Assembly (NCBI GenBank): GCA_021647245.1
Contig: JAKIVC010000021.1
Span: 1 to 55,825 of the forward strand
DNA: 55,825 bases
Source of the DNA: Gammaproteobacteria bacterium
Lineage (GTDB): Bacteria > Pseudomonadota > Gammaproteobacteria > RBG-16-57-12
Reading direction: 5' to 3'
Shown piece after piece: positions 1 through 55,825 of the stretch. A model generated the notes under the pieces. It ran no database searches, was not told where the DNA came from, and saw only the letters and a list, made by a program, of their open reading frames with translations. Made by a program: the position numbers and the translations under genes. Within the stretch, counting starts at the first letter, position 1. Each line of letters begins with the position of its first letter.

Positions 1-362
1 ATGTCACCACAGAAAATGATACGGCGTGGGAAATCCATAAACGTTATGGACAGCGGGCAACGAGTGAAACATGGATTGAAGAAGCGAAGAGTCAACTGGG
101 GCTGGCTCATATTAAAACAAATGACTTCCTGGCCAATGCGGCGCTCTTTCAGTCGGCTATATTAGCCTACAACACACTCCGCTGGATGGCATTAACAAGC
201 AACAATATACAGCTCAAAAAATGGGAACCAGAAAGTATTCGCGTCCACCTGATTTGTGTTGCGGGTAAACTGTTGACGGGTGGAAACCAAGTTCGGATTG
301 TTTTGCCAGAACACCATTTACACACTGAGCCGTGGGATGACTGGTTAAAACTCGCCGCTTAG
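1..362 (+). CDS. IS1380-family-like transposase, C-terminal part (cut by window edge)
   Basis: An open frame (frame 3) enters from the left edge and stops with TAG at 360-362. About 119 codons are visible. The translation contains ERYGQRATSE-like text (KRYGQRATSETWIEEAKSQ), then LANAALFQSAILAYN and LRWMAL, a pattern typical of the C-terminal catalytic part of IS1380-type DDE transposases, where Y-x-QRA-x-x-E carries the last acidic residue. The start and the rest of the element lie outside the window, so intactness cannot be judged. A region resembling an element end follows (see hairpin at 502-528). IS4-group transposases are the main alternative. Confidence 0.72.
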   Translation, partial: VTTENDTAWEIHKRYGQRATSETWIEEAKSQLGLAHIKTNDFLANAALFQSAILAYNTLRWMALTSNNIQLKKWEPESIRVHLICVAGKLLTGGNQVRIVLPEHHLHTEPWDDWLKLAA

Positions 363-501
363 AAAACGAAACCATGGGCGTCGGATGCTTTGAAAAAGAC
401 AGGCAGGGGTTCTGCTGCTTGTTCTGCATTGAGCGAACAAAAAAACACTCGACTCGTTCAGCAGAAAGAACAACGAGGGCGTTATTCTGCTTCTTTAGCT
501 T

Positions 502-528
502 GAGGGTGGGTGATAATCCACCACCCTC
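502..528. terminator. 8-bp stem hairpin after the transposase gene
   Basis: GAGGGTGG (502-509) pairs with CCACCCTC (521-528) around an 11-nt loop. It lies about 140 bp downstream of the transposase stop. It has no clear T-run, so it may be part of the insertion-sequence end rather than a terminator. A terminal CCTGAGGG (minus strand, near 524-531) would be a plausible outer end of the element, but the other end is not in the window. Apart from this hairpin, 363-640 shows no gene. Confidence 0.4.
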
Positions 529-640
529 AGGCCAATAAGTGATCACTTTTTGGGGGGGTGATTTGCGGTATTCTTACTTGCAGGATTTAGGTATTAACAT
601 TGTTGATTAAACAGATTTTTTTAATTTCGGGAGGTTTCAG

Positions 641-1222
641 GTGAAGGAGCTGGCTTTAGCAAGTGTTTTAATGGCAACCACGGGTGTTGCTGTGTCAAGC
701 GATGGTTTGATTTTAAGTTTAGGCCTAGGAAGTACCGAAACCACTACAACTGTAAACTATTCGTCATCTCTAATAAGTGGATCATCAACTGTGGATGAGA
801 GAGGTGGCACTGGTGAATTATCATTAGCCTATAGGTTAAATTCAAATTATCAGTTTGGTATAACGGGGGGCAGTATTGCGGTGGAAGGAGATGAAAATAC
901 TATCGGTTATACAATAATAACGGCAGATTATATTTTTATGAAAGATAGAAAAATAAGGCCATTTATTGGCTTTGCATATGGCCACTCAAGAATGGAGTAT
1001 ATAACATCAGGTTTCAGTATAAGCAGCACTGCGCCAGCCTCTGGCTTTAGATTAGGTGTTGGCTATGAAAGTGGCAATTGGACATTTGGTTATAAATACC
1101 AAAGGCTTTCAACTGATTTGAAAGGATCGGATACGACGTATATTGGGTTCACAGAGGTAGAGTTTGAAGCGGGCCATAAAGACTTTACAAGTAGAATGTT
1201 TTTTATGAATTATCACTTCTAA
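641..1222 (+). CDS. small outer-membrane beta-barrel protein
   Basis: A 193-residue protein starting at GTG, with a purine-rich ribosome site (GGGAGG, about 628-633) at good spacing. Residues 1-19 look like a signal peptide with a hydrophobic core and a VAVSS end. The rest alternates polar and aromatic residues in a barrel pattern: ITADYIF, RPFIGFAYGHS and FGYKYQRLS. It ends in MNYHF, the C-terminal phenylalanine expected for insertion by the BAM machinery. It resembles the 8-stranded OmpA/OmpW-like porin group, but I cannot name it. The gene is more A+T rich than the housekeeping genes and adjoins a mobile element, which hints at acquisition. Two terminator hairpins follow it. Confidence 0.7.
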   Translation: MKELALASVLMATTGVAVSSDGLILSLGLGSTETTTTVNYSSSLISGSSTVDERGGTGELSLAYRLNSNYQFGITGGSIAVEGDENTIGYTIITADYIFMKDRKIRPFIGFAYGHSRMEYITSGFSISSTAPASGFRLGVGYESGNWTFGYKYQRLSTDLKGSDTTYIGFTEVEFEAGHKDFTSRMFFMNYHF

Positions 1223-1310
1223 AATATTCCGCCTTTAATGCCAAAAAGTAGCGGAGTTCACTACGTTTAAGGGTCTTATTTGGCTTTTATTTCACTTTCA
1301 GTGGGCTAGC

Positions 1311-1360
1311 TGACCATAATTGGTCAGTTTTTCGGCTCTATTTCACATAGAGCCAATTTT
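1311..1360 (+). terminator. two tandem terminator hairpins after the barrel gene
   Basis: The first hairpin is TGACCA (1311-1316), loop TAAT, TGGTCA (1321-1326), followed by GTTTTTC. The second is GGCTCTA (1334-1340), 7-nt loop, TAGAGCC (1348-1354), followed by AATTTTTCT. Both fit Rho-independent termination for the plus-strand gene ending at 1222, and may also block readthrough from the opposite-facing RND gene. Confidence 0.65.
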
Positions 1361-1453
1361 TCTATATTGAGCACTAAGCCCTTTGTTGCTACACCATGTT
1401 GACAAAGCCGGTTGACTGCGGCGTTTTCCCACATAACTTACCATTCAGTTTAT

Positions 1454-4400
1454 TCAAGAAGTGGGCACCACTCTCCCTCTCCCCATAAAAATGCAGTAGA
1501 GCAGTGGAATGACAAATAGTGTGAGCACGGTTGAAAAGCCTAGCCCCCAGACAATGGCGGAGGCGACGGGCCCCCACATCAGTGAGTCGCCGCCGATGCC
1601 AGTTGCCAGTGAGAATAGCCCGGCGATTGTGGTTAGCGAGGTGATCAATACGGGCACTACGCGCCGTCTTGCGGCATAGACGGTGGCATGCAGTACGCTC
1701 ATCCCCGACGTAAGGCGGGTGTTCGCTGCATCGATCATTACAATGGCGGCGTTAACGGCGATGCCCGCCAGTGCGACTACCCCGTAAAGGGTGTAGAGGC
1801 TCAGTGGGTTTTGTGTCACTAACAGGCCAAAGGTGACACCGGCAAAAGCCATGGGCACGGTCATTAAGATCATTAACGGTTGGAAGTAGCTGCGAAACAA
1901 GGTGCCCAAGATGAGGTAGATCAGGCCGAGACCGAATAGCATCAGCTGTGCGAGTGCCTCAATGCTTTCATTAATATCTTCCAGCTCGCCGGTAAAGTCC
2001 AGATTAACCCCTGGATATTGGTCACGAATAGTTAGCCACTCTGCTTGTAGCCGTTGATTGGCTTCGAGGGTGTTCATCTCCCTCTTATCGAGGTCTGCAC
2101 TCAGGGTGATGGTGCGACGGAAGTTGTAGTGACGAATTTTTGCTTTGCCCCGTGAGGTTTCAGCATGCACCACCTCTCCCAGCGGTATGTAACCTCCGGT
2201 TGGCAACACCAGCGGCGTTCGTAGCAGGTGCTCGATACTTTGGTGTTCGTTAGATGCTGCGCGCACCCGCACTTCGACTTTTTCACCACTCTCTTGCATT
2301 GAGGCCACCACTTCGCCATCAAACAGTAACCGAACAGTGCGTGCCACCTCATAGGGCTGGAGTCCGGCACGTCTAATCGCATCCTGATTCAGGGTTAGGC
2401 GTAACTCCTGTTTGCCGGGGCTGTCGTCATCGCTGATATCTTTGACTGCGGGCAACGTCTCCAGATAGGTTGTCAGATGATCTGTGACAGCACGTATCTG
2501 TTCAAACGCCTCTCCTCGCACCTTCACTTTAATCGGCTTTTCTGTGGGCGGCCCGCCCGCCAGGCGTAGGATAACCACCTTGGCGCTGCCGGCATTTTCT
2601 TGAATAGCGGTACGCATCGAGTCGATCACTTCATCGACTCCCCGCCCCCCATCACCCTTGGGCTGCAAGCTGATGGCAACCTGTCCATAACGATCACCGA
2701 AGGAGAGCTCTGTTTCGGTAAACATTTGACCAGCAACGGCGCTGATGCCACGCACTTCATCTTTATCGATATGTTTTCTCACCTCTCGCTCTAGAATGAT
2801 GACGCGATCTAGGGTGTGCTCCAATGAGGATCCTGCTGGCATCTCCACATTCACGTAGTAGAGTCGCAGCGGGTCAAAGGCAAAAAACTGTATCTTGACC
2901 ATGTCGCTAAAAAAGACACCCACTGCCGCCAGCATGACTAGGGCAACCCCCAGCAGCGAGCGTTTGGGCCGCCGTAAAACCTTAATCAACAAGCGGCTGT
3001 ATTTGACCCTGAGTAAGTGGGTATAACGCACTCGGTAGCGGTGCACTCTTGAAGGCTTCTTAAAGTTAACCTTCATCATCGAGATGTGTACCGGCAGTAG
3101 CCAATACGCTTCCAGCAGTGAAATGGCTAACGCCACGGTCACCACAAAGGGGATGACAAACATGAAATCCCCTAGAATGCCGGGCAGCAGCATCAAGGGC
3201 AAGAATGCGGCCATGGTGGTGATAATAGCGGCGGTGACCGGGGTGAAAACCTCTACTAGCGCCTGTTGTGCCGCTTGCAGGGCATCCATGCCGCGCTGAA
3301 TCCGGTAGTAGATCGCCTCGACAACCACCACCGCATCATCCACCAGCATCCCCAGCACCAGTACCAGCCCCAACAGTACCGAAACATTCAGGGTTGAGCC
3401 TGTTGAGTGCAGCAGCCAAAAGGTTCCCGCCAGTGTAAAGGGGATGCCAATGCCGATAAAAAAGGCGATGCGCGAGCCTAAGAAGAGCCAAGTCACCAGT
3501 GTTACCATCAGCAAGCCATACAGGGCGTTGGTTTGCATGATATTGAGGGCTTCACGGGTGGGGACTGTTTGATCATCCAGCAGGTAGACTTGAATGCCCT
3601 CGACCGCTCGCCCCCTGTTTTGTATTTCAATATAGGTTTTCAGCCGTTCTACCAGCGCCAGGGTGTTGGTGTAGCTTTTTTTGTTGATCGCCATTAACAC
3701 GGCTGGCTGGCCTTGGTAACGCACCAGCTGCTGCGCCTTTTCCCGTGCCCGGCTGACCGTGGCCAGAGCGCTCAGCGGTACTTCTCCCTGCGCTGTCATT
3801 ATCGGCAGCCCTGCAATATATTCAGGATCAGCATTGGCCCCCAGAATACGGACTAACCACTCTCGCTCCTGGCTAAACATGACACCGGCAGAGAGATCCC
3901 TAAAATTAGCCTGAACCGTATCGGCGACGGCAGTGGCAGTAATGCCGTATTGCGCCAGTTTCATCGGATCAAACTCTACCCGCAGCTCGGGCAGGTGCAG
4001 CCCGGCGGCATTGATTCCATCCACCCCTTTAAGCCGCTCCAGGTCCTCTTTTATAGCATTGGCGTGGCGACGCAACCGCTCGTCATCCTCCTGACCTTGT
4101 ACCACCAGCATGGCGGTTGGCATTGAGTTGCTTGAGGTAACTTCAAAAACATAGGGGTCTTCTGCGGTATCCGGCAGTTCGGTATTCGCTTTATTCTGAA
4201 TTTCACGGCGCAGATCGTTAATGCGTTTATCGAAAGTGCGTTCACCAATGTCATTAAAGCGGATGGTAATGTCAGAAAATCCTTCTCGGGAGCTGCTCTG
4301 TACAAAGCGCACATCAGCCACCTGAGTTAAGGCATCTTCCAGTGGGTTGGTAACCAGTTTTTCGACATCTTCTGCGGATGCGCCCGGCAGCATAGTGTTG

Positions 4401-4534
4401 ATGTTAATCCAGTTGAAGTTTATTTCCGGGTCCTGCTCACGGGGCATTTCAAAATAGGAGACCACCCCCATCACAAGAACGATGGCAAAGGTCAGATTGG
4501 CCAATACATGATTGGTTAGGAGGCGTTTAAGCAT
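1454..4534 (-). CDS. RND-family efflux pump, inner-membrane permease
   Basis: A 1026-residue AcrB/MexF-type permease, the usual length for the HAE1/HME group. Residue 1 onward reads MLKRLLTNHVLANL, then the first transmembrane helix, then the FEMPREQDPE motif common in this family. There are two halves, each with a periplasmic loop followed by a block of helices (about 335-500 and 850-1015). Acidic helix residues are visible in the LGMLVDDAVVVVEAI stretch of the first half. It would use the proton gradient to expel substrates through a fusion protein and an outer-membrane channel. The fusion protein is the upstream gene, six bases away. No outer-membrane channel is encoded here, so the pump probably borrows a TolC-like one. 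Substrate is unknown. Confidence 0.93.
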   Translation of the reverse strand: MLKRLLTNHVLANLTFAIVLVMGVVSYFEMPREQDPEINFNWININTMLPGASAEDVEKLVTNPLEDALTQVADVRFVQSSSREGFSDITIRFNDIGERTFDKRINDLRREIQNKANTELPDTAEDPYVFEVTSSNSMPTAMLVVQGQEDDERLRRHANAIKEDLERLKGVDGINAAGLHLPELRVEFDPMKLAQYGITATAVADTVQANFRDLSAGVMFSQEREWLVRILGANADPEYIAGLPIMTAQGEVPLSALATVSRAREKAQQLVRYQGQPAVLMAINKKSYTNTLALVERLKTYIEIQNRGRAVEGIQVYLLDDQTVPTREALNIMQTNALYGLLMVTLVTWLFLGSRIAFFIGIGIPFTLAGTFWLLHSTGSTLNVSVLLGLVLVLGMLVDDAVVVVEAIYYRIQRGMDALQAAQQALVEVFTPVTAAIITTMAAFLPLMLLPGILGDFMFVIPFVVTVALAISLLEAYWLLPVHISMMKVNFKKPSRVHRYRVRYTHLLRVKYSRLLIKVLRRPKRSLLGVALVMLAAVGVFFSDMVKIQFFAFDPLRLYYVNVEMPAGSSLEHTLDRVIILEREVRKHIDKDEVRGISAVAGQMFTETELSFGDRYGQVAISLQPKGDGGRGVDEVIDSMRTAIQENAGSAKVVILRLAGGPPTEKPIKVKVRGEAFEQIRAVTDHLTTYLETLPAVKDISDDDSPGKQELRLTLNQDAIRRAGLQPYEVARTVRLLFDGEVVASMQESGEKVEVRVRAASNEHQSIEHLLRTPLVLPTGGYIPLGEVVHAETSRGKAKIRHYNFRRTITLSADLDKREMNTLEANQRLQAEWLTIRDQYPGVNLDFTGELEDINESIEALAQLMLFGLGLIYLILGTLFRSYFQPLMILMTVPMAFAGVTFGLLVTQNPLSLYTLYGVVALAGIAVNAAIVMIDAANTRLTSGMSVLHATVYAARRRVVPVLITSLTTIAGLFSLATGIGGDSLMWGPVASAIVWGLGFSTVLTLFVIPLLYCIFMGRGRVVPTS

Positions 4535-4540
4535 AGCGTA

Positions 4541-5527
4541 TTAAGAATCCACACGCAGGGAGGCGAGATTATCCAGCACCACCTCGGTGGTCAGGGGGAG
4601 CTGGTCAACCTTGACTGATCGCCCCTCTTGCGCGCCGGGCAGCGGTACAAATATCGCCTCGCCCTGCCGCAGGGTAAAAATACCCAACTCGCCGTTGCGA
4701 CGCTGTAGGTACGCGGCAGGTAGTGCCGGGCGATGGTCTCGCCACTCCAGTCGGCCACTGGCACCCACCAGAGCTGTTTCATGGATAAAACTGAGCCGCA
4801 CCTGTTGCGTGCGCTGTTGAGGGTGGAGCATTGGTAGGCGTGTATTCAGCCGCAGTGGGTACTGCTTATTGCCGCTCACAAATGTTAACTCACTCCCCTG
4901 ATGCAGGTACTGTGCATCCTGCGGGTGCAGATCGGCACGCACTTGCTGCCCCTCATTCGCCAGCAGTCGCAGCAGTGGCGTGCCCGGGGTGACCCGTTCA
5001 CCCAGCTGCACTTGACGCTCAACAATAACCCCAGAGAAGGGTGCCTTTACGGTGCCATCATCGATAGATCGCTGTAGCTGATCCCGCTGCGCCTGCTGAC
5101 CTCTCAATTCCGCCTTAAGTACCACCAGATTGGTTTGGCGCTGCCGTAACAGCTCCTCGGAAATATTATGGCTTTTGCCCAAGCGCTGAGACTGCTGCAA
5201 CTGGAATTCGGCAAAAGCGATGCGTGCCTCCGTGCCTTCGATTGCCGCCACCCGCTGTCGCTGCTGCTGGCGATAGTTAAAATCATCCAGTTGCAGTAGT
5301 GGCTCACCTTTGTCGACCCGATCGCCCACATCAACCCATATCGCCTGCACCTGACCACTCACTTCGGTGGAGATCTGGCTGTTATTTTTCGCCACCACAC
5401 TCGCCAGTGCGCTGTGCTGCGGGTAGACCACCAACTCACCCAGGGGCACGCTTTGTGGAGGTGTGGCACCGCCAGCAGCGGCATAAAAAAGAGTGAAAAA
5501 AAACAGAAAGACCCTAGTCCATTTCAT
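4541..5527 (-). CDS. RND efflux periplasmic adaptor (HlyD/MFP family)
   Basis: A 328-residue membrane-fusion protein. The open frame extends further upstream, but I choose ATG at 5525-5527. It begins MKWTRVFLFFFTLFYAAAGG, a normal signal peptide, with AGAAGG just upstream. The order is a lipoyl-like half motif (VSGQVQAIWVDVGDRVDKGE, with the partner half VKAPFSGVIVERQVQLGERV) around a coiled-coil hairpin rich in Gln and Arg, then beta-barrel and proximal domains. It bridges the RND permease to the outer-membrane channel. It is co-transcribed with the permease (six-base gap). Confidence 0.92.
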   Translation of the reverse strand: MKWTRVFLFFFTLFYAAAGGATPPQSVPLGELVVYPQHSALASVVAKNNSQISTEVSGQVQAIWVDVGDRVDKGEPLLQLDDFNYRQQQRQRVAAIEGTEARIAFAEFQLQQSQRLGKSHNISEELLRQRQTNLVVLKAELRGQQAQRDQLQRSIDDGTVKAPFSGVIVERQVQLGERVTPGTPLLRLLANEGQQVRADLHPQDAQYLHQGSELTFVSGNKQYPLRLNTRLPMLHPQQRTQQVRLSFIHETALVGASGRLEWRDHRPALPAAYLQRRNGELGIFTLRQGEAIFVPLPGAQEGRSVKVDQLPLTTEVVLDNLASLRVDS

Positions 5528-5744
5528 CACATACCTTCTATTTTGGTAACTGTTCAGCGTGTTTATATTTTGCCTCAAATCGAGGTGCTTTCGCACTAAA
5601 AGAGGGAGCATATAAGGCATATGTGACCAATTGAGTACAAAAATAACCAAACATTGGGGTAAAAAATGAATACGCTGGGTAGCTACCTATTTTTTTGACA
5701 CCGTTGTGCTTCCACCATGGGTAGCTTCTGCTTTCCACTCTATC

Positions 5745-7037
5745 TCAGTGGACAACTTTAGGCCAATAACGATCATAACTAAAATCGGGGCTATGGCTAC
5801 CCACATGACACTGCTGACACCGCGCTTGCGGTGGCATCGCTTGATTAGGGGTGGCTATCTCGCCCCGGCTCTCCACATGAGCTTTACCTGCACCGTGACA
5901 GCTTTCACACTGTACATTCATCAACTCCGGGGTGATCGTAAAGTCAATAAAGCCACCCGCATCGAAGCCAACGGTGTGGCAAACAATGCAGTCTGGGTCA
6001 AACGATTTACCAACATTTTCCAGCGTAGCAAATGCATCGGCATGTTTCATACCTTGCCACGCCTCAAACTGTGGCTGATGGCAGGTTGCACAAGTGTCAA
6101 CACCCAGGTAGTCACGTTCGCCTGATGCGAGCCTCTTTTTAACCTCCACCTCGGCCAGGTAAGCCGCTTTCACCTTAGCATTGTACTCAATGTACCACTG
6201 GCGCAAACTCTCATCATCGGCGACAGATTCTGGCATCTCAATCACCTGGTGTTGGTACTCTTTTATTTTTCCATCCGTAAACTCTAAATCCACCCGCCCC
6301 AAACGCATACCGCGTGAACCGGGTTGCAGCACCAGAGTATCGCCCTCCAACTGAGGCTCTGAAAAGATCTCATGCGCCGCACGCACCACTAAAATATCGA
6401 CGTCAGCGAGATTAAATTCCCGCTTTACCTTACGCAGTGGCCACGCGGTTAATAACACGGTCAGCTCACCACGTTCGCTGGCCTCTTTAAGCCCCTGCTG
6501 CACCACACTGACATCATCCAGCGTCAGCCACTGGCTCTCATCCATCTGACGAAAAGGGGAGCGTTTGGGGCTTAACCAGCTAAAGACCCGCAAGGTAACG
6601 CCATCACGTGTGATCTTGCGTGATGTGGTGACGTTGTCGTCGGGATGCTGCCAATTTCCCACCAGCCAAGGGATGTTGTAGCTCTCAATAAATGCCGTGC
6701 CATAAGCAAGGTCTCGCCAGCGTACGGCAACGGCATCATAGTGGAGGGTTGAAAAAGCCTTCAAAATATACTCGCTCTTCAGTTGATCCCTTCTCGACTC
6801 ATTCGCCAACAACTGTCCTGCTGATATAGCAACCAGATCAGGCTGCTCTTCACGTAACGCCTTCAGGGTGGTTGAACGCCGCAACACACCCCCATAATTC
6901 CCACCTTCGCTACAGCCGCATGGCTCCAGTTCACCATTAAAGTCACCGGAGTAGATCAAGGTGAGTGGTGCGCTCTGGGCTGACCAAGGCAGCAGCAAGG
7001 CCATCAGCATTAGAAAATAGCGTATGCTTTTTTGCAT
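5745..7037 (-). CDS. UshA-like domain fused to a tetraheme cytochrome c554-like domain
   Basis: A 430-residue exported protein. I use ATG at 7035-7037 because it begins a clean signal peptide (cleavage near AQSA, about residue 23); a longer frame would overlap the upstream gene by 23 bp. Residues 24-270 resemble UshA-like proteins of the metallophosphatase fold. The signature is GDFNGELEPCGCSEGGNYGG, where the usual metal-binding D-x-H is replaced by an LEPCGC motif. The C-terminal part has four heme sites: CATCH 316, CIVCH 350, CESCH 377 and CQQCH 407. The sites resemble the cytochrome c554/c-prime family. It probably works in the periplasm. Substrate and redox partner are unknown. Confidence 0.82.
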   Translation of the reverse strand: MQKSIRYFLMLMALLLPWSAQSAPLTLIYSGDFNGELEPCGCSEGGNYGGVLRRSTTLKALREEQPDLVAISAGQLLANESRRDQLKSEYILKAFSTLHYDAVAVRWRDLAYGTAFIESYNIPWLVGNWQHPDDNVTTSRKITRDGVTLRVFSWLSPKRSPFRQMDESQWLTLDDVSVVQQGLKEASERGELTVLLTAWPLRKVKREFNLADVDILVVRAAHEIFSEPQLEGDTLVLQPGSRGMRLGRVDLEFTDGKIKEYQHQVIEMPESVADDESLRQWYIEYNAKVKAAYLAEVEVKKRLASGERDYLGVDTCATCHQPQFEAWQGMKHADAFATLENVGKSFDPDCIVCHTVGFDAGGFIDFTITPELMNVQCESCHGAGKAHVESRGEIATPNQAMPPQARCQQCHVGSHSPDFSYDRYWPKVVH

Positions 7038-7059
7038 TGTTGCTATCCCACAGAGTAAT

Positions 7060-7809
7060 TTAGAAACCGTTTTGCAAATCATATTTAACCTTCAATAAAA
7101 TAGGGCAATGATCCGATAGAAGTGGATTTGACCACTCATAGAGAACCTTAGCATCCACTACCTCAAGATTGGTGTAACAGCGATCAAGGGGAACCAATGG
7201 AAAGAGTGATGGAAATGTCTTGGCGTAATGGCCATGTACTCGCTTGTAAGCATCATGAATCCCTAGGCCTGCAAGTCCTGGTGTCGCTTTTCTATTCCAA
7301 TCATTAAAATCCCCGGCAAGCATAATCGGACGGTTGCCGCTGTAGTGTTTAATAATTCGCCTGAGGTCGGCGTATTGCAGCGCCCTATCTTTACCTAGCA
7401 GGTTCAGGTGAACGCAATAAGTGTCGAGGTGCTTGCCATCGGGCATTTCAAGCCGGGCAAAAAGAATGCCGCGTTTTTCCCACTGATTCTTAGAGATATT
7501 AATCTGGTTTGTTTTGATGATTGGGTATTTACTGAGAATGACATTGCCATGATGGCGCTTCTCGTAGACTGCATTTTTGGCATAAGCGTGGTGCGGCCAA
7601 AGCTCATCTGCCAAAAATTCGTATTGAGCGTTGTCGGGCCACTGCCCCACTGAATTTGCATGGTATTGATTTTCGCCAACAACCTCTTGCAGAAAAACAA
7701 TATCGGCATGAGTGATCTTAAAAAACGCTTTAATATCATGGAGTGTAAACTTTCGATTAAGTGGGCTGAACCCCTTATGAATATTGTAGCTGAGAGCATC
7801 TATCTTCAT
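7060..7809 (-). CDS. endonuclease/exonuclease/phosphatase family protein (YbhP-like)
   Basis: A 249-residue protein with EEP-fold landmarks: LSYNIHKG near residue 6, the metal-binding glutamate in FLQEV (about 41), AGDFNDWN (about 165) and the catalytic SDHCPI near the C-terminus. The IHKGFSPLNRKFTL opening matches the YbhP subgroup, whose members are often linked to membrane lipid metabolism. There is no signal peptide, so it is probably cytosolic. It is preceded on the same strand by a small membrane protein and dsbC. Its stop lies 22 bases upstream of the chosen start of the next gene. The exact substrate cannot be read from sequence. Confidence 0.87.
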   Translation of the reverse strand: MKIDALSYNIHKGFSPLNRKFTLHDIKAFFKITHADIVFLQEVVGENQYHANSVGQWPDNAQYEFLADELWPHHAYAKNAVYEKRHHGNVILSKYPIIKTNQINISKNQWEKRGILFARLEMPDGKHLDTYCVHLNLLGKDRALQYADLRRIIKHYSGNRPIMLAGDFNDWNRKATPGLAGLGIHDAYKRVHGHYAKTFPSLFPLVPLDRCYTNLEVVDAKVLYEWSNPLLSDHCPILLKVKYDLQNGF

Positions 7810-7856
7810 AATTCACAGCGCTGCGACCGAAAGTTGTATTACTGGCAGAGCCTGCC

Positions 7857-8141
7857 CTATTTTTTTCTTTTACTGCCCCAAATCGTTGCTACAGCACGAT
7901 TTGTACCGAGAAAACCGATCACTAGGCTTAACGCGCCAATACCACCAAAGACCACCACCGGAAAAAGATAACTAAGATCTTCCCCGGTTGAAAATGCACT
8001 CACCAGCGTTGCCAACCCAACAAACAGGCTACCCAGAATCACTAAAATAGCCCGGTTAGATGGTTTGTAATCAAATGGCTCGTTTCCCGACTCAAACCGA
8101 TTAAGGAGTGGGGAAAATAGGCGTCGTAGCGGCTGTTTCAT
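7857..8141 (-). CDS. small two-helix membrane protein of unknown function
   Basis: A 94-residue protein with a basic N-terminus (MKQPLRRLF). It has two hydrophobic segments: about 31-51, AILVILGSLFVGLATLVSAF, and about 58-78. A lysine-rich tail follows (WGSKRKK). This predicts a double-pass inner-membrane protein with both ends in the cytosol. I do not recognise the family. It lies between dsbC and the YbhP-like gene with short gaps and is probably co-transcribed with them. Confidence 0.7.
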   Translation of the reverse strand: MKQPLRRLFSPLLNRFESGNEPFDYKPSNRAILVILGSLFVGLATLVSAFSTGEDLSYLFPVVVFGGIGALSLVIGFLGTNRAVATIWGSKRKK

Positions 8142-8205
8142 AGTGGCTCTCTAAGCAAAACGGGTTAAAAACCCTACTTCCCTCATCCGCAGATAGGAAC
8201 ATTCG

Positions 8206-8946
8206 TTATTTTTCTAGGCTTTCGATCAGGCGCTCTGCAGAGACATAGCCTGGGATCAGCTCACCACTCTCCAAAAAGAGTGCTGGGGTGCCACTCAAAT
8301 TCAGGGCGCGAGACATCATGTATTGATCGCGTACCGGTGAGACACAATCCTTCTTCAGCACTATCTCACCTGACTCAACCTTCTTATCCAGTGACTTGCC
8401 AGCTTTTGCGATGGTCATGGCGCTCAACTTATCTTCTGCACACCAGACAATCTCCGCCTTTTTAAACGCCGCAGAACCTGCACCTGCTCGTGGATAAGCG
8501 ACATAGCGAATCGCAATACCCAGCGCATTGTATGCATCCATCTCATCATGCAGCTTGCGACAGTAGCCACAATCAATATCGGTAAAAACCGTCACAACAT
8601 GCTTGGTCTCTTTGTCTTTGGGAGCGAAGATCACCATATCATTATCTTTCAGGCTGTTAAGCAGTTTGGTGCGGCCTGCACCACGGGCATCTTCTGTCAG
8701 GTTTTTCCGGGTTGCCGTCTCAATAATGCTCCCTTGGATCAGGTATTTGCCATCACTGGAAAGATAGATTACCTCCGAACCAAATACCACCTCATATAAC
8801 CCCTCAATGGGTGACTCCTTCACCGAATCCAGCTTCAGGTCAGGGGCAAGCTTGCTCATTGCCTCACGAATATCATTTTCAGTGTCATCCGCTAGCGTGG
8901 CACCGCTTATCAACAGGGCCAGCATGGCCACCAGCATTCTCTTCAT
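8206..8946 (-). CDS. dsbC: thiol:disulfide isomerase DsbC
   Basis: A 246-residue periplasmic protein. It has a signal peptide (residues 1-19, ending ATLAD), an N-terminal dimerisation domain (about 20-85) and a thioredoxin-like domain whose active site is C126-G-Y-C129. It also has the cis-proline region SGTPALFLESG. Length and order match DsbC/DsbG; the CGYC motif favours DsbC. It corrects wrong disulfides in exported proteins, relevant here because many periplasmic cytochromes and thioredoxin-like proteins are encoded nearby. It is followed by xerD in the opposite order to the common xerD-dsbC pair, with a MITE-like element between them. Confidence 0.92.
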   Translation of the reverse strand: MKRMLVAMLALLISGATLADDTENDIREAMSKLAPDLKLDSVKESPIEGLYEVVFGSEVIYLSSDGKYLIQGSIIETATRKNLTEDARGAGRTKLLNSLKDNDMVIFAPKDKETKHVVTVFTDIDCGYCRKLHDEMDAYNALGIAIRYVAYPRAGAGSAAFKKAEIVWCAEDKLSAMTIAKAGKSLDKKVESGEIVLKKDCVSPVRDQYMMSRALNLSGTPALFLESGELIPGYVSAERLIESLEK

Positions 8947-8987
8947 TATATTATTTACCTAAGTTATTAATTCGTTTTCAGCCGGAC

Positions 8988-9138
8988 TAGGAGGCTGCCG
9001 GACTGAGGGTGAATCGACTGCGGAAAAGCCATTCCGACCCTTTTCGTTGAATATGCCCAATATTTGCCTCAAACGATCAAAAAATGGGCTCAAAATGGCT
9101 TTCCCTCGCTACGATCACCTCAGTCCGACAGCCTCCTA
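8988..9138. mobile_element. MITE-like palindromic element with 19-bp terminal inverted repeats and TA ends
   Basis: The left arm AGGAGGCTGCCGGACTGAGG (8989-9008) and right arm CCTCAGTCCGACAGCCTCCT (9118-9137) match as inverted repeats at 19 of 20 positions. The unit is bounded by TA on both sides. Inner inverted repeats AAAGCCATT (9025-9033) and AATGGCTTT (9094-9102) sit at near-mirror positions, so almost the whole 150 bp can fold back. It has no coding potential. It lies between xerD and dsbC. The size, symmetry and TA borders fit a non-autonomous element moved by a TA-targeting transposase. No second copy or transposase is visible in this window. Confidence 0.7.
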
Positions 9139-9219
9139 ACGCCATCATTATCTAAGACCGCGTAACTATGCCATAGTTTAACCTGAGTTTCTAACTCTGC
9201 GCTTGCAGACACTGTCAGA

Positions 9220-10137
9220 TCAACCTCTAGGGTGATGCTCTGCATGCAGCGCTTGTAGCCTTGCTTTGGCAATATGTGTATAGATCTGGGTTGTGGAGAG
9301 GTCACTGTGCCCCAAGAGCATCTGCACGACTCTCAAGTCAGCGCCGTGGTTAAGAAGGTGGGTTGCAAAGGAGTGCCGGAGGGTGTGTGGTGAGAGTTTT
9401 TTGGTAATATCAGCACGCTGAGCGTAGCGTTTAATGGCGTACCAGAATGTCTGCCGTGTCACCTGTGTCCCTCGAGATGAGATGAAGAGCGTCTCACTTG
9501 CAGCCCCTTTTGCCAAGTGGGGTCGAGCCTGTGAGAAATAGAGCTGAAGCCACTCTATGGACTCCTCTCCCAATGGAACAATGCGCTCCTTAGAGCCCTT
9601 GCCAAAAATCCTCGCAACCCCCTGGCGCAGGTTAATCTGTGACTGCTGCAAGCTAATTAGCTCCGTGACTCTCAACCCTGAGGCATACATCACCTCCAGC
9701 ATTGCGCGGTCACGAAGTTCGTTTGGTCGCTGAGTATCCGGCGCATCCAGTAGCGCATCCACTTCGGTTTCTGATAATGCAGCAGGCAGGCTTCGCCCAA
9801 TTTTAGGTGTCTCAATACGCCCACTGGGATCCACCACAATGCGCTTTTCCCTCAATTGATAACGGTAAAAACGGCGAACTGAAGAGAGCATACGGGCCGT
9901 TGAGCGTGGTGTTGTTTTCTGCTGAACACGGTAGGCCAAGTAGTCTAAAAGATCTCTATTATCAGCTTCAAGTAAGCCCTTTGAACTCTGACGGTAAAGC
10001 CATGCTGATAGGCTTGCCAAATCAATTCCATAGGCGGCAAGGGTGTTGTCACTCAGGCCCCGCTCCATCCATAAAGCATCAATAAACAACTCAATCAACT
10101 GCTGCTGATCTAGGCTAAGTTGATCCATTACACTCAT
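9220..10137 (-). CDS. xerD: site-specific tyrosine recombinase XerD
   Basis: A 305-residue tyrosine recombinase. The open frame extends to a TTG at 10161. I prefer ATG at 10135-10137, which has AGGTG about ten bases upstream and gives the usual length. The N-terminal SAM-like core-binding domain (about 10-95) contains LSDNTLAAYG. The catalytic domain shows R in ASGLRVTEL, HTLRHSFATHLL and the nucleophile Y in STTQIYTHIA. Together with XerC it resolves chromosome dimers at dif. The overall pattern is closer to XerD than XerC. Confidence 0.92.
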   Translation of the reverse strand: MSVMDQLSLDQQQLIELFIDALWMERGLSDNTLAAYGIDLASLSAWLYRQSSKGLLEADNRDLLDYLAYRVQQKTTPRSTARMLSSVRRFYRYQLREKRIVVDPSGRIETPKIGRSLPAALSETEVDALLDAPDTQRPNELRDRAMLEVMYASGLRVTELISLQQSQINLRQGVARIFGKGSKERIVPLGEESIEWLQLYFSQARPHLAKGAASETLFISSRGTQVTRQTFWYAIKRYAQRADITKKLSPHTLRHSFATHLLNHGADLRVVQMLLGHSDLSTTQIYTHIAKARLQALHAEHHPRG

Positions 10138-10194
10138 GGTTAAAGGCACCTGTACCGACAAAGAGAACTTCTTTCAGAACGGCTTTCAAGCAGG

Positions 10195-10235
10195 CATAAA
10201 AAAGCAGCTGTCATCTTTTCATGACAGCTGCTTTT
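10195..10235 (-). terminator. Rho-independent terminator of the rpsP-rimM-trmD-rplS operon
   Basis: A perfect 14-bp stem: AAAGCAGCTGTCAT (10201-10214), loop CTTTTC, then ATGACAGCTGCTTT (10221-10234). Read on the minus strand the stem is followed by a T-run (complement of the A-run at 10199-10203). It lies about 100 bp downstream of the rplS stop, before xerD, so xerD is likely transcribed from its own promoter or by readthrough. The A-run and T-run on both sides could make it bidirectional. Confidence 0.85.
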
Positions 10236-10335
10236 CAAGCTATTCGCCACTACAGCGAAAGAAGCGGGCGCAGTGCACGATAAATAGTTCTCATTCCTGC
10301 AAGAAAAATATGAATCGTGCAACGCACTCAGCGGG

Positions 10336-10692
10336 TTACTTTTTAGAAACCAGCTTTTCTTTAATGCGCGCAGCACGACCTTCCAAGGCACGCAGATAGT
10401 AGAGCTTGGCGCGACGTACATCGCCACGACGCTTAACTTGAAGATCCGCAACAACTGGGCTATAGGTCTGGAAAACACGCTCAACACCTTCACCGTGAGA
10501 TATTTTACGCACTGTGAATGAGGAGTTTAAACCACGGTTACGCTTAGCAATACAAACACCTTCAAATGCCTGCAAACGCTCACGTGTGCCCTCTTTTACT
10601 TTAACCTGAACCACAACCGTATCACCCGGCGCGAAGTCCGCTAATTTACGGCCCATTTGCTCCGCGTTAATTTGATCAATAATGTTGCTCAT
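10336..10692 (-). CDS. rplS: 50S ribosomal protein L19
   Basis: A 118-residue protein, normal for L19 (about 115). It shows the family text [32 protein letters not shown] and [17 protein letters not shown]19 sits at the 30S-50S interface. It is the last gene of the rpsP-rimM-trmD-rplS operon, 42 bases after trmD, and is followed by a strong terminator. Confidence 0.98.
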
Positions 10693-10734
10693 TTGCTACT
10701 CCCAAAATTATGCGCGCATTATACGCCAAAATTC

Positions 10735-11478
10735 TTAACTCTGTTCATTTTCTTGCAAAAAAATCCGCAAGAGCTCTTGCTGTTCATCGGTAAGCGGTTG
10801 ATCAGAAAGCAATTCTGGCCGCCTTAACCAGGTTCGCCCCAGCGCTTGCATGTGTCGCCAGCGCTCTATCGCCTTATGATTACCGCTAAGCAGCACCTTT
10901 GGCACCTCACCCTCAGCCATTTTTTCGGGACGAGTATAGTGAGGGTGATCCAGCAGCCCTTGGTAAAAAGAGTCTTGAAGTGCTGACTCCTGATGACCCA
11001 AGACACCCGGCAGTAATCTTGCCACACTATCGATCATCACCATAGCGGCCAATTCACCGCCACTAAGCACATAATCACCAATGGACCACTCTTCGTCCAC
11101 CTGTGACTGAATCAGGCGCTCATCAACCCCTTCATAACGCCCCGCAATAACAATCAGGTTATTACGCAGGCTGAGTTCTTTGACTCCACACTGATCCAGC
11201 ACACGCCCCTGAGGTGATAAATAGATCACTTTCACCTCACCCGACACTCGGCTGCGGGCGGCTTGAATCGCCTCTCTCAGCGGCTCCACTTTCATCAACA
11301 TGCCGGGGCCGCCACCATAGGGGCGATCATCTACCGTGCGATGACGGTCTGTTGCATAATCCCGGGGGTTATTAAAGCCCAGCTTTAAAAGCCCCCGGTC
11401 AACTGCGCGCCCCGTTACACCATAGTCCATTATGGCATCAAACATCTCCGGGAATAGCGTAACCAGCTCTATACGCAT
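10735..11478 (-). CDS. trmD: tRNA (guanine-37-N1)-methyltransferase TrmD
   Basis: A 247-residue SPOUT methyltransferase. It has the opening [28 protein letters not shown], the S-adenosylmethionine-binding trefoil knot around [14 protein letters not shown], and [14 protein letters not shown]. It methylates G37 of tRNAs reading CNN/Leu, Pro and Arg codons and prevents +1 frameshifts. Its start codon overlaps the last base of the rimM stop codon, indicating translational coupling. Confidence 0.98.
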
Positions 11479-11996
11479 CAGTAATCGAGCTGCCAGTCGA
11501 CCGTAATAGATCGCGACTCAAGGTCAACATCAAGCACGTAGAGATCCTTAACAAAAGGGATCAGCAGCTCTTCACCGTTGACACCCTCAACAACCAGCAC
11601 ATCATTGGCACCTGTGGGCATCACTTTTTGAACGCTACCAAGGGATAAACCCTCGGCGTTGACCACCGCCAGACCCACAAGGTCAATCCAGTAGTACTCA
11701 CCCTTTTTTGCCGCTGGCAGCTGCTCACGCAAGATGGCAATATCGCAATTCATTAGTGTGGCAGCCACATCTCGGTCATCATAACCCTCGACATGCGCAA
11801 CAACACCTTTGCCCTGAGCTCGACCCGCCTTTAGCTTGAAGGGGCGCCACTGGCCAGCCACTTTGACTAACCACGGAGTATATTTGAGAATACCTTCTCG
11901 AGGCTGGGTGTAAGAGAATATTTTGACCCATCCCTTAACACCGTGAAGGCCGGAGATCCGGCCCACCTGGATTAAATCCTGCTCGTCCTGACTCAT
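11478..11996 (-). CDS. rimM: ribosome maturation factor RimM
   Basis: A 172-residue RimM. The N-terminal barrel contains [19 protein letters not shown], followed by a PRC-barrel domain with [13 protein letters not shown] and [15 protein letters not shown]. It acts late in 30S head assembly and binds S19. The gene lies between rpsP (69 bases upstream) and trmD (overlapping), the standard order. Confidence 0.97.
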
Positions 11997-12065
11997 GCCA
12001 ACGCCTTAAAACAACTGCACACGCTATTTTTAAGGTGTGTTTGTGGAAAATTCCTGGTATGGAAT

Positions 12066-12311
12066 TTATGCACTCGCCACTGACTTAAGCAGATTGGCAA
12101 CACGATCAGAAGTCTGGGCACCCTGAGCCAACCAATACGATACGCGCTCATTGTCGATACGCAGGCGCTCTTCTTCGCCCTGAGCGGTTGGGTTGAAGAA
12201 ACCAAGGCGCTCAATAAAGCGGCCGTCACGCTTAGCACGGCTATCTTTTACAACAATGCTGTAAAATGGACGTTTTTTGCAGCCACCGCGTGACAAACGA
12301 ATAGTAACCAT
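12066..12311 (-). CDS. rpsP: 30S ribosomal protein S16
   Basis: An 81-residue protein, the usual S16 length. It opens [17 protein letters not shown] and contains [14 protein letters not shown]. It is the first gene of the rpsP operon. A short hairpin, TCTGTC (12350-12355) with GACAGA (12360-12365), lies in the leader between ffh and this gene. It lacks a T-run and may be a leader structure rather than a terminator. Confidence 0.98.
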
Positions 12312-12446
12312 GAACTAAAAACCCTCTCTCTGTACATAAATTAAACAACTCTGTCAGTCGACAGAATCGTAATGAATTTGGGCGCGTATCTTACCCAACT
12401 TTACTAAAAATAGAAATAGAAATATTTAACCCTAATCCCCAGGAAA

Positions 12447-13829
12447 TCAAAATGGCATTCCACCGGGAGGCAATCCACCGCCTGGCGGCATCCGGCCACC
12501 CATGCCTCGCATCATTTTGGCCAGACCGCCTTTGCTGTTCATTTTTTTCATCATTTTTTGCATCTGGTTGAACTGTTTTAGCAGACGATTGACATCCTGT
12601 ATCTGCAAGCCACAGCCTGCGGCTATACGCCGCTTGCGTGAACCCTTTATGATCTCCGGCTTGCGGCGCTCTCCTGGAGTCATTGAGTTAATGATCGCTT
12701 CAAGGCGCACCAGTTCGTTATCATTCACCTGGCTTTTTACATTTTTAGGTATGCTGGCAACGCCTGGCAGCTTATCCATCAAGCTGGTAATGCCACCCAT
12801 TTTTTTCATCTGACGCAGTTGGCTGCGAAAATCTTCCAGATCAAAACTTTTACCCTTTTTTAATTTTCGGGCAAGTTTTTCAGCCTCTTTGTGATCAACC
12901 TTCTGCTGCGCCTCTTCAATCAGCGTCAGCATGTCGCCCATCCCTAGAATGCGCGATGCCACACGATCCGGGTGAAACGCCTCAAGTGCGGTGCTCTTTT
13001 CACCTACGCCGAGAAATTTAATTGGCTTACCGGTGATATGACGAACTGAGAGCGCGGCACCACCACGAGCATCACCATCGGTCTTGGTCAAGATAACGCC
13101 TGTCAGGGGGAGCGCTTCATTAAAGGCTTTTGCAGTATTAGCTGCATCCTGTCCCGTCATGGCATCAACCACAAACAGTGTTTCCACCGGGTCGATCGCT
13201 TCATGCAGGCGGGTAATCTCCCCCATCATTGATTCGTCAATATGCAGTCGGCCTGCGGTATCAACCAATACAACATCAATTGCCTGAACTTTTGCGTGCT
13301 GAATTGCGGCTTGAGCAATATCAACTGGATTTTGATCGGTAGTACTTGGGAAGAACTCGACACCCACCTCTTTTGCCAGTGTCTCCAGCTGCTCGATGGC
13401 GGCGGGGCGGTAAATATCCACACTCACTACCAGTACTGATTTTTTCTTTTGCTCTTTTAACCAGCGAGAGAGCTTACCCACCGAAGTCGTTTTACCTGAA
13501 CCCTGAAGACCCGCCATCAGCACAACCGCAGGAGGACGAGCAGCCAGGTCCAGCTCTTCACAGGTAGAACCCATTAGCGTGGTGAGCTCTTCATTAACGA
13601 TCTTGATCAGTGCCTGCCCCGGGGTCAGGCTTTTATGCACCTCTTCGCCCACCGCACGTGCTTTAACCTGCCCCACAAAATCACGCACCACCGGCAAAGC
13701 AACATCGGCTTCCAGCAGTGCCATGCGCACTTCACGCAATGACTCTTTGATATTCTCTTCGGTAAGGCGCCCCTGCCCACGCAATGTTTTCAGCGTACGA
13801 CCCAGGCGATCAGTTAAATTTTCAAACAT
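12447..13829 (-). CDS. ffh: signal recognition particle protein Ffh
   Basis: A 460-residue SRP54-type GTPase. The N domain is residues 1-90. The G domain has GLQGSGKTTSVGKL (G1), VDTAGRLHID (G3) and TKTDGDARGG (G4). The C-terminal methionine-rich M domain (about 300-460) binds 4.5S RNA and signal sequences. It delivers nascent membrane proteins to FtsY. The position just upstream of rpsP and divergent from ypjD and a CorC-like gene is the usual gammaproteobacterial arrangement. No 4.5S RNA gene was seen nearby. Confidence 0.98.
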   Translation of the reverse strand: MFENLTDRLGRTLKTLRGQGRLTEENIKESLREVRMALLEADVALPVVRDFVGQVKARAVGEEVHKSLTPGQALIKIVNEELTTLMGSTCEELDLAARPPAVVLMAGLQGSGKTTSVGKLSRWLKEQKKKSVLVVSVDIYRPAAIEQLETLAKEVGVEFFPSTTDQNPVDIAQAAIQHAKVQAIDVVLVDTAGRLHIDESMMGEITRLHEAIDPVETLFVVDAMTGQDAANTAKAFNEALPLTGVILTKTDGDARGGAALSVRHITGKPIKFLGVGEKSTALEAFHPDRVASRILGMGDMLTLIEEAQQKVDHKEAEKLARKLKKGKSFDLEDFRSQLRQMKKMGGITSLMDKLPGVASIPKNVKSQVNDNELVRLEAIINSMTPGERRKPEIIKGSRKRRIAAGCGLQIQDVNRLLKQFNQMQKMMKKMNSKGGLAKMMRGMGGRMPPGGGLPPGGMPF

Positions 13830-13870
13830 GGTGATAACAGACCCTGTTGTTTAAACGTGATGGGGAGGCA

Positions 13871-14635
13871 TTATACCGCAAAAGATTCATCTCCCTGCAA
13901 ACATATAAATTCATCACAGACACCACACGCTTTGAGCTCGGCCTCAATCATCTTCTCCTGGCCGGGCTTCGGGTGTGAAATGTAAATTCGCGGAGTATGC
14001 TCCAGCTTGACAATATCAGTAGCTAATAAGCTGGGACAGTAGTGGAATGCTGCCTTTGAAAGCGCTATCTGTGCATTTGGAAAAGCGACTTCGATAATCA
14101 GCACGTCCAGTCCTTCACGCAGATTCAGCCCAGCCCAGAAGGTATCGTTAGTGGTGGTGTCACCGCTAAAGGCAAATGACTTCTCACCCTGGCGAACGTA
14201 GTAACCCACACTCGGCACCGTGTGGTTGACCGGTATCATTTCGAATTCTCGATCACCTATGGATACCCGTTTACCGGGTACCATTTCGCTAAAAACCATC
14301 ACAGGGTTTTCTTCATTAGGCAGACAGCTGAAATCTGGCCAAATCACCCAGTTGAAAATATGATCTTTGAGTGCCTTTATGGTTGCGGGCTGTGCATGAA
14401 CCGTGATAGGTCGTTTTATTTTTTCGAAGATACTGTCGATAAGAAGAGGTAGGTTGGCGATATGATCCAGATGGGAGTGCGTTAAAAAAATATGTTGCAG
14501 CTTCTCCATTTCTGCCAGCGAGAGTATGCTGATACCAGTGCCTGCATCAATGAGGATATCATCATCGATCATCAGAGACGTGGTACGCAACTTACCGCCG
14601 ATGCCACCGCTGCTACCCAATATTTTCAATTTCAT
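13871..14635 (-). CDS. metallo-beta-lactamase-fold protein, class II cyclic-nucleotide phosphodiesterase-like
   Basis: A 254-residue protein. It opens with MKLKILGSSGG. The metal-binding motif is THSHLDHIANLPLL, and further histidines and aspartate are in NHTVPSVGY, FSGDTTTN and ISHPKPGQ. The glycine-rich opening, TTSLMID and the H-x-H-x-D-H motif match the class II 3',5'-cyclic-nucleotide phosphodiesterase group (CpdP/PDE1-like) better than general hydrolases. There is no signal peptide. It would hydrolyse cAMP or a related nucleotide. It lies 41 bases upstream of ffh, on the same strand. Confidence 0.8.
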   Translation of the reverse strand: MKLKILGSSGGIGGKLRTTSLMIDDDILIDAGTGISILSLAEMEKLQHIFLTHSHLDHIANLPLLIDSIFEKIKRPITVHAQPATIKALKDHIFNWVIWPDFSCLPNEENPVMVFSEMVPGKRVSIGDREFEMIPVNHTVPSVGYYVRQGEKSFAFSGDTTTNDTFWAGLNLREGLDVLIIEVAFPNAQIALSKAAFHYCPSLLATDIVKLEHTPRIYISHPKPGQEKMIEAELKACGVCDEFICLQGDESFAV

Positions 14636-15127
14636 AATTCACCAGACTTTACCATACCGACAGATTTTTTAGAAAACCCCTGAGTAGGCCGGCTAAATTT
14701 AGGTTAAGATGAAACTACTCTCATCTATTTTGAGGCGCGTTCGCTAACGGCCCATTGTAACGATCTTTGAAACAAACGTGCGTAGTTTCAGTCTACACTA
14801 ATTCTTCGTGATCTATTTGACAGTTGCACGTAAGGCCGGGCCACACATCACTGACAACGGTTACAATGTTAACTTGGATACTTCACCCATCCGCTAAAAA
14901 ACGCGCAAGGTGTTGGTTTAACAGAAAAACATCCAAATCAGTGATTGCAAGTGGTGGAGGGAATATCTCCCGTGGAATCAATAGGCAAGTGAGATTGCAC
15001 ATAACTCGTGAGTGAGCTGAGTTAAAGTGACACGATAAAAAAACACGGTAATCTGAGCAAATGCTTCTATGCACTGCGCAGTTGTGCCATCATTCGCATC
15101 TATAACCAACCATATAGAAAATTACCT
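14636..15127. other. 492-bp noncoding region between divergent genes
   Basis: No convincing gene is present; the short open frames here lack family features and ribosome sites. It must hold the promoters for the phosphodiesterase-like gene (minus) and ypjD (plus). A 9-bp inverted repeat, TGAAACTAC (14710-14718) and GTAGTTTCA (14782-14790), and a small hairpin GATGA/TCATC around 14708-14726 are visible. They could be operator or RNA structure, but nothing identifies them. Confidence 0.4.
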
Positions 15128-15949
15128 ATGAGTTCGACGTTTACCAGTATCGGAGCTATCCTGCTTTACTTGACAGCCACCACGCTACTGTTCTACCGCT
15201 TCCACGCCTTACGCCACGCTCAGCACAGCCGCGCAGTTTGCGGGAAAAACCTGATCATGGGGTTAGCACTGCTTGCGCTGCTACTGCACGCCACCGCACT
15301 CTCCCAGGATATTTTTTTAGCGCCGGGACTCAACCTGGGTGTCACCAACGCGGCATCACTCATAACGTGGCTGATTGCCCTGATTCTGATATTGGCTAAT
15401 TTCCGACTCCCTCTGGAGAGCCTGATTGTCATATTTCTTCCAGCGGCTGCGGTAACATTACTGGTTGAGCAACTCATACCCAGTACCCACATCGTCTCGG
15501 CCGATGTGTCGAGTGAGTTAAAATTCCACATACTGATCTCCATCATGGCCTATAGCGCACTCACGGTTGCCGCTATTCAATCGCTCATTATTCTATTGCA
15601 AGACCGTCATCTTCGCAGTCGCAAGCCAGGCGGACTCATACGCGCCCTGCCGCCGCTACAGACTATGGAGACACTTTTATTCCAGATTATTGCGACAGGA
15701 TTTGTACTACACACCATCGCCCTAGCGACTGGAATGCTCTATATCGAAAATATGTTTGCCCAGCAGCTGGCACACAAAAGCGTACTCTCTATTACTGCGT
15801 GGTCTGTTTTTGCAACCCTGCTCTGGGGTCGCCACTATCACGGCTGGCGTGGCCGCACTGCCATCCGCTGGACCCTGGCAGGCTTTGCACTACTGTTCCT
15901 TGCCTATTTTGGAAGTAAGGTGGTTTTGGAAATCATCATCACCCACTAA
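15128..15949 (+). CDS. ypjD: CcsA/HemX-like inner-membrane protein YpjD
   Basis: A 273-residue, eight-helix membrane protein of the cytochrome c assembly (CcsA/CcmC/HemX) superfamily. It shows KFHILISIMAYSALTVAAIQS mid-protein and GRHYHGWRGR near the end, the conserved histidine region of the family. The gene next to ffh, divergent and followed by a CorC-type transporter, is the classic ypjD-yfjD arrangement. Its precise role is not settled. It is distinct from the dedicated CcsA at 32048-32905. Confidence 0.85.
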   Translation: MSSTFTSIGAILLYLTATTLLFYRFHALRHAQHSRAVCGKNLIMGLALLALLLHATALSQDIFLAPGLNLGVTNAASLITWLIALILILANFRLPLESLIVIFLPAAAVTLLVEQLIPSTHIVSADVSSELKFHILISIMAYSALTVAAIQSLIILLQDRHLRSRKPGGLIRALPPLQTMETLLFQIIATGFVLHTIALATGMLYIENMFAQQLAHKSVLSITAWSVFATLLWGRHYHGWRGRTAIRWTLAGFALLFLAYFGSKVVLEIIITH

Positions 15950-16014
15950 CCACATGATCTATCACTGCTCTAACCACCCATTTATATTCACCCGACTAAC
16001 TGAGGGATTCATCC

Positions 16015-17280
16015 TTGGATGAGATACCAATTGAGATGCTATTTGGCATCTTGGCGTTTTTATTAGTGCTCTCTGGATTTTTTTCTGGCTCTGAAACCAG
16101 CCTGATGAGCTTGAACCGCTATCGACTTAAACACCTCGCCAAATCAGGTAATCGCGGCGCAATACGCTCACAAAAACTACTGAGCACACCCGATCGTCTC
16201 ATTGGCCTGATTCTGCTCGGCAATAACTTTGTCAATATCTGCGCCTCTGCACTGGCGACAATAATCGGCATGCGCCTCTATGGTGAGGCTGGCATCGCAA
16301 TCGCTACCGGTATTCTGACATTTGTTATTCTGATATTTTCAGAGGTCGCGCCAAAAACCATTGCTGCACGGCACCCAGAGCGCTTCGCTTTTCCTGTTAG
16401 CTTTATTTTAAGGCCGTTATTGATACTGCTCTACCCCCTTGTCTGGGTCACCAACCTAATGGCAAACTCAGTGCTTCGGCTGCTTGGCGTTCCCTTGGAC
16501 AAGAACAACAGCGACACCCTTTCGAGGGAAGAGCTGCGCACTGTGGTCAATGAGGCGGGCATAATGATCCCCCATCGACATCAGGCGATGCTGCTAAGCA
16601 TTCTCGACCTAGAGAAGGTCACTGTTGAGGATATTATGATTCCTCGTAACGAGGTTTTTGCCATTAACCTTAAAAACAATGAAGATCAAATAATCAAACA
16701 GCTAACCAGCAGCCAGCACACACGAATTCTTGTCTACGATGATGATATCAACAATGTTGTCGGTATTTTGCACTTGAAAAACGCCCTGCACAAACAGATG
16801 CGTGGCGAGCTTACTCGCGAAACAATTCGCAACATAATCCAGGAACCTTACTTTGTCCCTGAAGGGTCGCAACTGCACAACGTATTGCAAGAGATGCAAC
16901 ATAACCGCCTGCGAATGGGGGTGGTGGTTGATGAATACGGCGAGATGCTGGGACTGATCACACTGGAAGATATTCTGGAAGAGATTGTCGGTGAGTTCAC
17001 CTCCGACCCCTCTGCGGCTCATAAAGATATCCACAAACAAACGGATGGCTGTTATATCATTGATGGCAGCCTCAACATCCGCCAGCTCAATAAACTGATG
17101 CAGTGGGATCTGCCGACTGATGGCCCAAAAACACTCAACGGCTTAATTATCGAATATCTTGAAGATATCCCCAAGGCGGGCACCAGCCTCCGCTTAGCGG
17201 GCTACCCCATCGACATTATTAAAACCAAGGGGAACACGGTTAAATCTGTGCGTATTTATCCACAGCTGAGAAAAACCTAG
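16015..17280 (+). CDS. HlyC/CorC-family transporter (DUF21-CBS), YfjD-like
   Basis: A 421-residue protein. It has an N-terminal DUF21 transmembrane region (about 5-190, with GFFSGSETSLMSLNRYRL), two CBS domains (about 205-330) and a C-terminal CorC_HlyC domain (about 345-420). I choose the TTG at 16015, because GAGGG at 16002-16006 is well spaced and the next in-frame ATG (16036) would trim the first helix. Relatives act in Mg2+/Co2+ efflux or homeostasis. It is 65 bases after ypjD and seven bases before the agmatine deiminase gene. Confidence 0.9.
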   Translation: MDEIPIEMLFGILAFLLVLSGFFSGSETSLMSLNRYRLKHLAKSGNRGAIRSQKLLSTPDRLIGLILLGNNFVNICASALATIIGMRLYGEAGIAIATGILTFVILIFSEVAPKTIAARHPERFAFPVSFILRPLLILLYPLVWVTNLMANSVLRLLGVPLDKNNSDTLSREELRTVVNEAGIMIPHRHQAMLLSILDLEKVTVEDIMIPRNEVFAINLKNNEDQIIKQLTSSQHTRILVYDDDINNVVGILHLKNALHKQMRGELTRETIRNIIQEPYFVPEGSQLHNVLQEMQHNRLRMGVVVDEYGEMLGLITLEDILEEIVGEFTSDPSAAHKDIHKQTDGCYIIDGSLNIRQLNKLMQWDLPTDGPKTLNGLIIEYLEDIPKAGTSLRLAGYPIDIIKTKGNTVKSVRIYPQLRKT

Positions 17281-17287
17281 AGAGACC

Positions 17288-18346
17288 ATGCCACAAACAG
17301 CAACAAGTGACTGTGCAATCACACTTCCGGCGGAATGGGCACCGCAAAGTGGTGTGATGCTCACTTGGCCTCACCTCAACACCGACTGGCGAGCGTGCCT
17401 CGATCAAGTAGAGGCTGTCTTTGTCACCCTTGCCAAGCAGATTGCCCAGCGCCAGCTACTCATTATTAGTGCCAACAATAAGAGGCATCGCCAGCACATC
17501 CTTGCACAGCTGACAAAATCTGCAGTCAACCTGAAAAACATAACGCTATATCTCGTTGACAGCAACGACAGCTGGGCACGAGATCATGGCCCCATCACCA
17601 TTTTAGATGCAGGAAAACCCACACTCCTTGATTTCACCTTTAATGCTTGGGGTGGCAAATTCACAGCAAAGCTGGATAACCAGATAACAACACACCTGCA
17701 TGCGGCGGGTGCGTTCGGCCACACCCCACTTAAACGGGTTGAGATGGTGCTCGAAGGCGGCGCCATTGAATCAGATGGCTGTGGTACGCTACTCACCAGC
17801 TCCCACTGCCTGCTGTCACCCACACGCAACCCCAACATGGACAAAGCCAGCATCGAACAACAGCTCTGCCAACTGTTTGGTCTATCAAGAGTATTGTGGC
17901 TGGATGATGGTTATCTGGCAGGTGATGATACCGATAGCCACATCGATACGCTGGCGCGATTCTGTGATGATAAAACGATTATTCACGTCAGCTGCGATGA
18001 TATAAATGATGAACATTACCCCGCCCTGAGACGCATGCAGCAACAGCTGCAAGCGATGCGCACCGTGAAGGGTGAGCCTTACAGGCTAATCCCGTTGCCA
18101 TGGCCGCAAATAAAGCGCAATAAAAAAGGGGATAAACTACCCGCCAGTTATGCTAACTTCTTAGTGATCAACGGCGCTGTGCTGGCACCAACCTATGATG
18201 ATCCGCAAGATAGGTGCGCATTAGAGCGCCTACAACTGGGCTTCCCTGATCGGCAGATTATTGGCATCCCTTCGTTACCGCTGATTCAGCAATTTGGCAG
18301 CCTGCACTGCGTCACCATGCAGCTACCGGAAGGTGTTCTCCCTTGA
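17288..18346 (+). CDS. aguA: agmatine deiminase
   Basis: A 352-residue member of the guanidino-modifying (pentein) family. Landmarks are LPAEWAPQSGVMLTWPH at the start, SNDSWARDHGPI, LEGGAIESDGCGTLL, DDTDSHIDTLARF and the catalytic cysteine in FGSLHCVTMQ near the end. It converts agmatine to N-carbamoylputrescine. The next gene encodes the amidase for the following step, so the pair completes an arginine-decarboxylase route to putrescine. Confidence 0.95.
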   Translation: MPQTATSDCAITLPAEWAPQSGVMLTWPHLNTDWRACLDQVEAVFVTLAKQIAQRQLLIISANNKRHRQHILAQLTKSAVNLKNITLYLVDSNDSWARDHGPITILDAGKPTLLDFTFNAWGGKFTAKLDNQITTHLHAAGAFGHTPLKRVEMVLEGGAIESDGCGTLLTSSHCLLSPTRNPNMDKASIEQQLCQLFGLSRVLWLDDGYLAGDDTDSHIDTLARFCDDKTIIHVSCDDINDEHYPALRRMQQQLQAMRTVKGEPYRLIPLPWPQIKRNKKGDKLPASYANFLVINGAVLAPTYDDPQDRCALERLQLGFPDRQIIGIPSLPLIQQFGSLHCVTMQLPEGVLP

Positions 18347-18373
18347 TAGCAACCTAGAGCAAGAGTAACCACC

Positions 18374-19261
18374 ATGAAGACACATCTCACCGTAGGACTG
18401 GTTCAACAACAGCTCGCTCCAAGCCGGGAAGATAACCTTTCAATCTCAGTTGAAGGTATCCGCGAGGCCCATGAACAAGGTGCCAAGCTGGTTTTGTTAC
18501 AAGAGCTGCATACTGGCCCCTATTTTTGCCAAACGGAAGAGACCCGTCACTTTGATCTTGCTGAAACGATCCCCGGCCCCAGCACTGAGCAGCTGGGCCA
18601 GCTCGCCGCAGAGCTGAATATTGTTATCGTCGCATCACTTTTTGAACACCGCGCACCCGGCCTCTACCACAATACTGCGGTGGTTATCGAAACGGATGGC
18701 TCCCTGGCCGGACGCTATCGAAAAATGCATATCCCCGATGATCCCGGTTTTTATGAGAAATTTTACTTCGCACCCGGTGACCTAGGCTTCACACCGATAG
18801 CGACCTCGGTGGGGAAGCTGGGGATACTGATTTGCTGGGATCAGTGGTACCCCGAAGCGGCGCGCCTGATGGCCATGAGGGGTGCAGAGTTACTACTCTA
18901 CCCCACGGCAATTGGCTGGGATCCCAGTGACGACGATACAGAGCAGCAACGGCAACGGGATGCCTGGATAACAATCCAACGCAGCCATGCCATCGCCAAT
19001 GGCCTGCCGGTGCTTTCATGTAACCGTTGTGGACATGAACCAGACCCTAGTGCGCAGGGGTTGGGCATCCAGTTTTGGGGGGGGAGCTTTATCTGTGGCC
19101 CGCAGGGTGAATTACTATGCCGTGCAGAAGAGGAGCCGCAGATATTGGTCACGACGATTGATAAAGCACGTACAGAGCAGGTTCGGCGGATTTGGCCCTA
19201 CTTCAGAGACCGTAGAATCGATGCATTTCATGATCTCACCCGTCGCTATGGAAATGAGTAA
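18374..19261 (+). CDS. aguB: N-carbamoylputrescine amidase
   Basis: A 295-residue carbon-nitrogen hydrolase with the Glu-Lys-Cys triad. Glu is in LLQELHTGPYFC, Lys in GRYRKMHIPDDPGFYEKF, and Cys in GILICWDQWYPEAARL. DPGFYEKFYF is typical of N-carbamoylputrescine amidases. It releases putrescine, CO2 and ammonia. It is 27 bases after aguA and clearly co-transcribed. Confidence 0.95.
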   Translation: MKTHLTVGLVQQQLAPSREDNLSISVEGIREAHEQGAKLVLLQELHTGPYFCQTEETRHFDLAETIPGPSTEQLGQLAAELNIVIVASLFEHRAPGLYHNTAVVIETDGSLAGRYRKMHIPDDPGFYEKFYFAPGDLGFTPIATSVGKLGILICWDQWYPEAARLMAMRGAELLLYPTAIGWDPSDDDTEQQRQRDAWITIQRSHAIANGLPVLSCNRCGHEPDPSAQGLGIQFWGGSFICGPQGELLCRAEEEPQILVTTIDKARTEQVRRIWPYFRDRRIDAFHDLTRRYGNE

Positions 19262-19297
19262 AATCACCCCACTTGCAATTATTTAGGCCTTTATCTA

Positions 19298-20494
19298 ATG
19301 AAGAACAGCCCTACCCGCTCACTCTTTGGCGATATTTCAAAGCAGCAGTTTTTATCTGAATATTGGCAAAAGAAGCCACTGTTGATCCGGGGCGCACTTC
19401 CCGATTTCAGGTCACCCATATCAGCCGATGAACTGGCTGGCCTAGCCTGCGAAGATGAAGTTGAGTCACGCATTGTGATCGAGAAGGGTGGCAATCACCC
19501 GTGGGAGCTTCGCCACGGCCCATTCGAAGAGCATGACTTTTCCAACCTACCTGAAAGCCATTGGACGCTGCTACTACAAGAGGCTAATAAACAGATACCC
19601 GAGCTGGCCGAGCTGCTCGATATCTTCAACTTCATTCCCAGTTGGTGGCTAGATGATATCATGATCAGCTACTCACCCGACCAAGGGACGGTTGGCCCTC
19701 ACTATGATCGTTATGATGTGTTTTTACTACAGGTTGAGGGCCGAAAAAACTGGCAGATAAATACCCTGCCAGTTGATGAAGATAACGTCATTGATGATAT
19801 CGAACTGCGCATCATGAAAACATTCCACAGCGAAGACCAGTGGACGCTTGAAGCCGGTGATATCCTCTACCTTCCACCGGGTGTTGCGCATCATGGAGTT
19901 GCTCAAGGTGAGAGCCTTACCTACTCAATTGGCTACCGCGCACTCTCACAAAGCGAGCTACTTGCCAGCTATTTTGATTTTATATTGGAACAGCACGATG
20001 GAAAACGACACTTATCTGACCCCGCACTCACCGTGCAGGCACACCCAAGCGAAATCACCCCGGAAACAATCAAAAGAGTGACCATGTTACTACGTGAAAT
20101 GCCGCTCGACAGCGACAGTATCGGGCGCTGGTTTGGCCGTTTTATAACCGAACCGAATCAACCCATGGCGCGCTATTTACCTGAGCAGCCATTCACCCGC
20201 CAGCAGTGCTTACAACACTTTAAAACAAACCCTCTCACTCGCCATGCCCACTGCCGATTTAACTTCATCACCCTCGCCAGTGGTGCCATTAATCTCTATA
20301 TCGATGGTGATGAGCACCTACTAAATCCAGAGCAGGTCGGTTTTGGGCATATCATTTGTGATCAGTCCCACTATTGTCACCAGGAGCTCTCCCCCTACCT
20401 CAATGATCCACTGCTAAGCCGTCTACTGCTGCGCTGGATAAGTGATGGCGCACTCTATTTCACTGATGAAAAACAAGAGGTGACCGAAGTTTAA
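19298..20494 (+). CDS. roxA: ribosomal protein L16 arginine hydroxylase (cupin, RoxA/YcfD-like)
   Basis: A 398-residue JmjC-type cupin oxygenase. The iron ligands are the H-x-D in VGPHYDRYDVFLLQ and the distal histidine in LPPGVAHHGVA. The opening FLSEYWQKKPLLIRGA and the C-terminal winged-helix dimer region match YcfD, which hydroxylates an arginine of ribosomal protein L16 using 2-oxoglutarate and O2. It lies 36 bases after aguB. Confidence 0.92.
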   Translation: MKNSPTRSLFGDISKQQFLSEYWQKKPLLIRGALPDFRSPISADELAGLACEDEVESRIVIEKGGNHPWELRHGPFEEHDFSNLPESHWTLLLQEANKQIPELAELLDIFNFIPSWWLDDIMISYSPDQGTVGPHYDRYDVFLLQVEGRKNWQINTLPVDEDNVIDDIELRIMKTFHSEDQWTLEAGDILYLPPGVAHHGVAQGESLTYSIGYRALSQSELLASYFDFILEQHDGKRHLSDPALTVQAHPSEITPETIKRVTMLLREMPLDSDSIGRWFGRFITEPNQPMARYLPEQPFTRQQCLQHFKTNPLTRHAHCRFNFITLASGAINLYIDGDEHLLNPEQVGFGHIICDQSHYCHQELSPYLNDPLLSRLLLRWISDGALYFTDEKQEVTEV

Positions 20495-20637
20495 TGTACC
20501 CAAAAAACTTACCGAAAGGGTGAATGTTTACTCGAGCTTACTGTCTACCTCTCGAGTTAATAAACTTATTGTGGCCTTTTCACGAGAGGCCGCAAAGATC
20601 TCCCTCATTATCATATTCTTATCATAGGAGTTACTTC

Positions 20638-21009
20638 ATGCCACGTATTACAACCATCTCGCTACTCATTATCGCTCTGCTTCTCAGTGCAGGCTGTAGT
20701 CAGGTTGCAGATAACGGGTCAACAGAAAAACAGGCTTGGCAGTTAATTGACCAAGGGGCTCTGCTGCTTGACGTACGAACACCAGAAGAGTACCAACAAG
20801 GGCACCTCTACAATGCACTTCTAATTCCACATGATCAGCTTGCCAATCGAATCAGTGAGTTGGGAGGGGATAAATCACGCGCAATCGTCCTCTATTGCCG
20901 TAGTGGTGGACGTGCTGGGAAAGCTGAAGCAGTTCTACGTGAGCACGGCTTTACCGATGTGTTAAACGCAGGTGGCTATCAGGATATGATGGAGGCAAAG
21001 CGCAATTAA
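20638..21009 (+). CDS. rhodanese-domain lipoprotein
   Basis: A 123-residue protein starting at ATG 20638, with TAGGAG upstream. The open frame extends 38 codons further, but without a signal sequence at its start. The N-terminus is a lipoprotein signal peptide with lipobox LLLSAGC (Cys about residue 20). A single rhodanese domain follows, with LLLDVRTPEEYQQGHL and the catalytic cysteine in VLYCRSGGRAGKAE. It is probably anchored in the periplasm and could handle persulfide sulfur. It ends the plus-strand run before a strong shared terminator. Confidence 0.9.
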   Translation: MPRITTISLLIIALLLSAGCSQVADNGSTEKQAWQLIDQGALLLDVRTPEEYQQGHLYNALLIPHDQLANRISELGGDKSRAIVLYCRSGGRAGKAEAVLREHGFTDVLNAGGYQDMMEAKRN

Positions 21010-21038
21010 TCACTGCCTGATGCTCAAGAGAGCAACAA

Positions 21039-21076
21039 AAAAGGCCCAGCCGGTTTTGACACCGGCTGGGCCTTTT
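21039..21076. terminator. bidirectional Rho-independent terminator
   Basis: A perfect 16-bp stem, AAAAGGCCCAGCCGGT (21039-21054), loop TTTGAC, ACCGGCTGGGCCTTTT (21061-21076). A-rich and T-rich ends serve both strands. It separates the converging rhodanese gene (plus) and the propeller gene ending at 21101 (minus), and marks the end of the long minus-strand cytochrome region. Confidence 0.93.
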
Positions 21077-21100
21077 AATGTGTTAACAACCACTTGCCTA

Positions 21101-22342
21101 TCAGTAATCAAACTCACGGAAAAGTGCTACGCCGCCAAAGCTACCTAGCCATACCGAACCGTTATCCGCTTCAGCCATTGAGAATACATTATCACTAAAG
21201 AGGCCATCCAGCTTGGTTTTAACATCAAAACCTTTTCCATCTCCCTTGAACTTGGCAAGGCCTTTACTTGTACCCGCCCAGATGTCGCCAAACTTATCTT
21301 TGTGCAGCATAAAGATATGATTAGCAGGTAGGCCATCAGACTGAGTATAAGTCTTCCAGTTTTCACCATCAAACATCGATAGACCCGCGCCCCAAGTACC
21401 ACACCAGACATTGCCGTCATCATCGATAACCAGAGAGATGATGTAATTGGGGTTAAATGCAATATCAACCTCTTCCAGCCCCTGCTCTACTTTTTGACGT
21501 GCATGGTGCTTACTGGCATCACCCGGGTCATTGGTAAATTTAATATCATCCTTCACCTCATCATACTTGGCACCCAAGCCATCGTCATGATTCCATGAGC
21601 TCCACTTACCGTCACGGAAAAGAGTCAAACCACCCTCTGTGGCCAACCAGACATCACCATTTTTACCCTCTTGAAGCCCATAAACCCAATCATTGGCCAG
21701 CCCATTATTTGTGTTATTCACGGTATGGGTTACCCAAGCATCCGGGTTATCAAGCTCACCACCACGAATCAAAGTAGCACCTGACCAAGTTGCCACCCAG
21801 ACATCACCATTTGCAGTGGTCATTGCATCATAGACAAACTGATCACCCAGCCCTTCCGGAATGTTATAGTTTTTCCAGCTACCTTTTTGAGTGTCATAGA
21901 GGCTCAACCCGCCGCCATAAGTACCCGCAGCAATTTTTCCATTAATTTTACTGACATGGAAAACACCATTAGAGAGCAGCGCTTCACTATTTACGTTGTG
22001 TGAAATGTGACTACCCGTTGTCATGTCATACTCGATGACACCCCCCGATGTTCCCACCCAGGCAATATTTCCATCAACAAAGATACTCTTGACATTGCGC
22101 TGACCAACATTAAAGTGGGTAAAGCGATCATAAGCATTATGAGCCGTAGGCAGCCTAGGCTGAGCTGCGGCAGGCATTGCTGAGGCATTTGCGGCCACTG
22201 GCATAACAGGCGCAGGATTACTCTGTTGAGAAGCGGGCATAACGATCGGTGCAGGTGTGGATTGACTGCTTCCGGCATTGTATGCCAGACCACCCACCAC
22301 TGCCGCGACAGCAACAACAATCCCCAGTGTCTTAAAGTTCAT
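21101..22342 (-). CDS. exported two-component-regulator-type beta-propeller protein
   Basis: A 413-residue protein with an N-terminal hydrophobic segment (about 4-23, GIVVAVAAVVGGLAYNAG), then a Pro/Ala-rich linker (25-65). The rest is built of Reg_prop blades, each with a pattern like VWxGTxxG: IAWVGTSGG, VWVATWSG, VWLATEGG, VWCGTWGAG, IWAGTSKG and VWLGSFGG. The blades form a WD-like propeller. There is no kinase or receiver domain, so it is not a signalling kinase. The segment could anchor it in the inner membrane or be a signal peptide. It is a paralogue of the next protein. Function is unknown; the position after ccmI suggests a periplasmic role linked to cytochromes. Confidence 0.75.
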   Translation of the reverse strand: MNFKTLGIVVAVAAVVGGLAYNAGSSQSTPAPIVMPASQQSNPAPVMPVAANASAMPAAAQPRLPTAHNAYDRFTHFNVGQRNVKSIFVDGNIAWVGTSGGVIEYDMTTGSHISHNVNSEALLSNGVFHVSKINGKIAAGTYGGGLSLYDTQKGSWKNYNIPEGLGDQFVYDAMTTANGDVWVATWSGATLIRGGELDNPDAWVTHTVNNTNNGLANDWVYGLQEGKNGDVWLATEGGLTLFRDGKWSSWNHDDGLGAKYDEVKDDIKFTNDPGDASKHHARQKVEQGLEEVDIAFNPNYIISLVIDDDGNVWCGTWGAGLSMFDGENWKTYTQSDGLPANHIFMLHKDKFGDIWAGTSKGLAKFKGDGKGFDVKTKLDGLFSDNVFSMAEADNGSVWLGSFGGVALFREFDY

Positions 22343-22380
22343 CTTCTGCTTCCTTCTAAGTTTTATCTATTTCAAGTTGC

Positions 22381-23481
22381 TCATCGCGCAAGTATTGCTA
22401 CACCATTTCGTGTGCCAACCCAAACCCTGTTATCTTGCGTCACTGTAATATCGTAAACATTATTGTCCAGTAAGCCATTACTGCTGTTGTAAGTAAACCA
22501 GCGGCTACCATCGAAGCCACTCAGACCACGATTAGTACCAAACCAGAGCATGCCATCAGCGCCTTCGGCAATGCTGTAGACAATATTCCCGGCCAAGCCT
22601 TCGTTGGTGGTGTAATTTGTCCAGCTTGTACCATCGTAGCGGGCGACACCACCACCCCATGTTCCTGCCCAGACAGCACCATCTTGCGCCACCTCAATAT
22701 CAAAAACATAATTGGGATTAAAGGTCTCAACACCATTTGTAGTGATACTCAAGTCATGTCGGCTACGCGTGCCCAAGCCAGTATTATCACTCACAGGAAG
22801 GGAGGTTCCATTTGAAGCCCCTAGCCCCTCATTATGAGTCCAGACGTGCCACGTTACGCCGTCGTACATGTTGACACCGCCCTCGGTACCAATCCAGACA
22901 CGATCCTGCTCATCTATATCCAGACCATAAACCCACTCATTAACCAGCTCTTCAAGGTAGGTACTGAAAACTTCGGTTTCGCCATCAATACGATTAAGCC
23001 CAGCCCAAGTTCCTACCCAGATAGTCCCATCTTTTTGTTCTGCAAAAGAGTAGACCCAATAATCTGCCAGTCCATGCATCGGGAAGTAGGTTTTCCACTC
23101 GCCATCACGATAACGTGACATCCCCCCCCCATCGGTGCCGAACCACTTGTATCCTTTGCTGTCTGTGTAGATAGCGAAGACATACTCATTGGCCAGGCCA
23201 TCTTCACGGGTATAGGTTGCCTTCATGTCATTGGTTTGAAGGTCGATCTGCAGCACACCCACCGAAGTCCCGATCCAGAGCGAATTGGTGGTGGTATCTT
23301 CGGCAACAGAGCGCACATAGACACCCTCACCAACCTGAAAGCTCTCTTGAATTCTATAGGGCGCTTGCGCCGCGACCTCTGCCGCTGTTGGTGTGGAAGT
23401 GGGCGCCGTTTTATCTGCGTCACTACAGCCACTTAAAAGAGCGACTGCCGCTGCGACTGCCACTATCAGACGATGGTTCAT
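22381..23481 (-). CDS. beta-propeller lipoprotein (Reg_prop repeats)
   Basis: A 366-residue protein. The signal peptide ends in lipobox ALLSGC (Cys about residue 19). The propeller blades are SLWIGTSVG, KWFGTDGGG, IWVGTWAG, VWIGTEGG, VWAGTWGGG, LWFGTNRG and VWVGTRNG, suggesting seven blades. Sequence and blade order parallel the adjacent protein at 21101-22342, so the two arose by duplication. Lipid anchoring places it at a membrane facing the periplasm or the surface. The ligand is unknown. Confidence 0.78.
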   Translation of the reverse strand: MNHRLIVAVAAAVALLSGCSDADKTAPTSTPTAAEVAAQAPYRIQESFQVGEGVYVRSVAEDTTTNSLWIGTSVGVLQIDLQTNDMKATYTREDGLANEYVFAIYTDSKGYKWFGTDGGGMSRYRDGEWKTYFPMHGLADYWVYSFAEQKDGTIWVGTWAGLNRIDGETEVFSTYLEELVNEWVYGLDIDEQDRVWIGTEGGVNMYDGVTWHVWTHNEGLGASNGTSLPVSDNTGLGTRSRHDLSITTNGVETFNPNYVFDIEVAQDGAVWAGTWGGGVARYDGTSWTNYTTNEGLAGNIVYSIAEGADGMLWFGTNRGLSGFDGSRWFTYNSSNGLLDNNVYDITVTQDNRVWVGTRNGVAILAR

Positions 23482-23626
23482 TTTTTATTCCTTGCACGCC
23501 ATTTTCAAGCTAAATATAACACGAGACCCCGGCTCAATTCACCCATTCTGCAACCGCAATGTAAAAATAACGCTTCACATTGAGGCGGCAGAGGCGAGTG
23601 ATTAAACAGGGGCCCCCATAAATAAC

Positions 23627-24886
23627 TTACTCAATAATATTGTTAATAATCAGATTTACCTCATTACCATCAGATAACCGGATAACACCACTCAGCCCTT
23701 CAACATCACCAGGACCCGGCATCGCGGTTCCGGATTTACTCACCCGGGCGCCAATCACCAACTCAGAGAAGCTGGATAGCTTCATTTCTGGAGTCATCGC
23801 CATCGAGTCATCCAGTGTAAATGACATCGGCAAGTCACTTACTTGCTTACGAAGTATCGCCAAAGGCATTTTGGGGCCATTAGCAGCGCGAGCAAAAATA
23901 AACACCACATCATCAGGTGATACCTGTGCACTGATAGCCGGATCCAGCTCTACCGTGCCACGCACCACTGCGCTTACAGCCGCTTGGGTGCCGCTCTGTT
24001 CTGGCGCGGCTTGGCCGAGAAGTTGATATATTTCACTCAGATTAGCCTCAATCATCTGTGCATTCTCACTCCCTTGAGGCATCAGGCCAAGTAGTTGCTC
24101 CCAATAGCGTTTTGCCTCTGCCCAATCTTTTGCTTGATAAGCACCGGTACCGGCCAACCAGAGTGACTTGGTGTGATTTGGATCAAGCTGTATCGCACGT
24201 ATCACCGCCTCCATTGGCTTACCTTGAAGGCTGCGGTCGTTGGCAAGTGCCTGCGCATCGGCATAATCAGCGTAGAGGTCTGGACTCTCAACTTGCTGCT
24301 TGGAAATTGCGTTTGCATACGATTGTGCAGAAGCACCATATTGTTGAACAAAATAGTAAGAACGCCCTAGCATAGCCCAACCTTCAGCATCATCCGGATT
24401 CGCCTCTAGCCGCTGAGTAAGCGTGGCAATCATCTCCTCAACATTACTGCCTTGATGGCCTTCAGCGTCAACCTGCGCCTGAATCAGTGATGGATCAAAA
24501 GCCTCAGGACCACCACCAAACGAGTTATAGAAGGCGATTGTCAGAATAGGTAGTGCAATGATAATGACCCATGCAGAAGCCTTTGCCGCCATCGCATTGG
24601 CAATTTTATCACCACTGCTCTGCATCTCTTTCTCAGCCTGGGTTGATTCAAGCAGTTCACGTTCGGTATCTTGCTTCGCAAGCTCGAACTGTTCTTGGCT
24701 GAGTGTACCGTTGCTCAGGTCACGCTCAAGCTCAGTGATCTGATCTTTAAACACGGCAATGCTCAGCTCATCACGTTTGCTTTGGTCCGCCTCAACATCC
24801 CCAACGGTCTCTTGAAAGAGCGGCGGAATAACAAACAGAAGTGCTGCAATAATAAGCAATACGACAATAACCCAGAAAAACATCAT
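23627..24886 (-). CDS. ccmI: cytochrome c biogenesis protein CcmI (CycH)
   Basis: A 419-residue protein with two N-terminal transmembrane helices (about 2-22 and 103-123) and a TPR region (about 150-300, with DDAEGWAMLGRSYYFVQQYG). A C-terminal periplasmic domain (about 305-419, PLAILRKQVSDLPMSFTLDDS) follows. CcmI holds apocytochrome for heme ligation with CcmF and CcmH. The start overlaps ccmH by four bases. Confidence 0.93.
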   Translation of the reverse strand: MMFFWVIVVLLIIAALLFVIPPLFQETVGDVEADQSKRDELSIAVFKDQITELERDLSNGTLSQEQFELAKQDTERELLESTQAEKEMQSSGDKIANAMAAKASAWVIIIALPILTIAFYNSFGGGPEAFDPSLIQAQVDAEGHQGSNVEEMIATLTQRLEANPDDAEGWAMLGRSYYFVQQYGASAQSYANAISKQQVESPDLYADYADAQALANDRSLQGKPMEAVIRAIQLDPNHTKSLWLAGTGAYQAKDWAEAKRYWEQLLGLMPQGSENAQMIEANLSEIYQLLGQAAPEQSGTQAAVSAVVRGTVELDPAISAQVSPDDVVFIFARAANGPKMPLAILRKQVSDLPMSFTLDDSMAMTPEMKLSSFSELVIGARVSKSGTAMPGPGDVEGLSGVIRLSDGNEVNLIINNIIE

Positions 24887-25380
24887 TTACTTTCATCTCC
24901 TGACGACTGCTTTAACAGCGATTTCACTCGTGCGAGCTCATCTGATGAGAGCTGCTCTTCAGCAGCCTCAACACTATTTCTACGACGTGCTCTAATATTC
25001 ATGACCAAAACCCCCAACCCTACCGCAAAGAGAATAAAAGGGCCAAACCAAAGAACATAAGTTGTGGGCTGAACAGGTGGACGATAAAGAATAAAATCAC
25101 CGTAACGCACAACCATATAATCGACAATTTCCTCTTCCGTTTTACCTGCAACGAGCATCTCTCTCACCTGATTTCGCAGATCCACCGCCAACTCGGCATC
25201 AGAGTCGGCAATGGTCTGATTTTGACAAACCAGGCAGCGCAGCTCAAAAGAGATCTCCATTACTTTTTCTTCAAGAACGGTATCTTTGGCCATCGGCTTC
25301 GCTTCCATAGCCATCACTGAAGTGCTTACCAACACCAACAGCAGCGCAACTGTGCACTGAACTCGACTCATTAAACGCAT
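24883..25380 (-). CDS. ccmH: cytochrome c biogenesis protein CcmH
   Basis: A 165-residue protein with a signal peptide (1-24) and the redox motif LRCLVCQNQ (Cys 49 and Cys 52). One transmembrane helix (about 107-126) and an acidic cytosolic tail follow. CcmH keeps the apocytochrome CXXCH cysteines reduced. The E. coli CcmH is a fusion of CcmH and CcmI; here the two are separate genes, as in Pseudomonas and Rhodobacter. Confidence 0.95.
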   Translation of the reverse strand: MRLMSRVQCTVALLLVLVSTSVMAMEAKPMAKDTVLEEKVMEISFELRCLVCQNQTIADSDAELAVDLRNQVREMLVAGKTEEEIVDYMVVRYGDFILYRPPVQPTTYVLWFGPFILFAVGLGVLVMNIRARRRNSVEAAEEQLSSDELARVKSLLKQSSGDESK

Positions 25381-25943
25381 GCCTCAACCGCCTCCCGCGA
25401 AACCTGATTTTGTCGATCAGCCATTTTAAGCTGCTCGACCAGAGGAAGAATACAGTTACGAAGAATATCGGGAGTTAAAGACCCGATTACCTTGTGAACC
25501 ACCGTGCCATTTTTATCAATCAAAAATGTTTCAGGCGTACCCGTCACGCCATAATCGATGCCAACACGACCCTCTTCATCATATGCATTCACAACATAGG
25601 GGTCACCGGTACGGCGTAAAACCAAGCGTGCATCTTCACGCTTGTCTTTATAATTAAGGCCATAAACGTCCACCAACCTTGAGTTTTTAAGCTCCATTAA
25701 CAACGGGTGCTCATATTTACAGGTCACGCACCACGAGGCCCACACATTCAACAGGTAGACCTTGCCCAGCATATCATCGCGGCTAATGCTCTTTTCGGGC
25801 TGCAACAGCTGGGGCAGGTTAAAGTCTGGCGCTGCTTTGCCAATGAATGGCGAGGGCACTTCCCGTGGCTTAAGGCTTAACCCCGCAAACAGAAAGCCTG
25901 CCAGCACTAAAAACAGAACCAATGGGATAATATATTTAACCAT
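25371..25943 (-). CDS. ccmG: thiol:disulfide interchange protein CcmG/DsbE
   Basis: A 190-residue membrane-anchored thioredoxin-like protein. The N-terminal helix is residues 5-24. The active site is WASWCVTCKYEHP (Cys 72 and Cys 75). The GVTGTPETFLID stretch provides the cis-proline. It supplies reductant to CcmH and apocytochrome. Its start overlaps the ccmF stop, and its end overlaps ccmH. Confidence 0.95.
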   Translation of the reverse strand: MVKYIIPLVLFLVLAGFLFAGLSLKPREVPSPFIGKAAPDFNLPQLLQPEKSISRDDMLGKVYLLNVWASWCVTCKYEHPLLMELKNSRLVDVYGLNYKDKREDARLVLRRTGDPYVVNAYDEEGRVGIDYGVTGTPETFLIDKNGTVVHKVIGSLTPDILRNCILPLVEQLKMADRQNQVSREAVEACV

Positions 25944-27937
25944 CAGACACTCCCTTCAGCCGCCGCTGGCTTTTTGTCATCACTGACCAACAATTTTTTC
26001 TTAGCCCGAACTCGGTAGCGCTTATCAGAGACCGCCACTAGACCACCCAGCGCCATAATGAAGCACCCCGCCCAGATCCAGTTAACAAATGGCTTGTAGT
26101 AAACACGCACACTCCATGCACCATTACCCACCGGCTCCCCAAGGGAAACATAGAGATCCCGGAATATCCCGCTGTCGATACCCGCTTCGGTCATCGGCAT
26201 GGTTTGAATGCGATAGGTGCGTTTTTCCGGATGCAGGACAACATAATCCTTACCATCTTTAAGCACCTGAATAGTGCCCATATTTGAGTCATAATTTGGC
26301 CCTGTCACCATGGCAACGCCGTCAAAGCGGAAGACGTATCCATCCATCTCTACAGTCTGACCAACTTCCATACGCATATCTTTCTCTTGCTCATAGGTCT
26401 CAACCATCGTAATACCGACAATAAGCACGGCAATACCGAAATGCGCCAGTTGCATACCATAAAAATTACGTGGAATTCTCTTTAGTCGCGCAAATATTGA
26501 GCCTTTACTACTTGCAGCAGTCAGGCGGTCATAGAACTGGCGTATCATTGACGCTGTAATCCACACCGCAAGAATTAAGGTAACGCTGGTCATCGCGTGC
26601 CACTCGCCCATGGTAAAGGGCAGTAACAGACCAATGACGATCGACGCGATAAAGGCCCAGCGCAGACGCAACCAGAGGTCAGGTACTGAGGCTCCTTTCC
26701 AGCGCGCCAATGGCCCAATACCCATCAAAAACAGCAGTGGCAACATCAACGGCACAAATACCGCATTGAAGTAAGGGGGTCCAACCGAAATCTTACCCAT
26801 CCCCATTGAATCCAACAGCAAGGGATAGAGTGTTCCCAGCAGTACCGCTGCCATTGCCACTATCAGCAGCACATTGTTAGTCAGTAGCAGTGACTCGCGG
26901 GAAAAGAGCTGAAAACGCCCGCCAAGGCCGACTTTTGGCGCACGCCATGCGTAAAGCGCCAACGAAACACCAATGGTAACCAGCAAGAACATCAGAATGA
27001 AACCACCACGTTCAGGGTCTGTTGCAAAGGCGTGTACCGAGGTCAGAACCCCTGAGCGTACCAAGAAAGCACCCAATAGACTTAACGAAAATGCAAAAAT
27101 CGCTAGCAGTACCGTCCAGTTTTTAAAGCTACCTCGCTTTTCGGTAACGATAAGCGAATGAAGCAACGCAGTACCCACCAGCCATGGCATGAACGATGCG
27201 TTTTCGACTGGATCCCAGAACCACCAACCGCCCCAGCCAAGTTCATAATATGCCCACCAAGAACCCAGTGCGATACCAATCGTCAGGAAGACCCAGGCGA
27301 GTATTGTCCATGGGCGCGACCAGCGAGCCCACGTGGAATCAAGACGACCACTCAGCAGTGCCGCAATGGCAAAAGCAAAGGCAACCGCAAAACCGACATA
27401 CCCTAAATAGAGCATGGGTGGGTGAATCACCAAGCCGGGATCCTGCAGCAGTGGATTAAGGTCGCGACCATCGAGTGGTGCGGGGAACAGGCGATCAAAA
27501 GGATCGGATGTCAACAGCATAAAGAGTATGAAGCCCACCGTGATAACACCCATAACACCCAATACACGGGCGACCATGTCCAGCGGCAGGTTCTTGCTAA
27601 AGACCGCAACACCGACTATCCAGAGTGTGAGCGATGTCACCCAGAAGAGCATTGACCCCTCATGCCCACCCCAGACACCGGCAATTTTATATTGTATGGG
27701 GAGGTAACTATTAGAGTGCCCTGCCACGTATAAAACAGAGAAATCATCTGTTACGAAGGCATAAGTCAAACAGACATATGAAATTGCCGTGAAAACAAAC
27801 AATCCGGTCGCCACCGGGCGGGCCAGCGCCATCCAAGGGTGAATGCCCTTGGCCGCGCCAATTATCGGCAGGGTACCTAGCACCACCGCCATACAGAGCG
27901 CCAGGATTAACGAAAAGTGACCAATCTCTGGGATCAT
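25943..27937 (-). CDS. ccmF: heme lyase CcmF
   Basis: A 664-residue polytopic protein, the usual CcmF length. The heme-handling WWD motif is GWGGWWFWDPVENASFMPW (about 232-250). Conserved histidines flank it in HEGSMLFW and HPPMLYLGYVG. It attaches heme from CcmE to apocytochrome in the System I pathway. It sits 32 bases after ccmE. Confidence 0.97.
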   Translation of the reverse strand: MIPEIGHFSLILALCMAVVLGTLPIIGAAKGIHPWMALARPVATGLFVFTAISYVCLTYAFVTDDFSVLYVAGHSNSYLPIQYKIAGVWGGHEGSMLFWVTSLTLWIVGVAVFSKNLPLDMVARVLGVMGVITVGFILFMLLTSDPFDRLFPAPLDGRDLNPLLQDPGLVIHPPMLYLGYVGFAVAFAFAIAALLSGRLDSTWARWSRPWTILAWVFLTIGIALGSWWAYYELGWGGWWFWDPVENASFMPWLVGTALLHSLIVTEKRGSFKNWTVLLAIFAFSLSLLGAFLVRSGVLTSVHAFATDPERGGFILMFLLVTIGVSLALYAWRAPKVGLGGRFQLFSRESLLLTNNVLLIVAMAAVLLGTLYPLLLDSMGMGKISVGPPYFNAVFVPLMLPLLFLMGIGPLARWKGASVPDLWLRLRWAFIASIVIGLLLPFTMGEWHAMTSVTLILAVWITASMIRQFYDRLTAASSKGSIFARLKRIPRNFYGMQLAHFGIAVLIVGITMVETYEQEKDMRMEVGQTVEMDGYVFRFDGVAMVTGPNYDSNMGTIQVLKDGKDYVVLHPEKRTYRIQTMPMTEAGIDSGIFRDLYVSLGEPVGNGAWSVRVYYKPFVNWIWAGCFIMALGGLVAVSDKRYRVRAKKKLLVSDDKKPAAAEGSV

Positions 27938-27969
27938 TAAAAATACTCCTCAAACCTTACCGGCTATTA

Positions 27970-28476
27970 TTATTTGCTGATGCCTTCAACAGGGGTATCA
28001 GTTGATGGTTCATTCTCTTGTGCAGCTGCTTTGGTTTCTCTCGCCGCTTTTTCCTTCTCAGCCGCTTCAAGGGCTTCGGCTACTTCAGGCGGCATATAGT
28101 TTTCATCATGCTTGGCAAGCACCTCTTTTGCAGTGAATACTGAATCACTGCCCCACTTGCCCTGAGCAACAATACCCTGCCCTTCTCTAAAGAGATCTGG
28201 CAATATGCCAACATATTTAACGGGCACAATCTCCAAGCCGTCGGTCACATTAAAGGTTACCGTCAGGCCATCATTTGCACGCGCCAGTGATCCCTCTTCA
28301 ACAATCCCCCCCAGGCGAAAGGTATGATCTCTCGGTGCTTCGTTATTCAACACCTGAGTGGGGCTGTAGAAAAACACCATATTGGAGTTGAAAGCATTCA
28401 TAACCAGTGTGGCCACTGTGGCAATGCCCAGTAAACCGACTAGCACAACAAGTAAACGTTTATTTCTTGGCTTCAT
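27970..28476 (-). CDS. ccmE: periplasmic heme chaperone CcmE
   Basis: A 168-residue protein with one N-terminal helix (about 8-26), an OB-fold domain with FRLGGIVEEGSL, and the covalent heme-binding site LAKHDENYMPPEV, where His 123 bonds heme and Tyr 127 is the nearby ligand. The charged Ala/Glu-rich tail (131-168) is variable in the family. Its start overlaps the ccmD stop. Confidence 0.97.
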   Translation of the reverse strand: MKPRNKRLLVVLVGLLGIATVATLVMNAFNSNMVFFYSPTQVLNNEAPRDHTFRLGGIVEEGSLARANDGLTVTFNVTDGLEIVPVKYVGILPDLFREGQGIVAQGKWGSDSVFTAKEVLAKHDENYMPPEVAEALEAAEKEKAARETKAAAQENEPSTDTPVEGISK

Positions 28477-28661
28477 TCTTTTTCTACCATTTTAGCTCGA
28501 GCTTGTATTAATCGTTTCAGACGTCGCGTTATATCTTTACGGTGTTTTTTGACAGTAAACATCTCCACCAAAATAAACAGCAGCAACACACCATACGATG
28601 CCCATACATAGAGGCCATGGCCTCCCATTGCGAAGAATTGTGACGGATTATCCCAGTTCAT
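28473..28661 (-). CDS. ccmD: heme exporter protein CcmD
   Basis: A 62-residue single-helix protein. It opens with QFFAMGGHGLYVWASYG, typical of CcmD, followed by a helix and a basic tail (KKHRKDITRRLKR). It helps release heme-loaded CcmE from the CcmABC complex. It overlaps ccmC and ccmE by four bases each. Confidence 0.93.
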   Translation of the reverse strand: MNWDNPSQFFAMGGHGLYVWASYGVLLLFILVEMFTVKKHRKDITRRLKRLIQARAKMVEKE

Positions 28662-29419
28662 TTCTCTTTACCCAGCTCTTCGACCAACCAATTGGTATCT
28701 CGTTCACGTTCAATGATCTCATTTCTTACACGCATCAACACAACCGCAATGGTATACATCCAGAAAGCAAACACCATAATCATGAGCGTAATAAACATCT
28801 CGGTTGCCATACTGGTCTTGTTTGTGGTGATTGAGGCACCTTGGTGAAGCGTATTCCACCACTGCACAGAGAAATAGATAATCGGCACATTCACCACGCC
28901 AACCAGCGCCAGCAGCCCACTCGCCTTAGCGGCACGATTGGGATCATCGATTGCGGCGCGCAGCGAGATGTAGCCTAAATACAGAAATAACAACAGAAGC
29001 TCAGAGGTAAGTCGCGCATCCCACACCCACCAAGTACCCCAGGTTGGCTTACCCCACATGGCTCCGGTCCAGAGTGCAATAAAAGTAAAAATAGCACCGG
29101 TAATTGCCAAAGAGCCTGCCATCATATCGGCTAGTTTCACATTCAAAACAAAATAAAGTCCGGCATAGAAAGCCATCAACAGATAGATAAGCATCGACAT
29201 CCACGCTGCGGGCACATGGATATACATAATTCGATAACTATTGCCTTGCTGGTAATCTGGTGGCACCACAAAAAAAGTCATGTAGAGCCCGGCAAGCACT
29301 AACACAACAGCAAGCCCCATAAACCAAGGTATCATTTTTCCCGCCAGCGGGTAAAAGTTACGTGGTGAGGAGAATTTTAACCAGCTAGTCGGTTTTTTTT
29401 CACTCTGTTCGGCGGCCAT
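28658..29419 (-). CDS. ccmC: heme transporter/handling protein CcmC
   Basis: A 253-residue six-helix protein. The tryptophan-rich heme motif is WGKPTWGTWWVWDARLTSE (about 124-142). The flanking conserved histidines are in MYIHVPAAWMS and NTLHQGASI. It loads heme onto CcmE. The N-terminus carries a 25-residue cytosolic extension before the first helix. Confidence 0.96.
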   Translation of the reverse strand: MAAEQSEKKPTSWLKFSSPRNFYPLAGKMIPWFMGLAVVLVLAGLYMTFFVVPPDYQQGNSYRIMYIHVPAAWMSMLIYLLMAFYAGLYFVLNVKLADMMAGSLAITGAIFTFIALWTGAMWGKPTWGTWWVWDARLTSELLLLFLYLGYISLRAAIDDPNRAAKASGLLALVGVVNVPIIYFSVQWWNTLHQGASITTNKTSMATEMFITLMIMVFAFWMYTIAVVLMRVRNEIIERERDTNWLVEELGKEK

Positions 29420-29428
29420 TAACTCGTT

Positions 29429-30097
29429 TTACTCCATTGAAATCTTCAGCGCCGCTGCAGACGCCCAAGGGGTCAGTAACAGCGACAATATCAGAAAAGC
29501 ACCCAGCAGTGAGAAGTGCGCTTCCACACCCATCCCAGCATTCATAGATGAAACTGCGCCGGTACCAAAAATCAATACCGGCACAAAAAGCGGTAAAATC
29601 AACAGTGAGAGCAGTACACCCCCACCTCTTACACCCAGGGTAAGGGCTGCCCCAATTGAGCCAATCAAGATCAAAACCGGGGTGCCCAGCAGTAGTGTCA
29701 AGGTTAAAACTTTAATTTCCTCACCACCCAAACCTAACAAAAGCCCCAGCAGTGGTGTCAACATAACCAGAGGAACTCCGGTCAGCAACCAATGCGCAAC
29801 GGCCTTACTCAGTACCATCAAGGCGAGCGGCTGCGGCGACAGAATCATCTGTTCAAGGGTGCCATCCTGGTAGTCTGCTGAAAACAGCCGCCCTAGCGAA
29901 AGCATGGTTGCTAATAACGCGGCAACCCATATGACACCGGGTCCTATCGTGCGCAATATCTCCATTTCGGGACTTACCCCGAGAGGAAACAGTGAGACCA
30001 CAATAATAAAAAAGAACAACGAGGTCATCACATCCTGTGGTCGACGCATGGCCAGCAATATATCTCGGCGAACCATCAAATTAATAACCGAAAACAT
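29429..30097 (-). CDS. ccmB: heme exporter permease CcmB
   Basis: A 222-residue six-helix ABC permease. It opens MVRRDILLAMRRPQDVMTSL and contains RLFSADYQDGTLEQMILSP, the family signature. It works with CcmA to release holo-CcmE from CcmC. Nine bases separate it from ccmA and from ccmC. Confidence 0.96.
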   Translation of the reverse strand: MFSVINLMVRRDILLAMRRPQDVMTSLFFFIIVVSLFPLGVSPEMEILRTIGPGVIWVAALLATMLSLGRLFSADYQDGTLEQMILSPQPLALMVLSKAVAHWLLTGVPLVMLTPLLGLLLGLGGEEIKVLTLTLLLGTPVLILIGSIGAALTLGVRGGGVLLSLLILPLFVPVLIFGTGAVSSMNAGMGVEAHFSLLGAFLILSLLLTPWASAAALKISME

Positions 30098-30106
30098 CTT
30101 ATGCCC

Positions 30107-30721
30107 TCACGCTGACAGCGTCAGTTGTTTAACCACGCCCTCAATATCCACATCCTGATGCGTAGTGAGCAGCACCACTCCACCGCCCTGCAAGTGTTGG
30201 GCAATCACCTGTTGCAAGGTTGCAATAACCGAAACATCCAGCGCTGTATAAGGCTCATCCAGAACCCATAATTTGCTTTCTGAGAGCAACAGACGCGCTA
30301 GAGAAACCCTTCTTCGCTGGCCTTGTGAAAGCGCCTTAGCAGGCAGATCGATACGCTCTCCCAGCCCTATCTTTACCAAGGCATCGATCAACTGATCCTC
30401 GCTGTGATGCTCACCTGAAAGCATGGTCGCGATGCGCAGATTTTCTAGCACAGTCAACTCATCCTTAACCCCGTTAAGGTGACCTATGTAGGTCAGCTCA
30501 TCTCGGTAGCGCTCTCCCTGCTTTCGAATAGCCTCACCTTGCCAGATAACCTCGCCGGACTCCGGATGTGAAAGGCCGCAAACCGTTCGCAGTAGTGTAG
30601 TTTTACCGCTACCGTTAGCACCTTTCACATGCAGCAACTCACCCGACTCAAGTGCAAAGTTAAGCCCTGTAAATAACAGGAGATCACCTCTTACACATTC
30701 AAGATCAAGAATTTGCAACAT
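30107..30721 (-). CDS. ccmA: cytochrome c biogenesis ATP-binding protein CcmA
   Basis: A 204-residue ABC ATPase. The frame extends to a GTG at 30772, but ATG at 30719-30721 gives the usual N-terminus (MLQILDLECVRGD). Walker A is GANGSGKTTLLR, the signature is LSQGQRRRVSLARLLL, and Walker B is LWVLDEPYTALD. First gene of the complete ccmABCDEFGHI operon. About 208 bases separate it from the upstream tlpA-like gene, so it may have its own promoter. A 13-bp palindrome (30893-30905) lies in that gap. Confidence 0.95.
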   Translation of the reverse strand: MLQILDLECVRGDLLLFTGLNFALESGELLHVKGANGSGKTTLLRTVCGLSHPESGEVIWQGEAIRKQGERYRDELTYIGHLNGVKDELTVLENLRIATMLSGEHHSEDQLIDALVKIGLGERIDLPAKALSQGQRRRVSLARLLLSESKLWVLDEPYTALDVSVIATLQQVIAQHLQGGGVVLLTTHQDVDIEGVVKQLTLSA

Positions 30722-30929
30722 TACATCTGACCACTTGTTTAATGATGTTTCTATCCCGATAAAGTCATACACGGGCTGTAAAAGCGCATGAGTGTAACAC
30801 CATCAACAACACCCCTCAAACCCTTTACCACCCACTCTCAACAAGTGCTCAAATAGAGTAATTTTAAATAGCCAACCAAGCGGGGCCACTGCTTAGCTCA
30901 GCTAATGGGAAAATATTATGAGAGAGCAT

Positions 30930-31481
30930 TTACCGCGCCGCCCTGTCATTACGCACAGCCTCTTCTATCAGCTCACGTGAGTCATGACTATCCCACTCAC
31001 GCCCCCCCGGAATAACTGCAATCACACGCCCCTGCTCATTAATTATTAAGGTAGAGGGCAAGCCCTGAACAGAGAGTGTTTGAGTGATAACATCTTCCGT
31101 TGCATCAAGAAGATTTGAGAAAACCACATTACGCTCTGCAAGAAACTCCCTCACCAGGTGATCGTCATGATCCATGGCAATACCAACAAGCTGGTACTGG
31201 TCATCAGGCAAGTCGTCCGCCAGACGTTGCAGACTGGGCATCTCTTCCCGACAAGGCGGACACCATGTAGCCCACAAATTAAGCACCGTTACCTTACCTT
31301 CAACCGGGGAGTAACTCACCGCACCACCCTGCAGATCCATCAACGGAAGGTCATTTATGGTCTGACCAAGAAGGTGGTCAGAATTTTCAGGCTCTTTTTC
31401 GGGCCAGAAAAACAGCAACAACATACCCACAATCAGCGCAATAAGTACCCATAAAGGGAGTTTACTGTGATCACTTTTCAT
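30930..31481 (-). CDS. TlpA-like membrane-anchored thioredoxin
   Basis: A 183-residue protein with an N-terminal helix (about 9-26) and a TlpA/ResA-type thioredoxin domain. The active site is WATWCPPCREEMP (Cys 74 and Cys 77), and the cis-proline region is VQGLPSTLII. In System II cytochrome assembly, ResA-type proteins reduce the CXXCH cysteines. The gene ends the ResB-CcsA-TPR run with one-base spacing to the TPR gene, so this is its likely job. It is a second reductant besides CcmG. Confidence 0.88.
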   Translation of the reverse strand: MKSDHSKLPLWVLIALIVGMLLLFFWPEKEPENSDHLLGQTINDLPLMDLQGGAVSYSPVEGKVTVLNLWATWCPPCREEMPSLQRLADDLPDDQYQLVGIAMDHDDHLVREFLAERNVVFSNLLDATEDVITQTLSVQGLPSTLIINEQGRVIAVIPGGREWDSHDSRELIEEAVRNDRAAR

Positions 31482-32045
31482 TTACGGCTTATCGAGTTTT
31501 TGCCGCCAACCCTCTATATAGCTCTCGGCTTTGTTGCGATAGTTAGGGTCTGCAGTCAAATGAAGATAGGTGCGCATCGCCCCAATGGCCCCCTCATACT
31601 CACCAAGTCCTTCAAGTGCTAACGCCATACCGTAGTAGGCATTATCAAACATACTACGCAACTCAACAGCGGTACTAAAGAAGTCGTAGGCAATTTTATA
31701 CTCACCTGTACCCAGCAGCGCATAGCCCATATTAGAGTGCGCCTCAGGTAACAGGGGGGTTAGTTCAAGCACGCGGTGCAACGCCTTAACCGCCATATCA
31801 TACCGCTTGGCGTGCAACATCATAACGGCTTGCTGAAAACGTGCATCCGCTTCTGCAAGGCGTACTTCGCGGGCATGCCCCTGGGGTTCTGAGTAGGGGT
31901 TAACAGGGAGCTTTCGATCGGCCACTGCAACCAGCGGCTGGTCTGAAAAGTTTTCGGTTAAATTACTAATACTCACCACAATGGTAGCCACTGCAGCTAA
32001 TGCACAAACCGTAATCAGATATTGGTAGTCACCTTGCTGCATCAC
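31482..32045 (-). CDS. membrane-anchored TPR protein
   Basis: A 187-residue protein with one N-terminal helix (about 8-25). It then carries TPR repeats in a periplasmic domain, visible as AMMLHAKRYDMAVKALHRVLEL, PEAHSNMGYALLGTGEYKIA and DNAYYGMALALEGLGEYEGA. It sits between ccsA and the tlpA-like gene with almost no spacing. By analogy with CcmI, it may hold apocytochromes for the System II synthetase; this is inference. Confidence 0.8.
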   Translation of the reverse strand: MMQQGDYQYLITVCALAAVATIVVSISNLTENFSDQPLVAVADRKLPVNPYSEPQGHAREVRLAEADARFQQAVMMLHAKRYDMAVKALHRVLELTPLLPEAHSNMGYALLGTGEYKIAYDFFSTAVELRSMFDNAYYGMALALEGLGEYEGAIGAMRTYLHLTADPNYRNKAESYIEGWRQKLDKP

Positions 32046-32047
32046 GC

Positions 32048-32905
32048 TTATACAACTCCTTTATGTGCTGAAGCACTAAAATAGGGCGCTCCGAAATAGG
32101 TCAAAAACGCAAAAACAAAAACACCAATCACTAACCATGCACCCACTGGCAGGGGAATGCGATAGGTCATACGAAGATGTATAATCGCCCCAAGATAGAG
32201 CCAATTAAGGAATGAGGAGGTCTCAAGCTCATCCCACTGCCAGTAGCGACCCCAAGCATCCTGCGCCCAAACGGCACCGGCTATCAACATCAAACTATCA
32301 AAGATCAACGCAAGCATCATAAAGCGCCAAGCAATATGATCGAGCACCTCGCTACTCGGCATTTTGGAGAAGATAGGCGCAAACCGTGTTTGACGTAACA
32401 GTACGATGCCTGCTAACCCAACACCAAAGAGTGCAGCCCCTAAAAATATTTTCCCAAATATAACATGTGCCCATTTCCAGTTGTTGTAGTAGGTTGTGGG
32501 ATAGAAGCTGGCAACCGGATCTAAAATCAACACCCAACTGCCGAGCACCCAGAGTGCAGGAAAAACAATGACCGAGGTACCCCGTAAGCTGGGCGCTCGC
32601 CAGTAGATCACCGCATAGAAAATGGAGAGACTCCAGATCTGGCTCATCAGCAACTCAAATAGGCTCACGAAGGGGCCATTTCCAACTCGGTCCCAACGCA
32701 CCCCCATGGCAATGGTCATTAACACAATTGAGAGCAGCAAACTCCACAGCACTAATGATTCAATACGCTTCGTTGAGGGCAGCTCTATCAACACACCATC
32801 ACCCGAGTAGCGGGGTATCATCCCCCAAATTGCGGCCCCTGTCGCCAATGCCAACGCTAGGAGAGCCCCCCATAACCAGGGTAATTCTGCGGCTAAAACC
32901 ATCAA
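32048..32905 (-). CDS. ccsA: System II cytochrome c synthetase subunit CcsA/ResC
   Basis: A 285-residue polytopic protein. Its tryptophan-rich heme motif is WGRYWQWDELETSSFLNW (about 219-236), and conserved histidines lie in KWAHVIFGK and AIIHLRMTYR. It pairs with ResB (four-base overlap) as the CcsBA synthetase that exports and attaches heme. This is the System II machine and is separate from the complete System I operon that follows. The DELET text departs slightly from the usual DPKET. Confidence 0.9.
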   Translation of the reverse strand: MMVLAAELPWLWGALLALALATGAAIWGMIPRYSGDGVLIELPSTKRIESLVLWSLLLSIVLMTIAMGVRWDRVGNGPFVSLFELLMSQIWSLSIFYAVIYWRAPSLRGTSVIVFPALWVLGSWVLILDPVASFYPTTYYNNWKWAHVIFGKIFLGAALFGVGLAGIVLLRQTRFAPIFSKMPSSEVLDHIAWRFMMLALIFDSLMLIAGAVWAQDAWGRYWQWDELETSSFLNWLYLGAIIHLRMTYRIPLPVGAWLVIGVFVFAFLTYFGAPYFSASAHKGVV

Positions 32906-33909
32906 CTCACACCACGCTTTGTTTCATTTTCAAAATTCTTCCCCAACAAGCGGTCCGCACGAGACCAGAGATGCCAACCAAGACCCAGCACACCAAGAGT
33001 AGAGATAAAAAACAGCCAACGCAGTGTTGGGTCATAAAAAATGGTGTAGCCCATCCACATGGTTAGTTCTTTATATTTTAACTGGCCATCATCAAACTGG
33101 AGCGACTCCCCTTCTTGTAACTCAACCCGCATATCATCGATGGTGACCACCAGCACACCGGATGAGTTTTCCATTGAAAGCACCCAATAGTCATCTTTAT
33201 TGTATTCATTTTTTAGCTTCAGCCAGAATTTGATGGTGTTATCACTACCCGGTGGATTCCACTCATTTTTTTGGCGATAGTCGTTAAGAGGAAATGAGGG
33301 CATATTCACACTACCGGTGTAGGCGCCACCTTCACTTGGCAACCACTCAAGAATCACCGAGTAGCCTTTGTTAAACGAGGTATATAAGCGGTAGTCACCA
33401 AATATTAGTGGGGTATCATCACCGACAATAATCTCTTCGGAAAACTGACCCTTTTCGTCCAGCACACCTATCTGGCTTGCGGTTGCCCCACGCTGAACAC
33501 CTGGCTCATAGCTAATCGCGTAAGGGCCTTGTAAAAATGATATTTCATTTAAATCGCCAACATGCCACGGCCCTTGCTGTAACTCGACCAGGTGGCTGGG
33601 ATCAAAGCTCTGCCCAACCACAATTTCAACCTGAGCGTCAAGGTGAGCCAGACGGCCCACCGCAATTACAATAACCAAGCTGAGCAAAGAGACATGAAAT
33701 AGCAGCAAACCAGGTTGACGATTAATTTTACGATTCGTTGCAATCGCGCAGGCTAAGTTAACCGCCAGCAATAACATTGGCACAATTAACACCCACACCG
33801 AATAACCTGTATCACCGCCATAGGTCAGCATCGAGCCTACAGCCAGCAATAACATGCCAACCAGCGTCACTTTTAAAGAGGCCATTGCCGAGAACAGGCG
33901 CATAGTCAA
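32902..33909 (-). CDS. resB: System II cytochrome c synthetase subunit ResB/CcsB
   Basis: A 335-residue protein with three N-terminal helices (within 1-90) and a large periplasmic domain containing EWLPSEGGAYTGSVNMPSF. A last helix near 300-320 follows a GYTIFYDPTLRWLFF motif characteristic of the ResB C-terminus. It is shorter than many ResB proteins (450-600 residues). It chaperones apocytochrome to CcsA. It is 104 bases downstream of the last gene of the cytochrome cluster. Confidence 0.88.
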   Translation of the reverse strand: MTMRLFSAMASLKVTLVGMLLLAVGSMLTYGGDTGYSVWVLIVPMLLLAVNLACAIATNRKINRQPGLLLFHVSLLSLVIVIAVGRLAHLDAQVEIVVGQSFDPSHLVELQQGPWHVGDLNEISFLQGPYAISYEPGVQRGATASQIGVLDEKGQFSEEIIVGDDTPLIFGDYRLYTSFNKGYSVILEWLPSEGGAYTGSVNMPSFPLNDYRQKNEWNPPGSDNTIKFWLKLKNEYNKDDYWVLSMENSSGVLVVTIDDMRVELQEGESLQFDDGQLKYKELTMWMGYTIFYDPTLRWLFFISTLGVLGLGWHLWSRADRLLGKNFENETKRGVS

Positions 33910-34013
33910 ACTTCACCGCTCGTGGTGTTAGAGGTATATTGAGTCATAGCCGGATATTTAAGTCGGGTTACCTAGTCGGAGCTTCGACCAGAAAGGGGGT
34001 AAAGTGTTCATTA

Positions 34014-35180
34014 TTATTTTGGGATAATAGTTGAGGCGGGCAACTTAACCGAAACACCTTCTTGGCCAAGGTATTGAAATATCACTATACGGCCATTAAA
34101 CATATCCGCAATGTAAACACGATCCTGATCATCTATCCAGATACCAGCCGGGAGGTAAAACTGCCCTATTCCATGACCTGTACCACCTAGAGGCATAAGG
34201 AATTCACCATTTTCATCAAACACCAGCATATGGTCTTGATAGGATTCGACCACATAGACATTACCATCACTATCGGCAGCGACGCCTTTTGGTCGTGGCA
34301 TATTACCGACATAGACCCCTCTTTCACCAAATGTAGAGAGAAATTCACCTTCACCATTAAATATCTGGACTCTAGAATTGAGCGAGTCGGTCACATAGAG
34401 CCTATTATCACGATATGAGAGATGGGTAGGCCCGTTAAACTGCCCCTCGAGCACACCAGGACCGCCTAGGCGCTTAACAAACGTGCCATCGCGCCTAAAG
34501 ACTTTGATGTCATGCGCAACCGAGTCCGCAATATAGAGCAGATTCCGCACTGCGTCATAGGCCAGGCCAGTTGGCCGCTCCATAATACCTGCAGCAAAAA
34601 AGCCAAGCGGCACACCGCTCGAGTTCAATCGAATCACCGCCGCAAGCTGTGCATCCGAAACCAGAACCTCGCCATTATCCAGCACAACAACACTCACCGG
34701 CGAGACAAAACCACCCGAACCAGCGTCATCCCACACATGTAGTTTTGCAGTAGCCGGATCAAAAACATAAATAGCCTGACGACTGGCATCTGCCACATAA
34801 ATACGACCATTCGCATCGGTGGTGCCACCCTGCGGTCGTTGAAGAACAATCGCACTACTGCCACCACTGGCAGTAAACACACCAGCAACCCACTTCAACG
34901 CATCAATCAAAATTGCCGTGAAGCCACCATCAGAATCGCTAGAAAGGTTTTGTTCACCAAGCAACTGCCCAACGTAGCGATAGCGAGCGGTCTGCTCCTC
35001 TTTTGGCCAGAGCAGCTCTTTCGCATCTTCATTGGCATAATTAAAGACATACTTTGTCTCTGCACAGCCACTCAAGATAAGCAGGCTGAATAGGCAAAGC
35101 ACTACTGCTGATCGCTTTAAAATATCTTTGCGATTGATGCTCTTTATTTCAAAAAAATTAAAAATGGCCTTACACCCCAA
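34014..35180 (-). CDS. NHL-repeat beta-propeller lipoprotein 1
   Basis: A 388-residue protein by the TTG start at 35180. The lipobox is LLILSGC (Cys 39). No ATG occurs between the TTG and the signal sequence, and no good ribosome site is seen, so the start is uncertain. After the lipobox comes WPKEEQTARYRYVGQL, a short motif shared with the protein at 43658-44695. NHL blades follow, such as GRIYVADASRQAIYVFD, NRLYVTDSLNSRVQIFN and DRVYIADMFNGRIVIFQ. Lipid-anchored six-bladed propeller, probably outer-membrane or periplasmic, encoded with the multiheme cytochromes. Confidence 0.82.
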   Translation of the reverse strand: MGCKAIFNFFEIKSINRKDILKRSAVVLCLFSLLILSGCAETKYVFNYANEDAKELLWPKEEQTARYRYVGQLLGEQNLSSDSDGGFTAILIDALKWVAGVFTASGGSSAIVLQRPQGGTTDANGRIYVADASRQAIYVFDPATAKLHVWDDAGSGGFVSPVSVVVLDNGEVLVSDAQLAAVIRLNSSGVPLGFFAAGIMERPTGLAYDAVRNLLYIADSVAHDIKVFRRDGTFVKRLGGPGVLEGQFNGPTHLSYRDNRLYVTDSLNSRVQIFNGEGEFLSTFGERGVYVGNMPRPKGVAADSDGNVYVVESYQDHMLVFDENGEFLMPLGGTGHGIGQFYLPAGIWIDDQDRVYIADMFNGRIVIFQYLGQEGVSVKLPASTIIPK

Positions 35181-35241
35181 AAATAGCTATGCAACAAATC
35201 AAATACCACAGAAACAAACAACAACCATTCAACTCAAGCTA

Positions 35242-36393
35242 TCAATCGCCTATCTGGAAGACCTGAATACGGCGATTAAGGGTATCCAACACATAGAGCT
35301 TATCTTCATGTACCGTCATTTGCGTTACCACACGAAACTTTCCTGGCTCGGTCCCCGAGCCTCCAAACCGCCAGCGCAACTTACCATCGACAAAAATACG
35401 AATAGTATCATCCGAGTGGCTGGCAACATAAATACGTTGTTGTGAGTCAATCGCAACCGCACCCGGTATGTCGAGTACTCGACGGCTATACTCTTGTATG
35501 AACAGCCCATCATTACTGATGACTTGCATCGGCTTTTGACTAAGGCTGTCCGTTACAACCACATCACCCTTATTATTGACAACAAAGTTGCTAATCTGGA
35601 TGAACTCACCCTTTGCCGTGCCACGCTTGCCCAGTGCGTACAATAGCTTACCCGACTTTGAGATCACAACAATGCGCCCATACACACCATCGCTCACATA
35701 GAGCTTGCCTTGTCGGTCATCATAGTGGAGTTTTTCCGGGTTTACTAAATTCGCACTGTCCTTATACACGTCTACCAGTACATTTTGAGAATTAAACTTC
35801 AAAACACGGCTACTCATCGGCTCCGATACAAAATAGTAGCCTTCTTCGCTAAACACAATGCTCTCGACATTAGCCCGCGTGTACACCCCCAAATCGAGAA
35901 CAGCAATAATCTTTTCGCCATCGGGCTGGTAGCGAAACATCGTGTGTCGAGCTGAATCGAGAATATAGAGATCACCCTTATAGAAATCAAAGCCAGAAGG
36001 TTGTAAAAACCGAATGAAGCGCTCACCCGTAACCCAAGTTGGCACATCAGATGCAATGGCATCATTACCACCGTTGATAGTGTAGAGGTACTCTAATGGT
36101 GGCAGCTTTGATGCTTCAGCTGCAATATCAGCATCTGTGGTGATAGCCATCTCTTGGGTAAAGGAGCTGTAGATATCACCAAAGGCGCTCTCATCAGATG
36201 AGATAATTTCAACTTCACCGCCCGCCTCAGATAGCAAGGTTGACTCATTAGCAAGAGCATCTGGTTTTGATGAGCCATCCGACTGTACCACTGGCTGACC
36301 TGCACTACAGCCAGCCAATAGCAAGATGAGCGAAAATACAATGCCTAGCGAATATCGCCAGTGTCTTTCGGGATACTGTGGCATCGAGCGCAC
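35242..36393 (-). CDS. NHL-type beta-propeller lipoprotein 2
   Basis: A 383-residue protein with lipobox LLLAGC (Cys about 29) and an acidic spacer (36-85). A six-bladed propeller follows, with blades such as GDLYILDSARHTMFRYQ, GKLYVSDGVYGRIVVIS and DKLYVLDTLNRRIQVFQ. The start lies 49 bases inside the upstream triheme gene, in another frame; ATG at 36384 is the alternative. The overlap indicates coupled translation with that cytochrome. Lacks the WP-x-x-TARY motif of the other two NHL proteins. Confidence 0.82.
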   Translation of the reverse strand: MRSMPQYPERHWRYSLGIVFSLILLLAGCSAGQPVVQSDGSSKPDALANESTLLSEAGGEVEIISSDESAFGDIYSSFTQEMAITTDADIAAEASKLPPLEYLYTINGGNDAIASDVPTWVTGERFIRFLQPSGFDFYKGDLYILDSARHTMFRYQPDGEKIIAVLDLGVYTRANVESIVFSEEGYYFVSEPMSSRVLKFNSQNVLVDVYKDSANLVNPEKLHYDDRQGKLYVSDGVYGRIVVISKSGKLLYALGKRGTAKGEFIQISNFVVNNKGDVVVTDSLSQKPMQVISNDGLFIQEYSRRVLDIPGAVAIDSQQRIYVASHSDDTIRIFVDGKLRWRFGGSGTEPGKFRVVTQMTVHEDKLYVLDTLNRRIQVFQIGD

Positions 36394-36905
36394 TCCAGAG
36401 GGGGAAAGGCAATTTTACCATGGCAAACACCACAGTACTTGCCTTGCATGATATCTGCCATGGTAATAAAATTACCACCATTCTGTGGCAGAAAAATAGC
36501 AGGGTGGCAGTTTTCACAGGTAAGCCATTTAGTGTGCGGTAGATGCGGGAACATCACAAAAGGCATTGATGAGGTATTACGCAGAACCAGGTCCAAATCG
36601 ACCGCATGCATCTCAGTATCTCCCTCGAGAGAAGCACGAGGCGTAATCAGTCCATTATCAACCGCACCGATCCAGTCAATCAACCCACCATCATCTCGAG
36701 GAAAATCTTTTAGCGCCTCATAAGGCGGCTGAAGAATATCAATTGACTCATTTTCAGGGTCGTGAATAAGATCCTCTGCCAGCGGGACTTTTTTATTATG
36801 AAGTTGAAAGTGCGCCTGACTATCAAACTGAGCATAAACATAGCCACCCGAGGCTAACAGCAAGAGACAGACAGCCCATAGCCTTACCTGAGCAAATAAC
36901 GACAT
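36345..36905 (-). CDS. c7-type triheme cytochrome (copy C)
   Basis: A 186-residue exported cytochrome with a signal sequence (about 1-25) and three heme sites, CENCH 130, CGVCH 158 and CARCH 172. Spare histidines at 121 and 124 (FPHLPHTKW) are candidate sixth ligands. The layout FPH-x-x-H, CxxCHxxxF, CGxCHxxxAF, CxxCH is that of the c7-type triheme domain family. Residues 40-130 align closely with copy B (38501-39136): both have PAED/LAED-x-IHD-x-EN, LQPP and SMP-x-V-x-FPH. B and C are thus duplicates. It probably carries electrons in the periplasm. Confidence 0.88.
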   Translation of the reverse strand: MSLFAQVRLWAVCLLLLASGGYVYAQFDSQAHFQLHNKKVPLAEDLIHDPENESIDILQPPYEALKDFPRDDGGLIDWIGAVDNGLITPRASLEGDTEMHAVDLDLVLRNTSSMPFVMFPHLPHTKWLTCENCHPAIFLPQNGGNFITMADIMQGKYCGVCHGKIAFPPLECARCHSIPKDTGDIR

Positions 36906-36917
36906 AAACCAACCTTC

Positions 36918-38384
36918 CTACTGTTTAACACCAAGCATACGCAACGCTTTACGCACCTGTTTTGTCGCTTCCTGCATCAAGCGGATTGCATCAGGGTAGC
37001 TCCCATCCTCCGCCATCGCCTCTCCCTTGGCATTCATTGCTTTCGACTTATCCACAAAATTATTCAACAGCATCATCTGCCCTGCCGATGGCTTCTTCTC
37101 TTCGATAGCAACAGGAACTAACTCAGCGTAACCCAAATAACGATTATGCTCATACTCATACTCACCTTGCGGCGTGTCGAGGTTCAGCTCATATTTTACC
37201 GTTCTTGAGTCCAGCATTTCATTGAGCGCAGTTGTTACAACTCTGTCAGCCTGTTCAATATCAGTGATCGCTGCCGTGTAGCGCTGTGCATCGGCATGCG
37301 CCTTCGCGCTCGATTTATAAACAGATACTGCGCCTTGATCATAACCGACAACATCTTCACCCTCCTGCAAAAGCCGATCATAAGCTTCCTTATGGCTCCT
37401 CTCTTGCTGAGAAAGTTGCTCAACCACACTATTGTAGCGTTGTTTCTGCTCGCCCTTAAGGCCTTCACTTGGCACCATCTGTGAAGCTAGGCTCATGTTG
37501 CGTAGCGCTTCATCGATCAGCTTCATTGCCGCACGATTACCACCTGCTTCCTGTAATTCACGCGCCTCTGTTAATTTTTTTTGCGATGATTCAAACAGTG
37601 CCTTTGCTTCGGGGTTATTGCTATTTTTAACTCGCCTTGCTGGCTTGGAGATAACCACCATGTTCGCGTAAGAGAGCTTCTGCTTCAGCTCAACATCCGA
37701 AACCTTCGGCCCATCCCCTTTAACCGCATTCACCCTGCCAATGGTGCCATGCGCAGCCACCAACTCCGCTAATGAACGCGTATCATCTTGATCTACCACA
37801 AAAAATCGAGCACCCATCGCTTTGTGATTTTGACACTGATAAAAGAGAATATCGGGTGTATTTTCATTCGGAGTGATCGTAACGACACCCTTAAAAGCAA
37901 AATTACCCTCAACACCCTCCTCTACAATGTTTGCCCCCCACCCCATCTCATCGGTCGAGACATACATATCGTGCATCGGCGTTGAGTCGATATGGAAATA
38001 ATAACTTTCACCCCTCTTTAGAATGAGTTCCTTTCCCTCAACCCCATCTACAACGAAGCCTTTTGAATCACCAACGCCGTAAAAAGGGTGTTTTTCACTC
38101 TTAACTTTAAGTGAAATAATGTAGGAATTAGGCCCGAGGTCAGCTAACGCAACATCAGACTCAGTAGTGGCCTTGGTCTCACTGAAAGCGGGATCCGGAA
38201 GAGCCGAAGCTGGTAACTCAACGGGTGGAGAGGGTGACTTTATAATTTCTTCTGAGAGCACAACGCCACGATCTAAACTTTCACTCTCATCTACTATTTT
38301 TTCTGGCTTGGTCTCTGTGCCACCACACCCGATTAAAAGAATTGGCACTATCAAGCTATAAGTAATTTTTTTTAGGTATAACAT
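36918..38384 (-). CDS. lipoprotein with a cupredoxin-like domain and a helical C-terminal region
   Basis: A 488-residue protein with lipobox LLIGC (Cys 20) and an acidic linker (25-80). Residues 85-198 resemble the cupredoxin-like domain of many marine bacterial exported proteins. The text SKGFVVDGVEGKELILKRGE is followed by His 138 (MHDMYV), Cys 184 and His 187 and Met 190 (YQCQNHKAMG), the pattern of a type 1 copper site. Residues 235-488 are helical and repeat-like, with no CXXCH, similar in feel to DUF4398/TPR proteins. It is set between triheme cytochromes, 12 bases upstream of copy C. It may pass electrons or bind copper; this is inference. Confidence 0.72.
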   Translation of the reverse strand: MLYLKKITYSLIVPILLIGCGGTETKPEKIVDESESLDRGVVLSEEIIKSPSPPVELPASALPDPAFSETKATTESDVALADLGPNSYIISLKVKSEKHPFYGVGDSKGFVVDGVEGKELILKRGESYYFHIDSTPMHDMYVSTDEMGWGANIVEEGVEGNFAFKGVVTITPNENTPDILFYQCQNHKAMGARFFVVDQDDTRSLAELVAAHGTIGRVNAVKGDGPKVSDVELKQKLSYANMVVISKPARRVKNSNNPEAKALFESSQKKLTEARELQEAGGNRAAMKLIDEALRNMSLASQMVPSEGLKGEQKQRYNSVVEQLSQQERSHKEAYDRLLQEGEDVVGYDQGAVSVYKSSAKAHADAQRYTAAITDIEQADRVVTTALNEMLDSRTVKYELNLDTPQGEYEYEHNRYLGYAELVPVAIEEKKPSAGQMMLLNNFVDKSKAMNAKGEAMAEDGSYPDAIRLMQEATKQVRKALRMLGVKQ

Positions 38385-38420
38385 AACGACCCCCGTCGTA
38401 ATTGTTATTCAGCCTCACAA

Positions 38421-38457
38421 TAATAAAGGTGCAGCACAGCAAACACCATACTGCACC
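38421..38457 (-). terminator. probable terminator after triheme cytochrome B
   Basis: GGTGCAG (38428-38434) pairs with CTGCACC (38451-38457) around a 16-nt loop. The stem is extended by A/T pairs, and on the minus strand it is followed by TTTATTA. It lies in the 116-bp gap between the triheme gene ending at 38501 and the copper-type lipoprotein starting at 38384, the longest gap between two genes in this run. It may be an attenuator that lowers the downstream genes. Confidence 0.6.
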
Positions 38458-38500
38458 TTATTAAAGTGATCATAAAGTTAAAATCACTCAGACTATAGAG

Positions 38501-39136
38501 CTATTGCCATGGATTATCGACACTTGCCGAACTTTTGCTAGGCGCCCAACCTTCAGGCTTGGCCTGAGAATGGCAAAGACGACAGGTGGTTGTCACAACC
38601 GGAAATGAAACCTTGCCATGACATACACCACACTTTTGTCCCAGCAATATACCGGCCATGTTCATTCTGTTAGCCCCTTGCTGTGGGATAAAGATATCAG
38701 GATGACAGTTTGAACATTGAAGCCACTCGGTGTGCCCTTTATGTGGGAAAATCACATCAGGCATTGAACCTCGAACCTCTCGAACAATATCGAGATCCAT
38801 TATCATCGGCTCTTCGCCCCCCCCCATGCGCTCATTACGAGGGCTGATCTTTTGCTCACGCAATGATTTAATCCAATCAACATAGTTACCAAAGTCACTG
38901 CGTACCAATGAGTCGAATGCTATTTTAGGTGGCTGCAGAACATAGGTATTATCATTTTCAGCATCATGGATTCCATCTTCCGCTGGCGGTAGATTTTTTT
39001 CAGCCGGCTTCTGTAGCAAACGATTAAACGAGTTGGCAGAGCTTACCGCTTCCGTGTCAGCCGCCATAACAACAACTGGCGTAGAGACAAGAGCAACCAC
39101 TAGCAGGCCTACACCTGCGAGTATCAATTTTTTCAT
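38501..39136 (-). CDS. c7-type triheme cytochrome (copy B)
   Basis: A 211-residue exported cytochrome with a signal peptide (1-26, ending VVMAA) and heme sites CSNCH 141, CGVCH 169 and CRLCH 185. Histidines 132 and 135 (FPHKGHTEW) are candidate axial ligands. The first 130 residues are a non-heme region shared with copy C. The protein is longer than a minimal c7 cytochrome (about 70 residues), so this region may dock on the barrel or another partner. It is 26 bases after copy A. Confidence 0.88.
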   Translation of the reverse strand: MKKLILAGVGLLVVALVSTPVVVMAADTEAVSSANSFNRLLQKPAEKNLPPAEDGIHDAENDNTYVLQPPKIAFDSLVRSDFGNYVDWIKSLREQKISPRNERMGGGEEPMIMDLDIVREVRGSMPDVIFPHKGHTEWLQCSNCHPDIFIPQQGANRMNMAGILLGQKCGVCHGKVSFPVVTTTCRLCHSQAKPEGWAPSKSSASVDNPWQ

Positions 39137-39162
39137 TTTATATTCCTCCCCTTACCCTGATT

Positions 39163-39582
39163 CTACTTGGCGTTCATTGACTTGTAGCTAGGTGCAACCA
39201 GTCTCTGCACAGTACTACCGTGGATTTGGGTCGGTGTATTAGGTATACCCGAATGACACATGCCGCAGTTTTCAATTGACCACGCAACCTCACCATTGTG
39301 ACATGCCCCACAGAACTGACCATCAATGATCTTTTCCATTGTAATGTCATTGCCGCCCGCTTTAAATGCAAATCCGAGGTCCGCATGACAAACCTTGCAA
39401 CGAAAGCGAATACGATGATACCAGTGTGGAAATACCACCGGCCGCATTCCAGCAGCATCTGCATAATTATTAATAACAACATCACCATACTCTGCATGAC
39501 TCGCCGAAAATGGCAGCAGCAGTGCAAGCACCCCCCCAATAAGCGCATAGCGCATAGACTTAACCAAGCCTTTTATTTTCAT
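39163..39582 (-). CDS. c7-type triheme cytochrome (copy A)
   Basis: A 139-residue exported cytochrome, the most compact of the three. The signal peptide ends near SASHA (30). Heme sites are CKVCH 62, CGACH 91 and CGMCH 106, with H53 and H56 (FPHWYHRIRF) as candidate ligands. It matches the c7-type triheme domain seen repeated in Geobacter multiheme cytochromes. It lies 53 bases after the outer-membrane barrel gene and could be its periplasmic electron donor. Confidence 0.9.
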   Translation of the reverse strand: MKIKGLVKSMRYALIGGVLALLLPFSASHAEYGDVVINNYADAAGMRPVVFPHWYHRIRFRCKVCHADLGFAFKAGGNDITMEKIIDGQFCGACHNGEVAWSIENCGMCHSGIPNTPTQIHGSTVQRLVAPSYKSMNAK

Positions 39583-39635
39583 TTCCTCTCCTCTCCAGCT
39601 TAAAACAAAAAGTTAAGAACTGTGTGTATAGCATA

Positions 39636-41369
39636 TTATAATGCACGGGTCACGCTAAACGTATAGCGCTGATCGATACCTGAAGTACTGGTACGATGCG
39701 AATAGGATGCCGACAACGTGGCACTCAGCAAGCCAAGTTGGTATGTCAGCCTGTTAGATAAAGATGAAGATAAAGCAAGGCCGGTTTCACCACCACCCGC
39801 TTCTGACAACCTGAGTTCTGATTGCAACCGCAAACGGTGAACCCCTAAAAAGCGACTATCAAAATAGCTCATCGCACCCCCGCTATTAGAACTACTTGAT
39901 TTTCCATCCAAGGTACTACTCTGGGAGTAGTTGTAATTAACACTCCCCATTAAACCACTGGTGCGACTCACTCGTTCATCACGACTTAGACTTACTTGAA
40001 GCGCTTGCTGTGAAGTACCTCTATTCAAATCTCGGCTATCGCTCAGAGAGCTCCAGATGCTAGTGGTGCCCGTCTCACCCGAGTGACTATAATTCACAGA
40101 GGCGCTGTGAGAGATGTTTTTTTGCACACCGCCACCAAGTGATAGATCACTGCCACTCTCCGAGATCACTTGTGACACCCCCCCAGACTGACTGAGTGAC
40201 AAACCAATCGATGATCTTTCTCCCAGCTCAAACTGTCTGTTTGCAGAGTGACCAAGTGATATATTGGCAGAGGCACTGCTACTATCGCGCCCGCCACCAC
40301 GGGAAAGGCTATTTGATAATCCCGCCCCAGTATTCCAACCCCAAGTGTATTTGCCCAGTAAAAAACGATCTGAAGAGTATGAGATGCCAATATTTTGGCT
40401 CGAACTACCCGTTTTACCCACCTCAGTCTCTACCAGACTCACCCCAACCCCCGCTGATATCCTCACCGAACGACTCAACCCGTAACTCCCTGCCAGCTGA
40501 GCATCAACCTTACGGGTACCACTACCTGACGAGGTATTCTCTCCTGCGTTTATTGAGCCGTTAACTGAAAAGCTACTGTAATCGGGGCGCCAGAAGAAGC
40601 GACTACCCAAAGTAACCGAGCGACTACTTACGCTGCTCGCCGTAGTAACACTTTCATTCATTGTCAGCCCTGAATTCACCCCAAACTCACTTTCAGGGCT
40701 ATAATTGTGCGACAGTGACGCCGCCCTTCTGGTCGATTCAGAGCCTACTGAGCGACTACTAAACTCTCTTAGCATTGCCTCAACAGCATGAAATTCGAAG
40801 CGCCTAGCGGCACTGATTCCCCTCGATGTGTCACGCCCCCACACCCGAGCAACCCCACTCTGCGCAGGGGCGTTGGTGTAGTTAGATGTCAGCCAGCCAC
40901 TGTAGAGCGTCCCATCGCGTGCTGAGTAGCGCTGATAGGCTGAAAAACTGGTGGAATCCGCTTCACGCTCACTTGAAACAACCCCTAGTGTGTTTGAGTT
41001 TATCTGTGATTCAGTTTTACTATTCGACACCGAATAACTTAACAACAGTGGAAAACGTGAGCGGGGCAGAATATCGAGTGAGACTGATCCCGTCACATTT
41101 CTAGTTGATGAGCCAGAATCACGGGTAGAGAGCCCCAAACCCAAGGAGCCACTCCAAGTAATAAACCATGGCTGCCATATATAACTATCAGCACTGCCCC
41201 GATACATATAGGATCGGGAGCTGGAGGCAGCACCGGCAGCCGACTTATTATATTGAGTCAGAAAGCCAATTGAGCCAGAAGTTTTGATAGGACCAATAAC
41301 CGCCGCCACAACGCTCAACGGCAGCAACAATATGACCACCAACATACATGCGCACAATTTAAGATACAT
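39636..41369 (-). CDS. large outer-membrane beta-barrel protein of the cytochrome cluster
   Basis: A 577-residue protein with a signal peptide (about 1-23, ending SVVAA). The rest is Ser/Gly-rich and alternates hydrophobic and polar residues throughout (for example SLGLGLSTRD, SVSLDILPRS and FSVNGSINAG), as expected for more than 20 barrel strands. It has no cysteine beyond the signal region, so it is not an MtrB-type protein with an N-terminal CXXC. Position among multiheme cytochromes suggests a conduit or secretion pore for them. No named family is assigned. Confidence 0.75.
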   Translation of the reverse strand: MYLKLCACMLVVILLLPLSVVAAVIGPIKTSGSIGFLTQYNKSAAGAASSSRSYMYRGSADSYIWQPWFITWSGSLGLGLSTRDSGSSTRNVTGSVSLDILPRSRFPLLLSYSVSNSKTESQINSNTLGVVSSEREADSTSFSAYQRYSARDGTLYSGWLTSNYTNAPAQSGVARVWGRDTSRGISAARRFEFHAVEAMLREFSSRSVGSESTRRAASLSHNYSPESEFGVNSGLTMNESVTTASSVSSRSVTLGSRFFWRPDYSSFSVNGSINAGENTSSGSGTRKVDAQLAGSYGLSRSVRISAGVGVSLVETEVGKTGSSSQNIGISYSSDRFLLGKYTWGWNTGAGLSNSLSRGGGRDSSSASANISLGHSANRQFELGERSSIGLSLSQSGGVSQVISESGSDLSLGGGVQKNISHSASVNYSHSGETGTTSIWSSLSDSRDLNRGTSQQALQVSLSRDERVSRTSGLMGSVNYNYSQSSTLDGKSSSSNSGGAMSYFDSRFLGVHRLRLQSELRLSEAGGGETGLALSSSLSNRLTYQLGLLSATLSASYSHRTSTSGIDQRYTFSVTRAL

Positions 41370-41403
41370 TCGTCACCTATCCCGGGAAATCATCAGAGAC
41401 GAA

Positions 41404-42375
41404 CTACTTCGCTACCGACAAAAAAGCCGGGTTAATTTCAATTTCAGCATCAGCATTTAACTTCTCTTTCAACCCCTCCCATGCAGCCTCTGTTTGCTCA
41501 CGCACTAGCAACGCCTTAGCCCGCTCCTTCACTAAAGAAAAATCATTTAACACCGCCTCCGAGCGCTCTATCAACTTAAAAATACCCACCCCCTCAAGTA
41601 ACAGCACCGGCTCTGTAATATCGCCTGGTGACATCAGCGCAACCACCTGATCTGCAGTCCCCCCGAGCATGCCCTTATGCAAAAACCCCATATCGCCACC
41701 CTCTGCCGCACTAGGATCAGATGAGTGAATCATCGCCATTTCAGCAAAGTCTGCGCCTTCTCTTAAATCGACTACTAAACCGGCGGCTTTATCTGTCGCA
41801 GCCTTCCAGACTTCCTGATCTGCATAGGCGGGAACGCTGAGCAGAATAATTTGCACCCGATCTCTGGATGGGGTAGTAAATAGCGCATGATTTTTTTCAT
41901 AAAATGAGCGAATCTGATTTTCACTAGGCTCCGGCACATTATCAATCACGTCCTGCTCTACCATCTCAACCAACTTGCTAATTTCAATTCGTGAGCGCAT
42001 ACGGGCAGGAAAATCATCTATCCCATCGATCTCCTCCTGGCTCATCCCTTCAGTACGTCGCATATATTCAGCTTCAATATACTCAGCCGGCACTTCAATT
42101 CCACGCCGACGAGCCTCAGCAACCAGTAAAACCTCATTTACCGCCTCCTCAACCATATCAGCCTGAAACGCCTCAACTTCAGCCTTTGGTGGGGTGCCGT
42201 GATAAAACTTCTCTCGATATCCTATCCGAAGCCGCCCCATAAACACCTCTGCAGGAATCTCAACACCATCAATTTTAGCAAAATAGTGGGCGGGTTCATT
42301 GCCTCCCTCTTCCCCGTGTGCAACTGACAACAGCGCCAGGCTCAAAGCCCCAATAAAAACAAGTTTTACTAACAT
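41404..42375 (-). CDS. periplasmic peptidyl-prolyl isomerase (PpiC/SurA type)
   Basis: A 323-residue exported protein with a signal peptide (1-21) and a SurA-like N-terminal helical domain (about 30-150). A parvulin domain (about 165-275) contains DRVQIILLSVPA, GADFAEMAMIHSSDPSAAEGG and MGFLHKGMLGG. A C-terminal helix follows. It helps exported proteins fold. The location directly after the tetraheme cytochrome and before the barrel suggests a dedicated chaperone for either one. Confidence 0.9.
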   Translation of the reverse strand: MLVKLVFIGALSLALLSVAHGEEGGNEPAHYFAKIDGVEIPAEVFMGRLRIGYREKFYHGTPPKAEVEAFQADMVEEAVNEVLLVAEARRRGIEVPAEYIEAEYMRRTEGMSQEEIDGIDDFPARMRSRIEISKLVEMVEQDVIDNVPEPSENQIRSFYEKNHALFTTPSRDRVQIILLSVPAYADQEVWKAATDKAAGLVVDLREGADFAEMAMIHSSDPSAAEGGDMGFLHKGMLGGTADQVVALMSPGDITEPVLLLEGVGIFKLIERSEAVLNDFSLVKERAKALLVREQTEAAWEGLKEKLNADAEIEINPAFLSVAK

Positions 42376-42395
42376 CTTATTACGTTCCTTTAGGC

Positions 42396-42433
42396 AAAAA
42401 AAAGCTGGCGAACCACAACTGCGATCCGCCAGC
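42396..42433 (-). terminator. terminator directly after the tetraheme cytochrome gene
   Basis: On the minus strand GCTGGCG (complement of 42427-42433) pairs with CGCCAGC (complement of 42404-42410), with further wobble pairs inside and an eight-T run after it (A-run at 42396-42403). It begins 18 bases after the cytochrome stop and precedes the PpiC gene. It would make the cytochrome mRNA largely monocistronic. Confidence 0.88.
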
Positions 42434-42450
42434 CGACTACACGATACTAC

Positions 42451-43317
42451 TTACTTGATATGACAAGCAAGGCAAAGCGCACTGCCTGCATTTGACATAC
42501 GCAAAAAGTCAACCTCACCTGAAGCACCGCCGCCGCTAAGCTGAGAAGAGGTGGTGTGTGGATCGTGACATGAAGCACACTCAACATATGGCTGAGTACC
42601 TGCAATTGTACCGCCACCGACAGCAGTAACATCGGTGCGGCTATACAAGATCATATCGCCACGATCACGACCTGCTCCAGCACCGGTTTCAACATACCAG
42701 TAAGTTGCACCATTGAGCACAGTGGTTTCAACCGGCAAAAAGTCAGAATCGTTAAAGTTCATCCGATTAGCTTCATTACCAACAACATTACCACCCGCAT
42801 ACAGGATACCGACTGGATGATCATCTCGCAGATCCTGACCAATCGCTGCGATGCCGCTCGTCAAGAAGCCATCGCTCGACATAGTGCCCTGGGCACTATC
42901 GAAAGTCCAAGCAGGGCCGCTGTTAGCAGCACCCGAGCCTGGGAAGTTCAACAGAGAGTCCATTGCAACGGTACCATCGTGACATGAAAGACACGCCAAC
43001 GAAACAGAACCCACCAGACCGATACTACCATCGAGTGTCGCCGAACCTAAATCCGCATAGGTTTGGAATCCAGTTGGTGAACTCATATTACGATTCCACA
43101 GCGGTACTGCCTGGCTGATATTTGCACCGTGAGGCGTGTGACAGAAGACACAAATTTCAGTGGTACCACCTGTGGCTACTTTGTTGTCCTGCGTGCTGCT
43201 AACCGACAAGTTGTGCTTTGTGGTTGAGATCGCTGAATCGATCATTGCTGATGCACTACCCGCCGCTGTCATTGCAACCGCAGCTACCATCATTGATATA
43301 TACTTAACTCTTTTCAT
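42451..43317 (-). CDS. OmcE-like tetraheme c-type cytochrome, candidate filament subunit
   Basis: A 288-residue exported protein; signal peptide 1-24 (ends SASA). There are exactly eight cysteines, all in four heme sites: CVFCH 56, CLSCH 109, CASCH 247 and CLACH 282. There are exactly eight histidines: four in CXXCH and four others, H35 (TTKHNLS), H63 (TPHGAN), H167 (DDHPVG) and H254 (DPHTTS). All four hemes can therefore be bis-His. The text ICVFCHTPHGA followed by VPLWNR and the long loop between hemes 2 and 3 resemble Geobacter OmcE/OmcS-type cytochromes, which polymerise into extracellular filaments. The N-terminal H35 could bind a heme of the neighbouring subunit, as in those filaments. 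AGGGG at good spacing precedes the ATG. Alternative: a soluble OmcE-fold cytochrome that does not polymerise. Confidence 0.8.
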   Translation of the reverse strand: MKRVKYISMMVAAVAMTAAGSASAMIDSAISTTKHNLSVSSTQDNKVATGGTTEICVFCHTPHGANISQAVPLWNRNMSSPTGFQTYADLGSATLDGSIGLVGSVSLACLSCHDGTVAMDSLLNFPGSGAANSGPAWTFDSAQGTMSSDGFLTSGIAAIGQDLRDDHPVGILYAGGNVVGNEANRMNFNDSDFLPVETTVLNGATYWYVETGAGAGRDRGDMILYSRTDVTAVGGGTIAGTQPYVECASCHDPHTTSSQLSGGGASGEVDFLRMSNAGSALCLACHIK

Positions 43318-43402
43318 AAACTATCCCCTTAGTCACCATTCTCTTGGCTGTTAAAACTTGTATGGGCAACTGCCCTTACCTCTTTCTAGTATTTCGAATG
43401 AA

Positions 43403-43432
43403 TTTATAGCATTACTCACCAAACAATGTCAA
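43403..43432 (-). promoter_or_regulatory. strong sigma-70-type promoter of the tetraheme cytochrome gene
   Basis: On the minus strand a perfect TTGACA (complement of 43427-43432) is followed after 18 bases by TATAAA (complement of 43403-43408). The expected start point is near 43396, giving a leader of about 79 bases that ends in a good ribosome site (AAGGGG). A small GGGC/GCCC hairpin lies in the leader at 43364-43375. The rest of the 340-bp gap (43318-43657) is A+T rich and has no gene. Confidence 0.7.
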
Positions 43433-43590
43433 CTTAAACACCCCACAGTACTGCTATATTTTTTAACGCAGTTTTTATACCAACCACTCAAAAAATATGG
43501 AAATAAACCATAGCTGGCTGTTTTTTAAACAAAAGCTAAAAACCCCTCAAACCCAACACTAAATGATTTTTTAACAAAAAAATACACACG

Positions 43591-43606
43591 TGACAAAACT
43601 TTGTCA
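43591..43606. promoter_or_regulatory. 16-bp palindrome upstream of the cytochrome promoter
   Basis: TGACAAAACTTTGTCA is a 7-bp inverted repeat around two bases. It lies between the NHL gene (stop at 43658) and the cytochrome promoter, about 160 bp upstream of the -35 box. It could be a regulator site. Read on the minus strand, it is followed eight bases later by a T-run, so a weak terminator of the NHL gene is the alternative. It does not match FNR or CRP consensus sites. Confidence 0.4.
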
Positions 43607-43657
43607 ATTACCGACCAATAGGGGCATTATCACGCGCAAAACGACCAAGCTAGACAA

Positions 43658-44695
43658 CTACAACTTCTTTATCACTTCCAGCTTATTATAGCGCTGATCA
43701 AGGATGTAGACCCAACCCAACTCATCTACCGCAATCCCTGCTGGCAGCGAGTATTCACCTGGCACGTCATCGCCGCTCTTGCCGACAGCGAGCATCAACT
43801 GCCCATCATCGCGAAAAACCTGAAAATTACCATATGCTGTGTCAGTCACATAAACCAGCCCATCCGAGTCCAGTGCCAAACCACGTGGCCGAGCAAAGTC
43901 GCCCATATTTCTCCCTGCCTTGCCCCAGGTGCGCAAAAACAAACCATCCGCATCAAACACCTGAACCCTGAAATTACCGGCATCTAAAACATACAGCTCA
44001 CCCGCTGAATTAACGGCCGCCTGTACTGGCAAGTTAAACTCTCCCTCTCCATGACCTCGGGTGCCGATGGTTTTAATAAAATCACCCTCGCCATCAAACA
44101 CCTGAACCTGGTGATTTCTACTCTCTATCCCACCGGTATCAACCACATAGATACGAGTACCTTCATCATTAACCGCCACATCGGTCGGCCGCACCAGCAA
44201 CTCAGGGCTACCCAACGTCATAAGATAGTGGCCATTCATGCCGTATACCTTGACTTCTCTGGCCGTCACATCTGCCACGTAAATCCGTCCATTACCATCA
44301 ATAGCCACACCTACCGGCTTGGTAAGCGCCCCATCACCACCTGAAGCGCCAATACGGAAAATCGAGCGCGTTGGCAAAATCAGCATATGAACCACCCGCT
44401 GCACGGTATCGCTCACCAGCAACACACCCCCTCTAGAGACCACATCATACGGCTTGGCAAAAAGTGGCACGCCCTCTGGCGCGACCCCCGCCATGCGCTC
44501 CGTAAAACTCGATTTATCCCCAGTGAACGAGATATTTGTTCTGAGCGTACCACTGTACTCATAACGAGCCGTTTCCGGCGGCTTGGGCCAGACAGGCCTG
44601 TCAAATTCAGCTGTTTTTTCGGTTACTGCGCAGCCTGACAGCCCTGCCAACAACAAAGCCAACGTAATTACAAAAAATACGATTTTATCCTTCAC
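43658..44695 (-). CDS. NHL-repeat beta-propeller lipoprotein 3
   Basis: A 345-residue protein with lipobox LAGLSGC (Cys 22). The following WPKPPETARYEYSGTL motif is shared with the protein at 34014-35180. NHL blades include GRIYVADVTAREVKVYG, TRIYVVDTGGIESRNHQVQ, GELYVLDAGNFRVQVFD and LVYVTDTAYGNFQVFRD. A six-bladed propeller anchored by lipid is predicted. It lies 20 bases after the porin gene and upstream of the tetraheme cytochrome. Members of this type are repeatedly found beside multiheme cytochromes. Confidence 0.85.
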   Translation of the reverse strand: MKDKIVFFVITLALLLAGLSGCAVTEKTAEFDRPVWPKPPETARYEYSGTLRTNISFTGDKSSFTERMAGVAPEGVPLFAKPYDVVSRGGVLLVSDTVQRVVHMLILPTRSIFRIGASGGDGALTKPVGVAIDGNGRIYVADVTAREVKVYGMNGHYLMTLGSPELLVRPTDVAVNDEGTRIYVVDTGGIESRNHQVQVFDGEGDFIKTIGTRGHGEGEFNLPVQAAVNSAGELYVLDAGNFRVQVFDADGLFLRTWGKAGRNMGDFARPRGLALDSDGLVYVTDTAYGNFQVFRDDGQLMLAVGKSGDDVPGEYSLPAGIAVDELGWVYILDQRYNKLEVIKKL

Positions 44696-44715
44696 TGAAA
44701 ACTCCTCAGTACAAC

Positions 44716-45711
44716 TTAAAACTTATGCCTTAATCCAAACGCAAAAATCGCATCAGAGCTCACGCCACGGCGATCAAAACTTTTATTGCCATAACCTGCG
44801 TAGATGTCTGACTTGGGTGAAAACTTATAATTCCAGGCCAACAGATAGGATCGACTGTAACTACTTTGCACCCCATACGCCAACACCCACGCACTGTTAC
44901 CCATGATGTAACTCATATCTACCTTATAAACGGCATCGATCACGCCCAAATCCAGAGCGTGGCGCTCAGCATCTACCCCACCATCAAACAACACGCTATC
45001 CGCGCTTTCGTGCTGCAATGAAAAGCGCAGTTGCGGTGTTACCGCATAACCCAGCCCAAACTTGAGCGCAGTTGCGTCTTTGCTTCGCGAGTCGAGGTAG
45101 TCAAAATTCAACTTGAGCCCATCTCGCTCATAACGCACACCTAACGCCTTGGTGTTCTTTTTTTGCTCTCCTAGCGAGTAGCTACCAGTGAGCTTTAAGC
45201 CATGACGAGTGATGGTATCGATACGCATCGTATTGGTTGAGCGGCCACCATCAACACTATTCCCCGCATGCAGTGAAGATTGCATACCAAGATAACCGCG
45301 CTGCTCAAAAACAGTGTTATAAAGCGGGTCGAGCGCTGCGCCAGAACTCTTATATCCTGTCGAAACAGTCCCTAGCCGAATAACACCCCACTCCTGACTG
45401 GCAAACCCCACCCACTGATCTCGATCAGTAAATGTGGCCGCTTTGTCGGTCGAGGCATTAGTGGCATCGCTCTTTTGTTCAGTCGTGTCATATCCAAACT
45501 CAACTTTGTAAATGAGCTTAACACCGTGATCAAGGTCCTCACTTCCCTTGAGGCCAATCAGTGAATTATGACTCTCCATTCGCAGCTCGCCATCGCTTAG
45601 CTGGCTAAACTTATTGACTGAAAGGTGCGCCTCACCGTACAACACAGGGGCGGCCATCACAGGCGCAGCAGCAAACCATCCAAACGCAAGCAGTGCAGCA
45701 ACTTTCCTCAT
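44716..45711 (-). CDS. trimeric porin (gram-negative porin family)
   Basis: A 331-residue outer-membrane porin. The signal peptide ends near VMAAP (about 20). It opens VLYGEAHLSVNKF, contains SLIGLKGSEDLDHGVKLIYKVEFGYD and DRDQWVGFASQEWGVIRLGT, and ends FAFGLRHKF with a terminal phenylalanine. These are typical of 16-stranded Porin_4/OmpC-type diffusion porins. It is the first gene of a unit with the NHL lipoprotein and is preceded by its own promoter. Confidence 0.9.
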   Translation of the reverse strand: MRKVAALLAFGWFAAAPVMAAPVLYGEAHLSVNKFSQLSDGELRMESHNSLIGLKGSEDLDHGVKLIYKVEFGYDTTEQKSDATNASTDKAATFTDRDQWVGFASQEWGVIRLGTVSTGYKSSGAALDPLYNTVFEQRGYLGMQSSLHAGNSVDGGRSTNTMRIDTITRHGLKLTGSYSLGEQKKNTKALGVRYERDGLKLNFDYLDSRSKDATALKFGLGYAVTPQLRFSLQHESADSVLFDGGVDAERHALDLGVIDAVYKVDMSYIMGNSAWVLAYGVQSSYSRSYLLAWNYKFSPKSDIYAGYGNKSFDRRGVSSDAIFAFGLRHKF

Positions 45712-45737
45712 AAAAACCCCTAAAAAATAAGAACTAT

Positions 45738-45767
45738 ACTATATATAACAGGCCATGTTTATATCAA
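45738..45767 (-). promoter_or_regulatory. probable promoter of the porin-NHL unit
   Basis: On the minus strand TTGATA (complement of 45762-45767) is followed after 18 bases by TATAGT (complement of 45738-45743). A TATATA-like box overlaps. AGGGG sits just upstream of the porin ATG. It lies just after the rpsI terminator, so the cluster starts its own transcription here. Confidence 0.5.
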
Positions 45768-45790
45768 ATCTCGGCACTTTTTGGTAGACA

Positions 45791-45834
45791 TAAAAAAACG
45801 CAACGGCCAATCAAAGATCGGCTATCACGTTTTT
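45791..45834 (-). terminator. Rho-independent terminator of rplM-rpsI
   Basis: On the minus strand a long imperfect stem has outer AAAAACG/CGTTTTT arms and an inner GCCGATC/GATTGGC stem with a three-base loop. It ends in a seven-T run (A-run at 45792-45798). It lies about 45 bases downstream of the rpsI stop and separates the ribosomal operon from the porin gene. Confidence 0.85.
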
Positions 45835-45877
45835 CCGTCACAACTACAAAAATTATTGCAGTTGAACTACGCCAAAG

Positions 45878-46270
45878 TTAACGCTTAGAGAACTGTGGAC
45901 GACGGCGTGCCTTACGCAAGCCAACTTTCTTACGCTCAACTTCACGCGCATCACGAGTAACGAAGCCTGCCTTGCGCAGTACGCCACGCAGTGACTCATC
46001 ATACTCCATCAAGGCACGGGTAATTCCGTGACGAATTGCGCCGGCCTGGCCCGTGTCACCACCACCCTTAACCGTCACCATGATGTCAAACTTTTCTGTC
46101 ATCTCTACGGTTTCCAGTGGCTGGCGAACAACCATGCAGGAAGTCTCTCGTCCGAAATAGTCGTCCAGCGGACGGGTATTTACGGTGATCGCACCACTAC
46201 CCGGACGAAGAAAGACGCGAGCCGAAGAGCTTTTACGGCGACCAGTGCTGTAATACTGTTTCTCTGCCAT
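45878..46270 (-). CDS. rpsI: 30S ribosomal protein S9
   Basis: A 130-residue protein, the exact usual length. It opens [19 protein letters not shown] and ends [14 protein letters not shown], the basic tail that reaches the P-site tRNA. It is 13 bases downstream of rplM, the conserved pair. Confidence 0.98.
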
Positions 46271-46283
46271 GAATCTATCCTAA

Positions 46284-46727
46284 TTAAATATCTAAAGGTT
46301 GCGGCTGTTGCGCTGCATGGGCGTGCTGAGGGCCGGCATATACCTTTAACTTACGGTACATTTCACGACCCAGAGGACCCCTTGGAAGCATGCCTTTTAC
46401 AGCGTTTTCAATAACGCGTTCGGGTGCTTCTTGCAGCAGCTTACCTAGAGAGATCGATTTCAGACCACCCGGAAATCCGGTGTGGTGGTAATAGATCTTA
46501 TCTTTCATTTTGTTTCCGGATGCCTGGATTTTTTCTGCATTCACAACGACAATGTAGTCACCAACATCCATATGAGGAGTGTATTCGGGCTTGTGCTTAC
46601 CGCGTAAACGATGTGCGATTTCTGTGGCCAAACGACCTAAAATCTTATCACTGGCATCAACCACAAACCAGTCACGTTGAATCGTTTCGGGAGTTGCGCT
46701 AAATGTTTTCACAACTTTTTTCTCCAA
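46284..46727 (-). CDS. rplM: 50S ribosomal protein L13
   Basis: A 147-residue protein. It contains [45 protein letters not shown] and [13 protein letters not shown], all L13 hallmarks. The C-terminal [13 protein letters not shown] is a little longer than in E. coli (142 residues). It heads the rplM-rpsI operon; a leader hairpin lies upstream. Confidence 0.98.
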
Positions 46728-46759
46728 AAGCGTAAGAGCTTAATCTTATTCGAATAACA

Positions 46760-46789
46760 GGCGGCACATAGTAGTTTTTATGTGCGGCC
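46760..46789 (-). promoter_or_regulatory. hairpin in the rplM leader
   Basis: GCACATA (46764-46770) and TATGTGC (46779-46785) form a 7-bp stem with an 8-nt loop, extended past one mismatch by GGC/GCC. It lies about 35 bases upstream of the rplM start on the transcribed side. Ribosomal protein operons are often self-regulated through leader structures, so an L13-binding site is possible. There is no T-run on the minus-strand side, so termination is less likely. Confidence 0.4.
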
Positions 46790-46948
46790 ACGTCAACATC
46801 AGGCGGGAAAAACCTGACATATAGATACTATTGCCGCTGAAACGGGGTGATCAGCGAACCAAACGGGAGCCGAATAATAACAAAAAAATATTAAAACAGC
46901 ACGAAATATATAACCCTCATTCTCAGAGAGTGCGATTCCCGGCCATCT

Positions 46949-47572
46949 TCACCCCCAGCGCTGGGTAATCAAGCTGCGCAACAAAACCAATTTCCCGTGA
47001 AAGAAGTGTCCAGCCCCTTCAACCCAGTGGTAGGTTGCATGGGGTGCTTTTTCAGCCACCCACACGGTGACCGCCTGAGGATCAATCACCTCATCATCAC
47101 TGCCCTGTATCACCAGGGTTGGCACAGTCAATGGCGGCATTTCAGAAAAATCATACATTGTAACGGGTGGTGCAATCAGCAGTAACCGCTCAGCACCTAC
47201 TCGCAGGTGGGCTCTTTTTGCCACATAAGCGCCAAATGAGAAACCCGCCAACCACAAGGGTGCTTGCGGATACTGCCTCCGCAACCAATTCACCACGGTT
47301 AGCAGGTCTTCACTCTCACCCCGCCCTTCATCATAACAACCGGCGCTTTGCCCCACCCCGCGAAAATTGAAACGCGCCACAGGCACCCCCATCTCAACGA
47401 AGCTGCGCGCCACCGTATGCACCACTTTGTTACTCATCGTCCCACCTCGCAGAGGGTGAGGGTGGCACACCACTGCAACGGGGTCACCTGGAAAATAATC
47501 ATCCGGAAGCTGAACCAGCAGTTCAATATCGCCCACTGTACCGGGCACCATTCGCTCAAGTACCGGCATCAA
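46949..47572 (-). CDS. alpha/beta hydrolase
   Basis: A 207-residue protein. It has CHPHPLRGGTMSNKVVHT near residue 36, PVARFNFRGVGQSAG, the nucleophile elbow LAGFSFGAY, IQGSDDEVIDP (acid) and a histidine in EGAGHFFHG. The opening matches a small bacterial hydrolase family. The substrate is unknown. It overlaps the ferredoxin gene by four bases, so the two are co-translated. Confidence 0.88.
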   Translation of the reverse strand: MMPVLERMVPGTVGDIELLVQLPDDYFPGDPVAVVCHPHPLRGGTMSNKVVHTVARSFVEMGVPVARFNFRGVGQSAGCYDEGRGESEDLLTVVNWLRRQYPQAPLWLAGFSFGAYVAKRAHLRVGAERLLLIAPPVTMYDFSEMPPLTVPTLVIQGSDDEVIDPQAVTVWVAEKAPHATYHWVEGAGHFFHGKLVLLRSLITQRWG

Positions 47573-47883
47573 ATCTTCAACCGCTCGACCGGGTTGCCTT
47601 TCAGCAGGTGGCTTTCAATAATTTCATCCACATCACGCCGATCACTATAGGTGTACCAGGTGCCTTCTGGATAAATCACCATTGTAGGCCCTTCGCCACA
47701 ACGCCCCAGGCAGCCTGCGCTATTGACGCGAACAGCGCCCGCACCCTGTAGTGCCAACGCCTTAATACGCTCTTTACAGTAGTCACGTAAGGCTTGGGCT
47801 CCAAGATCTGCACAGCACGCAGCCCCATCACGTTGGTGGGTACAAAAGAACAGCTGATAACGGTAATAGTGCTTCTCTTCCAT
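47569..47883 (-). CDS. thioredoxin-like [2Fe-2S] ferredoxin
   Basis: A 104-residue protein of the thioredoxin-like [2Fe-2S] ferredoxin family. Cysteines are in LFFCTHQRDGAACCADLG and SAGCLGRCGEGPTMVIYPEG, the C-x(n)-C...C-x3-C set for one [2Fe-2S] cluster. It lies before a hydrolase gene, an arrangement common in gammaproteobacteria. The electron partner is unknown. Confidence 0.88.
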   Translation of the reverse strand: MEEKHYYRYQLFFCTHQRDGAACCADLGAQALRDYCKERIKALALQGAGAVRVNSAGCLGRCGEGPTMVIYPEGTWYTYSDRRDVDEIIESHLLKGNPVERLKI

Positions 47884-47996
47884 CAGACCCTCTCGAAGAC
47901 AGATAAAACGATTTATTCATAGCCCTCTTATAGTGTGCCATCATATTAGGGAAAACAATAACCCGTGCATATTTTGCACCCCATAACCGAGACACC

Positions 47997-49247
47997 ATGA
48001 ACATCTCTCCTGACAAAAAAACAGCCCTACTCAAGATAAGCGACCAATGCGTCATGTGCGGTATGTGCGCGCCTCACTGTCCCACCTATAGAGAGCACCA
48101 CAATGAAGCAGAGTCACCCCGTGGCCGCATTGCATTAATACAAGCACTTCTCAACGACAAGCTCGCGCTGGATGATCAACTAAAACAGCACCTCGATAGC
48201 TGCCTTAGCTGCCGTGCTTGCGAAGCAAGCTGCCCTTCCGGGGTGAAATATGGTGAGTTACTGGACGGTATACGCGCCGTGCAACGTCAACAAGAAGAGC
48301 GGCCAAACCAAGCGAAAGAGCGGCTTCTCAAGACACTCGCCTCTGGCAAAAGGCTGCGCAACAGCGCAAAACTGATACGGCTTGCACAACGCAGCGGCAC
48401 CTACGCGCTGCTGAGTAAAGGCATCGAGCGCTTTATTGTAGATCAACCGCACATCAGCGAGTTACTACCGGCACCACTGCCCGCCCGTAAAAACTGGGAA
48501 AAACAGTACTCGGCGATAGGCGAAGAGCGAGGTTGCATTTCACTCTTTACTGGCTGCATTGCCGATATTTGCGACCAAAAAACCCTGCAAGATGCCGTCA
48601 CACTACTAACACACATAGGTTTTCGGGTAGAGATTCCCGCACAGCAGGCGTGCTGTGGCGCACTGCACCACCACGCGGGAGACACCGCCAACAGCCAACG
48701 TCTGGCCGAGATTAATATCGAAGCTTTTTCTGCTAACGCAGACCAACATATCATCCACTGCGCCACGGGTTGCGGGGCTCATTTAATGGAGTACCGACAG
48801 CAGTTAAACACCTCTCAAGCCCATCACTTTTCAGTCAAAGTAGATGAAATTAGCCACTTTCTGCTCAGCAATGGCATTCAAAAGCTCGCATTCAAGCCAT
48901 TACATAAGTCAGTCTCTATTCACCTCCCCTGCACCCAACGCAATGTTCTCAAGCAGAGCCTGACACCCTTTGAGCTACTTGAGCTCATCCCCTCGCTAAA
49001 AAGCACTCCACTGGCAGATAATAGCCACTGTTGCGGCGCAGCGGGAAGCTATATGCTGGAACAGCCACAAATGGCTCAGCAGCTACGCCAGAACAAGTTG
49101 GACGCCGTACAACAGCAACAGAGCCAGATACTGGTCAGCAGTAATATCGGTTGCGCCATGTACCTCGCAGCTGGTATTCGCCAGCAGGGGCTGTCGGTAG
49201 AGGTTATTCATCCAATAAGCTTGCTGGTGCGTCAGCTTATCCATTAG
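47997..49247 (+). CDS. (Fe-S)-binding oxidoreductase subunit, GlcF-like
   Basis: A 416-residue protein with two [4Fe-4S] sites (CVMCGMCAPHCP at about 17 and CLSCRACEASCP at about 65). Two CCG domains follow, CCGALHHHAGD and CCGAAGSYML, as in heterodisulfide reductase and glycolate oxidase GlcF. Length matches GlcF (about 407). No glcD or glcE gene is adjacent, so the substrate is uncertain; lactate or glycolate oxidation are candidates. It is divergent from the ferredoxin gene and 38 bases upstream of coq7. Confidence 0.85.
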   Translation: MNISPDKKTALLKISDQCVMCGMCAPHCPTYREHHNEAESPRGRIALIQALLNDKLALDDQLKQHLDSCLSCRACEASCPSGVKYGELLDGIRAVQRQQEERPNQAKERLLKTLASGKRLRNSAKLIRLAQRSGTYALLSKGIERFIVDQPHISELLPAPLPARKNWEKQYSAIGEERGCISLFTGCIADICDQKTLQDAVTLLTHIGFRVEIPAQQACCGALHHHAGDTANSQRLAEINIEAFSANADQHIIHCATGCGAHLMEYRQQLNTSQAHHFSVKVDEISHFLLSNGIQKLAFKPLHKSVSIHLPCTQRNVLKQSLTPFELLELIPSLKSTPLADNSHCCGAAGSYMLEQPQMAQQLRQNKLDAVQQQQSQILVSSNIGCAMYLAAGIRQQGLSVEVIHPISLLVRQLIH

Positions 49248-49285
49248 CATATAGCTATCCGTTCATTCCAAGGGAGTAGACAGCC

Positions 49286-49933
49286 ATGAAAAACGCACGC
49301 CACTTTTCACCGCTGGACCAACTGATATCCACTGTAGACAATGGACTGCGCACCGTGTTTGGCCAGCCAATCATCACCGAGCGCCCCAACCCTGCGGCCA
49401 ATATTGAGGAGAGCGACCTCAGCACCGGACAGCGTAAACTGGCTGGCCGGCTGATGCGTATCAACCATGCGGGCGAAGTCTCCGCCCAAGGGCTTTACCA
49501 AGGCCAGGCGATCACCGCACGTTTACCCGGAATTCGTCATAAAATGGAGCGCGCCGCACAGGAGGAGAATGACCATCTAGCATGGTGTGAAACACGCGCC
49601 AAAGAGCTTGATACCCAGGTTAGTCTGTTTAACCCTCTCTGGTATATGGGGTCTCTGACCATTGGTGCTATTGCAGGCTTGGCGGGTGACAAGTGGAGCC
49701 TTGGCTTTGTGGTAGAGACAGAACGCCAAGTGGTAAAACACCTGGATGAACATATGAACGAAATCACCGCAGAAGATAAAAAAAGCCAAGCCATTTTGCA
49801 GCAGATGAAAGAGGATGAAGCCCGCCACGCAACGGTGGCACTCCATGCGGGTGGTGCCGAGCTACCATCACCCATAAAAGGCATGATGCAGCTCACCTCA
49901 AAAATCATGACCAAGACAGCCTATTGGGTGTAA
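49286..49933 (+). CDS. coq7: 2-polyprenyl-3-methyl-6-methoxy-1,4-benzoquinone monooxygenase Coq7
   Basis: A 215-residue di-iron hydroxylase. Iron ligands are in RINHAGEVSAQGLYQGQ, QEENDHLAWCETR, FVVETERQVVKHLDEHM and KEDEARHATVALHAG, the paired E-x-x-H motifs of the family. It adds the last ring hydroxyl in ubiquinone synthesis using O2. Its presence implies an aerobic ubiquinone pathway. Length is normal. Confidence 0.96.
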   Translation: MKNARHFSPLDQLISTVDNGLRTVFGQPIITERPNPAANIEESDLSTGQRKLAGRLMRINHAGEVSAQGLYQGQAITARLPGIRHKMERAAQEENDHLAWCETRAKELDTQVSLFNPLWYMGSLTIGAIAGLAGDKWSLGFVVETERQVVKHLDEHMNEITAEDKKSQAILQQMKEDEARHATVALHAGGAELPSPIKGMMQLTSKIMTKTAYWV

Positions 49934-50016
49934 AACCACACAACATGAGGCAATTTGGAATATCTCGCTCTTCATGAGAAAATGCTAGCCAACACTAACC
50001 AAACGACACAGGGCTT

Positions 50017-50874
50017 ATGGGACAAATCATCGACGGTAAAGCGATCTCTGCGGAGATTCGTAAAAGCATCAAAGTCCGCGTAGAGCAGCGCATCGCTGAA
50101 GGTAAGCGAGCACCTGGTTTAGCCGTCATTTTGCTGGGTAACAACCCCGCTTCCGAAGTTTACGTGGGAGCCAAACGCAAGGCCTGTGAAGAGGCTGGCT
50201 TTAAATCCATCTCCCATAACCTGCCTGCCGATACCACGCAAAAAGCACTCCTAAATCTCATCAAAACACTCAACAAAGATGAGACAATTGACGGTATTTT
50301 GGTTCAACTTCCACTGCCTGAAGGGCTGTCGACCAATGAGGTTGTCGAAGCGATTGATCCCGCTAAAGATGTGGATGGCTTCCACCCCTATAACATTGGT
50401 CGCCTTGCACTACGGCAGCCACTCTTGCAGCCCTGCACACCCAAAGGCATTATCACCCTGTTGAAAAAAACCGGGGAAAATATCAAAGGGATGCACGCGG
50501 TTATTGTCGGTGCCTCTAATATTGTTGGCCGTCCAATGGGGCTTGAGCTACTACTGGAAGGTGTCACGGTCACCACCACTCACCGCTTCACGAAAAACTT
50601 GGAGCAGTTCGTCAGCCAGGGAGATATTTTGATTGTTGCGGTGGGCAAAGCCAACTTCATCCCCGGCGAGTGGGTTAAAGAAGGTGCCATTGTAATTGAT
50701 GTCGGTATCAACCGCATGGACAATGGCCGGCTTTGTGGCGATGTGGACTTTGAAGGCGCACTACCTCGTGCCCGCTGGATCACTCCGGTGCCGGGCGGTG
50801 TTGGTCCAATGACCATCTGCACATTACTGGAAAACACATTGCAGTCGGCAGATGAACAGCACCGCCACCGCTAA
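50017..50874 (+). CDS. folD: bifunctional methylenetetrahydrofolate dehydrogenase/cyclohydrolase FolD
   Basis: A 285-residue protein. It shows the substrate region [15 protein letters not shown], the [13 protein letters not shown] motif, PCTPKGI and the NADP-binding [18 protein letters not shown]. The end reads [21 protein letters not shown]. It interconverts methylene- and formyl-tetrahydrofolate in one-carbon metabolism. It converges on hrpA with a 13-base gap and no visible terminator. Confidence 0.98.
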
Positions 50875-50887
50875 ACCCACAGCAATC

Positions 50888-53800
50888 TCAACCGAGCAAA
50901 CGGCCCATCATCTTCTCCAGCCGGCGCTCTGAAATCGGCTGCAAGGTTTTTATTTCCTGAGAAAAGAGCGAAATTCTCAACTCTTCGATCAACCACCTTA
51001 TTTTAAGCAGCGCCTCAACCTGCTCGGCATCTCCCCTTTTGATGATACGATCAAAACATTGCTGATACTCTTTTCTCACCCGCGCAACGGTGAGCATCGC
51101 GGTTTTATCTCTATCCAGATTGTGGTTCAGCTTATCAATTCTAAGCAATATACCCTTCAAATAGCGTGGGTAATTTACCAAACATTGATACGGTGTTTCA
51201 ATAATAAATCCCTTATAAATTAGCTCTTGCAGCTGCTGCTGAATATCGGCCATTGCATTCAACCAGAAAGGGGGGATATTCCCCTTGATGGCAACCCGTA
51301 TTTGGTGATACTGCTGCAACACACTCTGCAACAAATCAGCCACTTCATTCACATGAGTAATAAAGGTACCCCGCCCGCGCTGAAGCTGCTCTTCAAAGGT
51401 CTGCTTGTCATAGATCGAAACGCCATTACTCATAAAACTCCGCTCAACCGCTGCGAGGACAATCTGCTGTTTTAACTGCTCACCATTGCCCAGGCTGCTA
51501 TAGCAGAGCGTCATTTTCTGTAGATGCGGAATATTCTTGTGCAGGTACTTAATTTTATCCGACAGTTGCAGCACAAAGAGCCGGCGCAGCCCCGCATGAT
51601 GGCTCTGCTCGGCTTTAGTGGCTGTATCAAGCACCTTAAGCGCCACTGATGCGCCCTCATCAACCAGCGCAGGATAAGCGCGTAACGCCACCCCCTGCTG
51701 CTTATGCTCAACCACTTCTGGCAGGGATTCAAAATCCCACTGAGTGATATTGCTTCTCTCCAGAGCGTTGCGCTGTGGCGCTGCAAAGTGCTCACTCGCC
51801 AAAGAACCACACTCACTTTTCAAGTGACTAAGGTCGCGCCCTTGGGCCAACAGCTTGCCCTTGCTATCAATCACCTTGAAGTTCATCAATAAGTGGTCGG
51901 GTAGCGCCAACTGATCCCATACCCCTACTGGCAGCGGCTCACCGGCAATGCGATTCAGTTGGCGGGCAACAGCCGTGAGCAGTGAGCCTGACGGTGTAGC
52001 GGGCAGCGCATCAACACACGCCTGAGCATAGTCGGGTGCTGGCACAAAGTTTCGCCGGATCGGTTTGGGCAGCGCTTTAATCAGCCGGGTCACCTTTTCA
52101 GGCAACATGCCCGGCACAAGCCACTCGAAATATTCCGCCTCTAGCTGGTTAAGCAGCGCCAGCGGTACTTTCAGATTGATGCCGTCGGCCTGATGGTTCG
52201 GATCGAAGTGGTACTCTAGGTCAAGCTGAATACCTTGATAGTTTAATTGGTCAGGAAATGCCTGTTGTGAAAGCGTACTCTCGCGCTGTAGCAGATCCTC
52301 TTTTGATAAAAAGAGTAACGAGGGGCTATCGAGCTGCGCCTTTTTGTACCAGCGTTCAAAATGGATACCGTTGAAAATGTCTTTCGGTAGCTGACGATCA
52401 TAAAAGGCAAAAATCAGCTCCTCATCGACCAGCAAATCCCGGCGGCGGGATTTGCTCTCCAGCTGCTCAATCTCATCAATCAGACAACGATTATGCTTCA
52501 AGCAGGCAGCCTGAGTGCGGTATTCACCACTCACTAACGCACCACGGATAAAAATCTCCCGACTCAGTTCAGGCTCCAGCGGGCCATAGTGAACTTTGCG
52601 CCACGCCACAATCGACAATCCGTAGAGGGTTACTTTTTCAAAAGCGACCACCTGCGCACGCCGCTTTTCCCAGTGCGCATCGCTGTAACTCTTTTTACAC
52701 AGCCCTTCGGCAATGGCTTCGATCCACTCAGGTTCTATTTTGGCAACGGTGCGAGCAAAAAGCTGAGAGGTCTCGACCAGCTCGGCAGCCATTAGCCACT
52801 TGGGCTGTTTTTTGCGCAGCGCAGAGCCAGGGAAGATCATCAGCTTTTTACTGCGGGTACCCAGGTAGGTTTTGTCATCTTGTTTAAAGGCAAGATTGCC
52901 CAGCAGGCCACTCATTAGCGAGCGGTGTATTTTGGCGTAATCGGCAGGTTGCTGGCCACTGCGATGCCCCATCTCCTTTAACTGGCTGGCCAGCTGTTTA
53001 TGAATATCTTCCCACTCCAACATACGCAGGTAAGAGATAAACTGCTTTTTACACAAGCGGCGTAACTGATTGCGGCTCAGCTGTGCCTTCTGCTGCTGAA
53101 ACCAGTTCCACAGATTGAGGTAGAGCAAAAAATCGGATGCCTCATCTTTGAATTCATTGTGCTTCTCATCCGCCGCCTGTTGCTTGTCGGCGGGGCGGTC
53201 ACGGGGTTCCTGAACACTTAACGCAGAAGCGATCACTAGTACCTCTGCCAGCGCCCCCTCTTCAATCGCTGCCAACACCATACGTCCAATGCGCGGATCA
53301 ACAGGCAAGCGAGCCAGCTTGCGCCCCACCTCCAGCAGTTTTTGCTGTCGGTCGATGGCTCCCAGCTCTTGCAGCAGTTTATAACCATCATTCACCATCC
53401 GGCTATCAGGAGCATCGACAAACGGAAACGCCTCAATATCCCCTAACCCCAGACCCTTCATTTGCAGAATAACACTGGCAAGATTGGTGCGGTGTATCTC
53501 GGGCACGGTAAATTCGGGGCGACCATTAAAGTCATCCTCTGAGTAAAGGCGAATACAGACCCCCGCCGCGACACGTCCGCAGCGCCCGGCACGCTGATTA
53601 GCACTCGCCTGTGAAATCGCCTCAATGGGCAGACGTTGCACCTTGCTGCGATAGCTATAACGACTAATACGCGCCACACCGGGGTCGATCACATAACGAA
53701 TACCCGGCACAGTAAGCGATGTTTCAGCCACATTGGTAGCGAGCACAATCCGCTGTTTACGGCTCGGCTGAAAGATGCGCCCCTGCTCCGCAGCACTCAA

Positions 53801-54775
53801 ACGGGAAAAGAGTGGCAAGATTTCACTCTCATGAGGATGGTGCTTACGCAACGCCTCGGCAGTTTCACGAATCTCACGCTCGCCAGGCAGGAAAATCAAC
53901 ATATCGCCCCGGCGATCCAGACGGGAGATCTCATCCACTGCATCGAGAATACCCTGCACCCGATCCACTCCCTTCTCCTCACTCTCATAAAGTGGGCGAT
54001 AACGCTGCTCAACCGGATAAGTACGCCCCGAGACCTCAACCACCGGCGCATCATCAAAATGCTTAGAGAAACGAGCCGTATCAATCGTAGCAGAGGTGAT
54101 AATCACTTTAAGGTCAGGGCGCTTTGGCAGTAGCTGCTTTAGATAACCCAACAGAAAATCGATATTGAGACTGCGCTCATGGGCCTCATCAATAATAAGG
54201 GTGTCGTATTGATTCAGAGAGCGATCCTGGCGCATCTCTGCCAGCAGAATACCGTCCGTCATAATTTTAATATAACTTTCCGGTTGAGTCTGATCACTAA
54301 AGCGCACCTTAAAACCCACCGCCTTGCCCACTTCGCTATTAAGCTCTTCAGCAATACGGGCGGCAAGACTGCGAGCCGCCAGCCGACGCGGTTGGGTATG
54401 ACCAATATAGCCATTAACACCGCGCCCCAGCTCTAAGCAGATCTTAGGCAGCTGGGTGGTTTTACCCGAACCGGTCTCACCCGCCACAATCACCACCTGA
54501 TGTGCAGCAATCACCTCTTTAATCTCCTCACGCCGCTCACTAACGGGGAGATTTTCTGGGTAGCTGGGCTTGGGTAAATGCCGTAGACGACTAGATTTTA
54601 GTGCAACAGAAGCATCAACTGCCTCGGTTATTTTAGCCAGCGCCTGCTCAATCGGCTGGCCCTCTTTAACGCGCCGCTGAAGACCATTCAACCGTTTACG
54701 CAACACAAACTGCTCGGCCAACATACATTGGCCAAGCCGGGAGAACAGTTGTTGAATTGTATTTTTATCTCTCAT
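50888..54775 (-). CDS. hrpA: ATP-dependent RNA helicase HrpA
   Basis: A 1295-residue DEAH-box helicase, close to the E. coli HrpA (1300). I choose ATG at 54773-54775 (MRDKNTIQQL) over the longer TTG start. Motif I is AGETGSGKTTQLPK, motif II is IIDEAHERSLNIDFLLG, motif III is SATIDTARF, motif VI is QRAGRCGRVAAG. A helicase-associated domain, an OB fold and the long HrpA-specific C-terminal region follow. It acts in RNA processing and in rescuing collided ribosomes. No ribosome site stands out. Confidence 0.97.
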   Translation of the reverse strand: MRDKNTIQQLFSRLGQCMLAEQFVLRKRLNGLQRRVKEGQPIEQALAKITEAVDASVALKSSRLRHLPKPSYPENLPVSERREEIKEVIAAHQVVIVAGETGSGKTTQLPKICLELGRGVNGYIGHTQPRRLAARSLAARIAEELNSEVGKAVGFKVRFSDQTQPESYIKIMTDGILLAEMRQDRSLNQYDTLIIDEAHERSLNIDFLLGYLKQLLPKRPDLKVIITSATIDTARFSKHFDDAPVVEVSGRTYPVEQRYRPLYESEEKGVDRVQGILDAVDEISRLDRRGDMLIFLPGEREIRETAEALRKHHPHESEILPLFSRLSAAEQGRIFQPSRKQRIVLATNVAETSLTVPGIRYVIDPGVARISRYSYRSKVQRLPIEAISQASANQRAGRCGRVAAGVCIRLYSEDDFNGRPEFTVPEIHRTNLASVILQMKGLGLGDIEAFPFVDAPDSRMVNDGYKLLQELGAIDRQQKLLEVGRKLARLPVDPRIGRMVLAAIEEGALAEVLVIASALSVQEPRDRPADKQQAADEKHNEFKDEASDFLLYLNLWNWFQQQKAQLSRNQLRRLCKKQFISYLRMLEWEDIHKQLASQLKEMGHRSGQQPADYAKIHRSLMSGLLGNLAFKQDDKTYLGTRSKKLMIFPGSALRKKQPKWLMAAELVETSQLFARTVAKIEPEWIEAIAEGLCKKSYSDAHWEKRRAQVVAFEKVTLYGLSIVAWRKVHYGPLEPELSREIFIRGALVSGEYRTQAACLKHNRCLIDEIEQLESKSRRRDLLVDEELIFAFYDRQLPKDIFNGIHFERWYKKAQLDSPSLLFLSKEDLLQRESTLSQQAFPDQLNYQGIQLDLEYHFDPNHQADGINLKVPLALLNQLEAEYFEWLVPGMLPEKVTRLIKALPKPIRRNFVPAPDYAQACVDALPATPSGSLLTAVARQLNRIAGEPLPVGVWDQLALPDHLLMNFKVIDSKGKLLAQGRDLSHLKSECGSLASEHFAAPQRNALERSNITQWDFESLPEVVEHKQQGVALRAYPALVDEGASVALKVLDTATKAEQSHHAGLRRLFVLQLSDKIKYLHKNIPHLQKMTLCYSSLGNGEQLKQQIVLAAVERSFMSNGVSIYDKQTFEEQLQRGRGTFITHVNEVADLLQSVLQQYHQIRVAIKGNIPPFWLNAMADIQQQLQELIYKGFIIETPYQCLVNYPRYLKGILLRIDKLNHNLDRDKTAMLTVARVRKEYQQCFDRIIKRGDAEQVEALLKIRWLIEELRISLFSQEIKTLQPISERRLEKMMGRLLG

Positions 54776-54798
54776 GAAAAACAGCCACGAACACAGAA

Positions 54799-54856
54799 GC
54801 AAGCGTTAGCTTGCGATAAAGCAGAGACCCTACAGGGTTCGCCACCTAAAGGTGGC
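54799..54856. repeat. three tandem small hairpins
   Basis: Three adjacent stems with four-base loops: GCAAGC-GTTA-GCTTGC (54799-54814), ACCC-TACA-GGGT (54827-54838) and GCCACC-TAAA-GGTGGC (54841-54856). They lie just upstream of the hrpA start. The pattern resembles REP-type or IS200/IS605-associated stems. The remaining sequence to 55090 shows no gene. Confidence 0.55.
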
Positions 54857-55094
54857 TGCTACGATAATCGAGGGGTGATTTTAATCTCTCGCAACAAAAA
54901 AAACCAACCTCATCGGCTGTCTGATCGATATTTGAGCTGAATTGTCGCAATTCTGGGTTGAATCTGCCAGTCAACACGACCCTTGATCTACCCAGTTATG
55001 TGTTTCTTTAGTAAAGATATTTCAAAACAGATAGCCGTGTTTGAGAAAATTACTCAGTAATACTCCCTGTAACTAGGTATACATATTCACTAGA

Positions 55095-55350
55095 ACTCAT
55101 GAATACTCCACCGGCTAAAGGCGACTTACAGCACACTAAAATCATCATCGGGGTTGTTCGGCTTCTGGTTTTCTATATACGCTTTCCAGACTTCGTCTGT
55201 CACGTTTCCGCTTGAAGCTACCCAATAGCCTCTCGCCCACAAAGGCTGACCCCAGTACCTCTTCAATTGCGGAAACTCCGTTAACATCTTGTGAGAACTC
55301 TTACCCTTCATAAACTGCACCGTTTTAGATACCGATAAACTCGGTGGCAT
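55095..55350 (-). pseudogene. IS200/IS605-family TnpA transposase remnant with right-end hairpin
   Basis: The 74-residue stretch starting at ATG 55348-55350 matches the C-terminal half of TnpA Y1 transposases: MPPSLSVSKTVQFMKGKSS, WARGYWVASSGNVT and YIENQ, whose tyrosine is the catalytic nucleophile. The frame stays open upstream to about 55450, but the text there (WGRRLSKFGEFTCKYLTGHYW) is not TnpA-like. The HUH motif has only one histidine (GHYWIG), so the enzyme should be inactive. Just after the stop (55126) is a GGCG/CGCC-type stem around TTTAG (about 55099-55116), likely the element's right end. Confidence 0.72.
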
Positions 55351-55701
55351 TCCTATCCAATAGTGTCCGGTTAGGTACTTGCATGTAAACTCTCCGAATT
55401 TCGAGAGTCTACGTCCCCAGGATCGGGGGGTGCAACCTACGACTCTCGGGTTTCATTAAGAATTTTGGTCCGCAACTCTCTTACGCGCCTTATAGAAACG
55501 CATTCATCATGTTCCTCATGACAGAGAAAATGCAAGAAAAGGGGTCAAAAAGGGGGCAAATGCAATATTACTCTTTTTGTTGTATGACTTATCCTTGGTT
55601 ATCCATGCTGCTCGCAGTTCGCTTGGGATTGAGGCGTATGATGGAAGAAGATAAAAGTTTGGCTTGTCAGGTCGAAAAATACAGCGTCAATATTGTATTT
55701 G
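55351..55701. other. region between IS remnant and intron end, no gene identified
   Basis: A 351-bp stretch without a supported gene. A small stem CCCC-AGGATC-GGGG (55416-55429) and a TCTCCGAA/TTTCGAGAG pair near 55391-55405 are visible. An open frame at 55509-55724 on the plus strand has no family features, lacks a convincing ribosome site and runs into the intron end. Confidence 0.35.
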
Positions 55702-55825
55702 GTCGAGTAGATGGGTTCCTCTAGCTTTATCAGGATCATGATGGCCATCACACGGCCGATTTCCTGCTTCTACCATTGTTACCACACCCCTCTCAGAACC
55801 GTGCTTGCGCTATTTACGCACACGG
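55702..55825 (-). ncRNA. 3' end of a group II intron (domains V and VI), cut by the window edge
   Basis: On the minus strand from the edge inward, CCGTG, TGCG, a seven-base loop, CGCA, a two-base bulge AG and CACGGTTC form the 34-nt hairpin of group II intron domain V; its first three catalytic bases (AGC) would lie just beyond the edge. About 80 bases on, the text ends CATCTACTCGAC (complement of 55702-55713), matching the usual bacterial intron 3' end. An unpaired A seven bases before the end fits the domain VI branch point. The reverse transcriptase gene, if any, is outside the window. The 3' exon would start at 55701. Confidence 0.65.

Follow-up and report, generated by a model that had tools for sequence, protein, structure and literature searches.

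The undecaheme electron transfer (Uet) cluster, for electron exchange with extracellular solids, had already been described before the gammaproteobacterial copy analysed here, and the key paper on it is reportedly that of Eddie et al. 2022, on Tenderiales and Gallionella. In the open literature the pathway is reported from Tenderiales and some Gallionella (PMC10734462, PMC12575090), and its published parts are a tetraheme cytochrome (UetA), an isomerase (UetB), a porin (UetC), three trihemes (UetD, UetE and UetG), two NHL proteins (UetH and UetI) and an undecaheme cytochrome, UetJ (PMC10734462). It is presented there as a porin-cytochrome complex and not as a wire (PMC10734462), which counts against reading it as one. 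On a cathode, three trihemes of Ca. Tenderia are among the most expressed genes and are apparently cotranscribed with a TPR gene (PMC5371394). The occ cluster of Candidatus Dechloromonas occultata has been connected with Mn(III) reduction (PMC8258643). In Geobacter, the osc operon provides nanowire folding, secretion and morphology functions (Shen et al. 2025, as relayed in PMC13194489), and the periplasmic trihemes PpcA-E charge OmcS wires directly (PMC10954620). For relatives of OmcS, homology is no predictor of wires, and only some members of a cytochrome family polymerise (PMC12977616).

The window, that is, the whole stretch of DNA analysed, is 55,825 nucleotides long, and its minus-strand block at 34014-45711 is a copy of the published Uet pathway. 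By ORF annotation and family searches, uetA to uetI are all in the window and in the published order. The order nhl-A-B-C-D-E-F-G-H-I, then resB-ccsA, is the same in most of 80 relatives compared, and a Candidatus Tenderia MAG (L099) has its uet genes in the order of the window. Because this order is repeated in dozens of independent genomes, the block is not a product of chance. Relatives of UetD number 276 among GTDB species genomes. In a sample of 369 gammaproteobacterial genomes, 41 have a strong UetD match. A preliminary description of this DNA had proposed an OmcE-like electron-transfer locus with a complete gene set. Every gene that it named is an intact minus-strand ORF in the place given for it, and the OmcE homology and the gene company hold up; the locus is not new, however, and the undecaheme UetJ, encoded on another contig, had been missed. 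Two porin-cytochrome systems of He et al. 2017 were rejected as the identity of the locus, PCC3 for its far larger cytochromes and PCC4 for a set without an extracellular cytochrome. In the open-access text searched, a scope outside which the key Uet paper falls, the OmcE link, the modularity of UetJ and the copper site of UetF were absent.

All features described below for the window lie on the minus strand. The gene uetA (42451-43317) encodes a predicted secreted tetraheme cytochrome with doubled-CXXCH matches, a Sec signal and no lipobox, and is a candidate filament subunit by profile comparison with OmcE of Geobacter sulfurreducens (7TFS; related entry 9YUQ). When PDB sequences were searched with the UetA profile, OmcE was found at E=8.3e-36 with both stretches significant, and OmcS came next at 0.011, barring one non-cytochrome match at 1.5e-4; a single UetA sequence matched OmcE at 5.8e-20. 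The heme positions of the two proteins coincide at all 8 His and all 8 Cys, and the four CXXCH motifs and distal H35, H63, H167 and H254 are invariant in 65 UetA sequences. Judged by its sequence, UetA is a true OmcE homologue over both halves, with all four CXXCH and all four distal histidines in common, as the OmcE-like pattern noticed earlier had indicated. It differs from OmcE in an additional region of ~50 residues, which follows the DHP histidine and precedes the third heme and could alter a subunit interface; this counts against the wire. A wire formed by UetA is plausible, in which UetA would polymerise at the cell surface with one heme of each subunit ligated from its neighbour, as in the filament of OmcE. 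The AlphaFold2 model of UetA, built with 50 orthologues, has a mean pLDDT of 44 and is unusable. The genome holds seven complete OmcE-like ORFs, which counts against singling out UetA as the one that polymerises.

Downstream of uetA, uetB (41404-42375) encodes the PpiC-type prolyl isomerase of the preliminary description (PF00639, E=1.8e-12), with a SurA-like N-terminal part. The three NHL propeller lipoproteins are likewise present. Two of them, uetH (35242-36393; DUF5128/NHL) and uetI (34014-35180; NHL E=1e-26), stand at conserved positions, and the third, nhlU (43658-44695; NHL repeats E=1.8e-31, lipobox LSGC), lies upstream of uetA, a place that it directly occupies in about one third of related loci. 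Osc proteins have prolyl isomerase, outer-membrane channel and propeller domain types, and here too family searches and prediction place a prolyl isomerase, an outer-membrane barrel and propellers beside an OmcE-type cytochrome. Compared by function, the folding, secretion and morphology roles proposed for osc could fall to the Uet isomerase, barrel and propellers. The wire of the osc system is built from OmcS, a hexaheme whose sequence is not similar to that of OmcE.

The expected porin gene (44716-45711; Porin_4, PF13609 E=2.1e-21) is strongly matched only in two congeners, L071 and L072, and is probably a flanking gene of this genus and not a core component. In comparison with the known Uet, components and A-to-I order are alike, and the upstream NHL lipoprotein and porin are extra in this genus. 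The linkage to heme-attachment genes was also borne out. A ResB-like cytochrome c maturation protein (32902-33909; PF05140 E=1.4e-10) and a CcsA-type assembly protein (32048-32905; PF01578 E=8.2e-16) adjoin the block, as in many relatives, where a ResB gene follows uetI or uetJ and a CcsA gene comes after it; Ccm proteins are also encoded below 34 kb.

The three c7-type periplasmic trihemes are encoded by uetD (39163-39582), uetE (38501-39136; with an N-terminal extension) and uetG (36345-36905), and match Cytochrome_C7/TIGR04257 at 64.7, 59.2 and 65.1 bits, respectively, each above the curated cut-off. Between uetE and uetG, uetF (36918-38384) encodes a lipoprotein with a cupredoxin-type domain and helical repeats. 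Among 65 orthologues H138 is conserved in 98% and C184, H187 and M190 in 100%, and this alignment shows an invariant, type-1-copper-like ligand set in the predicted cupredoxin-type domain. The earlier cupredoxin-like assignment is supported by these His/Cys/His/Met positions and weakly by similarity: the best PDB sequence match is a pseudoazurin at E=0.025, in which the C, H and M positions align.

A promoter-like site upstream of uetA (TTGACA-17-TATTTT, 43579-43607) agrees with the consensus at 10 of 12 positions and is weak, since the region holds no more such matches than chance would give. A terminator-like hairpin in the uetA/uetB gap (42403-42434; 14-pair stem, T7) is found also in L071 and L072, and in 8 of 63 loci overall; given this count, and many A-B gaps that are very short, a terminator giving a conserved excess of UetA was rejected. 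The hairpin with a T-rich tail in the uetE/uetF gap (38426-38459) is a possible attenuator, and terminator-like structures occur in 33 of 69 E-F gaps as against 1 of 64 C-D gaps.

UetJ is encoded on contig C61 (G000:C61:364-2811) and has 815 amino acids and 11 CXXCH motifs. Its residues 1-276 match the UetA profile at 108.5 and 27.0 bits, and the four distal His of this module are invariant in 54 aligned UetJ sequences. These matches show that UetJ combines a complete N-terminal OmcE/UetA-like tetraheme module with seven further predicted hemes, and the presence of such a module at its start, plus the seven added hemes, suggests that it may be a filament cap or adaptor. In 55 loci of relatives uetJ adjoins uetI; in this genus, unlike the known Uet, the two are apart, and in a congener they are ~46 kb from each other on the same contig. 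L143, a Rhodocyclales MAG named GT-UBC, which from its strain name we take to be Ca. Dechloromonas occultata, the betaproteobacterial carrier of occ, has homologues of UetA, B, D, E, G, I and J with resB and ccsA. It also carries one more OmcE-like gene and a further gene of the UetD type, and comparison with the proteins of the window recognises its UetC, F and H barely or not at all. A cultured strain, Aromatoleum tolulyticum ATCC 51758, encodes proteins of the UetA, UetD and UetI types and a large OmcE-like ORF resembling UetJ.

Electron uptake would be the likelier direction, because RuBisCO is encoded in the genome, which also has two COX1-family genes, one of them after a NorC-like gene. 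On balance we lean towards a pathway in which Uet carries electrons through the outer membrane, most probably into the cell from a donor outside it, via a polymerised UetA chain rooted at UetC. UetA would be secreted with the help of UetB and would polymerise outside the cell into an OmcE-type heme chain, which UetJ would join by its OmcE-like module as an end adaptor. At UetC, or through it, the filament or UetJ would exchange electrons with the trihemes UetD, UetE and UetG and with the putative copper lipoprotein UetF, and the electrons would then reach the inner-membrane respiratory chain. The NHL lipoproteins may hold or organise the assembly. The energy and reductant gained would serve CO2 fixation by RuBisCO. 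The fuller version, in which Uet is an electron-uptake nanowire of autotrophic Proteobacteria, with UetA as the wire, UetJ as a cap with a heptaheme head and a blue-copper UetF handing electrons to the trihemes, is put forward tentatively, and taken as a whole we think it improbable.

For UetC (39636-41369), AlphaFold2 confidently predicts the large outer-membrane beta-barrel expected from the preliminary description, a wide one of 28 strands without a plug (pLDDT 90.6). UetC has no Pfam match, and at an E limit of 0.01 it matches no NCBIfam model, the MtrB/PioB model TIGR03509 included; in a search of this genome that model matched only at C45. Foldseek gave MtrB (6R2Q) at E=9.8e-8 and TM 0.44, the top TM normalised by query among the matches listed; many unrelated barrels have comparable E values. 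VIA-align put TonB-dependent receptors first at an rmsd near 14, which was taken as generic barrel similarity. Uet would be like MtrAB and PioAB in joining a wide plugless barrel to periplasmic multiheme cytochromes, and differs in having trihemes and a tetraheme in place of decahemes and a barrel outside the MtrB/PioB model. That no MtrABC system is present holds within the window; elsewhere in the genome, however, a barrel of the MtrB family, whose coding sequence is spread over two frames, lies next to an ORF with 7 CXXCH.

It is quite possible, though we do not favour it, that UetC serves solely for secretion, the role proposed for OscE-G (PMC13194489), and that the trihemes feed the filament inside the periplasm or at the filament base and not by way of a barrel filled with cytochromes, much as PpcA-E charge OmcS directly (PMC10954620). 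The conservation of the parts agrees with such a division, UetC being the least conserved member at 30% mean pairwise identity and the trihemes the most. UetD is conserved above all other members of the locus, at 73%, and in 79 sequences 67 of its 139 positions show at least 95% conservation. Against a port alone, an empty pore of 28 strands without a plug would be leaky, and the genes of the trihemes UetD and UetE come immediately after uetC.

A short-range porin-cytochrome complex, with monomeric surface UetA and UetJ outside UetC and no filament, is a doubtful but reasonable alternative. It matches the description of the pathway in the open text (PMC10734462), the modelled barrel is wide and plugless in the MtrB kind, and UetJ with its 11 hemes could bridge some distance alone. 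Against it, UetA keeps every OmcE ligand, the cross-subunit one included, the isomerase and propellers of the locus recall those of the osc nanowire operon, and UetA and UetJ have an OmcE-type module in common, as would be expected of partners in one chain. That the machinery instead exports electrons for metal respiration is unlikely: the link of occ to Mn(III) reduction (PMC8258643), the cluster with UetJ in L143 and the reversibility, in principle, of such heme chains would allow it, but RuBisCO and COX1-family genes in the genome, high triheme expression on a cathode in Ca. Tenderia (PMC5371394) and a copper centre that would suit high potentials point the other way.

The Uet cluster is widespread, and if UetA forms wires of the OmcE type, cytochrome filaments would extend far beyond metal-reducing Geobacter-like organisms to autotrophs that take electrons from minerals or cathodes. 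UetJ would then be a concrete candidate for the end or docking piece of the wire, a point that a review lists as unresolved. If this is true, these bacteria would feed on electrons through a wire that has an end piece of its own.

The window comes from a gammaproteobacterial genome of 2.57 Mb (G000; 99.5% complete, 64 contigs). On its minus strand, the block 34014-45711 begins, in transcription order, with a porin gene (44716-45711) and an NHL lipoprotein gene (43658-44695), and also encodes a tetraheme cytochrome (uetA, 42451-43317), a PpiC-type isomerase (uetB, 41404-42375), a barrel (uetC, 39636-41369), two triheme c7 cytochromes (uetD, 39163-39582, and uetE, 38501-39136), then a lipoprotein (uetF, 36918-38384), the third triheme c7 cytochrome (uetG, 36345-36905) and two NHL lipoproteins (uetH, 35242-36393, and uetI, 34014-35180), after which come ResB- and CcsA-type maturation genes. 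The preliminary description gave this gene content correctly on annotation and rightly recognised both the electron-transfer character of the locus and the OmcE-like pattern of its tetraheme cytochrome; the locus is Uet and the cytochrome is, by sequence, a relative of OmcE. The region adjoining the Uet genes (23627-33909) carries two adjacent cytochrome c maturation sets, one Ccm-type (ccmA, ccmE, ccmF and others) and one ResB/CcsA-type.

The Uet complex has been described from Tenderiales and also from six Gallionella (Hoover et al., PMC10734462), with an extracellular tetraheme UetA, isomerase UetB, barrel UetC, trihemes UetD/E/G, NHL proteins UetH/I and undecaheme UetJ (PMC10734462); a review names the cluster uetABCDEFGHIJ (PMC12575090). 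All genes from uetA to uetI lie in the window in the published order. A scan of GTDB species genomes with UetD gave 276 related stretches, of which the best 80 were fetched; the gene order that the preliminary description proposed to seek in relatives recurs in most of these. In 55 of the 80, uetI is followed by uetJ, often with resB-ccsA next. A Candidatus Tenderia MAG (L099) has A to F and then a contig end. Homologues of A, B, D, E, G, I and J occur in a Rhodocyclales MAG named GT-UBC (L143), which we take from its name to be Ca. Dechloromonas occultata. The occ cluster of that organism has been tied to Mn(III) reduction (PMC8258643). Since parts and order were already published and recur in the window and its relatives, the locus, judged by its predicted genes, is an added member of a described system and no nanowire locus new to science.

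In contrast to those 55 loci, the genus of the window has uetJ elsewhere: resB directly follows uetI, with no uetJ between, in the window and both congeners (L071, L072). UetJ (815 aa, 11 CXXCH) is nevertheless encoded in G000, on the 3.8 kb contig C61, and in the congener G002 uetJ and uetA share a contig, about 46 kb apart, so that the gene reads as relocated rather than lost. A UetA profile matched UetJ at residues 17-182 (108.5 bits) and 225-276 (27.0 bits), and all 54 aligned UetJ sequences keep the four distal histidines of the UetA-like module. UetA ends two residues past its fourth CXXCH; UetJ goes on from the same point with seven further hemes. UetJ is thus a UetA-like module plus seven predicted hemes. 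We infer that UetJ could take the end of a UetA chain on the heme-4 side, which points to a role as adaptor or cap, either at the tip or at the base.

As a single sequence, UetA matched two PDB entries at E of 1 or below, 9YUQ (1.3e-20) and OmcE 7TFS (5.8e-20), and no others. The profile comparison with filament cytochromes that had been proposed for 42451-43317, made with 50 UetA sequences, gave OmcE 8.3e-36, 9YUQ 2e-34 and OmcS only 0.011; carcinoembryonic antigen (1.5e-4) was set aside as a composition match. In alignment with the UetA model, all 16 heme-attachment and ligand positions are Cys or His in both 7TFS and 9YUQ; H35, H63, H167, H254 and the four CXXCH motifs show no variation across 65 UetA sequences. 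UetA is, on these alignments, an OmcE relative. In OmcE and OmcS filaments one heme per subunit is held by a histidine of the neighbour (PMC9473688; PMC12307469). The four kept distal histidines would be necessary for such cross-subunit ligation and are not proof of it. AlphaFold2 gave no usable fold for UetA with no heme modelled, a failure common among heme-dominated proteins when modelled without heme. No UetA-OmcE link was found in the open-access literature searched. Among OmcS relatives wire formation is not predictable from homology (PMC12977616), and what cytochrome wires do physiologically is a matter of dispute: one paper reports Fe(III) oxide reduction by a strain that lacks OmcS (PMC11077965). 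A UetA wire is plausible, and that reading is now sharper.

The OmcE/UetA family is expanded in G000 (C6, C35, C17 and C61; L031-L035), and C55 and C47 each have a partial copy at a contig end (L036, L037). Its seven complete ORFs, UetA and UetJ included, have 4, 5 or 11 CXXCH, and in the tetra- and pentaheme versions an extra heme motif often lies between heme 2 and the DHP histidine. All four genomes of the order have comparable sets. In three genomes of the family (L033:12970-14888, L041, L049) the gene after a pentaheme OmcE-like paralogue encodes a propeller-type lipoprotein, of NHL type in L033, an arrangement reminiscent of the Uet locus, where cytochrome and NHL genes are also paired. 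At G000:C45:826-3551 (L173) an MtrB-family barrel gene split over two frames has as neighbours an ORF with 7 CXXCH and one for a tetraheme protein; this MtrAB-like set is broken or misassembled. Two more triheme c7 genes lie away from the Uet locus, at G000:C24:40942-41151 and G000:C4:13108-13305; the gene for the RuBisCO large subunit is also on C24.

UetC was modelled by AlphaFold2 at mean pLDDT 90.6 with 28 long strands and no plug. In Foldseek, MtrB 6R2Q ranked third by E-value and had the top query-normalised TM among the matches listed (0.44), with many unrelated barrels scoring close to it. His138, Cys184, His187 and Met190 of UetF are 98-100% conserved in 65 orthologues, with the spacing of a type-1 copper site; the best PDB sequence match, a weak one, is pseudoazurin (E=0.025), with C, H and M aligned. 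The Ca. Tenderia gene at this place has been called a TPR protein (PMC5371394), and its position among the trihemes indicates that it probably corresponds to uetF; given that description, the putative copper site may be a detail not reported before. Mean pairwise identity is 73% for UetD, 56% for UetA and 30% for UetC, and 67/139 UetD positions are at least 95% conserved, a constraint that suggests tight contact with several partners.

A terminator-like hairpin lies in the uetE-uetF gap (38426-38459), as in the E-F gaps of 33/69 loci, and such hairpins are rare in other Uet gaps. It is possibly a conserved attenuator between A-E and F-J.

On the established gene content and order, homologies, ligand conservation and barrel prediction, we propose that UetB would assist UetA folding for export, UetA would form a polymer outside the cell, UetJ would dock or terminate the chain, the trihemes and UetF would join it to the periplasm at UetC, and the NHL lipoproteins would organise assembly. 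Precedents are the Geobacter osc operon, proposed to serve the folding, secretion and morphology of OmcS wires (PMC13194489), and the PpcA-E trihemes, which pass electrons straight into OmcS wires (PMC10954620). G000 encodes RuBisCO and has two COX1-family genes; one of the two comes after a NorC-like gene, so its product is probably a nitric oxide reductase. On a cathode, Ca. Tenderia expresses three trihemes at levels that rank among its highest (PMC5371394). Electron export through Uet is possible; electron uptake is the direction we favour.

A rearranged Uet-like cluster, in which uetI again adjoins resB, occurs in two Aromatoleum-type loci of cultured isolates, Aromatoleum tolulyticum and Azoarcus sp. 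Aa7 (L149, L150), whose genomes have, away from the cluster, UetA-like genes as well as ORFs longer than 1,000 aa that include a UetA-like module. These two isolates could be laboratory models for the Uet-like cluster.
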